Origin: Bryoerythrophyllum caledonicum
Lineage: Eukaryota > Streptophyta > Bryopsida > Pottiales > Pottiaceae
Assembly (NCBI GenBank): GCA_963971425.1
Contig: OZ020525.1
Coordinates: 9,965,560 to 10,029,559, forward strand
Direction of reading: 5' to 3'
Length of the DNA stretch: 64,000 nt
How positions within the stretch are numbered: the stretch's first letter is position 1; each line of letters opens with the position of its first letter. Below the pieces are notes generated by a model that was not told the DNA's origin, did not search any database, and saw nothing but the letters and a program-made list of their open reading frames with translations. Position numbers and translations under genes: made by a program. This document shows, piece by piece, positions 1 through 64,000 of this stretch.

Positions 1-757
1 GGATTTCTCATGCACTTACCCTAAACCCTTAAAATGCACATTTGAAAGAGAATACCTCATCTGCAGGACTGAACACAAACCACATGAGGAATCCAGCAAT
101 TACTACATGACCGTAGTGAAAAATTACCAGATTATAAAAGAAGAACTATACTAAATTTTAATGAAGTTTACTTCCATATGCATAGGAACTCTCTTGGTTC
201 ATGTTACTATTCACTAAGATTTCATTCTCATCACCAAACAAGTCGTCGCAGTTTCATGAATTAAGACATTCTTCATTGCTTTGTGATTGTTGATCTCTCT
301 CCTCACATACAAAACTTCCATTTTGATTCGTACAAGGTTAGAACATTTTTGTATACAATCAAGTAGAGAAAAGCCAAAAAATCACCAATAATTGTGTGTA
401 TATATTTTCTTCACATATGATATGTCAATGCAGAGCTATCAACCTAGTGCACATGTGAACCGCTCTAATTCAAAGTAAAAAAATTCTTGCAAGAATCTAT
501 TGATGGTTAAAGTAGTACACCCTCCAAATTCCACAGTTTTCACTACCAATATACGGTAACTTTAAACACTATAATCTATTTCATCAACCATTGGATGTTG
601 TGCAAAATTTCCCCAAAGTTTAGGCTGTGGGTTAAGTTCAATTCTGTAAGGTTAGATATTAATATTAGTCATTGTATTTCCATCAAACCCGGTTCAAATA
701 AAAAAGCAACAAAAATCTTGGTTTTTCTAGAAACATCCCTGGGCGGTAAAGGGTTAA
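1..757. other. Left flank of the U2 array, no gene seen
   Basis: AT-rich sequence with no convincing coding region. A short telomere-like stretch (ACCCTAAACCCTT) lies at about 18-30. The first sequence shared with the other units, starting at about TAAGCATAGGTAGGGTTT, appears at about 754. I place the left edge of the array there. The small ORF at 595-816 straddles this junction and is not conserved as a protein. Confidence 0.5.
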
Positions 758-1415
758 GCATAGGTAGGGTTTCTGTTGCAATTCCAATCATGCTTTTTGG
801 AATAAACCATGGCTAGGGTTTCATCTGGATTACCCACTTGGAGATCGGGCAGTTTTGTACAGGAATTATCCTATCTTAAGATTTTCTTTTGTAGTTCGGT
901 GATGGTTTGGATCCCTGCGGAGAAGGATGGACATTATTCCATCCTCTCGTTTGCAGTCTGGTGTTGGTCACGCTAATTGGGAGAAAATAAGAGATTCGAA
1001 TTCCAACGTCGAGAAAGTTTAGGTTTTGAGGTCCAACGTCGAGAAAGTTCAGGTTTTGAAGTCCGCTTTGGGGTTAGATTGGATCCCTAGGTGACAAGGA
1101 TGGACATTATTTCATCCTCACTTCTGCAGTCTGGTGTTGGTCACGCTAACTGGGAGGAAACAAGGGTTTCGAAGTTCAACTTCGTGAAAACAGAAGGATT
1201 CAAAGTCCGATTTGGTGTTGCTTAGGTTCCCTCCGGCAGAGGAGGGGGAGGGCTGCGCCGGCCAAGGAAGTAGTGCAAGACCAAGGCGACGCTGGCGAGT
1301 TCGGGTAGCAAGCTACCGAATGGACCCGCACCCGAGAAAAATTAGATTAATATCATGAGGGACGATGTCCCTCGTATCAGATATTAAACTGATAAGAACA
1401 GATACTACACTTGAT

Positions 1416-1474
1416 TAGGGCTTAGGGTTTAGGGTTTAAGCTAAAGGACGCCCTTGTAACCCTAAACCCTAAAC
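1416..1474. repeat. Inverted telomere-like repeats inside U2-A
   Basis: About two and a half TTTAGGG-type units (1416-1440) are followed after a short spacer by about two and a half CCCTAAA units (1458-1474). The two blocks point in opposite directions. They form the left edge of the insertion that splits the U2 copy. TTTAGGG is the common telomere unit of green plants. Confidence 0.75.
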
Positions 1475-1587
1475 TCAGCACTCCATCTTTCAAATTCCGC
1501 ACTCCACTGACTATTCAAAACTTTTGTCCACAAAACCTTTATACACAGGGCCAAATATCTTAATAGCTGAAATGTTCAATAAAATAC

Positions 1588-1626
1588 AAGTGGACTAAAC
1601 AAATAATCTTGTTCTTTAGTCCACTT
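1588..1626. other. 12-bp perfect hairpin within the U2-A insertion
   Basis: AAGTGGACTAAA at 1588-1599 is the exact reverse complement of TTTAGTCCACTT at 1615-1626, with a 15-nt loop. Its role is unknown. Confidence 0.6.
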
Positions 1627-2334
1627 CTTATATTTTCGTGATCTATTCAGCTCATTCGGCCACTTAGACATTAGAGTGCAAAGGTTGAAAATGACCGAAA
1701 AGCCGGGAGAGATACGGTGATTTGCCCTCACCAGCCCGATCTTCTACTCCCAACTTTTCCTCCCCTCGACAATGCATATGGGTCAAAGCACCAATAATTT
1801 ACAAGATGTTAGCTGAACTAATTTCACATGAGTTTGTCTTGTAATATATCTGCAGATCATATGTCTTACATTGAATGTACAAATTATCACAACTTTGGCT
1901 CCTGAAATCACCACAGTAATGATAAGATTCACATCAGAGTTTCAACACAAATCATTGAAAGAACTGAAAATACATGAGTTCTGGCCATCCATCTTTTTTT
2001 CTTTCAAAGTAAGTCGCATAACTCTCCACTCCTTCCCGGTGACCCAATGGTTGTCGAATGTGAACCAGCCAAACAAACTCTACACAGCTCAAATGGCACA
2101 ACTGAGATATCTTTGAATACATGTCAACCCTGAAACGAAGTTTTCTTTTCCTCTGGCAAGAAGAACTACCACGTTGTCCACAGCACTCTACGAAGTGATT
2201 TATGATGGGAAAAGGTCGCTCTACAAGAATATTACAAGCAAAACTGGGTACATCAAAGTATGTGACTCTCTCACGTCAAATTGATCGACAGAATCCTACA
2301 CACTTTTGAGGCATGCTAAAACGACATATGAACT

Positions 2335-2475
2335 TCACAGGAGTGGAGCGCTGAGTCCGATGCCCAGCTCCTCTGCAAGCCCATCCCAAAAAGGTAACAT
2401 CGTAACCAAAGCAAGCAGTATGACGACGGAGAGGCCTTCATTTCTCACGTTTCCTACTTCGCTGACATCGTTCAT
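2335..2475 (-). CDS. 46-codon single-helix membrane peptide ORF, unit A copy
   Basis: The ORF starts at the ATG at 2475 and encodes 46 residues. A short N-terminal part (MNDVSEVGN) is followed by a hydrophobic stretch (LSVVILLALVTMLPF, about residues 15-29) and an acidic tail (DGLAEELGIG) ending in APLL. The same ORF, same length and same stop position, occurs in units B and C; unit D has an early stop. I do not recognise the family. It may be the last exon of a larger gene cut by the neighbouring LINE-derived insertion, because the bases coding its first residues are repeated at the far side of that insertion. Whether it is expressed is unknown. Confidence 0.35.
   Translation of the reverse strand: MNDVSEVGNVRNEGLSVVILLALVTMLPFWDGLAEELGIGLSAPLL
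2444..2474. repeat. Left copy of the 31-bp direct repeat flanking the LINE-derived insertion
   Basis: The stretch starting CTCACGTTTCCTACTTCGCT and ending GTTCA recurs, mutated, at about 7856-7887 on the other side of the LINE-derived segment. Equivalent pairs occur in unit B (12766-12796 and 15731-15761) and the other units. It looks like a long target-site duplication. Confidence 0.6.
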
Positions 2476-5219
2476 GTAAATCCCGAATTAGGTTGAAGAG
2501 AGGCGAAGGACATGGTGACGCGAAAGCGACACAACGGAACAACCAATGAGGTCCAACCGACAGGGGGTGGAAATGGCAAGAAAGGGGCACATAATCCACA
2601 AGCAAAGAGGGAGAGGGAGATTCACAATGGAAAAGCCAAAGTCAAGAGAAAGTTCTTGCCAAGAGAACAATCTGCCCCATAGGAGAGAAGCCCAGAGAAA
2701 GTCTAAACGAAAGAAAAACAATAACCACAAACTAATCAGGTTCAATAGAAAAGAAAGAGCCAGAAGCGAGAACTACCACGAAGGACAATGCATTCAGATT
2801 TTGGGCCAGGGAATCTGAAGCCAAGACAATGGTCTCTAAGAGTATCTCGACCGCGGGCCCCCATCTCGGCAGACCTGCCCGGTTTGGAGGGTCTGGGTGG
2901 TAGTGCTCCCGCACCGCGGGCCCTAGAGACGCTAGACTTGAGTGGCTAGATGGAGGGAGTTGAATCAAAAACGGGATAATCATACATTATGGTAGGTGCC
3001 TCCAAAAATTTGATGGGCGGGAGGAGCAACAATGTGCTACCAGGTGTCAGCATGGCACAAGCTGCGCCACTAGTATCGAAGGATTTTTTTTTCAGGCCCA
3101 CCATTGATGCCATCTACGGCAGATGCAATAGTGGCGATTGCGGTTTGATGTTTATTTTGGGCCTGTGGTGCATGGTTTCCCAAATTGATGATTGTAGGGC
3201 TAGTTTGCGAGGATTCTCCTAGGAACAATCCACCCAGATTTTAGGCCGTGGGTGGAGGTGCTTTAACCGCGGAGAGAGAATCTGGGAGGACGAAACAACT
3301 ACGAGGGGTTTCTAAAGAGCGCACACCAGCTGCTCATTGAGTGAGACCAAGGCAGAGTTGAGGGACCAAAGATCCTAGCCATCTTGAGACACAGGGAAGG
3401 GGGCACTTCTACCTTAAGAGTTTTGTAACTAGAAATCATTTTAAGCCTTGAGATCTTCATGAGACTGAATTTGTCAAGTAGGCCCCAGAGAGATTTGGGG
3501 TGAGGTTGGGGAGATTGAAAGAGGTATAGTAGAAGGCCATTGTGGAGGTCTTCTATGATCCTTTCAAGAACTTCGTCCGTTGTAATAGCTTGACCCACCA
3601 GCGGGATTTGCGAGCCACAGAGAGATAAGGTAGGGGAAAGAGCCTTGTGAGTTTGTAGAAAACGGACGAGGTTGGGAGTGTTGGTTACAGAAACTCTTGA
3701 ACTTGTTGGCAAGGTCCCAGGTAAAAAACTTGCAATGGGATACGAGGTTCTAATGAACCTCATTTAAGGGAGAACAAAAAAAACTCCTCCCTTGCTCGAA
3801 GTAGAGCGGAAGATTGCCTCTTTTTCATGTTGATTGTCAGATTTGGCACTCGACATCCATTTTGTTAGCTTCTACCACGTGCCCATCTCGGCTTCAACGA
3901 TCAACTGGCAAGCACAAAAGAGCGCCAAGCCAACATGAAATTCACCACTGCGCAAATCATATGCGCATTTCTCACACCAAATGAACCATGTGCAGCACAT
4001 TCAAAGAATTTCCCTGGGGGTTTTGTCCATCGTTGAAGGACAATTCTATACTTGCAAGAGACCTAGCCCCGCCTCCTACAAACCAACAGCTCCGAGAAGA
4101 GAAAGAAGACTTGATAAGGCCTCTACCAGCCTGTGATATAAGGTTGAAAACTTGAAATTATACAATTAACGTTCACCTTGTCCCATACTCCTTGGACGAA
4201 GGGGCATGAGGGAAAATATGTTCTAGCGTCTCCCACTCGGCGAGGTTGCACAAATTGCAGAGGCTTGAGTATTCAGGGCCTAGGCGCCTAGGATGTGAGA
4301 GTTAAAACAAATGTTGTAACAAAGAGTTCTTCAATGGAGGGGGTGGATTTCTTGATTTTTGGCCAAACCTCCAATGTGACCACCCAGATCTCATGCCAAA
4401 GTGGGCTCCTTTTATCGCAGACTTTCTAGCCTTTGAGAAGCCACTCCTTGTCTTCAGGCCAACACCCCCTTTGCAAAAGCTTTAACTGGGTGACATTGTG
4501 TTGGAAAAACACTTTCTAGGGCTTGGACCTAGGTTCTATCCCCCTTGTAACCATCTTCGCCAAGAGAGCAGATGCTTAAGCATACGGATCTAGGATCTTA
4601 ATGCCTCTGTAGGATATTCCGAGAGTTGCTGAAGCCTGGGCAACCCTAGCACAAGGATTGCCCTCAGCATTCCGATCCAGATATAATTGCAAACCATCGT
4701 GCAAACCTTAGCAAGAACGCTTCAAGCCAAGTCTGCAACACTAGCAATGTATCAATTAGATGCAAAGATGACCTAGTTTGCGACGAGAATCTTAGTTGCT
4801 ATCAAAAGAAGTTTATTTTGTTGGATGCTCATCTTCCTTGGACTTGGAAAAGCACCTTAGCATTCTTGTCTTGCTTGTTCATATTGAACCTACGCAAGAA
4901 CCCAAGACTCATGCCCGAAAAGCCCTGAGGCACTCTCCGAAGGCCTAGAACTTCTCCCTTGCTCCAAGTCTTGAGGTTGAAAGTAGCCCAAATGGCGGCA
5001 CTTTTGCTCTAGTTGGCGCAGAAGCATGTACCCCTCAACAGATTTGGAGGACATTGAAAGCTTTGGTGAGGTTCTTTGGTGTGCCCTAGAGGTTCAAGCT
5101 AGAATTGTTGGTAAATAGAGATTGAATCGTGAGCTACTTCTTGTTTGGCATAACTAGGCCCTCAACATCATAGCGAGGGTTGTTGAACACGTGAGGAAGC
5201 ACATCCGCAATGAATAAGA

Positions 5220-5404
5220 TATTGGAAGTACGTGCTTGTGCGTTCCTCATTCATCCTCCGTTCATCCATGGCGGCTCTCATCTTTGATAGGACCGTAGCT
5301 TTACTTCCTGATTTAGGTAGGAGTAGTCAATATATTAGGTAGCACTTCTCTCATTGTAAACCATCTCTTGTGTTAATACACCACTGCACATAGTCCATTC
5401 AACA
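5220..5404 (+). repeat. 5' LTR of the non-autonomous element
   Basis: Begins TATTGGAAGTACG and ends CATTCAACA. It is the direct partner of 7325-7509. The two differ at scattered positions, which argues against a recent insertion. Confidence 0.85.
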
Positions 5405-5416
5405 TGGTATCAGAGC
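5405..5416 (+). promoter_or_regulatory. Primer-binding site, initiator Met-tRNA type
   Basis: TGGTATCAGAGC directly abuts the 5' LTR. This is the classic complement to the 3' end of plant initiator tRNA-Met used by many copia-like and TRIM elements. Confidence 0.85.
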
Positions 5417-7324
5417 GTCGTTCTCCATCCACATATTGTGTCTGAATGTTCTTGTTCTTCACTACAAGAAATCTTTCTCAGCAACACACCTTCTCACTCT
5501 CATCGTAGGGTTGTGCATTCTCACACTATTTAGCTTAACCCCTAAGGTACTGTGACAGTTTTACACCAAAAACACTTCAAAATTGTTGGATTCTAGTGCA
5601 ACGAACAGAGAAGGAAACCAAAACTTTGAAAACTAGTTTTGACCGTAGGATCTCAATTAAGACTTATTAAGTAATATATTTCCAAAAATTCATACACTTT
5701 GACCGCACAGATTGAGAGATTATAGTGTTTGAAGTCAAGCAAATGGTTCATTTTCTTCCCTGCGTTTAGTGGATCAGCAGACTTTGACTTCACTTGATGT
5801 CAAATTTTTGCACTATACAAGGTCTAAATCTATTACCATCTTGTTAAGCATGATGTTATTTCATTATACACCAATTTTTAGAGGTAGAGGATAGGTGTAG
5901 CATATTCAAAACAATTGTGCTAGGAGTGGAGGTTTGAATTTTTCCCATTCACACTTTAATTTTTTGTGAAATTAATATGTTTTAGACTGATAATCCGAAT
6001 GGTCAATAAGAAGGTTTACACCACATATTGTTGTGGAAAAAATAAAAAAGTCAAAGATGTAAAGATATCTAGGTTTTAAGTGGAAAAGATTAAGTTTTTT
6101 TGGTACCTTGCCTGACAATGAGTGACAATGTGTGAAAATGTTTGACTTGGGTTGGTATGCTATTTTTCACTAAAGACAACAACTTTTTTTTGACAATATG
6201 AAGGGAAACAATATTACTTGCGAGTATTGAAAATCTCACATTGAATAGAGTGTCCTAGCAAAAGTTTTTGGAGGTGCCCGAGGTACCCGCTCTCCCCATT
6301 GAAATTCAAAATCCAATAACTTTTTCATCAAATGTCCAATTTAGGAAAAAAAATATTTTCATACTAAGGTCTTGGTAATGCCTTTCTATGGCAATAATGT
6401 CAAAGAGGAATGTTGAAAATTGACACCATAGGAACCTGACTAAACTTTCAAAAAGCCTATTTTTGACACTTGGTCCATTAGGGGTTAAACACCACTGATC
6501 TACTAGATATATCACGGGCATCGACCCAAACCATAAGCTCACAAGCCACTGTTTTTCCTTACTGTACTTGAGTAATCTCACTCACATTCACCTAGGGCAT
6601 CGTCCCTCGTTTCCATAGTCAAACAGCTGACATTTTTACCAAACCCCTCTCTCGTCACAAGTTTGAAAAACATAGAGATACACTAGGTATCACTAGCTTT
6701 TTACACTAGCCAAATCCTCTTAGATATAAGACAGCCTTCTCCATATCCTTAAAACCTCAAAATTCGGCACCACTAAGTCCTTTAACTTGGCGCTCGCATT
6801 CTTTCCAAGTATAAAACAGACCAGTACTGTACCTCTTCTTACAGCATACACTTTAAACCTACTACCGAATCCTAGTACTGATTTCTCTCCTGAAACCCTA
6901 ACATCCCTTATGGAATCTAGACCAAAACTCTCCTTCACAGTTTTGTCCTTACCGCTCGATGAAGCTCAAAGCGATGGCACCTTCTCCGAAGACCATTCAT
7001 CTTGCCTCCCTGTACACGGCACAACATCGCCACTGCAAAACAGGTGACCTCATCGACCAACGACCTCTCCCAAGGCACCGAAGAACGTCGCCTAAATCCG
7101 CAGCAACAAGTACACAGTCATCACCACCTAGTCAACGAACAATTCCACCTACGAACACAACATCCTCTCTTCAACGTTCTTCATCACAACAACAAAGCCG
7201 GGATTGTACAAAAAAATCCCTACCAACTCCCTTGCAGTACTCATCGTCGACGTCGTGTCTTGCTGCAACTTTTCCTATTCTGTACAGACCACTTATAGAA
7301 TATCACTCACAGGAGTCGCAGGGG

Positions 7325-7509
7325 TATTGGAAGTACGCGCCTGTGCGTTCCTCATTCATCCTCCGTTCATCCATGGCGGCTCTCATCTCTGATAGGACCG
7401 CAACTCTACTTCTTGATTAACGTAGCAATAGTTACTATATTAGTTTGCACTTCTCCCAATGTTAACCATCTCTTGTGTTAATACACCACTGGACATAGTC
7501 CATTTAACA
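7325..7509 (+). repeat. 3' LTR of the non-autonomous element
   Basis: Begins TATTGGAAGTACG and ends CATTTAACA, followed by the target duplication TAAGT. It is preceded by the purine-rich AGGAGTCGCAGGGG, a weak polypurine-tract candidate. Confidence 0.85.
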
Positions 7510-9415
7510 TAAGTAGAGGTGCGCAGACATAGGGCATCACTACGGTATCCTTCTTTCCATTTGGAATTCTTGACCAACCTCGCCATTCACCGAGATCGAA
7601 GATTGCACGTCCTCGTAGAACGTTGCTACCCACCAAATCCGGATTTTTGAGAAGCCCATTTCTCGCATGGTCTCTTGTAGGAAAGTCCAGTTCACCTTGT
7701 CGTAAGCCTTTTCGAAGTGGATGGCAAGGATAACGAGGTCCTGGTTCGAAGATTTGGCCCATTCCATTGATTTGTAAGCGGGGAAAACATTGTCTAATAT
7801 GTGACAACTATTAACAAAACCCGTCTGAGACGTGTTGATCCATTCTACTTCATTCACTTAGGTTTCCTACTTTGCTTACATCGTTCAAGCACGGCTTCTT
7901 TGGCGCTCTATGCATAAAAGTGTGAGCACTGCAGATTCATCACATGTTTCCTATGCTTTCTTTATAAATCATTTACTTCACCACATTATCAGTTTTGTTG
8001 TCGATTACTTCACGCTTCTTTGATATCTTCCTTTTCATTTCTCATCATTATCAACGAAAGCTATTCAGGCTCCTCTTCCTTTGTTTTCTTCCTTTGAGTG
8101 CAAGGGGTGAAACAAGCCACACATGAAGTGGATGACGCAACTCTCAAAAGCAATTTACTCTTTCATATCAAAGCAGGGCATGAGGAGGATGACATAACTC
8201 ATACACAAGGTTTACTCTTTCACTAAGAGTCGTATCTACATTAGTCATGTGACTTTTAAGCAACGTGCATAGTACACATCACACCGTAAAGAAAGGAGTA
8301 AGAGTGGGTTCTCATACGGACCTCCACACCACAACATTACTCAATGAAAACTGCTAAAACTTCTCATGCACCTCTCCTAGATTCACACACAAAGCACAAC
8401 CTTACCAAATTCAAGTGACTCGGTGACCAATCTGGAGATTGGTCAGTTTTTGCTTAATTTCAAACATGGTTAGGGTTTTGCAATTTGATATGAATCATGG
8501 TACGAGTTTCTCATTAAAGAACCATTTGAAGATTGGGAAGTAGTAAGGTAGAGGCACCCAATTCCGATCGGTCACCAAATTCCAATCAGTCGAGTATGCA
8601 TGGCATGGTGCATGAAAATGGTAAATGCATGAAATGGTGCATGAAGCGACCCGGAACCGATAACTCAAAATCTGAAAACACCAGTCATTATCGGCATTGA
8701 ATCATGAAGTGTGCAATTTTGGGTTGCTCCACCTCAATTGAACTCTCATTGGTGGCCTTGCCTTGAAAGTCGAGTAAGGCCGATCACCATTGGGTACTCT
8801 CCATGAGCTGGTTTCCCATGGCATGTCTTCTCTCTTTTACTCACTCTTATTTATTGGCATTCGGCAAAGGAGGGCACCAAATCTCACCTACTCTACAATT
8901 TGATTAATGGCTCTAGTGGTTTCTGGGCTTTTAGATTTTGTATAAAGTGCAAATCTTTGTGATTAAATTTGAATTTTTTTTGTTGAGTTTCAATCCTAAT
9001 TCTGCATCTTTCTACATAAATGTGTATGTTACACTATGTCAATGGAGTCCCGAAATGGCTTAAGTGATCGGAATTGGGTGCCTCTACCTTAATGCACTCC
9101 AGTCGAGCTCAGGATCTTATTGCGGTTTGGTGTTGGGCATAGGTAGGGTTTCTTTTGCAGTTCCAATCATGCTATTTCAGAATAGATCATGGCTAGGGTT
9201 TCTTCTGGATTACTCATTTCGAGATTGGCAAGTCTTGTATATTTCAGGGAACCCTGAAGGACAAGGATGAACATTATTTCATCCTCCCTTCTGCGGTCTA
9301 TTGTTGGTCACGCCAACTTGGAGAATAATAGGGTTTCGACCTCCGACTTCGAGAAAACAAGGGGTTAGTAGTCCGATTTGGTGTTGCTTTGGGTCCCTCC
9401 GGGAGAGGAGGGGGA

Positions 9416-9607
9416 GGGCTGCGCCGGCCAAGGAAGTAGTGCAAGACCAAGGCGACGCTCGCGAGTCCGGGTAGCAAGCTACCGAATGGACCCGCACCCG
9501 AGAAAAATTAGATTAATATCATGAGGGACGATGTCCCTCGTATCAGGTATTAAACTGATAAGAACAGATACTACACTTGATCTTAGCCAAAAGGCCGAGA
9601 AAGGTAT
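9416..9607 (-). ncRNA. U2: U2 spliceosomal snRNA, unit B copy
   Basis: The RNA pairs with the intron branch site in the spliceosome. The minus strand reads ATACCTTTCTCGGCC at the 5' end, then GTGTAGTATCTG (branch-point recognition), the stem-loop II region, an Sm-like AATTTTTC, and two 3' stem-loops, the last closed by CCTTGG...CCTTGG. Length is about 192 nt, as expected for plant U2; the exact 3' end is inferred. This copy has one change in stem-loop IIa (AATACCTGAT, where the other copies have AATATCTGAT). The upstream region has GACCCATA at -62 to -69, a weak match to the plant snRNA upstream element. Confidence 0.9.
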
Positions 9608-10635
9608 GCCTCTCCTCTCTCACCCGCCCGCTCTTCTACTCCCAACTTCGCCTCCCCTCCACAATGCTTATGGGTCAAACCACCAACAAGCGTGTCACTC
9701 ACTCCTCCTTCCTGCACTTTTCAGTGAGAGACTGCTGTCCTGTGCTATTGGGGTGACTCGTTTGACACCCTGCGATATCGAGGCCATACTGAGGCGTTCC
9801 ACTTGTGGATTTCACAATTTAGTTGTAATCTTCCTGTAAAGGTTGTCTGCGATGAATAGGGATGAGCCACAATTATGTATTTCACCTTGTCCTCAACCCG
9901 CTCAGAACTTTAGGTATTATACCCAAGTTGTGATACTCCAGTAATACTATTCTGAATCCCCTGTAATACCATGCTTTCGAATTTGAATGTCTGCTGGAAA
10001 CGATTTGTGTGCAAGCACTTTCATGCTTAGATGTCACGTTCGTGCTTAGATGTGTGACTCATGACCTGAGTTTGCGATGAAGGGATTTTCGTACACAATA
10101 TGTTCCGTCCTGCTGTTTTTACAAGATGTTAGCTGAACTAATTTCACATGAGTTTGTCTTAAAATATATCTGCAGATCATATGTCTTATATTGAATGTAC
10201 AAATTATCAAAAGTTTGGCTCCTGAAATCACTACAGTAATGATAAGATTCACACCAGAGTTTCAACACAAATCATTGAAAGAACTGAAAATACATGAGTT
10301 CTGGCCATCCATCTTCTTTTCTTTCAATGTAAGTCGCATAACTCTCCACTCCTTCCCGGTGACCCAATGGTTGTTGAATGTGAACCAGCCAGAAAAATCT
10401 CTACACAACTCAAATGGCACAACTGAGATATCTTTGAATACATGCATGACCCTGAAACGAAGTTTTCTTTTCCTCTGGCAAGAAGGACGCAGAGAATTAC
10501 TACGTTGTCCACAGCACTCTACAAGATGATTTGGGATGAGAAAAGGTCGCTCTACAAGAATATTACAAGCAAAACTGGGTACATCAAAGTATGTCCAGTG
10601 GCGACCAATAGTCTTCGGACAGTGAACCACCTCTC

Positions 10636-10856
10636 TACACTAAAATTGGTATTTAGTGTTACGCACGGTAAATGACTTATAAATGCTATAAATTTTTACA
10701 CTTGATAAATATTTTTATTGAGAGCACACCCGTATGTACTATCCAAAGAAGAGGATCATTGTAAACATAGTTGGTAAAATTATTTATCACAAGTAAAAAC
10801 TTATAGCATTTACAAGTCATTTACCGTGCATAACACTAAATACCAATTTTAGTATA
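10636..10856. mobile_element. Stowaway-like MITE inside the Tc1 copy
   Basis: Inverted ends read ACTAAAATTGGTATTTAGTG and, on the right, CACTAAATACCAATTTTAGT. The inverted similarity goes deeper, through GGTAAATGACTT and AATGCTAT. TA flanks both ends. Unit D has the empty site (ACCACCTCTCTATGAAG at about 30102), which supports a real insertion in B after the units separated. No coding capacity. Confidence 0.8.
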
Positions 10857-11542
10857 ACGGGTGTTGACTTCTCTAACTAGTGTTGACTGAAGCTTTTTTG
10901 GTGGGTTAGTAAGAGATTTTTTAGGCCAACTTTAATTAGTAAACCACATGGCACCTTATTAACATTGACTCCCTCAAAATTTGTCACTTGTAGAGATTAT
11001 ACATGCCAAAATCATGAAGGGGTGTGTATAATTTAATATGCACTTGTTTTGTACACACCACTATCTTTTCATTACAAGTGCACTTGTGAAGTTTTTTGTT
11101 TTGGATTTTTTTTGTAAGATTTGGAGAGGCCTTAGGTGATTTGCTATGGCTCCTTGAAGGTCTAAGAATCAATGTTGGGCAATTCCTAAGATGTACGAGC
11201 GAGGCAACTCATATGGTGAGATTTCAGCACTTTTGGGCATTCCTTGAAGCACTTCTTTTGACATAGTGCAAAGGTTTTGTGAGAGAGAGAGCGTAATAGA
11301 CAAAAATTCATCCAATAGACCTAGAATTCTTGAAGAACGAGGTGACCTTGACATTATGAGGAGATTAAATGATCCAAATACTAATACAGCGACAACTATA
11401 GGAAGAGTATTACGATCTGAGGGCTTGGGATTGAATGATAGTACGGTTAAAACGAGTCTTTGGAGGCAAGGGTTGAGAGCATGTGTGAAGTCCAAGAAGC
11501 CACTTTTAACAAAGAAACATCAAGCACGTCGTTTGCAGTGGG

Positions 11543-11784
11543 AGTTTTGGGTTCATGTCATTTTTTCTTATAAGTCTAAATTTAATCTTTTGGCTCAGAT
11601 GGACGTCTCTATTGTTGGAGAAAGTGTAGAGAACATCTTTCAGATCAACATGTGCAAACTACAAGTTTTGGGCTCATGTCATTTTTTCTTATGAGTCTAA
11701 ATTCAATCTTTTGGCTCAGATGGACGTCACTGTTGTTGGAGAAAGTGTAGAGGATGTCTTTTAGATCAGCATGTACAAACTACA
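11543..11784 (+). repeat. 121-bp tandem duplication inside the dead Tc1 transposase
   Basis: The block 11543-11663 (from AGTTTTGGGTTCATGTC) is repeated at 11664-11784. It covers the first catalytic-Asp region of the transposase (FSYKSKFNL and similar). Units C and D have only one copy. Confidence 0.75.
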
Positions 11785-12656
11785 GTCAAACATGAGGAGA
11801 ATACATAATGGTTTGGGGTTGTATGAATTGGGAAGGAGTTGGCAAGCTTCATCTGATTGAAGGGAAGATGAATAAATATGTATATTGCAATATTTTAGAG
11901 ACGAAACTTATGGGCACTATACAGATGCAAGATTTAGAAGAGGATGAGGTTATCTTCCAACATGACAATGATCCAAAGGATACTGCACATTATGTTGTAG
12001 ATTGATTGCGTGCTCAAAAATTTCAGCTTATTGGACACCCTCCACAATCACCCGACCTCAATCCAATAGAACATGTTTGGAATGAAGTAGATCATCGTCT
12101 GAGAAGGTCTAAGAAGAAATCCACTAGTAAAAGTGACTTTTGGGAGAAGATCCAAGAAATTTGGATATAATATAGAACCTGATGTTGTTAGGAAGTTGAT
12201 ACTCTCATGCCTCAAAGAGCTCTTGATGTCTACCAAGCCAAAGGTGTTTACACACGGTGGTAGTGTTAGTGAGTGCTTATGAGTTGAATCATTGAGTTAC
12301 AAAGGTGTTTATTAATCTATAGTCTTGTTTTCTATAGTTGATATGCAATAAAATACAATTTGACCTTAAAGAATCGTACATGCTTGTTGCACATTTGAAT
12401 TATTGTGTATTTTTCTAGTTCATGTTTTCATTGACAACTTTGTGCTTTATGCTTGTTGCAACTATATTTTCTTGTGGTTGTGTTCTTGCTATTTTATGAG
12501 AGTTCATGTAGATTTGGTAGTTGATTTTGTACAAAGCTCGTGTTGTACAACTATTTATGGTCGCCACCATAACTCTCTCACGTCATGAAACTCTCTCAGG
12601 TCAAATTGATCGACAAAATCCTACACACTTTTGAGGCATGCTAAAATGTCATATGT

Positions 12657-12797
12657 TCATAGGAGTGGAACGTTGACTTCAATGCCCAGCTCCTCTACAA
12701 GCCCATCTGAGAAAGGTAACAATACAACCAAAGCAAGCAATATCACGATGGAGAGGTCTACTTTTCTCATGTTCCCTACTTCACTGACATTGTTCAT
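12657..12797 (-). CDS. 46-codon single-helix membrane peptide ORF, unit B copy
   Basis: The ATG at 12797 opens a 46-residue ORF: MNNVSEVGNMRKVDLS, then the hydrophobic IVILLALVVLLPF, then DGLVEELGI and a VPLL end. Length and layout equal the A and C copies, but many residues differ. I do not recognise the family. It may be only the surviving last exon of a gene. Confidence 0.35.
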   Translation of the reverse strand: MNNVSEVGNMRKVDLSIVILLALVVLLPFSDGLVEELGIEVNVPLL

Positions 12798-12999
12798 GTG
12801 AATCCCAAATTGGGTTAAAGAGAGGCAAAGGACATGGTGACGCGAAAGCGGCACAAGGGAATAGCCAATGAGGCCCAACCGACAAGGGGCAAAAACGACA
12901 AGAATGAAGCACAGATTCTAATGGCAAAGAGGGAGAGGGAGATTCGCAAAAAAATAGCCAAAGTAAAAAGAAGTTCTTACCAAGAGCACAGTCTGCCCC

Positions 13000-13280
13000 C
13001 GATTTGACAGGAAACCCCCCACGCTCAGACTTACCAGGTGGGAGAGGAGGTGGTGGGGCCAAAACCTGGCCCCTATTTTGTTTTTGGATGGGGCCCTAAA
13101 TTTAGCAAGGGGGGGACTCCAACACTAAATTGGGGTCGTAGGCCCCAATTTAGTGATAAAAAAATCCAAAAAAAACCTCTGACCCCCCCAAAATGGGAGG
13201 GCCAGAAAAATGAGCCCTTGCAATAAAGACGGGGCCCCACCTCGCGTAACTCCGAGCGTGGGGGGTTTCCTGTCCGCGCC
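13000..13280. mobile_element. Mutator-type MITE with 9-bp target duplication
   Basis: GTCTGCCCC flanks the element at 12991-12999 and 13281-13289; units A and D have a single copy or derivative at this site. The ends are inverted: left GACAGGAAACCCCCCACGCTC, right its reverse complement GAGCGTGGGGGGTTTCCTGTC. A second inner inverted pair surrounds ACTAAATTGGGG. A 9-bp duplication with long TIRs is typical of Mutator-like elements. It is GC-rich compared with its surroundings and has no transposase. Confidence 0.85.
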
Positions 13281-14271
13281 GTCTGCCCCATAGGAGATAA
13301 GCCTAGATACAGTCTAAGCAGAAAAAAAAACAAAACTACAAACTAATTGGGTTCAATAGAAAAGAGAGAGCCATGGGCGAGAGCCACCACGGAGGACAAA
13401 GCATTCAAATCCTAGGCTAGGGAATTGGAAGCGAAGACGATGGTATCTAAACGCCGAGAGAGAATCTGGGAGGACAAAACAACCGCAAGTGGATACTAGA
13501 GAGAGCACAATAGCCGCTCATTGAGAGAGATTGAGGGAGGGTTGAGGGACCAAAGATCCTAGTCATCTTGAGACAAGGGACAAGGGGCGTTTCTACCTTT
13601 ACAATTTTGCAACGAGAAATCATATTAAGCCTCAGAGAGACTTGGGCTGAGGTTCGGGAGATTGGAAGTGGTGTAGCGGAAGGCCATTGTGGAGGTCTTC
13701 CATTATCCTTTCAAGAACTTCGTCCGTGATGATATCTTGACCCACTAGCGAGACTTGCGAGCCACGGAGAGGAAAGGTAGGTGACAACCCAAGGGCACTG
13801 CTTGGAGAGCCTTGTGAGTCTGTAGAAGGCGGTCGAGGTTGGGAGTGTTGGTTACAAAACTCTTGACCTTGTTGGCCAGGTTCCAGGTAAGAAACTTGCA
13901 ATGTTAACGAGGTTCCAATGAACCTTATTTAAGCGAGAACAACAAAACCCCTCCATTGCTCCATGTAGAGAGGAAGATTGCCTCCTTTTCATGTTGATTG
14001 TCAGATTTGGCACTCAACATCCATTTCGTTAGCTTCTACCATGTGCTCACCTCGGCTTCAACGATCAGCTCGTAAGCACAAAAGAGCGCCAAACCAACAT
14101 GAAATTCACCACTACGCAAATCACACCAAATGAACCATGTGAGGCACATTCAAAGAATTTTCTTGGGGGTTTTGTCCACCGTTGAAGGACAATTCTATAC
14201 TTGCAGGAGACCTAGCCCCGGCTGCTGCTAACCAAGAGCTCCGGGAGGAGAAGGAAGACTTGGTAAGGCCT

Positions 14272-15730
14272 CTACAAGCGTATGATGTTAGGTTGAAGAC
14301 TTGAAATTATACAAATAACATTCACCATGTTCCATACTCCTTGGACGAAGGGGCATGACGGAAAGTGTATTCTAGCGTCTCCCATTGGGCAAGGTTGCAC
14401 AAATTGCAGAGGCTCGAGTATTCCGGGCCTACACGTCAAGGATGTGAGAGTTAAAACAAATGTTGTAACAAAAAGTTCTTCTTCATTAGAGGGGGTGGAT
14501 TTCTTGATTCTTGGTCGGACCTCCAACATGACCGCCCATATCTCATGCCAAAGTGGGCTCATTTGATTGTAGAATTTTCTACCTTTGAAAAGCCATTCCT
14601 CGTCTTTAGGCCAACACCCCCCTTGCAAAAGCTTTAACTGGGTGACCTTGTGTTGGAAAAACACTCTCTAGGGCTTGGACCTAGGTTCCATCCCCTAATA
14701 ACCATCTTGGCCAAGAGAGCAGATGCTTAAACATATGGATCTAGGATCTTAATGCCTCTATGGGATGTTGAGAGAGTTGCCAAAGCCCAGGCAAACCTAG
14801 CACAAGGATTGCCCTCCGTCTTCCCGGTCCAGAAATAATTGCAAACCGTTGTGCAAACCTTCGCAAGAACGCTTCTAGGCAAGTCTGCTTCTAGGCAAGT
14901 CTGCAACACTAGCAATGTACCAATTAGATGCAAAGATGGCGTGGTTTGCGACAAGGATCTTAGCTGCCATTGGAAGAAGTTTATTTTGTTGGATGCTCAT
15001 CTTCCTTGGACTTGGGAAAGCACCTTAGCATTCTTGTCTTGTTGATTCATGTTGAACTTGAGCAAGAACCCATGACTCATGCCCGAGAAAGCCTTGACGC
15101 ACCCAACGAAGGCTCTTGACTTCTCCCCCGCTCCAAGTCTCAAGCTTGAAAGCAACCCAAATGGCAGCACTTTTGCTCTAGTTGTCGAAGAAGCACGTAT
15201 CCCTCAGAAGATTTGGAGGACTTTGAAAGCTTTGTCGAGGTTCTCTTGTGTGCCCTAGAGGTACAAGCTAGAATTGCCAGCAAATGGAGATTGAATCCTT
15301 AGCTGCTTCCCGTTTGGCATAACAAGACCCTCAAAATCATAGCGAGGGTTGTTGAACACGTGAGGAAGCACATCGGCAATGAATATGTAGAGGTACGGAG
15401 ACATAGGGCATCCCTATTGTATTCTTCTTTCCATTTGGAATACTTGACCGACCTTGCCATTCACCGAGATCAAAGATTGCACGTCCTTGTAAAACGTCGC
15501 TACCCACCAAATCCATATTTCTGAGAAGCCCATTTCTCGCATGGTCTCTTGTAGGAAAGTCTAGTTCACCATATCGTAAGCCTTTTCGAAGTCGATGGCA
15601 AGGATAACGAGGTCATGGTTTGAAGATTTGGCCCATTCCATTGATTTGTAAGTTGGGTAAACATTGTCTAATATGTGACGACTATTAACAAAACCCGTCT
15701 GAGACGTGTTGATCCATTCTACTTCATTCA
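14272..15730 (-). pseudogene. Decayed LINE reverse transcriptase, unit B
   Basis: On the minus strand the segment starts in the RT fingers/palm (QTGFVNSRHILDN-like at about 15690, KAYDMVN region at about 15590) and continues through CNYFWTGKTEGNPCARFAWA and GIKILDPYV (14954-14727). It ends in a zinc-binding RT region (LWHEIWAV, then CPFVQGVWNMVN; 14664-14272). This is the order of plant L1-type ORF2. The lower part of the insertion (12797-14271) has no clear domain. Frames are broken. The 5' end of the LINE (endonuclease) is missing. Confidence 0.75.
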
Positions 15731-17730
15731 CTCACGTTTCCTACTTTGCTGACATCGTTCAAGCACGGCTTCTTTGGCGCTCTGTGTATAAAAGTGTGAG
15801 CACTGCAGATTCATCACATGTTTCCTATGCTTCCTTTATATATCATTTACCTCACCACATTATCAATTTTGTTGTCGATTACTTCACGCTTCTTTGATGT
15901 CTTCCTTTTCATTTCTCAACATCATCAACGAAAGCGTTTCAGGTTCCTCTTCCTTTGTTTTCTTGCTTCGAGTGCAAGGGGTGAAACAAACCACACATGA
16001 AGTGGATGGCATAACTGCCGAAAGGGACGTACTCTTTCACATCAAAGCAAAGCACAAGGAGGATGACATAACTCAAACACGAGGTTTACTTTTTCACAAG
16101 GAGTGTATCTACATTAGTCATGTGTCTTTTAAGCAACGTGCATAATACACATCACACCGTAAAGAAGGCAGTACAAGTGAGTTTTCATACTGACCTCCAC
16201 ACCACAACAACACTGAATGAAAACTGTTGAAACTGCTCATGCACCTCTGCTAAGTTCACACACAAAACACACCCTTACCAGATTCAAGTGACTTAATGGA
16301 GGACCGATTTGGAGATTGGCCAGTTTTTGCTGAGTTAGGGTTTTGCAATTTGGTATAAATCATGGTACGGGTTTCTCATAAAGGAACCATTAGAAAACTA
16401 GGCAGTAGTAAGGTAGAGGCACCGAATTCCGATCGGCCACCGAATTCCGATGAGGGGAGTATGCATGGCATGGTGCATGAAAATGGTAAATGCATGAATT
16501 GGTGCATGAAGCGACCCGGAACCAATAACTCAAAATCTGAAAACACTACACTAGACAATCAATATAGTGTAGAGGGATTATTGATGTAGATCACTCACAC
16601 TAATTTCCATCAAAGCATGTGCATGCCAAGTTCTGATTGGGTATTTGTTCTCAAACAAATGTGAGTCAGTCAACAATTGCATGTAAATTTTCAATTAGTG
16701 TGGGAAATTTCAAATAGTCTGGTCTACACTATATTCACAGAACGGTGTAGTCATTATCGGCATTGGGTCATGAAATGTGCAATTTTGGGTTGCTCCACCT
16801 CAATTGAGCTCTCATTGGTGGCCTTGCCTCTAAAGTTGAGTAAGGCCAATCAGCATTGGGTACCTTCCATGAGTTGGTTTCCCATGGCATGTCTTCTCTC
16901 TTTTATTCACTCTCACTTATTGGCATTGGGCAAAGGAGGGTACCAAATCTCACCTACTCTATAGTTTGATTAAGGGCTCCGGTGGTTTGTGGGTTTTTTA
17001 ATTCTATATTAATTGCAAATCTTTTTGATTAAATTTGAAAAAATATTTGTTGAGTTTCATTCCTGATTCCACATCTTTCTACACAAATGTTTTTGACATA
17101 CGATGTCAATGGAGTCCCGAAATGCCTTAAGTGATCATAATTGGGTGCCTCTACCTTAATGCGCTCGAGTCGAGCTTAGGATCCTATTGCGGTTTGGTGT
17201 TGAGCATAGGTAGGGTTTCTTTTGCAATTCCAATCATACTTTTTGGAATAAATCATGGCTGGCATTTCTTCTGGATCACCCACTTGGAGATTGGGCAGTT
17301 TTGTACAGGTCTAGGAATATTTCTGTCTTAAGATTTTCTTTTGCAGTTTGGTGATGGTTTGGATCCCTGCGAAGAAGGATGGACAATATTCATCCTATCG
17401 TTGGCAGTCTGGTGTTGGTCACGCTTACTGGGAGAAAATATGAGATTCGAATTCCAACGTCGAGAAGGTTAAGGTTTTGAAGTCCAACGTCGAGAAAGAT
17501 CAGATTTTGAGGTCCAACGTCGAGAAAGTACAGGTTTTGAAGTCCGCTTTGGGGTTAGATTGAATCCCTAGGTGACAAGGATGGACATTATTTCATCCTC
17601 GCTTCTGCAGTCTGGTGTTGGTCACGCTAACTAGGAGGGAATAAGGCTCTCGAAGTCCAACTTCGTGCAAACAGAAGGACTTGAAGTCCGATTTGGTGTT
17701 GCTTTGGGTCCCTCCGGGAGAGGAGGGGGA

Positions 17731-17922
17731 GGGCTGCGCCGGCCAAGGAAGTAGTGCAAGACCAAGGCGACGCTCGCGAGTCCGGGTAGCAAGCTACCGA
17801 ATGGACCCGCACCCGAGAAAAATTAGATTAATATCATGAGGGACGATGTCCCTCGTATCAGATATTAAACTGATAAGAACAGATACTACACTTGATCTTA
17901 GCCAAAAGGCCGAGAAAGGTAT
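17731..17922 (-). ncRNA. U2: U2 spliceosomal snRNA, unit C copy
   Basis: 192 nt. It has the intact 5' end ATACCTTTCTCGGCC, the branch-point-pairing GTGTAGTATCTG, the canonical AATATCTGATACGAGG and both 3' stem-loops. It shows none of the point changes seen in the B and E copies. It also has the best promoter match of the array, so it is a strong candidate for an active gene. The coding sequence is on the minus strand, so the promoter lies to its right. Confidence 0.93.
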
Positions 17923-17983
17923 GCCTCTCCTCTCTCACCCGCCCGCTCTTCTACTCCCAACTTCGCCTCCCCTCCACAATGCT

Positions 17984-17990
17984 TGTGGGA
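17984..17990 (-). promoter_or_regulatory. Plant snRNA upstream sequence element (USE) core
   Basis: On the minus strand this reads TCCCACA, the core of the plant USE consensus RTCCCACATCG, at -62 to -68 from the U2 5' end. In plants this element sits near -70. The copies in units B, D and E have GACCCATA or similar at the same distance. I do not see a clear TATA box near -30, so whether this promoter is Pol II-type and active is inferred. Confidence 0.55.
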
Positions 17991-18646
17991 AAAAGCACCA
18001 ACACGCGTTTCACTCACTCCTGCTTCCTGCACTTTTCAGTGAGAGACTGCTGTCCTGTGCTATTGGGGTAAGTCGTTTGACCCCCTGCGATATCGAGGTC
18101 ATACTAAGGCGTTCCACTTGTGGATTTCACAATTTAGTTGTAATCTTCCTGTAAAGGTTGTCTGCGATGAATAAGGATGAGTCTCAATTATGTATTTCAC
18201 CTTGTCCTCAACCAGCTCAGAACTTTAGGTATTATACCCAAGTTGTGATACTCCAGTAATACTATTCTCAATCCCCTGTAATACCATGCTTTCAAGTTTG
18301 AATGTCTGCTGGAAACGATTTATGTGCAAGCACTTTCATGCTTAGATGTCACGTTCGTGCTTAGATGTGTGACTCATAACCTGAGTTTGTGATGAAGGGA
18401 TCTTCGTAGATAATATGTTCCGTCCTGCTGTTTTTACAAGATGTTAGCTGAACTAATTTCACATGAGTTTGTCATATGATATATCTGCAGATCATATGTC
18501 TTACATTGAATGTACAAATTATCACAAGTTTGGCTCCTGAAATCACCATAGTAATGATAAGATTCACATCAGAGTTTCAACACAAATCATTGAAAGAACT
18601 GAAAATACATGGGTTCTGGCCATCCATCTTTTTTTCTTTCAATGTA

Positions 18647-20289
18647 CAGTGGCAAGCATAAATAGTCGTACAATATAAGCTTCTTTAGAAAATTAGCTAC
18701 CACATCCACATGAATTGTCATAAAATAACAAGAATATAACCATCAGAGTATATAGATGCAACAAGCATAAAACACAAAGTTTTCAATAAAAGTATGAACT
18801 AGAAAAACACACAATAATTCATATGTGCAACAAGCTTGTCCAACTCTTTATGCACGAATTCAATTTATTGTATATCAGCTATAGAAAACAATATATTAAG
18901 TCACAATATAACTATATGACTCAATGATTTAGCTCTTAACCACTCACAAGCGCTACCACCGTGTATATCCACCTTTTGCATGGTAGACATCAAGAGCTCT
19001 TCGAGGCATAGAGCGTATCAACTTCCTGACAACATCAACCTCTATTTTGTACCAAATCTCTTGAATCTTCTCCCACAAGTCACTTTTTCTGGTAGGTTTC
19101 CTCTCAAACCTCCTCATACGACGATCTACTTCATTCCAAAGATGTTCTATTGGATTGAGGTCAGGTGATTGTGGAGGATGCTCAATAGTAATAAACTTTT
19201 GAGCACGCAACCAATCTACAACATAATGTGCAGTGTGCTTTGGTTCATTGTCGTGTTGAAACAAAACATGATCTACTTCTAAACCTTGCACTTGTATAGT
19301 GCCCATAAGTTCCGTCTCTAAAATATTGCGATATACATATTTATCCATCTTCCCTTCAATCAAATGAAGCTTGCCAACTCCTTCCCAACTCATACAACCC
19401 CAAACCATTATGCTTCCTCCCCCATATTTGACTGTAGGTTGCACGTTCTGATCCAAAAGACGCTCTCCACTCTTTCTCCAACAATATTGACGTCCATCCG
19501 AGCCAAAAAGATTGAACTTTGATTCATCAGAAAAAATGACATGACTCCAAAATTCCCAAGTTGCATGTTTGCACTTCTTTGCCCACTGCAAACGACGAGC
19601 TCGATGCTTCTTTGTCAAAAGTGGCTTCTTGGTCTTCGCACATGCTCTTAGCCCTTGCATCCGAAGACTTCTTTTCACCGTATCATCACTCAATCGCATA
19701 CCCTCACATCGTAATGCACGTCCTACAGCTGCAGCTGTACTAGTATGTGGATCATTTAACCTCCTCACAATGTCACGGTCACCACGTTCATCAAGAATTC
19801 TAGGTCTACCAAGTGAAGCTTTGTCTTTCAAGGTCTCTCTCTCACGAAACCGTCGCACTATGTCAAAACAAGTGCTTCGAGGAATGCCTAAAAGTGCTGA
19901 AATCTCTCTATATGAGTTCCCTCGCTCATACATTTCAAGAACTGTTCTGCAATCATTCTCAGATCTTCTAGGAGCCATGGCTACTCTCCAAGGGCCTCTC
20001 CAAATCTTACAAAAAAAACTCACAACAAAAAGCTTTACAATGGATATGTAATGAGAAGATTATGGTGTGTAGAACTTGTGAGCATAATAAGTCGTACGCA
20101 CCTCTTCATGATCTTTGCATGTATAATCTCTACAAGTGTCAAATTCTAAAGGAGTCAATGTTAATAAGGTGCCATGTGGTGTGTTGACTAAAGCAATCCC
20201 AAAAAATATCTTACAAACTCATTAATTATGCTACAAAGGGCATATTTATGAGAGATGCCTCTCTGTCCGGTTACTTGTGCTTGCCACTG
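18647..20289 (-). mobile_element. Tc1-like transposon with open transposase (family 1)
   Basis: The ends are inverted, CAGTGGCAAGCA on the left and TGCTTGCCACTG on the right, flanked by TA at 18645-18646 and 20290-20291. The empty site is intact in unit B (CTTTCAATGTAAGTCGCAT). The 1643-bp element carries a full-length transposase on the minus strand. The diverged copies in units B and D belong to the same broader family, but their ends differ (CAGTGGCGACC). Confidence 0.93.
18953..19978 (-). CDS. Tc1-like DDE transposase (family 1)
   Basis: 341 residues from the ATG at 19978; an upstream in-frame GTG is ignored because the family starts near a helix-turn-helix. The N terminus (MAPRRSENDCRTVLEMYERG, then SYREISALLGIPRSTCFDIV) is a paired-like DNA-binding region. 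The DDE core has IFSDESKFNLFG (first Asp), FQHDNEPKHTAHYVV (second Asp) and SPDLNPIEHLWNEV (Glu), with 34 residues between the second Asp and Glu, that is DD34E. The end, MPRRALDVYHAKGGYTRW, is the family's usual C terminus. It cuts at the TIRs and inserts at TA. No stop interrupts it, so it could encode active protein. Confidence 0.93.
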   Translation of the reverse strand: MAPRRSENDCRTVLEMYERGNSYREISALLGIPRSTCFDIVRRFRERETLKDKASLGRPRILDERGDRDIVRRLNDPHTSTAAAVGRALRCEGMRLSDDTVKRSLRMQGLRACAKTKKPLLTKKHRARRLQWAKKCKHATWEFWSHVIFSDESKFNLFGSDGRQYCWRKSGERLLDQNVQPTVKYGGGSIMVWGCMSWEGVGKLHLIEGKMDKYVYRNILETELMGTIQVQGLEVDHVLFQHDNEPKHTAHYVVDWLRAQKFITIEHPPQSPDLNPIEHLWNEVDRRMRRFERKPTRKSDLWEKIQEIWYKIEVDVVRKLIRSMPRRALDVYHAKGGYTRW

Positions 20290-20623
20290 TAAGTCGCATA
20301 ACTCTCCACTCCTTCCCGGTGACCCAGTGGTTGTTGAATGTGAACCAGCCAAAAAATCTATACAGAGCTCACATGGCACAACTGAGATATCTTTGAATAC
20401 ATGCCAACCCTGAAACGAAGTTTTCTTTTCCTCTGGCAAGAAGGACGCAGAGAATTACCACGTTGTCCATAGCACTCTACGAAATGAATTATGATGAGAA
20501 AAGGTCGCTCTACAAGAATATTACAAGCAAAACTGGGTACATCAAAGTATGTGACTCTCTCACGTCAAATTGATCGACAGAATCCTACACACTTTTGAGG
20601 CATGCTAAAACGTCATATGAACT

Positions 20624-20764
20624 TCACAGGAGTGCAGCGCTGAGTCCGATGCCCAGCTCCTCTGCAAGCCCATCCCAAAAAGGTAACAACATAGCCAAAG
20701 CAAGCATTATGACGATGGAGAGGCCTACTTTTCTCAAGTTTCCTACTTTGCTGACATCGTTCAT
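20624..20764 (-). CDS. 46-codon single-helix membrane peptide ORF, unit C copy
   Basis: The ATG at 20764 gives MNDVSKVGNLRKVG, the hydrophobic LSIVIMLALAMLLPF, then WDGLAEELGIGLSAALL and a stop. It has the same length as in A and B. The second Tc1-like element begins 4 bp upstream of the ATG (20768), so any native upstream region of this copy is cut off. Family not recognised. Confidence 0.35.
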   Translation of the reverse strand: MNDVSKVGNLRKVGLSIVIMLALAMLLPFWDGLAEELGIGLSAALL

Positions 20765-20767
20765 GTA

Positions 20768-22351
20768 CAGTGACCTTCAAAACTGTCCCAATGTTTCTAA
20801 TATGGAAGTTTGGTGAGTTACCAAATAGTGATTGCATGCTAGACTGACATGGCATCAATTTAGTTACATTCTATTATGAGTAAGGTATTCAAGGAGCAAG
20901 TCTTACCACTTGTCTCTACATGCATGTGCATGAATTGAAGCTCTAGATATTTCCTCTTCATTGGGACAGTTTTGAAAGTACATATGAGTGAATCTTGTGT
21001 GCATAGCAAGTGAAGTGTACATGCATTGTGAATTGCTTGGTTTGTGTTCAGTTGTGTGTATTTGTTCTTCTTGCGTCATATATTTGTTTTTTTCGTGTTT
21101 AGCTTCACAAGTGAAAATGGTGAGACCATTGTCCCAGGGGAAGCAACAAGATGTACTTTCTTTGCTTCAAAAAGGTTGTAGTGTGAGAGAGATAGCCAAG
21201 TCTTTGCATGTTGGTAAATCAAGTGTACAGAGGCTTTGTAAGAAGCATTTTCCATATGCAAAGCTTTCAGTTGGAGGTAGACCACGCAAGTTGACAAGTG
21301 CAATGGAGCGGTCTTGTGTAACTAGTATAACTAGAGGGAAGGTGTCTACTGCAAGAGAAGCTACTAAACTGGTGCAAGAAGTTTTTGGAGTACAAGTCAG
21401 TGAAGTTACTGTACGCCGTGGACTTTGTAGAGCAGGTTTGCAATCGCATGTGAAAGAAAAGAAACCACATTTGTCAAGCAATAATATTAGGGCTCGCTTA
21501 GAATTTGCTAGAAAGTATCAGCACTGGACTATTGATGACTGGAGTCACGTGATATTCTCAGATGAGACTAAAATTAACAGATTTTCTTCAGATCGGAGAG
21601 TTTGGTGTTGGGTTCGTGATCCACAGGAACTTTCAGAGCGGACTGTTATTCCGACTGTGAAACATGGTGGTGGTTCTGTGATGATATGGGGATGTATGTG
21701 TATACATGGACCTGGCATGATGTGTAGAATTGAAGGTCGCCTCAATCAGCATGGTTATCAAAAAATCTTGGAGGAGCATCTCTATGGTACAATTCAAAAA
21801 TATAATTTAGATGCATCAAAAGTCATATTTCAACAGGATAATGCACCTATACATAGCAGTAATAGTATGAAACAATGGTTTTCTAGGCAACCTTTTGGTG
21901 TCTTATCTTGGCCTGCTCAGTCTCCAGATTTGAATCCTATAGAAAATCTATGGGCAATTTTGAAAAGGAGATTAAACCGATATGACACACCACCAAAAGG
22001 GATACTTGAATTATGGTCTCGTGTAGAAGAAACCTTCCCTTCTATCACTGTTGATGATTGCAAGAGACTTATAGAATCAATGCCCAGACGAATAGCAGCT
22101 GTATTAAAATCCAAAGGAAAATGGACAAAGTGGTGAGGAATTTCCATGTTGGACCTTCAAAAGTGTACCAATATACATAGTAGCTTTAGGTATTTTTCCT
22201 TTCTCATTGAGCGCTTCAATTTTGTTGGAATTTTTGTATACAATTAGTACATTGTATGTACTATTTCAATAAATTTACTACATTCCATTCCCTGAATTTC
22301 TCTTACCTACATTAATATGTACAAACATTGGGACAGTTTTGAAGGTCACTG
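20768..22351 (+). mobile_element. Tc1-like transposon with open transposase (family 2)
   Basis: The ends are CAGTGACCTTCAAAACTGTC and its reverse complement, flanked by TA (20766-20767, 22352-22353). Size is 1584 bp. Both ends have an extra inner copy of the terminal motif in opposite orientation (inner left about 20960-20979, inner right about 22151-22175), so each end alone can fold into a hairpin of about 200 bp. The empty site is kept in units A and D (TTCATGTAAATCCCG). Confidence 0.93.
21117..22136 (+). CDS. Tc1-like DDE transposase (family 2)
   Basis: 339 residues from the ATG at 21117 (MVRPLSQGKQQDVLSLLQKG). An N-terminal helix-turn-helix (SVREIAKSLHVGKSSVQRLC) is followed by a GRPRKLT motif. 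The DDE core has IFSDETKINRFS, FQQDNAPIHSSNS and SPDLNPIENLWAIL, with 34 residues between the second Asp and Glu. It ends MPRRIAAVLKSKGKWTKW. It is uninterrupted and only distantly similar to the family-1 protein, so it is a separate lineage. It has no introns. An upstream in-frame stretch from 20988 is not family-like and is left out. Confidence 0.93.
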   Translation: MVRPLSQGKQQDVLSLLQKGCSVREIAKSLHVGKSSVQRLCKKHFPYAKLSVGGRPRKLTSAMERSCVTSITRGKVSTAREATKLVQEVFGVQVSEVTVRRGLCRAGLQSHVKEKKPHLSSNNIRARLEFARKYQHWTIDDWSHVIFSDETKINRFSSDRRVWCWVRDPQELSERTVIPTVKHGGGSVMIWGCMCIHGPGMMCRIEGRLNQHGYQKILEEHLYGTIQKYNLDASKVIFQQDNAPIHSSNSMKQWFSRQPFGVLSWPAQSPDLNPIENLWAILKRRLNRYDTPPKGILELWSRVEETFPSITVDDCKRLIESMPRRIAAVLKSKGKWTKW

Positions 22352-22372
22352 TATATCCCGAATTCGGGTTAA

Positions 22373-23102
22373 CTCTTAAACATAGGAGCGGCCTAAAAGT
22401 GGCTTCTTGGATGACATTTCAAGGATGATTAATGTCGTAGACGGTTGTTTTTCATCTAATTCTTTTTGAGGAGAGTTCATTGAATGTGTAAGTATTAAAT
22501 GATGATGAAACTTGCTTCATTGAGAAAATTGTGTTTTATGTAAAGAAGTAAAAGTTTGTGACATGGATCTCAATGCAATGAATTTTAGAAACTTCTTGCT
22601 GTAGTTCTAAATCTTAATTTGAGTCATTAAAATGATACTTTTTTTTAATTTTAATTCCAACTAGTAATGAAATGAAGTTTATGAAGTCTAGTTTCCTTTC
22701 CATTTGAAATTTTGAAAAATACACAATATTGAATAACGTATTGCAATTGAACTTTTGGCCTATAACCATGGTTGACCAATTTTCAAATTTTTGCTGAACG
22801 TGGTAGTTTCATTTACACGACAAGTTTTGTCTTTATAATGTAGACCTTTGGTGAAGTTTTTAGAGTTTTTTAGCATTCTTTGTATATGATAATGAATTTG
22901 CTTCACTTTCTCTTTAAAAAATCACAATAAATTCAAGTTCTCACCAAAAAATTGTGATTTTTGTGACCTAAATGTAACATGTGGTCTCATCTTTGAAAAT
23001 GAAATAAACTAATTCCCACTTGTATTTAATGAAAAGGTCAGAGCACATAGTAGTATGGAAATTGGGTTTGATGCCACAGTCATAGCCTATGTCCTTTAAG
23101 AG
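22373..23102. mobile_element. TTAA-flanked non-autonomous DNA element
   Basis: TTAA lies at 22369-22372 and 23103-23106. The termini are inverted: CTCTTAAACATAGG on the left and CTCTTAAAGGACATAGG read from the right. Other units run straight through the site (GAATTGGGTTATAGAGAGG in D). The 730-bp interior is very AT-rich with no ORF. TTAA duplications suggest piggyBac-type mobilisation, but the terminal sequence does not settle it. Confidence 0.7.
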
Positions 23103-24379
23103 TTAAAGAGAGGCAAAGGACAAGGTGATGTGAAAGGGACACAAAGGAATAGTCCATAGGCCCAACCGACAAGCGGCAGAAAGGGCATGGAAGTGGCACA
23201 GAATCGAGAGGCAAAGAGAGAGAGACAAATTCATAAAGAAAAAACAAAAGGCAAGAGAAAGTTCTTGCCAAGAGAATAATGAACTCCTCATGGGAGAAGC
23301 CTAGGCAAAGCCCAAGCGAATGAAAAACAAAAACTACAAATTAATCAGCTTCAATAGAAACAAGAATCTTGGGCGAGAACCGCCATGGAAGAGGAAACAA
23401 TTCAAGCCTAGGCCAGGGACCGGAAGAGAAGAAAACAACATCCAGCTCCCAAGAGAGAATCTAGGTAGACGAATTAGCCACGAGGGGTTCTTGGGAAGAG
23501 CACGACAGCCGTTTACAAAGAAAAACTGAGGGAAGGTTGAGGGACTAAAGATTCCAGTCATCTTGAGATGGCGGGGGCCCGCCTCTACCTTTGTGGTTTT
23601 GCACGCTTAAATCAGTTTCAGCCTAAGATTTACATGAGACTAAATTTGTCAAGTAGGCCCTAGGAAAACTCGGGGCGAGGTTGAGGAGACCGAAAGAGGT
23701 TCAGCGGAAGGTTGTTGTGGAGGTCTTTTGTAATCCTTTCAAGGAATTCGTCTGTGGTGATATCTTGGTCCACTAGTGGGACGTGCGAGCTACAAAGAAG
23801 GATATGGAGTAAGACTTCCTGAGGTGCCAAAAATCTAGGGGCACTGATTACAGAGCCTTAGGAGTCCAAACAAGGCGGATGAGGTTGGAAGTGTTGGTTA
23901 CGAAAACTCTTGAATTTGTCGGCGAGGTCCTGGAGAAGAAACTTGCAATGGGGTACGAAGATCCAATGAGCTCCGTTTCAACAAGAACAAAAAATTCCTC
24001 CCTTTCTCCAACTAGAATGTAAAACTGCATCTATTTCACGTTGTTTGTAGATTCGGTATCCAAGTTCAATTTGGTCAGCTTCTGTCATGCGCCCATCATG
24101 GCCTTGACGGTTGAGTGTCAGGCACGAAAGAGCGACTAATCAACATGAAATTCACCATTGCACAAATCAAACGTACATTTATCACACCAAAGGAACCATG
24201 TGAGGCACATTCAAAGAATCTCCCTGGGGATTTTGTCCACCATTAAAGGACAATTCTAAACTTGTGGCTGATAAAGCCTCAGCTATTACTGACTGAGAAC
24301 TCCGGGAAAATAAGGAAGACTTGAGAAGGCCTTCCACTAGCCTGTGATGTCAGGCTGAAGACTTGAAGTTGCACAAATA

Positions 24380-27300
24380 ATGTTCACCTTGTTCTAGACT
24401 CCTTGGACAAAGGGGCAGGAGAAAAAAAATGTGTTTTGGCATCTTCTACTTAGCAAGGTTGCACAAATTGCAAGGGCCCGAGTGTTTGGGGCTTAGACGC
24501 AACCTCCATGACGCCAAAGGTAGGTCACCTTGACACGTGAGCCATATCATCGTGGACACCTTTGTTGGTATCCACTTATGCCAGAGCTTGTTGTAAAACC
24601 TTTTTTTATGATGCTCCAAAACACCGCGGGGGCACATTTGAAGAAGGAAGGGAGGAGTAGCCTTCGTCTTGTAAATCGATAATCATGTAACCTCACTTAG
24701 TGGTGTAGTCGATAAAATTTGCTTGTTTGAGGTGATAAATTGGCTTTGACTTCTATTCCTTGAAATCCAACGAGAGGTCATTGATGTGCGCGTGCCTCAT
24801 CGCAAAGACTACGTAGTGCTGCAGAATTTGGAGGACATAAAGTGGGTTGAAAGTGTGACTCTTTTCATCGCGGTCCTAGAGCAGAGTACGAGCTTTAGTG
24901 AGCCGGAAATCTGGAAGAGGAATTGGGCGGAGTCCAATAGACAGAATCAGGCGTTTGGAAGAATCCACCTTAAGGTTAATGTAGGGGCCGCAAGAACCAT
25001 CCGGAAATACGTCCTGAACGTAGAAGAATTCCTCTTTGATTTCCAGATCCGACTCATCCATCGTCTACTAGTCTCGCTTGCCCTTTGCACAATTTGTTTT
25101 GACGCTCTAAAGGACTGCACCATGTACTTGGAGGAGGATGGTGTTAATCGGAGAATCAATGTTATGGTTTTTGTAGAGGGTATGGTAGTCATTTTTGAAT
25201 CCGGTAGAAGTGGATGAGACTGCTATAAGATGAAGATTTCTATAGGGTGAAGAGTGCAATGGATGAGACTATTGCCGGATGAAAAATATTGTAGATGAAA
25301 GTACTGTTGGATAAAGATTGATGCGGATAAGACTGCTGCAAATGAAAACAAGATTTTGGGTTAGGATGGCTAGGATTTGGTGGGGGTGGAGGCGACCACC
25401 TTCACTTTCTTATTCTCTCTAATGTCAATGTGTGTGTGTGTAGGGAGAAGAAGTAGAGGTGTGAAAAGTGAGTTTAGAGATATGAAGCGGCTTAGGAAGT
25501 TAGAGCGTTTTGAGGCTAGTAGAAGTCGAGGCCAGATTATGGCCGGTTTGTTGAAGTAAAATGCTCACGTTTGAAACGTTACATGTGTAGTGGAAAAGTA
25601 GCAATTGTTTGTATGTGAAATCTTGGTTTTTTGGACTTTGTGTTTATCATTTAATAGGTGGCGCAACTCAAAACCAAGACAACGTATATTGTATACTGTT
25701 GAGGCTGAACTATACCATCTATACTACAGAGTATATATGTTGAATTAGGGCACTAAAAACTAGGTTTCAAAGAAAATGATGGAAATTTTAAGATTTTTTA
25801 AGAACATTTTATGTGTCAAGATAGAATTCGAGTATTATTGGAGCAAAAACCAACAATAATCTCTAATTTAGGAGTCGTGAAAAAATAGCATGCTTTTTAT
25901 CAATAAAAAATTATTTATTTTTTGATCTCAAATTTTCAATCATAATGTATGAACACATTATGGTATGAAGATGTCCCAAAATTTTCAAAGTATTTTACCT
26001 CATGAGCCTCTCAAATGAAGTATATTTGTCTGATTTGGGATACGTGTGACAAGTATGTAGTATTGAAAAATATACTTCTCCTTATCGAACTATAAAACAA
26101 AATAAAAAAAATCTAAGAGTCTTGTAATCTTGACAAAGTCAGCACTCACATTCCATCATCACAAATCCAAAATCAAAACCACGTTGGCACTAGACAACAA
26201 GAGAGCGCTTGTGACTATGGCCCCAAACCCTTTGTAAAAGGTATTTTATGCTAGCCTAGTTAACTATCACCCCGGAGACCCACTAAAGCGTGCTCAATCT
26301 ACTTAAAATAGTGATTAAAAACCCTAGTAACAAAACCCTAAACGGCCCAAGAGCTGGACCTGACCTTTGTCCATCCAAGACCTCATAGTTCATTGTGTCC
26401 GATTGAAACAACACGAGGTTCGTAAATATATCTATTTAATATATGGCCCTCCTAGTCGACAATTGTATGTCACGTAAATTGCGCCACATACCTTTGTCTC
26501 GATCCCATAGGTGTATAAACCTAAAAAGATTTTTTTCCACCCATCTTCTAAAGAGAATGGGTCTATCCCCTCCAAACACGGATTTGCTTGGTCCAAGGAT
26601 GTAGAGGATAGAACAAATACCCTGGCAAAAAGTTTCTTCTTTATTGGAGGGGATGGATTTCTTGATTTGTGACCAAACCTCCAAGTGAGCCATCCAGGGC
26701 CTATGCCAAAGTGAGATCCTCTGATTGCAGACGTTCCTACCATTGAGAAGCGACTCCTTGCCCTCTGGTCAACATCCGCGTTGCAAAAGCTTTAACTAGT
26801 CGACCCTCTGTTGGGGAAACAATTTCTAGGGCTCGGGTCTAGGTTCTATCTCCCTTCCAATCATCTTCCCTAGGACAACCAATGCTTGAGCATACGGATT
26901 AAGGATCTTAATGCCTCCATGGGATGTTGGGAGAGTCACCAAAGCCCAAGCTACCCTAGCACAAGGATTGCCCTCCGCCTTCTCACTCCAAACATGATTG
27001 CAGACCATCGTGCGCACCTTAGGAAGTACGATTTGAGTCACTAGTGATGTACTACATAGATGCACTAGTTTGCACTACTAGTAATGTACTACATAGATGC
27101 AAAGATGACCTGGTTCGTGATGAGGATCATGGCCGCCATAAAAAAAGGTCTATTTTGCCAGATGCTCACCTTCCCTCGGACTTGGAAAAACACCTTAGCA
27201 TTCTTGTCTTGCTGGTTCATATTGAACCCCAACGGAAACCCAAGACTCATGGCCAAAGAGCCTTTAGGCACCCAACAAAGGCCCTTGTCTTCTCCCCAGC

Positions 27301-27870
27301 TCCAAGTCTCGAGGTTAAGAGAAGTCCAAATGGCGGCACTTTTGCTTTAGTTGACAAAGGAGCATGAATCCCACAAAAGAATTGGAGGACATTGAAAGCT
27401 TTGTCAAGGTTCTCTATTGTGCCCTCAAGTTACAAGTTAGAATCGTCGACAAAATAGAGATTCCCTCACTTGCTTCCCGTTTGGCACAACAGGCCCTCAA
27501 CACCATAGCAAGGGTCGTGGAGCATGTGAGATAGCACATCGGCAATGAATAAGTAGAGGTACGGAGACATAGAGCATCACTGCCATACCCCTCTTTCCAT
27601 TTGGAATTCTTGACCGACCTCGCCATTCATCGGGATCGAAGATTGCACGTCCTTGTAGAACGTCGCCATCCACCGAATCTAGATTTATGAGAAGCTTTCT
27701 TCTCGCATGGTCTCCTACACGAAGGTCTAGTTCACCTTGTCGTAAGCCTTTTCAAAGACGATGGCAAGGATGACAAGGTCCAATCCATCGCTTCGCAAGC
27801 AAAGAAAACATTGTCTACAATGTGACGATTCTTAAAAAAACCCGCCTGAGACGTGTTGATCCATTCTACT
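24380..27870 (-). pseudogene. Decayed LINE reverse transcriptase, unit C
   Basis: On the minus strand, 27065-26826 encodes VCNHVWSEKAEGNPCARVAW and GGIKILNPYAQAL. Positions 26743-26432 are a degraded continuation, and 24637-24446 encode the zinc-binding RT region (FYNKLWHKWIPTKVSTMIWL, then CNLCNLAK). The zinc-binding part is more complete here than in A, B and D. A private 1.8-kb stretch separates it from the rest. Confidence 0.7.
24640..26430. other. Private 1.8-kb segment of unit C
   Basis: This stretch has no match in the other units. Its left third is of ordinary composition and has overlapping ORFs on both strands (24786-25217 plus; 25061-24876 minus) without a recognised domain. The right part is AT-rich. 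I found no terminal repeats. It could be an unrecognised insertion or LINE sequence deleted from the other units. Confidence 0.4.
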
Positions 27871-28893
27871 TCATTCGCTCACGTTTCATACTTCGCTGAC
27901 ATCGTTCGAGCACGGCTTCTCTGGCGTTCTGTGCATAAAAAGAGTTGGCACGGCAGGTTCCTCACCTCATTCATATGCTTCCTATATCATTCACTTCACC
28001 ACATTATCAATTCTGCTATCGATTGCTTCACGTTTTTTTGTCGTTTTCCTTTTCATTTCTCAACAACATCAACGAAAGCGTTTCAGGCTCCTCTCACTTT
28101 GTTTTCTTCCTTCAAGTGTAAGGGGTGTAAAGGGCCATACATGAAGTGGATGGCATAACTTCCGAAAGGGGTTTACTTTTTCACATGAAAGCAAAGCATG
28201 AGGAGGATGACATAACTCAAACACGAGGTTTACTTTTTCACTAAGAGTCGTATCTACATTAGTCATGTGTCTTTTAAGCAACGTGCATAGTACACATCAC
28301 ACCGTAAAGAAGGCAGTACAAGTGAGTTCTCATACAGACCTCCACACCACAACATCCCTGAATGAAAACTGCTAAAACTTCTATCGCACGTCTACTAGAT
28401 TCACACACAAAACACACCCTTACGAGATTCAAGTGACTCGGTGGAGAACTGATTTGGAGATTGCCCAGTTTTTGCTAGGTTTTAAACATGGTTAGGGTTT
28501 TGCAATTTGGTATGAATCATGGTTTCTCATTGAGGAACCATGATTAGAAAATTGGGCAGTAGTAATGCGCTCCAGTGGAGCTTAGGATCTTATTGCGGTT
28601 TGCTGTTAAGCATAGGTAGGGTTTCTTTTGCAGTTCCAATGAATCCAATCATGGTTTTTCAGTATAGATCATGGCTGGGGTTTCTTCCGAATTACTCATT
28701 TCGAGACTGGCCAGTCTTGTATAGTTCCGAGAACCCTGAGGTACAAGACTGGACATTACCTAATCCTCTTCTACGGTGTATTGTTGGTCAAGGGCTTGGA
28801 GAACATTAGGGTTTCAACCTCCGACTTCGAGAAAACATGGGATTAGTAGTCCGATTTGGTGTTGCTTTGGGTCCCTCCGGGAGAGGAGGGGGA

Positions 28894-29085
28894 GGGCTGC
28901 GCCGGCCAAGGAAGTAGTGCAAGACCAAGGCGACGCTCGCGAGTCCGGGTAGCAAGCTACCGAATGGACCCGCACCCGAGAAAAATTAGATTAATATCAT
29001 GAGGGACGATGTCCCTCGTATCAGATATTAAACTGATAAGAACAGATACTACACTTGATCTTAGCCAAAAGGCCGAGAAAGGTAT
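28894..29085 (-). ncRNA. U2: U2 spliceosomal snRNA, unit D copy
   Basis: 192 nt. The U2 sequence matches the unit C copy at every position I compared, including ATACCTTTCTCGGCC, GTGTAGTATCTG and AATATCTGATACGAGG. Its flank is type 2. Upstream at about -62 to -69 the minus strand has GACCCATA instead of TCCCACA. It is a candidate functional gene. Confidence 0.92.
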
Positions 29086-32000
29086 GCCTCTCCTCTCTCA
29101 CCCGCCCGCTCTTCTACTCCCAACTTCGCCTCCCCTCCACAATGCTTATGGGTCGAACCACCAACAAGCGTGCCACTCACTCCTGCTTCCTGCACTTTTC
29201 AGTGAGAGACTGCTGTCCTGTGCTATTGGGGTCACTCGTTTGACACCCTGCGATATCCAGGTCATACTGAGGCGTTCCACTTGTGGATTTCACAATTTAA
29301 TTGTAATCTTCCTGTAAACGGTTGTCTGCGAAGAATAAGGATGAGTCTCAATTATGTATTTCACCTTGTCCTCAACCAGCTCAGAACTTTAGGTATTATA
29401 CCCAAGTTGTGATACTCCAGGAATACTATTCTCAATCCCCTGTAATACCATGCTTAGATGTCAAATTTGAATGTCTGCTGTGTGTGCAAGCACTTTCATG
29501 CTTAGATGTCACGTTCGTGCTTAGATGTGTGACTCATGACCTGAGTTTGCGATGAAGGGATTTTCGTACACAATATGTTCCGTCCTGCTGTTTTTACAAG
29601 ATGTTAGCTGAACTAATTTCACATGAGTTTGTCTTATAATATATCTGCAGATCATATGTCTTACATTGAATGAACAAATTATCAAAAGTTTGGCTCCTGA
29701 AATCACCACAGTAATGATAAGATTCACATCAGAGTTTCAAAACAAATCATTGAAAGAATTGAAAATACATGAGTTCTGGCCATCCATCTTTTTTTCTTTC
29801 TATGCAAGTCGCATAACTCTCCACTCCTTCCCGGTGACCCAATGGTTGTTGAATGTGAACCAGCCACAAAAATCTCTACACAGCTCAAATGGCGCAACTG
29901 AGATATCTTTGAATACATGCATGACCCTGAAACGAAGTTTTCTTTTCCTCTGGCAAGGACGCAGAGAATTACCACGTTGTCCACAGCACTCTACGAAGTG
30001 ATTTGTGATGATGAGAAAAGGTCGCTCGACAAGAATATTACAAGCAAAACTGGGTACATCAAAGTATGTAGAGTGGCGACCAAAAGTCTGCGGACAATGA
30101 ACCACCTCTCTATGAAGTGTTAACTATAGCTTAGTTGGTGGGTTAATAAGAGATTTTTTAAGCAAGCTCTAATTAGTACACCACATGGCACCTTATGAAC
30201 ATTGATACGCTCGAAATTTGCCACTTGTAGAGATTATTCATGCAAAAATCATGAAGGGGTGTGTACAACTTAATATGCACATAAGTTGTACACACCACTA
30301 TCTTTTCATTACAAGTGCACTTGTGAAGCTTTTTGTTTTGGAATTTTTTTGTAAGATTTGGAGAGGCCTTAGGTGATTTGCTATGTCTCCTAGAGGGCCT
30401 CAGAATCAACGTAGGGCAGTTCTTGAGATGTATGAGTGAGGCAACTCATATGGTGGGATTTCAGTAGTTTTGGCCATACCTCGAAGCACTTCTTTTGACA
30501 TAGTGCAAAGGTTTTGTGAGAGAGAGCCTAATAGACAAAACTTCACTGTTGAATGGGGTGACCGTGACATTGTGAGGAGATTAAATGATTCAAATATTGG
30601 TACAGCGGCAACTATAGGAAGAGTGTTATGATACGAGGGCTTGCGATTGAACGATAATACGATTAAAAGGAGTCATTGGGAGTAAGGATTGAGATTATGT
30701 GTGAACAAGAAGCCACTTTTGACAAAAAATACATCGAGCACGTCGTTTGCAGCGGTCAAAGAAGTGCAAGCATGCATAATGGGAGTTTTGGACTGATGTC
30801 ATTTTTTCTGATGAGTCTAAATTCAATCTTTTTGGCTTAGATGGACGTCAGTATTGTTGGAGAAAGAGTGGAGAACGTCTTTTAGATCAGCATGTGCAAT
30901 CTATAGTCAAGCATGGGGGAGGAAATATAGTGGTTTGAGGTTGATTGAGTTGGGAAGGAATTGTTAAGCTTCATTTGATTGAAGGGAATATGAATAAATA
31001 TGTATATCGCGATATTTTAGAGACGGAACTTATGGGCACTATACAGATGCGAGGTTTAGAAGAAGATGAGGTTATTTTCCAACATGATAATGATCCAAAG
31101 CATACTGCACATTATGTTGTAGATTGATTGCGTGCTCAAAAATTCCAATTTATTGGACACCCTCCACAATTACCCGACCTCAATCCAATAAAACATCTTT
31201 GGAATGAAGTAGATCGTTGTCTGAGAAGGTCTAAGAGGAAACCCACTAGTAAAAGTGACTTTGGGAAGAAGATCCAAGAAATTGGGTATAATATAGAGCC
31301 TGATGTTGTTAGGAAGTTGATACTTTCTATGCCTCAAAGGGCTCTTGATGTCTACCAAACAAAAGGTGGCTACACACGGTGGTAGTGTCTGTGAGTGCTC
31401 ATGAGTTGAATCATTGAGTTGTAAAGGTATTTAGTAATCTTTAGTCTTGTTTTCTATAGTTAATATGCAATAAAAAATCACTTTGACCATGAAGAATCTG
31501 TCAGGATCGGCGCATGGAGGTGTTTGTATAGATGGTATTCGGGTAGAAACCATCTAGAGAGTTGTGGAGTTACCGGAGAGCCCAAGACTTAGCGCTAATG
31601 GGAGATTAGGGTTAGGTTTAGTGCTGCGTGGCGGCTAGGGCAACGGTGGTGTCTTTCGACACCTCATCTCGGGACTTGGAACCCGGATGACCTCCACGTG
31701 TGGTTGAGGGAGACTCATCTTTCTCAAGTTGAGTCTCCCACGTGATGAGGTGAGGGTGTGTGCGTGTTGCACATCGTTAGCCTTATCCATATCATGTTTT
31801 CACTCTTGAAGAGTGGCATGGACTCGACTTATTGTGATTTGTGAGTATTTATCACTTATTTCTTACTTGAGAAAGATCATGTTGTGGCAACGGGTGTACC
31901 CACGATATTTAACACACCTAGTAGGGTTTCTACTTTGAGTATTACATTGTAATGTGTCCTAGATCTGGTGCACTAGGGTTTAGTGTTTCCTGGAGGTCTC

Positions 32001-32169
32001 ATTGGAGTGAAGCAACCAAGGTGGAGTCCCTGGAAGTAACCTCACTTGAGCGAGTTTAGCTGCAAGCGTAGGTAGTGCCTGCGACTTCGCTACACCCTCA
32101 CCTCATCTACTATCAACCACGTGAACCCAGCCGAACATCAGGTGACGAGTTCGCCGTTTGTGAAAATCG

Positions 32170-32385
32170 GAGGCGGTGGTGGCGGCGAACAAAGTGGACC
32201 GGCGACGAAAGGCGGCGGACGCGTAGGTGATCATAGACGACGAGATTCACAACTTTGAAGCGTGGAGGGACTCGTTAGAGACGGTGCCCACCATCAAGAG
32301 GCTGCGGTCTTACGCCGAGCGCATTAGGCAGTCAGAGCTGGAGAAGTGTTTGAGCAAACTCCCGGAGGATCTCACGACGAAGTAG
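32170..32385 (+). pseudogene. hemA: Captured glutamyl-tRNA reductase (HEMA) fragment
   Basis: 71 codons read in one frame, beginning EAVVAANKVDRRRKAADA, interrupted by TAG at 32224. They continue [20 protein letters not shown] and [20 protein letters not shown] to [11 protein letters not shown] and a stop. This is the C-terminal helical dimerisation region of plant glutamyl-tRNA reductase, the first committed enzyme of tetrapyrrole (chlorophyll, heme) synthesis in plastids. It is GC-rich compared with its surroundings and intron-free, which suggests capture of an mRNA or one exon. It lies in the element's leader and cannot make the enzyme. Confidence 0.85.
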
Positions 32386-33790
32386 AAGCTGAGGGGGAGC
32401 TGAGCGCGGAGCAGGCGGAGCTCTTGTAGCGGCGCAAGGCGATCTAGCAGGCGGAGCAGCAGTCGTCCGGGTTCGTGGTCACGGAGGTCGAGGATTGTGA
32501 GCAAGTGTGCGGCGGTGGTCGGTGACAAGGGCACTATCGATGTCCTCCGGGATCTTACCGCCGCGAAGGAGCGTCTGCACCCATTGCATCATCCACGAAG
32601 CTGAAGCCTCCCGCGAGTTGACGTCGTTGTTGAAGGACGAGGAGATCTTGGAGCTTCAGGAGGAGGTCGGCGCGTTGTGGGAGGTTGGTGTAGGGAGAAG
32701 CGAAAGAACTTCCTGGTTGCGCAGGAACTAGGCGTTCTTCAACCTGCCCTCTTAAACCACTCTGTTGGCATGAAGTCCTTGCTACCGTGGAAGGTACGCT
32801 GAGGTGGTGCCGCGCTAACGAACACAGTGAACGCCGCAAAGCAGCTGCATACAGAGTTGGCGCGTGGAGTTGGAAACGGGAGAGGTCGCCATTGTGCATG
32901 TTTTCACGGTGCGCCTGTATAGATGGTGCCACTGGCGCCTCTGTAGACGAGTAGATGCCTCTGTAGATGCCTCTGTAGATGGTACACATTCTCTCGTGCA
33001 AACAGAGGGTTTCCAGCTTGATACGGACGAAGGTTGTAGCTTTTTGCCGGGCTTTCTAGAAACCTTGTTGGGAATCCGGAACGGTAAAACCAGGTCGTTC
33101 GACTTTGTGTTTTCTGAAATGTGGAAGACTGAGTCTCTTTGCGGTTTGAAGGCTCGGTTTACAGCTGAAGGCAAGGAGCTCTCCCTTTGACAAATTCCGG
33201 AACTCAATAACGAACTTGCTCCCCAGCTCGTGGAGAACTGCACTACGGTGGCTTAAGTCAAGGAGCATTTGGGATGTGAGTGCGCGAGAAATGGCACAAG
33301 AAGGTGCTGCGGGGAAGGTGCCGATCTGACTGTGCAACCTTCACATTGCAATCCGGTGAGTAGCTGGAATATGTTGTGATTTATTCTCCTCGTGTGAAAT
33401 TTTGGTGCTCTTAGTGACGCGGAAGCGCTGCCAAAAGTTTGTTAGAATTGCATAGTGCAATTGTCTCCATGTGGGAATGATACATGCTTGAGCACATGTT
33501 AGCTTTGTGCACATTCTAGTGCAAGAGTTACCCGTTTCTAGTGATTTTGATCACTTAGAATTTTAGGGTGTTATCCTAGAACTTATCTAGTTCTAGAGAA
33601 AGGCCAGCCTCTTGCACGAGGCATTATAAGGCTTAGATTGGATTTAAGGTTTCTTCTAGGGGTAGTTAGTGGTAACTATTTGAAGGCCTAAGACAATTCA
33701 ACAAGGTAACGTATCCGGACCCGTGTTGGGAGGGGATAGTCAACTGCTTGGGGGAGTGACAAGTTTGTATGATGCATCTTGTTAGTATGT
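32386..33790 (+). other. Retroelement leader, GC-rich part, no clear gene
   Basis: This region follows the HEMA fragment. The plus strand has broken Glu- and Ala-rich coil-like reading frames (for example DLTAAKERL; ILELQEEVGALWEVG at about 32640), perhaps another captured or decayed gene. A short repeat (AGATGCCTCTGT) occurs three times at about 32940-32980. Nothing recognised. Confidence 0.4.
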
Positions 33791-34035
33791 GGTGAAAGTG
33801 CGGGAGAGCGGGTGCCATAGTCACCTTCTTCTTGCTCTTCGTCATTCTTGTAAGAGGTGAAGGTGTGGGATAGTGGGTACCATTGTTGCCCACTTCTTAC
33901 CCTTGCCCATTTGCTTGTGAGAGTGATTGGAAGAGTTGTGGGATATTGGGTGCCATAGTCACCTTTTTCTTGCGCTTTGCCACCTTTGGGGAGTGACTAG
34001 TAGAGGTATGGGATGGTGAGTGACATTGTCGCTTT
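33790..34035 (+). repeat. Degenerate tandem repeats in the retroelement leader
   Basis: A motif like GGGTGCCATAGTCACC followed by CTTCTTCTTGC recurs at about 33810, 33875, 33948 and 34018, giving a period of 65-73 bp and four diverged copies. It lies upstream of Gag. Confidence 0.7.
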
Positions 34036-34536
34036 CTTCTTATACTTCGGCTAGGAATTTGGATTATGGGGATCATGTATGGCTAGACTTTGGGTTCTTC
34101 TCATCAAATTATTGTGCACACTATTGGTGTCTTGCATCACATTGAGCTCAGTGTGGCATATGATAGTGAACAAGAAGTGAAATTCTAGCATTTTCCTAAT
34201 CTAGGGTTAACATCCATTGTGAGCCCACTTAATACAACCACGTAAAAAGAGTGGGTTGCATTAAGCATATGGGACATGGATAGTGGAGGAACGAAGAAGG
34301 AATAAAAAGAGTCTAGTGCATCCAAGGTAGAGATTAGCACCGAGACCCTTAGTCAATTGATTACTTGCCTCCAAGATTTGCAAGTTAAATCTTCACCTTC
34401 TCAGGCAAGCTCTAGTGGTAGGGATTTTGAGTTATCTCCTATAGCCAAGTCTCGAACCGGGACTCAAGACTTGCGAAAGCCAGGCACGAAGGTGCTAAGC
34501 GAAGAGTCCGTGAAGTATTAGACTTCACTTGGTGGG

Positions 34537-34917
34537 GTGCGCAAAGTTCGAGCGCTTCGGGCCAAGGAGGGTATTCGAGCTCCTCTTTGTCGTGCACGAG
34601 GCCAAGTCGAAGCCGTGGATCTTGTGGTTGGAGAGAAGGCCGTTGTCCTAAAGAACGTTGGGTCAAGGTACACCGTGGAGGTGGTGGATTTCCGCCGAGG
34701 AAACCAATTGCCCACGTTCTCCCTCATCTTCACCGAGTTTGAGAGTGAAGGCTTCGTGTTTCATACTACGTGGCAGTGGAAAGTGGGTACGTGGCGAGAG
34801 CGGGCCAGCAGTGTGTGGGACACACTCACCTTGGAGCTACTCGATTGGGAAGTATCACCCACTATCTACGCTCCGGAGAAGAAGGGCACTCATGAAGCAT
34901 GGCGCTTCTTTGATTGA
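34537..34917 (+). CDS. Small ORF upstream of Gag, unknown
   Basis: An open frame of 126 codons starting at a GTG, so the real start is unclear. It encodes a soluble-looking protein with TFSLIFTEFESEGFVFHTTW and LELLDWEVSPTIYAPEKKG. It overlaps the Gag frame by four bases and is in a different frame. It may be the N-terminal part of Gag separated by a frameshift, or a separate accessory protein. No domain recognised. Confidence 0.4.
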   Translation: MRKVRALRAKEGIRAPLCRARGQVEAVDLVVGEKAVVLKNVGSRYTVEVVDFRRGNQLPTFSLIFTEFESEGFVFHTTWQWKVGTWRERASSVWDTLTLELLDWEVSPTIYAPEKKGTHEAWRFFD

Positions 34918-36263
34918 GCCAACCAATTCTCAATTTGGAGACGTGGAAGGGGCCCGGTTTCACTCGGAAAAACAATCCATTTGCGGTAGGCGTTCGTGAA
35001 AGAGTGGCGGAGGAAGTTACCACTCAATCGAAGGAAGAGGAGGATACGGTCCAACCGATAGTAGAAGAACGTGAGTTTGTGGTAGAATCATTGGCACGTA
35101 GTGTAAGTTCCCCACCAAGAAAGCCTTTGCAATCAATTTTTGATTGGGAGGAGATGGCTTCACCATATGGAGGAGGAGGAGAACGGGGGGTGCGACGGTT
35201 TTCGGGTGCCACGGGCACTATCGAAGCGGATGACTTCAAGAGGGAGTTCACCATGTGGTGTGAACTCCAGAAGTCTCGCAACCCCAACTTCAACCCTTAC
35301 ATGGTGTGGAAGGCGTTATTTGGATGTCTAGAGGGAGCCCCGTTAGCGGATTATGGAGAATTCGAGGCGGCTCATCTCACGGAGATATTGGCATTGAGGG
35401 ATTTCTATGCACTGAATTACGCGGACGTATTCGGAGGAGCGCCGAGTGTTCCATCACGTGTGGGAAAGGGGAAGCAGGAGGAGGGCACGAGTAGTGCGGA
35501 GGACTTGAGCCAACCGATGGAAACGGTAGCTATTCCACCTCCGTTTTACCCTACGGCCGTATTCTTCACACAGATCCGTCGAGACTATGAAGGTCAACGG
35601 GCGGATAAGATGAAGGCATTGAGATCTTTTGCACGAGGAGGAGATGAGTCCTTGCGGGAAGCTCATGCGAGATTGCGGAGACTGATTTCTGCTACTCACG
35701 GAGTCACGGAGCAGCAAGCGGTGCAGCACTGGTACAACATCCTAGAGAATGAGATGAAGGCCTTAGTTCGCAATGAGGCATTGCGATTGGGTGAACCACC
35801 GACTTTGAGATTTGTGTTCGAGACGTCCGAGAGAATTGAGATCAATTTATTGGAGGAGAAAGCGGCCATGGGATTTCTCAAACGAGAAGAGAAGGTTCCT
35901 GAGAAAATCAAGGTGGCCAAGGCTGCGGTTCCCTCCTATGCCACCGACACTGAAGCATTATGCTTTAGTTGTGGCAAACCGGGGCATTTAAGGAAGGATT
36001 GCAAGGAAGGCAAGTCCTCTACCCCTCAAATTGGTGGCTATTGCTCTGGTTGTGGTGCCAAGGGGCATTCCGAGGCTAAGTGTTGGAAGCTCCACCCTGA
36101 GTTGAAGCCTTCTGGAGGCAAGGGAGCCAAGGCAAGCAACAAGGAGAAGGAGTCCAAGTCTTCGGGAGGAGACAAGAAAGGTTGGAAGGCCAAATTCGCG
36201 GAGTTGGAGGCCAAAATGGCGGCCATGAGCGCGAATGTTGCTTCAGTCAGTGAGAAGCCCTAA
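34914..36263 (+). CDS. gag: Gag with two CCHC zinc knuckles
   Basis: 449 codons if read from the TTG just after an upstream in-frame TGA; no ATG is near, and the first ATG (35155) would remove about 80 residues, so the start is uncertain. A capsid-like middle part (FKREFTMWCELQKSRNPNFN; QIRRDYEGQRADKMKALRSF) precedes two knuckles: CFSCGKPGHLRKDC and CSGCGAKGHSEAKC, both CX2CX4HX4C, near residues 348 and 376. A Lys-rich tail follows. Gag packages the RNA into the particle. A single TAA at 36261 separates it, in the same frame, from the protease ORF. Confidence 0.85.
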   Translation: MSQPILNLETWKGPGFTRKNNPFAVGVRERVAEEVTTQSKEEEDTVQPIVEEREFVVESLARSVSSPPRKPLQSIFDWEEMASPYGGGGERGVRRFSGATGTIEADDFKREFTMWCELQKSRNPNFNPYMVWKALFGCLEGAPLADYGEFEAAHLTEILALRDFYALNYADVFGGAPSVPSRVGKGKQEEGTSSAEDLSQPMETVAIPPPFYPTAVFFTQIRRDYEGQRADKMKALRSFARGGDESLREAHARLRRLISATHGVTEQQAVQHWYNILENEMKALVRNEALRLGEPPTLRFVFETSERIEINLLEEKAAMGFLKREEKVPEKIKVAKAAVPSYATDTEALCFSCGKPGHLRKDCKEGKSSTPQIGGYCSGCGAKGHSEAKCWKLHPELKPSGGKGAKASNKEKESKSSGGDKKGWKAKFAELEAKMAAMSANVASVSEKP

Positions 36264-36326
36264 GTCACTCCTAGTTTTCATGCTGGGAGCGGGTTTAGGC
36301 CCGATGATGACGAATTCGGGGACTAT

Positions 36327-38555
36327 ATGCTAAGTGGCATGGCACTTGCTATTACGGATGGCTCACGGGAGGCTTATGCCCTTACGCGGAGTCAAACACC
36401 AGTGCCAAAGGAGGTTCCACGTGGAGCAAGTCCAACCTTGGATCGTCAACATGGAAAGGACAACCGGCAAGCTCGATTGTCAGAGTCTTTCACGTTGGAG
36501 GAGATGGTGCCAGTATCTTCCATGGTGCCTCCAACGCGTCGGAGGGTGTCAACAACTCGCCCTACGGTTGAGATTGTAGAGCCAGCAACCACGGTGGTGA
36601 GAGAAGCGGCAAACGTGGTTTGTGAGGCTTCACTATTTTCTGCTAAATTGATGTCACAAGAGGGATTTAATGCAGTGGCGGTCTTCAAGATGGCGGCTCA
36701 AATGTGTGAGTTGAGTGACTCCACGGGCGTCAATGCGTTGAAGACGGAAGTGATTGAAGGAGAGGTGGATAAGAGTCAAGAGGACAACGTGGAGGGGCTG
36801 CTTTTAGCAGCCATGCGTGTCAAGACCATGGCCGCCAGACCTGCAATCGAGAGGTCATCCATTACACCTGGTGTAGTGGTTGACAACTCCCAAAGGATTT
36901 TCCAAATTGTTGGGCCCAAGGGGAGGGTTTTTGTGCCTCGACGAGTGCTTTTGGATTCAGGAGCTCAACCATTGATGCTGGGAGCATCTGCCCGTGAGGG
37001 GTTGGGTTTGACTGGGGACACTTTGGAAAAGTGTTCGTGGACAATTAGCACTTCCATGGGGGGTACGGAGCATGCTACGGGCATCACGAAGGAAGAGTTG
37101 ATTTTACGACTCAACGAAGATGATGTCGATGATGCAAGCTTTATAAAGGTGAAAGCTATAGTAACGGAGGCCAAGTCATACGATGTCTTGGTGGGCTCGG
37201 CGGTGCTATACCCCATGGGGTTCACCTTGGATTTCTGGGAGGAAACCGCAAGTTATAGACCAGGATGGCAAGCGGGAGATGGGCGGAAGGCCAAGCTACC
37301 AGCTCGTTTTATTCGAGTTCTGACTGGCAATCTTGCAGACGTGTTTGCCTTCTCAGGAGGCATGGATGTGAGACCATCATGGTTTCACAAGGGTTGTGAT
37401 ACTTTCCCGATGGATACCCCTACACTTCACAAGATGGATGCCCATGTAGGTGACACAAGTGGTGGAGACACGGAGACGTATCAACCTGGCATCGAAGCAG
37501 CGTGGGGGACCACGACTCAGCTTCAAAAGGATGCTGAACAAGTCATCGTAGATGCTTGGCAGCATTCTATACTCCCACAAGCGGAAGATGATTCTAAAAG
37601 GGACCAAGACTTAGGCCCACCTCTAGACACTTCCACCATTCACTGGAAAGCACCAGAGGAGGGTATTGTGTTGATGGAGTTATTCGGAGGGATTGGAAGT
37701 GGCTTGGTGGCAGTGCTGCAAGCAGGGATCAAGGTCAAACGCTATATCTACGTAGATGTTGATGAAGCAGCAAGACACGTGGCTAAGCGGCATTCACGGC
37801 GATTGAAGACTCAATTCCCATACTTGTTGGTCACTAGTGCCATCAAGACTTCATTTTCTACTTTTGTTGGTGATATTGCTTTGCTTTCAGCAGAGGATAT
37901 TCACCGTGTTGGCCATGTGGACCTTGTCATCGCGGGATGGCCATGTCAAGGATTGTCAATGGCTGGACACCAAAACGGGTTGAAAGACACTCGGTCTTCG
38001 CAGTTTCATGATATGATCCGCGTAATCCGTTTGCTTCAATCCTCTCAGAAGCGACCACCAGGTTACATTGTGGAAAATGTACCAGTGGTGAGTAGCTCGA
38101 GGTCGAGGACATTGGAGGGCATGCACCGCATACACCAGACTCTGGGTATGCCTGTGTTGTTGGATGCAGCTGCGGTGGAATCGCGAGCACATCGCCCGCG
38201 ATTGTGGTGGACAAATTTAGCACCTCAAGAGTTGTTACAGTCCGTTGTGGGTCGAATAAAACGGCCGGATGTCTATGTGAGTGATATTTTGGATCCTCAC
38301 AGGGCACCGCGACGCGTTTACCATGACGACCAACCACCTTTGGCGGTCGTTAACCGCAAAGGAGAACCACGTAGGGCAGTGCCCACGTTGGTTAGTTTTT
38401 CTCGGTCGTATGCCTTTAAGGATAACGGCCCGGGTCTTGTGTGGGATTCTTTGTCTCAAGAGATGGTGGAGCCTAATGCGAATGAACGGGAGAGAGCCAT
38501 GGGATTTCCCACGGGCACTACTGATGCGCCCGGGATCTCGGAGCAACAACGGTGA
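36327..38555 (+). CDS. Aspartic protease fused to C5 DNA methyltransferase
   Basis: 742 codons in the Gag frame. Protease active site: VLLDSGAQPLMLG at about residue 207. The C5-cytosine methyltransferase domain runs from about residue 447: motif I ELFGGIGSGLVAV (about 450), motif IV AGWPCQGLSMAG with catalytic Cys540, motif VI ENV (about 583), motif VIII-like SRAHRPRLWW (about 619) and motif IX-like ERERAMGFP (about 721). Motifs run in the ordinary, not the permuted, order, and motif I through the ENV resembles DNMT3. The target-recognition part is short. A TGA at 38553 stops it just before a motif X-like segment. The enzyme would methylate cytosine in DNA; its host role is unknown. Confidence 0.9.
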   Translation: MLSGMALAITDGSREAYALTRSQTPVPKEVPRGASPTLDRQHGKDNRQARLSESFTLEEMVPVSSMVPPTRRRVSTTRPTVEIVEPATTVVREAANVVCEASLFSAKLMSQEGFNAVAVFKMAAQMCELSDSTGVNALKTEVIEGEVDKSQEDNVEGLLLAAMRVKTMAARPAIERSSITPGVVVDNSQRIFQIVGPKGRVFVPRRVLLDSGAQPLMLGASAREGLGLTGDTLEKCSWTISTSMGGTEHATGITKEELILRLNEDDVDDASFIKVKAIVTEAKSYDVLVGSAVLYPMGFTLDFWEETASYRPGWQAGDGRKAKLPARFIRVLTGNLADVFAFSGGMDVRPSWFHKGCDTFPMDTPTLHKMDAHVGDTSGGDTETYQPGIEAAWGTTTQLQKDAEQVIVDAWQHSILPQAEDDSKRDQDLGPPLDTSTIHWKAPEEGIVLMELFGGIGSGLVAVLQAGIKVKRYIYVDVDEAARHVAKRHSRRLKTQFPYLLVTSAIKTSFSTFVGDIALLSAEDIHRVGHVDLVIAGWPCQGLSMAGHQNGLKDTRSSQFHDMIRVIRLLQSSQKRPPGYIVENVPVVSSSRSRTLEGMHRIHQTLGMPVLLDAAAVESRAHRPRLWWTNLAPQELLQSVVGRIKRPDVYVSDILDPHRAPRRVYHDDQPPLAVVNRKGEPRRAVPTLVSFSRSYAFKDNGPGLVWDSLSQEMVEPNANERERAMGFPTGTTDAPGISEQQR

Positions 38556-39056
38556 TCTTTACTTGGACAAGCGATGGACTTTAACTGTTTGACGTGGATC
38601 GTTTCGTTGCTAGTGGCAGAATAAAAGCGGTTGGCTTCTAGTTTTACCGGTTACATGGGGTCTTATGAGTTGCGGGCGGCCGGAGAACCATTTGTCTCTG
38701 TCAAAGTGACAGACAAAGTGGTTGAGGGCGAGAAGGCCTTGGCACCTCACCCATGGAATATGTGGAGCTCCGCGAACCTTTTCGCGACACCCAAGACTGA
38801 GGATCCTCTTCATGGAGTGAAGGATTGGAACCGAAGTAGGGAATTGGCCCACCAAAGGAAGGATTTGGAGGAGGCTGTGGAGAATATGTTCGTGGGAGAA
38901 CACACAACTCACCAAAGGGAGACAATTGGCAAACTATGCCAATTGGAAGGACTTGGAAGCTTGGTGGAGGTGGAAGGAGAGGAATCTCCTCGCATGGCAT
39001 CCAATAGCAACCAAGGAAGGAGAATCCTGCTCCAAAGGAACCGAAGGAGGCGGTGA
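38556..39056 (+). pseudogene. Linker between methyltransferase and RT, broken
   Basis: The frame of the methyltransferase ORF continues after the TGA with SLLGQAMDFNCL, which fits the C-terminal motif X helix of C5 methyltransferases. It is closed by TAA at 38622, then open again from 38625 to a TGA at 39054 (EPFVSVKVTDKVVEGEKALA and a charged stretch). The RT lies in another frame. Sequence just upstream of the RT ORF reads sensibly in the RT frame from about 39000 (after a TAG), so a small indel near there probably separates them. Confidence 0.6.
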
Positions 39057-40156
39057 CCAAGGATACTTGGAAACCGATGGTAGGCCTGGCGGATGGAGCA
39101 GTTGAGAGAGAGGAACATGAGTTCCTAAGGGAGTACTTAGATTGTTTTGCCTTTAGTCTTGAAGATCTTGGAGTATTGAAGGGGCAAGAAGTACATATCA
39201 ACTTGACGGACAAAGCACCAATATACCGGAAGTCGTACAAGTATAGCAATGTTGAACGGAGGATGATACGCGCTCGTACGGAGGAGTTGGTGGCTGCGGG
39301 GCTAGTAGAGTTGGCTCCACCGGATTGCGAGTATGCATCGGCGACGGTTATGCCATCCAAGAAAGATATCTACGGTAATTGGACCGAGAAGAGGATGTGC
39401 GGGGACTATAGGAGGATTAACAAATTCACCAAGTCGGATCGTTATGCGATGCCAACGCCGGAGGAGAACTTTGAGGCTATTGGTCACGCCAAGGTATTTA
39501 GTACGTTGGACTTGCGCTCTGGATACCACCAGATTGGACTGAGAGAGGAAGACAAGGAGAAGACCGCGTTCTGGGGCATTGACAAAGATGGGAAGGACCG
39601 GTTGTTCCAATGGAAATTCTTACCATTTGGATTGAAGAATGCGCCTGCCGAATTCCAAAGGGTTATGGACCGAGTATTCTCGGGCTTGGATTTCGTGAGA
39701 TGCTACATTGACGACATCGTTGTCTTTAGCACGAATCGAAGGCAATATAGGCTACACTTGATGGAAGTGTTTGCTAGATTGAGGCTCCACGGTTTGAAGT
39801 TGCACCCTGGTAAGTGCAAATTCTACTTTGACCGCATCGAGTACTTAGGCCACATGATATATCCAAGTGGATTGGGTGTGGTAGCTAGTAAAATTGAAGT
39901 AGTGATGTCTATTCCTAGACCAAAGGATATTAGCAGGCTACGTGTATTCTTGGGGTTGTGTAATTACTATAGAAAGTTTGTGAAGACTTTCAGTGCTATT
40001 GCCAAGCCATTAACCATGTTGACAAGGAATGATCAACCTTGGATATGGGGAGATGAGCAAGAGGTGGCCTTTCAAGAGTTGAAGGACCGCTTGGCATCGG
40101 CACCTATACTTCGAAGGCCAGTAGCCGGAAGGACATACCAGCTACACACAGATTAG
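39053..40156 (+). CDS. pol: Reverse transcriptase (Ty3/gypsy type)
   Basis: 367 codons. N-terminal part HEFLREYLDCFAFSLEDLGV, then RT: MPSKKDIYGNWTEKRMCGDY, FSTLDLRSGYHQI (catalytic Asp), FGLKNAPAEFQRVMD, and CYIDDIVVFS (YIDD catalytic pair), then LGHMIYPSGL and GLCNYYRKFVKTFS. It copies the element's RNA to DNA. A TAG at 40154, within the RNase H-side motif QLHTD-stop-SALGIGV, separates it from the next ORF in the same frame. The start is not certain because of the upstream frameshift. Confidence 0.92.
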   Translation: MTKDTWKPMVGLADGAVEREEHEFLREYLDCFAFSLEDLGVLKGQEVHINLTDKAPIYRKSYKYSNVERRMIRARTEELVAAGLVELAPPDCEYASATVMPSKKDIYGNWTEKRMCGDYRRINKFTKSDRYAMPTPEENFEAIGHAKVFSTLDLRSGYHQIGLREEDKEKTAFWGIDKDGKDRLFQWKFLPFGLKNAPAEFQRVMDRVFSGLDFVRCYIDDIVVFSTNRRQYRLHLMEVFARLRLHGLKLHPGKCKFYFDRIEYLGHMIYPSGLGVVASKIEVVMSIPRPKDISRLRVFLGLCNYYRKFVKTFSAIAKPLTMLTRNDQPWIWGDEQEVAFQELKDRLASAPILRRPVAGRTYQLHTD

Positions 40157-40162
40157 AGCGCA

Positions 40163-41323
40163 TTGGGAATTGGTGTGGTGTTGACGCAAATGGATGACGA
40201 CGGAAAAGAGTTTGTCATTGCGTACGCCAGCTGGTCCAACAATAATGCGGAGGCCCAGTATAGCTCGTATGAAGGGGAGTGTTTGGCTGCCATATGGGCA
40301 ATTGCTCATTTTCGATGTTACCTTTATGGTAATGAGTTCTTGTTAGTCACGGATCATCAACCTTTAAAGTGGTTGATGGACTCTAACAAACTAATAGGCA
40401 AGCTAGCACGGTGGGCCTTGATGTTGATGGAATACGACTTCAAGGTGGTGCATAGAGCGGGATTGGTGAATATGGATGCCGACGGCCTTAGCCGCAATCC
40501 AATTCCAAACCAAGCGGATGCTACGGGCGCTAGGTGGCACGGGGAGGATGAAGCCGATCCGTTGCCAGGTTGGCATTGTTCGGCCTTTCTAAGTGTATTG
40601 GCAATGCGTGGAGATAAAACCAGAGCTTCTACTGTGGCCATGGTAGATGAGGATGTCGGTGAAGAATCTGGGGGCGCCAAAGACATCTTTGAAGACATGA
40701 ACGTGATGCATTTTCTGAAGAATGGAGAAATGGTGCCTACGTGGTCCGCTAAGGAGAGAGATCTGGTCTCACAACGAGCCAAACGGTTCGTGTGGGAGAG
40801 GACTCACCTTTTGAGGGTGTGGCCGGATTGCACGCGGAAGGTTGTCTCAACTCCATTGGAGAGAGTGAAGCTCATCAAGGACACGCATGAAGACCTTGGG
40901 CACTTTGGAGTGCGGAGGACTTATAGCTTGCTCCAGCTTCACTATTGGTGGCGAGGAATGCAAAGTCAAGTTCAAGCCTTGGTAGCCCGGTGTATGATTT
41001 GTGATCGGGTACGAGCGTCTTTTAACGCTCCGATGCTACAATTGCAACCATTGCCAATTATGGGCTTGAGATATAGGTGGAGGTTAGATTTTGCTGGTCC
41101 ATTGCCAATGACACCTCGACACAATAAGTATGTGTTGGTGATGATCGAGCACTTCTCAAAATGGATAGAATTGGTGGCGTTGCCTCACAAGTTTAGTGAG
41201 GGGGCCGATTACTCTTTTCTTGATCGTGTTTTGAGTCGCTTTGGAGCTCCAGCGGAAGTTTTCACAGACCAAGGAAGAGAATTCTTGGATGACTTTCAAA
41301 CGTTGTGTGAGCAAGCAAGATAG
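40163..41323 (+). CDS. pol: RNase H and integrase N-terminal and core part
   Basis: 386 codons in the RT frame. RNase H: GIGVVLTQMDDDGKEFVIAY, YEGECLAAIWAI (Glu), LLVTDHQPLKWL (Asp) and NMDADGLSRNP. Integrase: zinc region HEDLGHFGVRRTYSLLQLHY then CMICD (HHCC), core WRLDFAGPLPM (first Asp) and FTDQGREFLDD (second Asp). It stops at TAG 41321 because of a one-base shift around 41318. The rest of the integrase is in the next ORF. The integrase inserts the cDNA into the host. Confidence 0.92.
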   Translation: MGIGVVLTQMDDDGKEFVIAYASWSNNNAEAQYSSYEGECLAAIWAIAHFRCYLYGNEFLLVTDHQPLKWLMDSNKLIGKLARWALMLMEYDFKVVHRAGLVNMDADGLSRNPIPNQADATGARWHGEDEADPLPGWHCSAFLSVLAMRGDKTRASTVAMVDEDVGEESGGAKDIFEDMNVMHFLKNGEMVPTWSAKERDLVSQRAKRFVWERTHLLRVWPDCTRKVVSTPLERVKLIKDTHEDLGHFGVRRTYSLLQLHYWWRGMQSQVQALVARCMICDRVRASFNAPMLQLQPLPIMGLRYRWRLDFAGPLPMTPRHNKYVLVMIEHFSKWIELVALPHKFSEGADYSFLDRVLSRFGAPAEVFTDQGREFLDDFQTLCEQAR

Positions 41324-41364
41324 ACCACCGCACTACTTCGAGGGATCACCCCGAAGCGGATGGA

Positions 41365-42132
41365 TTGGCGGAGCGCATGGTACAAACCGTCAAGAGGGGA
41401 CTTCGGAAGTATAGTTTGAAGAAGGGACATCATCAAGATTGGGACTTGCAATTACCGTGGATAGCCATGGGCTACCGGTTTAGCAAGCAAGCATCTTTGG
41501 CGTCTTTTTCTCCTTACTTCTTGTTGTTTGGAAGGCAACCGGTGTCAAAGAAGGCCATTCAGGCAGATGCTGACACCGTGTTGGCTAACATGGACAATCC
41601 TGATACGTGGGCTCAAGTGTGTGAACAACGTGCGGATTTGTTTCAACGGGTGATGCCTATGGCATTGGAGAATCTTTCCATTGCTCAACATCGGGATACG
41701 TTGCGTTATGCTACAATACGGGGAGGAGGCTACCGACCGCAAGTGCGACGGTTTACACCTGGAGACTATGTGTATTTGCAGCAAGCAGCGCCTACCACCT
41801 TAGATGTGACAGCGGGACGGGTGATCTTGCGAGTTCGTGAGGTGAAGAACTCAGGAGTGTTACTGTTGGAGGGTCGTGATGGTAAAATATGGAAGGATCA
41901 TACGCGCAATTGCGCTCCTTGCCATTTACCACACATTGATGGAACGATAAACCTTGGTATTTCTCACATCTCTTCTGGATTGCGATGTCAATTGTGTGGT
42001 AGTGCCAAACGGGCAGCCACAATGGTCATTTGTGACTTGTGTTCTACGGGGTGGCATCTAGAATGTCTAACCCCATCTCTTCTAGAGGTACCAGTGGGTC
42101 AATGGTCATGTCCAAATTGTTTAGCACATTAA
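41365..42132 (+). CDS. pol: Integrase C-terminal part with PHD finger
   Basis: 255 codons, in a frame one base off the preceding ORF. The catalytic-Glu motif (HPEADGLAERMVQT) spans the junction. Then SLKKGHHQDWDLQLPWIAMG, FLLFGRQPV, and a C-terminal beta domain (RRFTPGDYVYLQQA; GRVILRVREVKNSGVLLLEG). The last 50 residues form a PHD finger of C4HC3 type: CQLC, CDLC, GWHLEC, CPNC. PHD fingers bind histone H3 tails, so this may guide integration as chromodomains do in chromoviruses; that is inference. Confidence 0.9.
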   Translation: MAERMVQTVKRGLRKYSLKKGHHQDWDLQLPWIAMGYRFSKQASLASFSPYFLLFGRQPVSKKAIQADADTVLANMDNPDTWAQVCEQRADLFQRVMPMALENLSIAQHRDTLRYATIRGGGYRPQVRRFTPGDYVYLQQAAPTTLDVTAGRVILRVREVKNSGVLLLEGRDGKIWKDHTRNCAPCHLPHIDGTINLGISHISSGLRCQLCGSAKRAATMVICDLCSTGWHLECLTPSLLEVPVGQWSCPNCLAH

Positions 42133-42351
42133 GAGTCTACGTAGACAAGATCTAGCCATTAAAAGTGTTAGAGGCGATTAACGATGGGGCTCTCATTGCA
42201 CCCGGCCTATCCTTTGTCTACACGGTCTATTAGTGTCTTTTCTATAGGTCACCTTGATTTTTCTGGACTTGAGAGGTTTTCATGCTCGGTCGTTCATACA
42301 CTTTACGTTAATTGTGTGGTTCGCCGGTGTGCAAGGGGCTTCAGTACGGGC

Positions 42352-42371
42352 GAAGGGGGCAAGTAAAGGGG
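42352..42371 (+). promoter_or_regulatory. Candidate polypurine tract
   Basis: GAAGGGGGCAAGTAAAGGGG lies about 220 bp before the element's 3' end, the position of a plus-strand primer next to a short 3' LTR. The following 220 bp would then be the LTR, but I find no matching 5' copy. Confidence 0.45.
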
Positions 42372-42928
42372 TCCTTGTAGACCAATTACTAAATGTTATG
42401 GTCTGGGTATTTATTTCTTTTTCCCTAGCCTAGGTTGTTGGAGGTTGATAGTTTCTTTTGTGAACTATTGTTTTCATTGTTTACGGAGGCAACGGTGATA
42501 GTATAGTCACCATTGCTCCGAGGTTGCCTCTAATTGTGCGCTCTCACCTGTTGGCACGATGTTATCTTTGCACGATGTGTTTGTGCACGACAAATCGTAG
42601 AAGCTTGTTGCACATTTGAATTATTGTATGTTTTTCTAATTCATGTTTTCATTGACAACTTTGTGCTTCCTGCTTATTGCAACTATATGTGCTTGTGGTC
42701 GTGTATTTGCTATTTTATGATTTTTCATGTAGATTTGGTAGCTGATTTTGTAAAAGAACTCCTCTTTACAACCATTTCTAGTCGCCACTGTAACTCTCTC
42801 ACATCATGTAACTCTCTCACATCAAATTGATCAACAAAATCCTACTCACTTTTGAGGCATGCTAAAATGTCATATGTTCATAGCCGTGGAACGCTGACTC
42901 TGATGCCTAGCTCCTCTGCAAGTCCATT

Positions 42929-43018
42929 TCAAAAAGGCAACAATACAGCCAAAGCAAGCAGTATCACAATGGAGAGGCCTACTTTACTCATGTTTCCTAC
43001 TTCGCTGACATTGTTCAT
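42929..43018 (-). pseudogene. 46-codon membrane peptide ORF, unit D copy, truncated
   Basis: Starts at ATG 43018 as MNNVSEVGNMSKVG, then LSIVILLALAVLLPF. A TGA takes the place of the Trp/Ser codon found in units A-C, removing the acidic tail. Confidence 0.5.
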
Positions 43019-44274
43019 GTAAATCCCGAATTGGGTTATAGAGAGGCAAAGGACATCGTGACGCGAAAGCGACACAAGGGAACAACCGATGAGGCCCAAC
43101 CGACAAATGGTAGAAACGGCAAGAAAGGGGCACAAAATCCACAGGCTAAGAGGGAGAGGGAGATTCACAAAGAAAAGCCAAAGTCAAGAGAAAGTCTTTG
43201 CCAAGAGAACTATCTTCCCCGCAAGAAAGAAGCCCAGAGAAAGTCTAAGCGAAAGAAAAATAAAAACCACAGTAATTAGGTTCAATAGAAAAGAGAGAGC
43301 CACAGGCGAGAGCCGCCACGGAGGACAAATTAGCATTCAGATTATAAGCCAGGGAATCGGAAGTGAAGACAATGGTATCTAATCGTGGAGAGAGAACCTG
43401 GGAGGACAAAACAACCACGAGGGGTTTCTAGAGAGAGCACACCAGCCGCTCATTGAGAGAGACCGAGGGAGGGTTGAGGGACCAAAGATCCTAGCCATCT
43501 TGAAACACGGGGAGGGAGTGCTTCTACCTTCATAGTTTTGCAGCCAGAAATCATTTTAAGCCTCGAGATCTTTAGGAGAGTGAATTTGTCAAATAGGCCC
43601 GAGAGAGACTTGGGGTGAAGTTGGGGAGATCGGAAGAGGTATAGCAGAAGGCCATTGTGGAGGTCTTCCATGATCCTTTCAAGAACTTTGTCCGTTGTGA
43701 TATCTTGACTCACCAGAGGGACTTGCAAGTCACGGAGAAAAAAGGTAGGGGACAACTCAAGGGCACTACTTGGAGAGCCTTGTGAGTCTGTAGAAGGCGG
43801 ACGAGGTTGGGAGTGTTGGTTACAAAAACTCTTCAACTTGTTGGCGAGGTCCAGGTAAGAAACTTGCAATGGGATACGAGGTTCCAATGAACCTCGTTTA
43901 AGCGAGAACAAAAGAACTCCTCCCTTGCTCCAAGTAGAGAGGAAGATTGCATGTTTTTCATGTTGATTGTCAGATTTGGCACCCAACATCCATTTGGTTA
44001 GCTTCTACCCTAAATCCATCTCAGCATCAACGATCACTAGGCATGCACAAGAGAGCGCCAAACCAACATGAAATTCACCACTGCGCAAATTATATGCGCA
44101 TTTTTCATATCAAATGAACCATGTGAGGCACCTTCAAAGAATTTTCCTAGGAATTTTGTCCACCGTTGAAGGACATTTCCATACTTCCAGGAGACCTAGC
44201 CCCCCGTGCTGCTAACCAAGAGCTCCGGGAAGAGAAGGAAGACTTGATAAGGCCTCTACCAGCCTCTGATGTTA

Positions 44275-45690
44275 GGCTGAAGACTTGAAATTGTACAAAT
44301 AACGTTCACCTTGTCCCATACTCCTTGGACAAAGGGGCATAAGGGAAAGTATCATCTAGCGTCTCCCACTCGGCGAGATTGCACAAATTGCAGAGGCTTG
44401 AGTATTCAAGGTCTAGACGTCTAGGATGTAAGAGTTAAAACAAATGTTGTAACAAAGAGTTCTTCAATGGAGGGGGTGGATTTCTTGAATCCTAGCCAAA
44501 CATCCAACGTGACCGCCCAGATCTCATGCCAAAGTAGGCTCCTTTGATGGCAGACTTTCCTACCTTTGAAAAGCCATTCCTCGTCTTCAGGCCAACACCC
44601 CCCTTGCAAAAGCTTTAACTACGTGACCTTGTGTTGGAAAAACACTTTCTAGGGCTTGGACCTAGGTTCCATCCCCCTTGTAACCATCTTGGCCATGAGA
44701 GCAGATGCTTAAGCATCGGATCTAGGATCTTAATGCCTCTATGGGATGTTGAGAGAGTTGCCAAAGCCAGGCAACCCTAGCACAAGGATTGCCCTCCTCC
44801 TTCCCGGTCCAAATATAATTGCAAACCATCGTGCAAACCTTAGCAAGAACGCTTCAAGGCAGTTCTGCAACACTAGCAATGTACCAATTAGATGCAAAGA
44901 TGGCGTGGTTTGCGACAAGGATCTTAGCTGCCATCGGAAGAGGTTTATTTTGTTGGATGCTCATTTTCAATGGACTTGGGAAAGCACCTTAGCATTCTTG
45001 TCCTGCTGATTCATGTTGAACTTGAGCAAGAACCCAGGACTCATGCCCGAAAAGCCCTGAGGCACCCAATGAGGGCCCTTGACTTCTCCCCTACTCTAAG
45101 TCTTGGGTTGAAAGGAGCCCAAATGGTAGCACTTTTGCTCTACTTGACGAAGAAGCATGTACCCCTCAGAAGATTTGGAGGACTTTGAAAGCTTTGTCGA
45201 GGTTCTCTGGTGTGCCCTAGAGATACAAGCTAGAATTGTTGGCAAAGAGAGATTGAATCCTTAGCTGCTTTCCATATGGCATAACAAGGCCCTCGAAATC
45301 ATAGCGAGGGTTGTTGAATACGTGAGGAAGCACATCGGCAATGAATAAGTAGAGTATCGGAGACATAGGGCATCCCTACTGTATTCTTCTTTCCATTTGG
45401 AATTCTTGACCGACCTTGCCATTCACCGAGATCAAAGATTGCGCGTCCTTGTAAAACGTCGCTACCCACCAAATCCATATTTCTGAGAAGCCCATTTCTC
45501 GCATGGTCTCTTGTAGGAAAGTCTACTTCACCTTGTCGTAAGCCTTTTCAAAGACGATGGCAAGGATAACGAGGTCCTAGTTCGAAGATTTGGCCCATTC
45601 CATTGATTTGTAAGCGGGAAAAACATTGTCTAATATGTGACGACTATTAACAAAACCCGTCTGAGACGTGTTGATCCATTCTACTTCATT
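44275..45690 (-). pseudogene. Decayed LINE reverse transcriptase, unit D
   Basis: Nucleotide sequence closely parallels 14272-15730 in unit B, including the zinc-binding RT end (44609-44421) and the RT palm region near 45500-45690. No long frame is left. The lower part 43019-44274 is the same LINE-derived insertion without recognisable domain; a minus ORF at 43989-43450 is shared in pieces with A and B. Confidence 0.7.
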
Positions 45691-46969
45691 CACTCACGAT
45701 TCCTACTTTGCTGACATCGTTTAAGCACAGCTTCTTTGGCGCTCTATGCATAAAAGTGTCAACACTGTAGGTTCATCACATGCTTCCTATGCTTCCTTTA
45801 TATATCATTTACTTCACCACATTATCAGTTTTGTTGTCGATTACTTCACGCTTCATTGATGTCTTCCTTTTCATTTCTCAACATCATCAACAAAAGCGTT
45901 TCAGGCTCCTCTCCCTTTGTTTTCTTGCTTCGAGTGCAAGGGGTGAAACAAGCCACACATGAAGTGGATGACACAACTCCCAAAAGGGGATTACTCTTTC
46001 ACATCAAAGCAGGGCATGAGGAGGATGACATGACTCAGACACGAGGTTTACTCTTTCACTAAGAGTCATATCTATACAAGTCATGTGGTTTTTCAACAAC
46101 GTGCATACACATCACACCATAAAGGAGGCAGTAAAAGTGAGTTTCCATACGGACCTCCACACCACAACATCGTTGAATGAAAACTGCTAAAGCTTCTATC
46201 GCACCTCTACTAGACACCCACAAAACACACCCTTACCAGATTAAAGTGACTCGGTGGAGGACCGATTTGGAGATTGGCCAATTTTTGCTGAATTCCAAAC
46301 ATGGTTAGGGTTTTGCAATTTGGTATGAATCATGGTACGAGTTTCTCATAAAGGAACCATTAGAAAATTGGGTAGTAGTAAGATAGAGGCATCCAATTCC
46401 AATTGGCCACCGAATTCTGATCAATAAAGTATGCATGGCATGGTGCATGAAAATGGTAAATGTATGAAATGGTGCATGAAGTGACCCGGAACCGATAACT
46501 CAAAATCTAAAAACACTAGTCATTATCGGCATTGGATCATGAAGTGTGCAATTTTGGGTTGCTCCACCTCAATTGATCTCTCATTGGTGGCCTTGCCTCA
46601 AAAGTCGAGTAAGGCCGATTAGCATTGGGTACCCTCCATGAGTTAGTTTCCCATGGTATGTCTTCTCTCTTTTACTCACTCTCACTTTTGGCATTGGGCA
46701 AAGGAGGGCACCAAATCTCACCTACTCTACGGTTTGATTATGGGCTTCGGTGGTTTTTGGATTTTTTAATTCAATATCAATTGCAAATCTTTTTTATTAA
46801 ATTTGAAAAAGTTTGTTGAGTTTCATTCCTAATTCCGCATCTTTCTACATAAATGTGTATGTTACACTATGTCAATGGAGTCCCGAAATGGCTTAAGTGA
46901 TCGGAATTGGGTGCCTCTACCTTAATGCGCTCCAGTCGAGCTCAAGATCTTATTGCGGTTTGGTGTTGA

Positions 46970-47560
46970 GCATAGGTAGGGTTTCTTTTGCAGTTCTAAT
47001 CATGCTATTTCAGAATAGATCATGGCTAGGGTTTCTTCTGGATTACTCATTTCGAGATTGGCAAGTCTTGTATATTTCAGGGAACCCTGGAGGACAAGGA
47101 TGAACATTATTTCATCCTCCCTTCTGCGATCTATTGTTGGTCACGCCAACTTGGAGAATAATAGGGTTTCGACCTCCGACTTCGAGAAAACAAGGGGTTA
47201 GTAGTCCGAGTTGGTGTTGCTTTGGGTCCCTCCGGGAGAGGAGGGGGAGGGCTGCGCCGGCCAAGGAAGTAGTGCAAGACCAAGGCGACGCTCGCGAGTC
47301 CGGGTAGCAAGCTACCGAATGGACCCGCACCCGAGAAAAATTAGATTAATATCATGAGGGACGATGTCCCTCGTATCAGATATTAAACTGATAAGAACAA
47401 ATACTACACTTGATCTTAGCCAAAAGGCCGAGAAAGGTATGCCTCTCCTCTCTCACCCGCCCGCTCTTCTACTCCCAACTTCGCCTCCCCTCCACAATGC
47501 TTATGGGTCAAACCACCAACAAGCATCTCACCCACTCCTGCTTCCTGCACTTTTCTGTGA
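46970..47560. repeat. Truncated U2 unit E, right end of the array
   Basis: A type-2 flank and a complete U2 gene are followed by about 120 bp of promoter side. At about 47560 (after CTGCACTTTTCTGTGAGAG) the match to the other units ends. To the right nothing is shared with the array. Confidence 0.85.
47249..47440 (-). ncRNA. U2: U2 spliceosomal snRNA, unit E copy
   Basis: 192 nt with intact ends. It has one change: GTAGTATTTGTTC where the other copies have GTAGTATCTGTTC, just 3' of the branch-point-pairing GUAGUA. The pairing bases themselves are unchanged. The promoter side is kept to roughly -120, including a GACCCATA-like element at -62 to -69. Activity uncertain. Confidence 0.9.
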
Positions 47561-48324
47561 GAGCAGGACTGTAACCCTCAGAGTCTTTCAGCAAACCAGC
47601 TTCAGCTGAAAATGTGGCTGTTGGAGGTGCAGCAACACAATGGGTAGATTTGGAGCATATTACCTAGTAAGAAATCTTGTAATACTGAACACCTTGGCGT
47701 TATTGATGTGATATCGTCCAAGACGAGCATTGATCTGAGGTGGAATTTTGAGAATTAAACTCCAATGTGAAACCTTCACATGGTAAAATCATGATCAATT
47801 ATCTCTTCATGAAAATCCACACCCTCGAGACTAATAGGCGCAGGTTTCAACCATCCAGACCAATTGATGAAAGCTTCTTTTTGAATCATGGGATGGGTGT
47901 AAATTAGAGCGCTCCATATTATTGTGAAACCACTCTTTTCCACTTCGATCCGCTTCCATCAGGTAATCCCCTAACTCTGAACTCTTTAACAGATGATCGT
48001 TGCTTAATGCGAATGGTTTGTAGAGGAATTTCTTTTTCTTTTCCAAAGTTAACACTTTAGTCATTTTCAGTGAGAAAGAGAGGTTTCAATTTACTGTACA
48101 GTCAATCAAGATTAAGAGCATGGCCACTTCAACCCGGTCACCGTACAAGTGGCTTGAGCGGATTTGCAGCCCGGCTAGTGGGCTCACGGGGACGCACATA
48201 GTCACAAATATATAGACAACTTTCACCTCGCACAAATAGACAGACAATTTTCTCCGCACACTTTGAACCGTCGGCAAGAACTTTCACCGCACAGAAGGGA
48301 AAAGGAAGTGGTTTATTTTCATAA
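47561..48324. other. Junction region right of the array
   Basis: Single-copy sequence. A possible terminal exon follows TTTCAG at about 47592 on the plus strand (frame PASAENVAVGGAATQWVDLE, ending DLEHIT and stop near 47664), but no partner exon is visible. Otherwise no gene seen. Confidence 0.25.
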
Positions 48325-48861
48325 ATGCGGCCAGTAGCCTTGAAGCGGGCAACCAGCCGCAAGCCGTTGCAATCCCGGCAGCGGAGTGGGCGAAGGGCAA
48401 CGTTAAGGCCCATTTGGTGCCATTGCACAGCTGTTTATGCGGTCGGTGGGGTGAGCATGCGGGGAAGCTCTTATGTCGTTCACCAAATCTGCAAACCGGT
48501 GGGGGTGTCCTATTATTTCACTCTGATTACAAGACAAGTCATTGCAGTTTCATCGACCCCAAATTTTATTCGCCATTTTGGAGTTGGTGTTGTTGACAAA
48601 ACGACAAAGACAACAATCTCTGAGCTCTTTTGTGGTTGTAAGGACCAACGTTGTGAGTTGAATAAGGCCAGACAAGGAGCCACAACTCTTGAGGTTTGGA
48701 AACTCTCTCAACCACAACACCAAATTGTTTATCATCCATTTTTACATCTATTTAGTCACTTTGCTAGCTTTCAACAATCTACGGGATTGCTCTTACCATT
48801 ACCCTTTCTTGATGAGGATGGATTTTTTACTTGGTCTATATATCCAGAGTTTGCATGTTGA
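48325..48861 (+). CDS. Hypothetical ORF, 178 codons
   Basis: An ATG-initiated open frame in a locally less AT-rich patch. It contains SYYFTLITRQVIAVSS, CGCKDQRCELN and a Phe/Leu-rich end. No domain, signal or relative recognised, and a reverse-strand ORF overlaps it. It may be chance. Confidence 0.2.
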   Translation: MRPVALKRATSRKPLQSRQRSGRRATLRPIWCHCTAVYAVGGVSMRGSSYVVHQICKPVGVSYYFTLITRQVIAVSSTPNFIRHFGVGVVDKTTKTTISELFCGCKDQRCELNKARQGATTLEVWKLSQPQHQIVYHPFLHLFSHFASFQQSTGLLLPLPFLDEDGFFTWSIYPEFAC

Positions 48862-51800
48862 GGATTTTCAATACGGCCTAAACATCGTAGGCTCGTTGTA
48901 AGAGATTATTTTACACATTTGTATTCCAAGGTTTTTGTGGAGACAATTGGGTTTTTGGCCATCAAATATGCATTTAATTAAGGTTCAGCGCAAGTGCACA
49001 AATATGGAGGAGGTGTAGAGACATGCAATGCACGTTACAAGATGTGATTCCCTTCTTTTTCTCTTTGTTATTCCCTAGATTTTCAGTTGAAGAAACCAAC
49101 GGTGATGATTTTCTTTTTGTAATTTTTGTGGAGTTTGGGATTTATAATCTTTAATTTTTAATTTGAGGTTAATTTTGGTTCGGGCTGCATTTTCATGCAT
49201 CTAGTTTTGACTCATTTTGATCTTATAGTTAATGGTTTGCAATTAATTTTTGGTATCACCCAATGGTCTGCATCTTTGAGGTTGCAATGAGTTCTGAAGA
49301 CTCATGCAGTCTTTCAAATATGCATGTTTGTACATTTAAAATTTACAAAAATTATAAAATATTACCACAATATCAATTATACTATTATCAAATTATAAAA
49401 ACTAGATTCAATAGATATTGGCCCAACTAATTTGAACACATGTATAAACTATGGTTATGCTCGTTGGCATGCATTAACGTTATTCAGCATGCACTCATTT
49501 TTTTTGCTCAAAACTACTTAGCTTGTACGTAATCCATGGCATGTAGAGAAGTATTTGTCGATTCCATTATTAATCGGACGCTAGCCTCAACGTCCTCTAA
49601 AATGTAAATCTACATGATCTTGATATTATATTGGTGTGTGTAATAGTGGTAGTATGTTTAGATTGCGCTACGTAATCTATGACACTTAACAATCAAAGAG
49701 AGAAGTTTTTAATTTATGTAGAGAAAATTAATAGATAATAGTTTTTATAATTATATATATGTATATATATATATATGTATTTATGTATGTAATCATTTTT
49801 AAAAATAAACTTTTATCATATGATGGAGGTTCATTATTCACGTTGCCAAAATGACAGGTTGATGGTAATATTCAAGAAAGGATTTTATAGAAATGCCCTA
49901 TAAATCATTTCCGCATCTTTTAGGAAAAATTGTGAAATGAAATAAACAACTAGAATATTGTCTTGGTGAATTAGTATAACTTTTTTGATTTGTTGCAAGA
50001 AAAGGGTAATAAATTAATCATTTACTAATCGATTAATAAAATTCAAAGAAAAACATTAGTTTTTGTTTTTTTTTCAAATGAGGTTTATTGCAATAAAAGA
50101 TGTTCGCACTTGGTTAAAGAACACGTGATTTTTTTGTTAATTATTTTTGTTACTTTTAGACATGTTTATATTTAATTTATAATTTTTTTGAGATTTTAAG
50201 AACAACTAATTGTAATTTATTGATTTTTTAAATATATGTCCAAATCTATAACAAACGGAATTTTTAATCACAAAATTTTCTACAGGTTTGCAAAAAATCT
50301 TATCTACACACATTACGATTTTCAGTAATGAATTTCACCTGAATAGTCACAATAATTCTTGTAGTTATTGCATTTGGCTCTGAGATTTAAAAGGAGTATT
50401 GATTGGCCAATGCAAATGAGGGTTTTAATTACATCGGTGGCAAATATGTATATTTTATTTGTAAATTTTGGAATTTCATACGGAGAAGTAGATATGATGT
50501 CGTATGAATAAAACGACTTTTATGCAGCTTTCATATCGGAAGTTGTTTCTAAATCTATTAGAATAGGTACAAGTGTTTAGATTAGTTAGAATTTAATACA
50601 AAAAACTAGGAATTTAGTCATCTAAAAAAAATCAATGTCAACTCCAACTCCAAAAACAAAATTTGAACACGATCTACATTTAGTATCATAATTTAGTCAA
50701 TGTTTGAACACAATGACAAGTTACTTGATTGGCAAATAGAAATATAGTTAAATTTCACAATATAGAATAAATATCATTGTAAATTTAACTTAGTACTTTA
50801 AAAAAATCATTTTTGATCAACAAAATTTTCTAAATACATTAAATTAATATTCAGTTTTAAATACAATAGCAAGTAATACAAATTTATCAGAACTAAAATT
50901 AGAATAGAAGTTTTGAAAATAAATTCACAAAAATAAAAATAAAAATGACATATATATATATATATATAAAGAAATAGCAAAAGACATGGAAAAAAACCTA
51001 CATGCTATTCAATCAAGTGCAAACATCTCTTCATTAGGATACGCCTTCATGCCCATGATGATAACTAGTTATTATTTCAAATTGTATAAATTAGTTTTTA
51101 AATGATTATTTCTATTTCTATTTCTAGCATCAAATCAATCAACTAGATTAAATCATTGAGCTAATATCCTTTGTGTCCTATCCTAAATAACAATCTATCT
51201 TTAAAGATGCTAAGATAATTTATAGGAGATTTTTCCAAAAATTTCCTATGAATATTATCTTCCACCCATTTTTGGTAACAATAATAATAAACCTGCATGA
51301 CACAATATAGAATAATTTGAAACAATATTATTATTGTTTTTTAATCTAATATGGCAAAAAAAAAATTAATAAATAAAAAACAAAATAAATACATATCTAT
51401 ATCTATATATATACATTTAAAACAAATACATATCTATATCTATATATGTATATATTTAAAACAAATACATATCTATATCTATATATATACATTTAAAACA
51501 AATACATACCTATTTTTTTTTTGCATAACATTTCAAAACGTTTCTCTTTTGAATAAAGTGTCATGGACTACGTCATTCAACCCTAGCATAATACCAATCT
51601 ACACACCACCGTGAAATTAGGATCATGTTAATTTAGATTTAGGAGGACATTGAGGCTAGCTTCCAATAATTAAAGTGTTGATAACGAATCCTATACGTGT
51701 TCTAGAAAAATATTTGAATAGCTTGTTTTTTAAATGAAATAAATAAAAAGAAAGTAAAATATGATGTATACTAACATTAACACTAATATTTAGGTATTTT

Positions 51801-53494
51801 TCAAATACTAATAAATTGAAAATGATTCCAAAAAATATATAAATATTAATTATCATAAAAAACAATTTACCATATTTTTGTGTTCTTAGGTACAAAATCT
51901 TTCATTCTTTTCATTCATTTTTTAAAATTTTGTTTTTTTGCTCACTTGATATGTTGCTATGTTAAATCAATGAAGACTTGCAAACTCATGCCCCCTCTAG
52001 AATCTGGTTGTTTAATAGACTCAAATATGGTTCTATGCAGGGCACATTTTAAACTATAGAAACTGGATGCTGAGATAGATGTCTCTGCCACCTAATCACA
52101 ACCCTCCTTGACAATTTCTCATCAAAACCACGTCACAACTATGTATTGTAGTACAAAGAGGGGGAAAGCAAACTTAGAGTTAAATTTCTATATTAAACTA
52201 TAAGATCTTGAACTCTGCTAATAGGAAATGATGATGTGCATAAAGTACACAAGTTAGCCATACAATATAGAAAACTATAGTATTTGAATTGATGAACAAT
52301 CTTTTCTTGTCTATGCAGTAAAAAGACTAGCAAACTTTGACTTTTGTTGGTGTTAACCTATGCATTACAGAAGATATGATTTTTATATTGTAATGGTATA
52401 TATGATGTTAGTTTGTTGTACATCAATTTTTAGAGGTAAATAAGGGATGTGGAGTCAACTTCCTTTAGAAAAGCATCTTTTATAACAACAATTTCATTAT
52501 AAAAGGCGGCTTGGTTCAAGAACAAATTTTTGCTCATTAAAACAACCATTTGCTATTACAACCTCATTCATCATCAACTCCCTTCTCTAGGCCTTTGCTT
52601 TCTATGCACTTCCATGTTGTCATCACTCCCATGAAAGTAAAAAAGTCATCACCATTCATCCAATACTCCCACATTACAACCTTCACCCACCCCTTCCATT
52701 ATAACAACCGCCCATTATAGCAATCTTTGTATATAGCAAACATAACCAACAAGGTTGTTGTTAAGGGAGTTGACTATAGAATATTTTCAAACACTGTAGA
52801 AGGATAGAGCTTGGAAATTGTATAGACACTTGAAAGATTTGTGAACTCAATGAATGAAAATCCAAAGAGTTAAAGCTATAGGATGAAAATCCAAAGAGTT
52901 AAAAAAGAAGGTTGATACTACATCTTTAGTAGAAAACATAAAAATCAATAAATATTATTATTTTTAGTTTTTCTATAGAATAGAAGTATTTTGTATCCTA
53001 TCTAAAATGATTTGAATATGTTTGGCATGTTTTAAAAATAGAATGTTTACATTAAAGACAAGATTTTTAGAATATCTTAATCATAATTAGAAAACGGTTT
53101 GTAAGAAGAATCCTAATGCTAATAAAAGCTTATAGCATATACTTTTCAATTGCAAGAGGTCAACTAAATTGCATTTAGTATGGTTTTTTTCTAAAGATTA
53201 GGTTTGAAAAAAAATCATATACCCACAAAGATACTACCATGGTGCAAGAAGAAGAACTCCGGGCTCCAAAAGAGGCTCGCGTGAATAAAGGTTTGTTCGT
53301 TCCACCACAAAAACAATGCCCATCAGACATATTTTTAGTAGTATGGAACTACTTCCCACTCGAGAGGGTAGATACTACAGGATAAAAAGCTCAAAGAGAA
53401 TTTTTGCTTTGTTTGGTTGTAATGACGGGGTATATTAGTATTAAAGATATTACATTTGGTGCAACTAGTTCATGTAATTATTATTGTATCTTAT
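48862..53494. other. AT-rich non-coding stretch
   Basis: No coding region supported. It contains AT microsatellites near 49752-49790 and 50950-50968 and a tandem repeat at 51384-51510. Confidence 0.6.
51384..51510. repeat. Three-copy 44-46-bp AT-rich tandem repeat
   Basis: The unit contains ATATCTATATCTATATA followed by CATTTAAAACAAATACAT and occurs three times in a row. The small ORF over it is low-complexity. Confidence 0.8.
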
Positions 53495-55100
53495 TTAGTT
53501 AAATTTGTGTATCGCAATTCTAGGGTGGGCCATGGATTTTGGGTAGAGATTGGTTGTTTTCCAATCTTCTTTTATGTAGGAGGATTGACATGGCATTGTG
53601 TATTGCAATGGTAGTAAGATATAATGCAATTGCGTTATAGTGACATCTTTGTGTGCCACAATTGCAAAGAAGTAACCAATGAAGTATTGTGTTTTCTTGT
53701 GGATTGTTATTGAATGTGCCCGCATTCATTAAAATAAAGCATTGAAATTTTCTAAAGGATGTAATTAGTTTTTTAATTTCCCACACTGCCTTGTTATATC
53801 TTTTGACAATTAGCAAATATATGTGATGTTGTTGGGATTTTAGTATTACATGTACCCAACAACATCACATATATTTGCTAATTTGGATTTTAGTACCCAA
53901 GTGTCCGGTTTGGTAGACTTGCAAATAGGGCATGTAATGAAAGGATATATTTCTATTCCAAAAGAAAGTTTTTTGAGGCATTTCCCAAATAATGACTTGT
54001 GCAAAATTCAATGAGTCACGATTTTGTGAGTTGGTAATAGTGGAATTTTTCTAAAAGTTATTTGAGAGTTCATTGTCAATTTCTTTGATACCAGTCTATT
54101 TTTCAAACATGGAATTTTTCAAACTCTGCAATGTTAATTTCTAGATTGTGTTTTTAAATGTATGTGAATAAAAATCTCATGGGTCCCTTGTCTAGTATGT
54201 CTTCCATGGAAGCCCATTTTTTTTGAAAGTAATAAGGCGTTGTGTGGGCGTGTTCAGATGCATGTTTGGCATTATTGTGTTCTTTATCATTGCTTGTTTT
54301 AGCTAATTGATTAGCTTGTTCATTTCCATTAATGTTGACATGGGCTTTTACTTCGTATAAGTGTGTGGATTGTGTTTGTATTTGGAGTAGTTGTACCATA
54401 GTTGCTAGAATAGTTTGGTTAGGGTGATTGTTATGGAGGGTTGGATGTTATATTTGTGTGTTTAGTGGTGTAAAGCATATACACATTCTGTAAAGATGTG
54501 TGCAAGTTTGTCCGGATATTTGCCAGTGAGAATCCTTAGCGTTCTATGGATGGCCATCATTTCTACTCTAATTTTAATGATTTGTAATCCATGTAGTCTT
54601 TTGACAAATTTAATATCTTTCATGGCAATGATGGATGCCATAGTCAACTTTTTTCCTATGCCAATTTATTAGACAAACCTCTTTTGAATAATCTATCTGC
54701 GTAATAACAATGTTATGGCTTAAATTTAAGGGGATAAGTTGTGCTATAGTCAAGGAGTGCTATTGGATTTGTAATTTGAGTTTGGTTTGCGTTTGGATAT
54801 GTTAGTTTTTTCTAGTGTTTGCTAAGGTTTACTGTTATTGTTGTGGGGATAGATGGAGCAATTCTTGTGTACAATTGTTGTATATTTAGATTTTTAGCCA
54901 TTTGTGTAAGTTGGTTTAGTTGTTGTTGATTACCAATGTTGCTGTTTTGGTGATGAATACAAATTATTTTGAGTGTGGAGATTTCTTTCCTAGGTTTTTG
55001 GAGTTTCTCTAGTATATTACATATTGTATGAGTTACTCTATTTGCTTCAAATAATCCAATCAGGTGGAAATCAAGGAAGGGACCCATGTAGGCTACCATG
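53495..55100 (-). pseudogene. Decayed retroelement RNase H region
   Basis: Pieces in minus-strand order: 55099-54812 (ANRVTHTICNILEKLQKPRK), 54647-54462 (RVEMMAIHRTLRILTGKYPD, HIFTECVYALHH), 54399-54154 (VKAHVNINGNEQANQLAK) and 53816-53520 (LLLCNCGTQRCHYNAIA). The second and third match RNase H motifs: the Glu helix, then IFTDxxxAL with Asp replaced by Glu, and HxxxxGNExADxLA with Asp replaced by Asn. The enzyme would be dead. The element family is not resolved; a non-LTR element with RNase H is likely. A perfect hairpin (53811-53880) sits within the region. Confidence 0.6.
53811..53880. other. Perfect 26-bp hairpin with 18-nt loop
   Basis: 53811-53836 (TAGCAAATATATGTGATG...) is the exact reverse complement of 53855-53880. 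Sequence right after it repeats part of the loop (ATTTTAGTA). Either a small inverted duplication made by template switching or a small-RNA-like fold. Confidence 0.85.
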
Positions 55101-56980
55101 GTGCATCTTTATGACAATTTTTTGAAATTTGTGATCAAAGTTGAGATTATAGGAACTTGACAATGTATGAAGTTACATGATATATAATGTATAATTTATG
55201 AAGTATAAAAGATCTCCTTGGAGGGAAATCGTGCTTTATAGATTGTGACCAAAGTATTTGACAATTTTCCACTACAAAAAACTTTAGCTTGGCTCTAAAG
55301 GCATGAAATAATTAAATGTTGAAATAAGTTACATCAATGTTCCTATAAATTTGTACAAAGACAAAGTAGAATTTAAGGATTCAAGCTTGCTTAGAGGATA
55401 CATTTGGTAGGTAAGTAATTTGCATCACATGTCTACATATTGGATTGAAGATCTAATTTTGAATCTTTTGATCAGTAAACATGATGGGGTTTTTTTTGCT
55501 TTTAAGAGATAGAATTGTGTTTACTAGGCTTTGGAATTATCATTTTTTTAATTAATTGGATTTTTTAATTTGTAAATTAAATGACAACTTTGTTGATGGA
55601 AAAAAGTTAATTTCATATTCATTATGCATAAAATATATGGAGAAGATTCAAAATCTTTGCTTGAATTTATTTGGAGGATAAGGTTCTAAACCAAACGTTT
55701 TAGAAATTGTTGGATGCTATTTTGTTCCAATCTTATTTTAGACATAAATTATTGATATGTATTGTTTTAATCTCTACTAGTTTAAGAATTATGTATCAAT
55801 GGGACAAAATGCTAATATGAATATTTATTATAAATATTTTTTGTACCTAAATATTGTTACGAATTTAATACCTTCACATTCTTCTTTTCTACATCAAGTC
55901 TTCTTTGAATTATAGGCAATTATTACCAAGTTTTAAACTTAAGCAAATACATAGTTATCAAATTTTTCATAGAAGAAGCTAAAAACTATAAATGAAGCTA
56001 AGAATCAAGGAAAAATCTCAAATTAATCAATATCTATGTTTCTACAACCGCAAATGTAAATTATTTATAAAACTTGTAAAACAACAATTATAGCTATTAG
56101 CACTCTAATATCCCATGTAATTTATTTATTAAATTTTTTTGATTGAATGACTTTTATATGCATAATCTATTCTGTAACTTGAATTCAACTTTAAACAAAA
56201 GTCTCAAAAAAATGTTTGAACAAAATTGTAATATGATTTATAAGCATGTCAACATCAATGATTCTATTCTAAAAATTAACCTTATTTGTATTGTAATAAA
56301 TGCTAAAATGTGAAAGGGTAGAAGAATCATAGCTAATTGTGTTATCCGCAAAGTACCCCAAATCCTCAGTTTCTAACCTGTCAAATGGAAAAGCCAGGGT
56401 CGCCGAGTCCACTGGCAGGTTTCACTGTAGACCTAGAATAGAACACTGGATAGACTAGTTTTTGAGCCTTAGAATTCCCAAACTCGAGTTTGTGCCTGGC
56501 TTTTATTTTAAGCAATCATTGACCCTTCACATCATGCACAACTCTAGGATGTAGGATACATGCCAGAGTGTCATGACGTTCATGATTGTTCTTGTGTTTT
56601 CTTTGGGAGATTTGTGCCACTTGTGCCATAAATAACACCTCCTCAAAACCCTCAAACCCTGAATTTTTTTCACAGGATTACTTTGCGGCTACACTCAAAT
56701 ATAGGTTAGATTCTCTTTTGCATGAAAAATGAGGACAAAAGACGGGTTCCCTTTACAAATAACGGTAATGGACAACAAGCTTGCTTATCTTATTTGTTTG
56801 AGCATTAGTCTAGAGTTGTCCGCCATGCTCTTCTTGATCAACCCCTAATTTAAGACTAAAAGTCCCAAGGTGGGCTTCTAATGATTTTAGGTAGCTTACA
56901 TTGGTGTCAATTTTGATCATGAATTTCTGAAATTTATATTGGAGATGTGGATAATTGGAGATGTGGATAAGTAGTAGTTT
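55101..56980. other. AT-rich stretch without recognised gene
   Basis: No ORF of note. A less AT-rich patch at about 56380-56450 could be a small exon on the minus strand (frame KPASGLGDPGFPFDR), but nothing supports it further. Confidence 0.4.
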
Positions 56981-57348
56981 TGTAGGTTTCTTTATCTTTA
57001 TCTTTTTAAAATGAATATAGAAAACTAAAGTTACATAGCTTTAAAATTTATATAGGAAAAGTGGTTAGGGTGGATAGGGTAGTGTAGACGTGAATAGTAC
57101 CATTACAAAAATTTGAACAATACTATTGTAAACGACAGTTCGCACTGAAGGAAAGCTCTTGACTTTGTGGGTTTTTTTAAATCTTTTTCTTTTTATAATG
57201 AATATAGAAAACTAAAGTTACACAATTTTAGATTTTATATTGAAAAAGTGGTTAGGGTGGATAGGGTACTTTAGACTTGAATAGTACCGTTACAAAAATT
57301 TGAACAATACTATTGTAAAAGACGGTTAGCATTGAAGGAAAGCTCTTG
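56981..57348. repeat. Direct repeat pair of about 180 bp
   Basis: Copies lie at 56981-57161 and 57166-57348. Both contain AATGAATATAGAAAACTAAA, GTGGTTAGGGTGGATAGGGT and ACAATACTATTGTAAA and end AAGGAAAGCTCTTG. Non-coding. Confidence 0.85.
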
Positions 57349-57793
57349 GCAACCTTCAATTTCTTTAAAAAAAAAATTTACTTAAAAACACATAGAAATT
57401 AAAGACTTTACTATATTTCAAATCTTAATGCTTTTCTCAATAGAAGAAGGCATAATAATATAATATTTCTATCTACCCTTTAGATTTTAGATCCAATGAT
57501 TATTTTCTATTTAAAAAAATAAATTGATTTCCTAACGAAAAGGCTACCTATACACCCCTAGTCATTGCAAGTCCATTTTTCGTATCCTAATCTCCTCCAT
57601 TACTTGTGATTTTTGGCGTACAATGACCCTAACAAGGTAGAACATAGATATATAAACTTTATCTAATGTGAAGTGGAAAAAACATTCAAGCATTGTCTTG
57701 AGTCAAAGGTCAAAGTACACTATATCCGTGTAGGGAAGAAAAAAACTATACATATAACATGGACATGGTCATCGTACTTTGACTCAAGATAAT

Positions 57794-58008
57794 TTTCCTA
57801 CTACGCACTACTACGCATTTTCCTACTACTACGCAATACTATCGTATTTTCCTACTACGCACTACTACGCATTTTCCTACTACTACGCAATACTATCGTA
57901 TTTTCCTACTACGCACTACTACGCATCAAGATAATGGCATGTTTTCCTACTACGCACTACTACGCATCAAGATAATGGCATGTTTTCCTACTACGCACTA
58001 CTACGCAT
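57794..58008. repeat. Minisatellite of TTTTCCTACTACGCACTACT units
   Basis: Alternating longer and shorter units built from CCTACTACGCACTACTACGC, some with a CAAGATAATGGCATG insert and some with AATACTATCGTAT. Higher-order repetition is visible. There are no evenly sized unique spacers, so it is not a CRISPR array. Confidence 0.85.
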
Positions 58009-59029
58009 GAAGATACTATACATGTGTCTTACAATTTGTACAATAAAAGTTTACAAAAATGTTTTGAATTGCTTCTTGAGGTAAATAACCTATAATAGAA
58101 AATAGTAAAAGTTGCAATTAGTCTTGCAACATCTCATCTTTGGGGTTCTTCAGGGGTAAAGGGAATGTCATCATATATGCAAATAAGTGGTCACTTTTTG
58201 AAAAAACTTACACTTAGCATCAAAAAGTTCAAAAGTAACTAATTTTAACCTTGAATAAAAAACCACAAAATGCTTAATTTTTCAAATTTCATCATACCAG
58301 ATTGAAAATTCTCAGATTCATCTATTCTTCTAGCAACCTTTGGAAGTCTATGTCGAAGTGTGGTATATGGTAATACTAATCAGTAAATGAAAACTGAAAA
58401 TTTCACATAATATTGAGTAATCTGATATATGGTAGGCCTTTACAACCTTCTCAAAAATATTATGACATAACTAACAAGCTCAAGCTAAATTCGACTAAGA
58501 CTAATCAAATCGATTTTCAGCTAATTTCAATTTCAATTTCAAGTCATTGAATACTTGAAATTGAACCAATTAGTACTAAGCATTGGCAATTAGTTTTCCC
58601 ATGTATTTGGTTGTTTGGAGAATTGGTAAAAATTGCATAAAAATTGATAAATCCATAGAAAAGAAGACATGGAAGATTGAGAACAACTAGATCACAAGGT
58701 GTCCCAACTTCAACTTTTCAAAACTAATTCAGTTTTTCAATGTCATTTGAAATACTATTTTAACTAGTTTGCATGGGACCTCAATAATTGCATGGCAGAT
58801 TTTCCACCAGATTTCAGACCTGAATGGTGCGTAATGGTCTGAATATACGCACAGAGATGGTGGAAGATGGTGCTTGATCGATGGGTTCTTTATCCTCATT
58901 GCTCCAGGGTCCAGATTGCTCACCTCTATATAGATTACAAGCATATAATATGTACACATGACAACATTTGCAACATTTGCATCTTTGCAACAATTCTCTT
59001 TTCTCTTATCAGTTGCCTGCCGGAGAGCA
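58009..59029. other. AT-rich stretch, no gene seen
   Basis: Mostly AT-rich with no supported coding region. It ends at the left arm of the large inverted repeat. Confidence 0.5.
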
Positions 59030-60300
59030 AGGCCACCTTCATGCTGCCGTCTAGGTCATGTCCCCAGGAATAACAATGGCGCTGCCCTGCTTGATGTTGT
59101 AGATGTCGATGACGTTGGTGATGGGAAAACTCATGAGAGGAGGAGGATGTTGGAGGACAAGGAAGAGGAGCCTGACCACCAGAGTCTAGGTTCATATGCA
59201 CATTCTGATTGTTCTGGCTCCAAGCTACTTGCAAGGCTAGGAACATGGCTCTCTAGTGTTGCTGGAACAGTATGGCATGCTGTTGGTTGGCTTCATTAAG
59301 CATCATTAGATATTTCTAACGTCTTGTTTCTTCCTCTTGTGCTCCCTTCATCCAAGTGAAATCCACAGCTTGTCAAAAAAGAACATGCCCAAGATCCAAC
59401 ACTATGTCATAAAAATATGCTAAAAATGAACGCAAGATTGGAAACTCTAGTGTAAAGTTATGTCTAAACATAATTACAGTATGAAGATATGTTAAAAATG
59501 TGTTATCCATGATGAAGTAAGAGATCTAAAGAGTCCATACTAGTGACTTACAGCTTGATGATGGTTCCCAAATATTTGGGTCTGGTCATGTGTCACCTGA
59601 GCATGGGTGAGATGGTGCACTAGCATTTGAACATAGCCCACATAACCAACTTGTTGCCCAAGCTAATCATGCCAAGTGCTAGTGAACCATCTCGCCCATG
59701 CCTAGGTGACGCTTAAACAGACCCAAATGCTTGAGAACCCTGCCACTTTCACATCATTAAGTTGTAAGTCACTGGTTTGGACTCTTTCAATCTCTTACTT
59801 CATCATGGTTAACACATTTTTAACATATCTTCAGACTCTATTTAATTTTTGACATACCATTATACCAAAACTTCCCGTCTTGTGTTTGTTTTTAACATAT
59901 TTTTACGGCATAGTGTTTGATCTCCGGCATATTTTTTTTTCCAAGTTGCAGATATTGATTGGATGAAGCAAGCACAAAAGGAAGAAGCAAGACATCAGAG
60001 AGATCTAATGATGCTTAATGAAGCCAATCAAAAGCATGCCATACTGTTCTAGCAACACCATGCACCCATGTTCCTCACTATGCAAGCTGCTCGGAGCAGG
60101 AACAGTTAGAATGTGAAGATGGATCCGCACTCTCTTGGTCAGGCTCGTCCTCCTCGTCCTCCAAGGCCATTGTTCTCACGTCCTCCTCCTCTCATGAATT
60201 TTTCCATCACCAATGTCATCAACATCAACAACATCAAGGATGGCGACGCCATTGTTATTCTTGGGAGCAAGAGTGGACGTCGGGCTGGAAGGTGGCCTTG
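59030..60300. repeat. Large inverted repeat (palindrome), 1.27 kb
   Basis: The left arm (59030-59655) and right arm (about 59665-60300) are diverged reverse complements. Matching landmarks: GGCCACC at 59031 with GGTGGCC at 60291; AAGCATCATTAGAT at 59297 with ATCTAATGATGCTT at about 60004; GTGATGGGAAAACTCATGAG with CTCATGAATTTTTCCATCAC. The centre is near 59660. ORFs over both arms are counterparts of each other and not evidence of two genes. Possibly a foldback element or an inverted duplicate of an old gene. Confidence 0.85.
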
Positions 60301-61094
60301 CACACACGTTGCCCATCCTACTTGGTGCACCTCTCCCGGTGAGGTCTGAGAATAGTCTCCGGCTAGATACGCCTGCCACATTGTTTGATTGGCGTAAATT
60401 GCTGGTTGTCCTGAGATGATGGCGCAAAGTTTTGTCAAGATGCAATGATTTTTATGAGGGAGAATTATGTTTTTTTCCTACAGCTTATAATGACTGGATG
60501 ATCACACCTGAAGCTTCGAAGCGGTTCATGCGGAGCTGATCTCTAGTGAACCAGATTCAGGTCTACAAGCCCAACTAACGCCTCAGTACCAAGTTGTTTC
60601 GATCTGACAAGGGCGTGAGGCGCATTTAAAGAAGCGAGAAGGATCTCGAGTAGTCGGAGGAAGTGCCATCGCCGTAGCCGAGGTCGGAATGGCTTCTGGA
60701 GACGCTCCAACTTACGGTTCTTCGTATGCAGTAACTGCTTCTTGTCGATACGATTCGGATGCAGAGGAGACAAGTTTCAGTAACTAAAAATTTGGTTCCT
60801 GAAACTTGGTTACTGAAGCTTGTTTACTGATCGTAACTGAAACTTGGTTACTAGTCGTAATGTTAGAGTTTCCGCTCTTTAGTGTACAGCTGTACTTGTA
60901 TTCTCTGTTAGTTAGGTACTTTTCATCTTTTACCTCGACGACCTGTTCGTCACCTTCTGTATATATTCTCTGTCGATGAGTAAAGACCTGAGTTCGCACC
61001 CCAGCAACTCCGTGCTCGTGAAGGCCTGTAATCGTTACACGGAACTCAATCGTAACTTTAGTTTCAGTAACCAGGTAGCAGTAAGCAAGCAATA
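60301..61094. other. Region between palindrome and repeat, no certain gene
   Basis: A moderately GC-richer patch at 60590-60780 contains a short ATG frame (MASGDAPTYGSSYAVTASC, about 32 codons). Just after it (60780-60860) the motif GAAACTTGGTTACTG is repeated several times. No gene can be claimed. Confidence 0.35.
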
Positions 61095-61432
61095 CCTCTA
61101 AGTTGGAGGCAAATAGGATAGTTTAGAACCGGAGGGCACCTCTCTCCATCCACGTCTGAGCTTCTACTTGTCCGGCGGGTCATCATTCGTAGAAAGTTTA
61201 ATTTAGTTAAATAAAATCAACACACAAGCAAGATATAACATAGATTTCAATGAAAAATTATGTAATACTAAATAAATAAATGAATAGAACCTGAATGAGT
61301 TATCAAGTTCTCAAGAAATGATTTAATATGATCATATGGAAGTGATCACAGAAAACTGGATGAACTCAGGCCCACTTCAGACCAGCGACTGGACAAAATT
61401 TTAATGTACGGACCGCGAGGATGAGGCTCTGT
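61095..61432. repeat. Dispersed direct repeat, copy 1
   Basis: From CTCTAAGTTGGAGGCAAATAG to GACCGCGAGGATGAGG; partner at about 63312-64000. Shared landmarks include CGGGTCATCATTCGTAGAAAG and CCCACTTCAGACCAGCGACT. Could be long terminal repeats of an unrecognised element, since they lie in direct orientation about 2.2 kb apart. Confidence 0.65.
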
Positions 61433-61871
61433 GGAATCTACACAATCAATAGGTTACTATACTGTCCAATAACTGGCCCGAAGTGGGCTGCATGTGATGT
61501 GCAGTAATTCCAGCTGCTCAAACAAAAGTCAGAATGATCAGTTTCAGTTTCTTTGACGGTAAGTTTCAGTTTCGAAGTTTCAGTTTCTTTGATTGTAAGA
61601 GTGTAAGTTGTGTGTTTGGAGGTCATGGTTGGGGTTTAGTTTTGGATCACTTGGACATGTTTGCTGAGTTTCACTTTCTTTCATAGTCAAAGCTTCACCT
61701 TACTCGGCGTGCAGATAGGATCAGGTCGGCATTGACCCAACATCGGTCAAATTGACATGCAAGTTTCCGACGAAAAAATCCCAAGGATACATTATTCAAG
61801 TCCACATAACTAAGAAGTTTTCGGTGAAGTTTCCGGTCTAGTCGGTCCTCCTCTATTCAGTCAACTTATGG

Positions 61872-62046
61872 CACTACAAGAAAACAGGGTGTTTAGGAAT
61901 GTTTTGAAAAATTCCTAAGCAACGCCTAGGGGCTTGCTTTTAAGAAGAAGCAACAGCTGTAGCGCGGTTTTATGTACAAAGCAAGCCTTTAGGCGTTGCT
62001 TAGGGATTTTTTGAAATGTTGCTACACACCCTGTTTTCTTGTAATG
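61872..62046. mobile_element. CACTA-type MITE, 175 bp
   Basis: The left end CACTACAAGAAAACAGGGTG and the inverted right end CATTACAAGAAAACAGGGTG match the CACTA (En/Spm) terminal consensus, with one change on the right. Longer inner complementarity exists (CCTAAGCAACGCCTA with TAGGCGTTGCTTAGG). Flanking 3-mers are TGG and GGG, fitting a 3-bp target duplication with one change. Confidence 0.85.
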
Positions 62047-62416
62047 GGGGTAGAGGCAACTCGTTCATCGTCACAGTATAACTGATGTGAGAGCATTGCT
62101 CTCACAATAGTAGTGTCGTTACCCCACACACACTAAGTTATGCTGCAGCAATTAGAAGTAGATTCAGCTTGTGGTCACCTCCTTTGACGACAGCACGAGT
62201 ACCTCCCTAGTATCACAAGGGTAATACATGAGGACCACAAGGGTAGCAGGCTAGTATCACGCAAGCAATAGCTGAGATCCAGTGACTTCCTGTGAGTGAT
62301 GCGCTCAAAATCGAAACCAACCCCATCTTAGATCACACAAGGTTCACTATTTGGTGATTCACTTTTCAATTCATGTGGCAATTGTTAACTTGACATTGAC
62401 ATTGTGATTGATGCAG

Positions 62417-62995
62417 GTGGGCTCACAATTACGCACACTTTGATCGGAAAGCATCCAGTTCAAACAGTACCTTGTTTGTCAGATTCAAGGACTTTGTCCA
62501 CGCCGAACAGGCTGCTAGCACCGACAAATTCCTCGCCGATTTGAACTCTTTCTGGAGTTTTTGTGGTGGATTCCTACATTTTCTAGGTGTGTGCATGTTA
62601 CGTTGTTGAAATTTCTTATTTTCAAATCTTTTTCAAAAACCTCAATTTTTTAAGGACTTTGAAGCATCTAATTGGATGGATGGAATTTCATCCGCACTTT
62701 TTAATCCATTTAGCCAAAATACAAAACTTGAATAGTAATATTGTAAACTGAATGGTTTTTCATCTTCATTGCTTCGGATGATCTCCAGGCTCCTATTTCA
62801 GTGGAAGAAACGATTTTGAAAGTTGAGATCATCTTCCTGATCAGCAGGGCGGTTCTTTCTAAAGATGTTACAATGAGTACATCTCAGCCTTACCTTGAGG
62901 CTCCACAAGACATTGCACATTCGATCGATCCTCCCATTGAACCTGATCAATCGGGTCGTGTCCTCACCATCTTGAATCACAAGTGTCAAGTGTGA
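62417..62995 (+). CDS. Two last exons of an unrecognised spliced gene (partial)
   Basis: Exon 1 is 62417-62586, after ATGCAG and before GTGTGT; exon 2 is 62802-62995, after TATTTCAG, ending in TGA. The 215-bp intron has proper GT-AG ends and joining keeps the frame. Exon 1 encodes WAHNYAHFDRKASSSNST, then LFVRFKDFVHAEQAASTDKF and LNSFWSFCGGFLHFL. Exon 2 encodes VEETILKVEIIFLISRAVLS and ends in a Pro-rich part (IDPPIEPDQSG) and KCQV. I do not recognise the family. Upstream exons are not found; a CACTA MITE lies about 370 bp upstream. Confidence 0.5.
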
Positions 62996-63170
62996 ATCCA
63001 GCTCACTCCAGTTCCGCTAACGAGACCAGCTTTTCCGAGCTGCCGAGACCATGATTCCTCCATGTCAATGATCGATCCACCCCCCGAGACGTGCACACTG
63101 TTCATCTCCAGCCAAACTAGTTGCCAATCAGTCTGAAGCATATTTATACACACAATCATAGTTTTTCTTT

Positions 63171-63272
63171 AGTCGCGAGCCTAAGCACTCTTTTCTCTCA
63201 CCATTTGGGCGATGGCTGGAGCGCTCCAGCAATCGCCCAACTAGTAAGAGAAAAGAGTGCTTACTCGCGACT
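63171..63272. other. Near-perfect 102-bp palindrome
   Basis: AGTCGCGAG...AAGCACTCTTTTCTCT on the left pairs with AGAGAAAAGAGTGCTT...CTCGCGACT on the right, and the centre GGCTGGAGCGCTCCAGC is itself self-complementary. Could be a miniature element or a hairpin RNA source. Confidence 0.85.
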
Positions 63273-63311
63273 GAAGAAGATCGTAGCGACAAGGAGTTAT
63301 TGAAACTGAGA

Positions 63312-64000
63312 GCTTCTAAGTTGAGGGCAAATAGAAGAGTTTAGAACCAAAGAACACCTCTCTTTGAGCTTCTACTTGTCTAGCGGGTCATTATTCGTAG
63401 AAAGTTTAATTTACTTATATAAAATTAACACACTGCAAGTAAGGTTCAACATAGAGTTCAATGTGAAAACATTCATACTACTAAAATCATAATCTACGCA
63501 ACGAACCACACTATTGAAACGTTGCAGTCAACCGCGCAGTGAATCATGAACTTACCTTTTCTTTTTTATAGTTTGTAACATTAAAACTACATTAAAATGG
63601 TTGGATTAATGCGTTGCAAAGCAGGCGCCATACATACTACTAAAATCATAATCTACGCAACAAACCACGTAGCAATCAACGAAGCAGTCAACCGTGCTGT
63701 GAACTATTGAAACATTGCAGTCAACCGCGCAGTTAATTGCGCAGTCAACCGCGCAGTGAATCATGAACTTACCTTTTCTTTTTTATAGTTTGTAACATCA
63801 AAACTACATTAAAATGGTTGGACTAATGTGTTGCAAAGCAGGCGCCAATTGCTAATATAACAATAAATAAATGAATGAGTTATTAAGTTTTATAGAAATG
63901 ATTTAATATTAAAGAAGTGATCACAGAAAACTGGCCCACTTCAGACCAGCGACTGGACAATATCCAAATGAATGGATCACGTGGATGAGGTTAAGCATAT
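63312..64000. repeat. Dispersed direct repeat, copy 2, with internal tandem duplication
   Basis: Partner of 61095-61432. Within it, 63466-63632 and 63633-63847 are tandem copies (CTACTAAAATCATAATCTAC, then AGTCAACCGCGCAGTG, then ACATTAAAATGGTTGGA and GCAAAGCAGGCGCCA). The second copy has extra AGTCAACCG units. The window ends within the repeat. Confidence 0.75.

Follow-up and report, generated by a model that had tools for sequence, protein, structure and literature searches.

A predicted DNMT3-type cytosine methyltransferase in the Gag frame of a Ty3/Gypsy retroelement of the moss Bryoerythrophyllum caledonicum

The element at the locus

The window, i.e. the whole stretch of 64,000 nucleotides analyzed here from Bryoerythrophyllum caledonicum (contig OZ020525.1, positions 9,965,560 to 10,029,559), contains a retroelement at 31499-42592 on the plus strand, as are all of its features. 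Its extent was placed by comparison with sister copies, and it lies between two AATC target site duplications (31495-31498 at the 5' side and 42593-42596 at the 3' side, without strand). The element opens with a repeat designated A (A1, 31499-31865), which starts with TGTC and is 97% identical to A of sister copy A14; its end was set by blastn and may be one base shorter. Repeat B (42362-42592) closes the element with GACA and is 99% identical to B of the same sister copy. A putative self-primer binding site, ACTTGAGAAAGAT, was read from the sequence at 31865-31877, and its exact 13-nt reverse complement lies within A at 31717-31729. In this family, A1 and gag are set apart by a stretch of about 3.3 kb that is devoid of long open frames (31878-35153 in the window).

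The coding part begins with gag, which includes a zinc knuckle (CCHC) recognized by Pfam (35154-36260), and continues with a protease-like D-S-G-A motif (36954-36965); no Pfam match to a protease was found in the window element, and this part is identified from the D-S-G-A. The DNMT3-type methyltransferase, assigned by Pfam, phmmer and its motifs, occupies 37650-38622, with the catalytic Cys codon at 37944-37946 and the ENV motif from 38073. A leaky-stop motif, CAA TAG CAA CCA (39002-39013), separates ORF1 from ORF2. Pfam then identifies a reverse transcriptase (RT; RVT_1, 39383-39859), an RNase H (40046-40435), an integrase zinc domain (H2C2) with the start of the rve core (40859-41314) and a PHD finger (41986-42120; PF00628, 1e-9). 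A G-rich tract resembling a polypurine tract precedes B (42350-42361), and 13 long copies have it in the corresponding position. Elsewhere in the window lie two transposase frames of the Tc1/mariner type (HTH_Tnp_Tc3_2, DDE_3), one on each strand and separated by about 1 kb (18953-20023, minus; 20988-22136, plus).

The copy in the window is of a short form, from which the second A and the second B are absent. No direct repeat of at least 60 bp, and hence no ordinary LTRs, was found in window 30000-46000, which fits the short form, since A and B are each present once. The copy is also broken and dead, and unbroken sister copies exist. Its gag is ended by an in-frame stop (36261-36263) that is absent from the sister copies examined, and two further in-frame stops (38553 and 38622) lie inside the methyltransferase. 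The ORF1 frame shifts between 38625 and 39005, before the UAG at 39005, and ORF2 carries a stop at 40154, which interrupts RNase H, as well as a frame change near 41311-41323. The original prediction had described a 742-aa product (36327-38555) that joins the protease directly to the methyltransferase. The methyltransferase part of that product is real; its limits are an artefact of the stops of the window copy, because those at 38553 and 38622 fall within the interval that was cited. Likewise, the methyltransferase does share the protease frame, and RVT_1, RNase H, integrase and PHD do follow downstream in separate frames according to Pfam, while the gag part of the proposed layout is cut off in the window copy by the stop at 36261.

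Sister copies and reading frames

The genome searched comprises 437 Mb, with the window located on contig C14. The window methyltransferase was found at a minimum of 126 scored places (a lower bound, with 2051 candidates), at 83-100% identity including itself and nearly always at full length, and the RT at 108 scored places with 90-100% identity. The methyltransferase lies directly upstream of the RT at 94 of these 108 places, i.e. at 87 of the 107 that were entered with the domain 1.16-1.42 kb upstream, at 6 more identified by another search and at C3:27392586, which was left out of the 107-row count and carries a methyltransferase match. The remaining 14 RT places may lack the methyltransferase. 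The many genomic copies with the same fusion rule out a one-off insertion of the domain, and the element family is large and fairly young.

Seven sister copies were selected for long open frames and for an ORF1 contained within one fetched stretch, and do not represent a random sample. In all seven, gag, the protease-like region, the methyltransferase and a tail form a single ORF1 of 1353-1371 aa from stop to stop. In unbroken sister copies, an ORF2 of 1041 aa (RT-RNaseH-integrase-PHD) follows in the frame of ORF1 beyond one UAG, and this 1041-aa frame occurs at many RT places in the genome. The stop context is CAA UAG CAA CCA in 6/6 copies of family A and AAG UAG CAA UCA in 2/2 copies of family B. 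Both fit UAG CAR YYA, a consensus described for efficient readthrough (PMC3542737). This motif implies that the methyltransferase would be produced at the level of Gag, with smaller amounts of RT and integrase. Downstream of the copy at C1:57135748, a 1074-aa frame on the minus strand (L020:2910-6131) suggests a nested insertion.

Identity and conservation of the methyltransferase

The original prediction of a C5 methyltransferase built into a Ty3/Gypsy-type element is borne out by profile, sequence and fold. The frame at 36264-38552 matches Pfam DNA_methylase (PF00145) at 3.1e-13, and the methyltransferase stretch matches human DNMT3A at 2.5e-12 (phmmer). A profile built from 12 relatives retrieves from the PDB DNMT3A (1.5e-20), followed by DRM2 (5e-8), HhaI (1e-6) and DNMT2 (9e-4); within the PDB, the window-type enzyme is thus nearer to DNMT3 than to other C5 methyltransferases. 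The PDB fold that best matches an AlphaFold2 model of a relative (P0001, rather than the window copy; mean pLDDT 62.8, pTM 0.67) is that of DNMT3A (E 3e-14, TM 0.74 by target). The catalytic domain of human DNMT3A/3B, which is the best match in both sequence and fold, shares with the element an unrearranged order of motifs, although identity in the fold alignments is about 21-23%.

By sequence, motifs I, IV (PC), VI (ENV), VIII (R-x-R) and X are present in this order; the end of the domain is missing from the window copy owing to its stops and is present in sister copies. The motif IV Cys, the ENV-type motif VI and the R-x-R of motif VIII are retained in 16/16 aligned relatives, and the motif IV Pro is replaced by Glu in 8 of them. 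Such a W-E-C in place of W-P-C, with the catalytic Cys kept, occurs in P0042, P0043 and P0045 (Closterium) and in algal relatives, e.g. P0234 and P0239. Neither PWWP nor ADD domains were found by Pfam in the frames of the window element. The assignment of 37650-38622 to a predicted DNMT3-type cytosine methyltransferase within a Ty3/Gypsy element thus holds.

The highest-scoring PF00145 match genome-wide (C14:16016358) was set aside, as by eye it lies in bacterial-like DNA with an IS-type transposase. This locus (L027, G000:C14:16014000-16020000) scores 218 bits in a single 370-aa frame inside a 22-Mb contig, and represents either assembly contamination or transfer. Pfam matches to profile positions 48-120 make up a third set, of which the member inspected, L028, is a decayed copy of family B.

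Three copies were compared between subfamilies with copy A14. The resulting omega is lowest in the methyltransferase (0.042-0.045) and rises through gag (0.079-0.091) and the protease region (0.25-0.31) to the tail (0.35-0.38), such that the methyltransferase (about 0.045) is the most constrained part of ORF1. The corresponding values are 0.038-0.048 for the RT, 0.076 for the RNaseH-integrase piece and 0.064 for the integrase-PHD piece. Since dS is near saturation, only the ranking of omega is safe. Very close pairs have too few changes for the ratio to be informative; the ratio for the methyltransferase of C2a/C2b is 0.93 on 4 changes. Judged from these ratios, the methyltransferase is under purifying selection between subfamilies. 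Two outcomes had been named in advance as speaking against the prediction, namely a domain confined to one copy and a lack of similarity to methyltransferases. Neither came about: the domain is similar to known methyltransferases, shared by other copies and under selection.

Repeats, primer site and ends of integration

The long copies are arranged as A1-body-B1-A2-B2 and the short copies as A-body-B. Repeat A measures about 370 bp and B about 232 bp in family A, compared to 362 bp and 105 bp in family B. The outer ends are TGTC and GACA, except that copy A14 starts with TGTG, and 4-bp target duplications flank 13/13 copies for which both ends were covered (11 determined by script; C4 and B14 with the boundary set at TGTC/GACA). 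The B1|A2 joint, GACAGCTGTC, is identical in 13/13 long copies of both families, even though by eye the rest of A and B differs between them, and the A2|B2 joint is of constant length within each family. Within 9/9 copies, A1/A2 and B1/B2 each differ at 0-3 sites. When five copies are compared with one another, 9/10 pairs show 11-17 differing sites in A1; the tenth pair, C2a/C4, shows none, and A14 and the C7 copy differ at one site. Near-identity within copies and divergence between them indicate that both pairs of repeats are renewed at each round, in the manner of LTRs.

Among the 46 copies of the window subfamily, defined as those of the 108 RT rows at 94% identity or higher, a B|A joint is located downstream of the RT in 25 (at a distance of 3466-3485 bp from the start of the RT in 23 cases) and upstream within 12 kb in none, and 21 are without any of the 40 scored B|A joints. 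The mirror form, A-B-A-body-B, was likewise found in 0/46. The end stretches of 10 copies comprise 5 long forms and 5 with a single B lacking a second A, two of the latter covered at both ends, and 33 of the 40 scored A|B joints are paired with a B|A joint, leaving 7 unpaired. One copy exhibits three tandem B|A joints with a spacing of 599 bp (G000:C9:22325720-22327487).

The end of A1 reads ACTTGAGAAAGAT in family A and ACTTGACAAAGAC in family B. In 8/8 copies tested, the 13 nt of the primer site are perfectly complementary to a site inside A; the two families differ here at two positions, both compensated in the partner site. The primer site falls inside a predicted hairpin in 3/3 A sequences, folded without a shuffled control. 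Primer sites of the tRNA type start with TGG, and inspection by eye revealed no TGG at the end of A1. A G-run precedes B1 in 13/13 long copies.

Thus, of the hallmarks of Ty3/Gypsy elements, the order RT-RNase H-integrase (rve) is present, TG...CA ends with a target duplication in the 4-6 bp range are seen in 13/13 copies, and the sequence shows a putative primer site behind the 5' repeat as well as a purine tract in front of the 3' one. The same full LTR at both ends is not found, the arrangement being A-body-B-A-B or A-body-B. With the primer site after A and the purine tract before B, the LTR of reverse transcription would be B-A; an inserted copy, however, begins with A and finishes with B, which places the site of integration inside that LTR. 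The extra GC of the B|A joint is absent from the outer ends, suggesting that they arise by cutting of joint copies.

Relatives and comparison with known elements

Among the matches listed, the closest methyltransferases are metagenome proteins (up to 76%), followed, according to source names, by those of Marchantia polymorpha, Calypogeia fissa, Sphagnum and Closterium; one match, P0016, carries a bacterial source name. Two relatives with a long ORF1, P0013 and P0015, end like those of family B. For the integrase-PHD part, 335 relatives reach 1e-10 or better; the best 120 of them include Haematococcus, Volvox and Marchantia, and 40 of these 120 match the methyltransferase profile in-frame. No in-frame match to this profile was found in Haematococcus P0152, and Volvox P0236 and P0241 have partial matches ahead of the integrase. 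One scan of IMG/VR contigs confirmed no such element, and Klebsormidium is absent among the named relatives listed for the methyltransferase and for integrase-PHD.

Sixteen sequences contain a nearly full methyltransferase together with an RT; for family B, the RT used in the tree was taken from the decayed copy L028, i.e. a different copy from its methyltransferase. The methyltransferase precedes the RT in six (A, A14, B, P0160, P0045 and P0212) and lies between RT-RNase H and the integrase in ten, as shown by Pfam for P0203 and P0234. The two trees broadly agree (Mantel r 0.71, p 0.001; 16 sequences), and the six form a single group in each (support 0.99), the internal branches of which are weakly supported. 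This pattern would fit one old capture of the methyltransferase domain and its later move.

A Gypsy element with a DNMT3 domain is a known kind, since KnitGypsy-Dnmt3 of Klebsormidium nitens, whose DNMT3-type domain is under purifying selection, was published in 2018 (PMC5890265, de Mendoza et al. 2018). The original prediction suggested that the layout may be new; in the sister copies it consists of one Gag-protease-methyltransferase frame, a leaky stop, then RT to PHD. The split repeats, the internal integration site and the putative self-primer lay beyond what that prediction could show. Compared by description, both elements combine Gypsy domains, a DNMT3 domain and repeats in a DIRS-like arrangement. 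The domain of KnitGypsy-Dnmt3 is said to be in the Pol polyprotein, whereas that of the moss element ends the Gag-protease frame before the leaky stop. The available part of the description of KnitGypsy-Dnmt3 is without a PHD, target duplications, termini, self-primer or leaky stop, all of which are seen or, for the self-primer and leaky stop, predicted in the moss element; the Klebsormidium lineage is regarded there as having made its acquisition independently (PMC5890265). SymbioDIRS-Dnmt3 and SymbioLINE-Dnmt of Symbiodinium are likewise retroelements with a cytosine methyltransferase, and two domain orders coexist in SymbioDIRS-Dnmt3; the former employs a tyrosine recombinase and the latter is a LINE, as opposed to the rve integrase of the moss element (PMC5890265). 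The original prediction had already named reports from Symbiodinium and Klebsormidium; relatives of the moss element occur in liverworts, Sphagnum, Closterium and Volvox.

The split direct repeats of the long copies have the order A1 ... B1-A2-B2 described for PAT/Ngaro/VIPER-type elements, yet those elements encode a tyrosine recombinase (PMC6681497); with an rve core and H2C2 zinc domain, 4-bp target duplications in 13/13 copies and no Pfam match to a tyrosine recombinase in the window element frames scanned, membership of the moss element in the DIRS/PAT/Ngaro group is rejected as highly improbable. Self-priming has been predicted for the Tf1/Sushi and Tcn1 Gypsy lineage, the latter in moss, and would be shared by the present element; the available part of that survey, which identified its elements by ordinary 5' and 3' LTRs, mentions neither methyltransferase nor PHD (PMC6317226). 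Among the hits listed from the CC-licensed literature, none reports an element of this type from a bryophyte, Closterium or Volvox, or a Gypsy integrase that bears a PHD finger. Nor did these searches reveal a description of the relatives in Volvox, Closterium, mosses and liverworts, of a methyltransferase that closes the Gag frame ahead of a leaky stop, of the way the integration site is built, or of the change in domain order.

Discussion

The preferred scheme, to which we give an even chance, links the position of the methyltransferase to the unusual ends of the element. Most ribosomes would stop at the UAG, such that the methyltransferase is made at the level of Gag and built into the particle, and the few that read through would yield RT-RNaseH-integrase-PHD. 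Reverse transcription would be primed by the RNA itself, at the site that follows A1, and yield cDNA with B-A long terminal repeats. The particle-borne methyltransferase would then methylate this cDNA, probably at CG, before integration, and the new copy would arrive already marked and be either shielded or cheaper to the host. The integrase would cut the palindrome GACA-GC-TGTC inside the B-A repeat rather than at the repeat ends, producing A-body-B or, after exact joining of the cDNA ends, A-body-B-A-B, with 4-bp target duplications. The PHD finger may read a histone tail and thereby steer integration.

A two-LTR circle cut at either B|A joint should yield the mirror form, A-B-A-body-B, equally often, and its absence from 46 copies counts against this scheme. 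The short copies may alternatively derive from recombination between B1 and B2 after insertion, in which case the long form is the sole product of integration and no cutting occurs at both B|A sites. B1 and B2 are nearly identical and only some 370 bp apart, and the copy with three B|A joints 599 bp apart is what unequal recombination would give; we consider this origin a serious contender, if somewhat short of an even chance. However, short-looking copies appear no older, as the unbroken 1041-aa frame is present in 7/21 copies without a joint and in 8/25 with one.

Methylation by the element of its own cDNA or copies may be inferred from the domain and its position, and methylation of retrotranscribed DNA had been suggested for such elements in 2018 (PMC5890265). 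The observed/expected CpG ratio of the element (0.47-0.86, depending on the part) is not clearly below that of its flanks (0.39-0.81), and so provides no trace of self-methylation. The enzyme might instead act on the host genome: freed from Gag, it would enter the nucleus and methylate target sites, rival elements or host defence genes. The same conserved catalytic motifs would serve this end, and Gag-level expression would supply much enzyme; still, the Gag-frame position favors the particle, and a free enzyme requires no fusion, which makes action on the host unlikely. It is doubtful, to a somewhat greater degree, that the domain is a nucleic-acid-binding or assembly part for which catalysis is dispensable. 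The Gag frame is indeed home to domains of this kind, and the Klebsormidium domain showed no detectable activity in yeast, a negative result that its authors called inconclusive (PMC5890265), but the motif IV Cys, ENV-type motif VI and motif VIII R-x-R kept in 16/16 relatives, and an omega equal to that of the RT, argue for catalysis.

Returning to methylation within the particle, a broader account can be offered tentatively, as a possibility that is rather less than probable. A Gypsy clade of the green lineage with DNMT3 and PHD domains would predate the split between chlorophytes and streptophytes, the methyltransferase having moved between two places in the polyprotein. The integrase site would have shifted to the middle of the LTR, insertion would proceed via joined or circular cDNA cut at GACA-GC-TGTC, and the Gag-level methyltransferase would mark the cDNA in the particle.

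In ordinary LTR elements, reverse transcription and integration have their ends in common; here, the two sets of ends are separate within one element. Surveys relying on matching 5' and 3' LTRs flanked by target duplications, as in PMC6317226, may overlook elements of this type. Cytosine methylation usually silences retroelements, and a methyltransferase shipped at the level of Gag would reverse that relationship; the question of whether elements mark their own cDNA thereby becomes testable in land plants.
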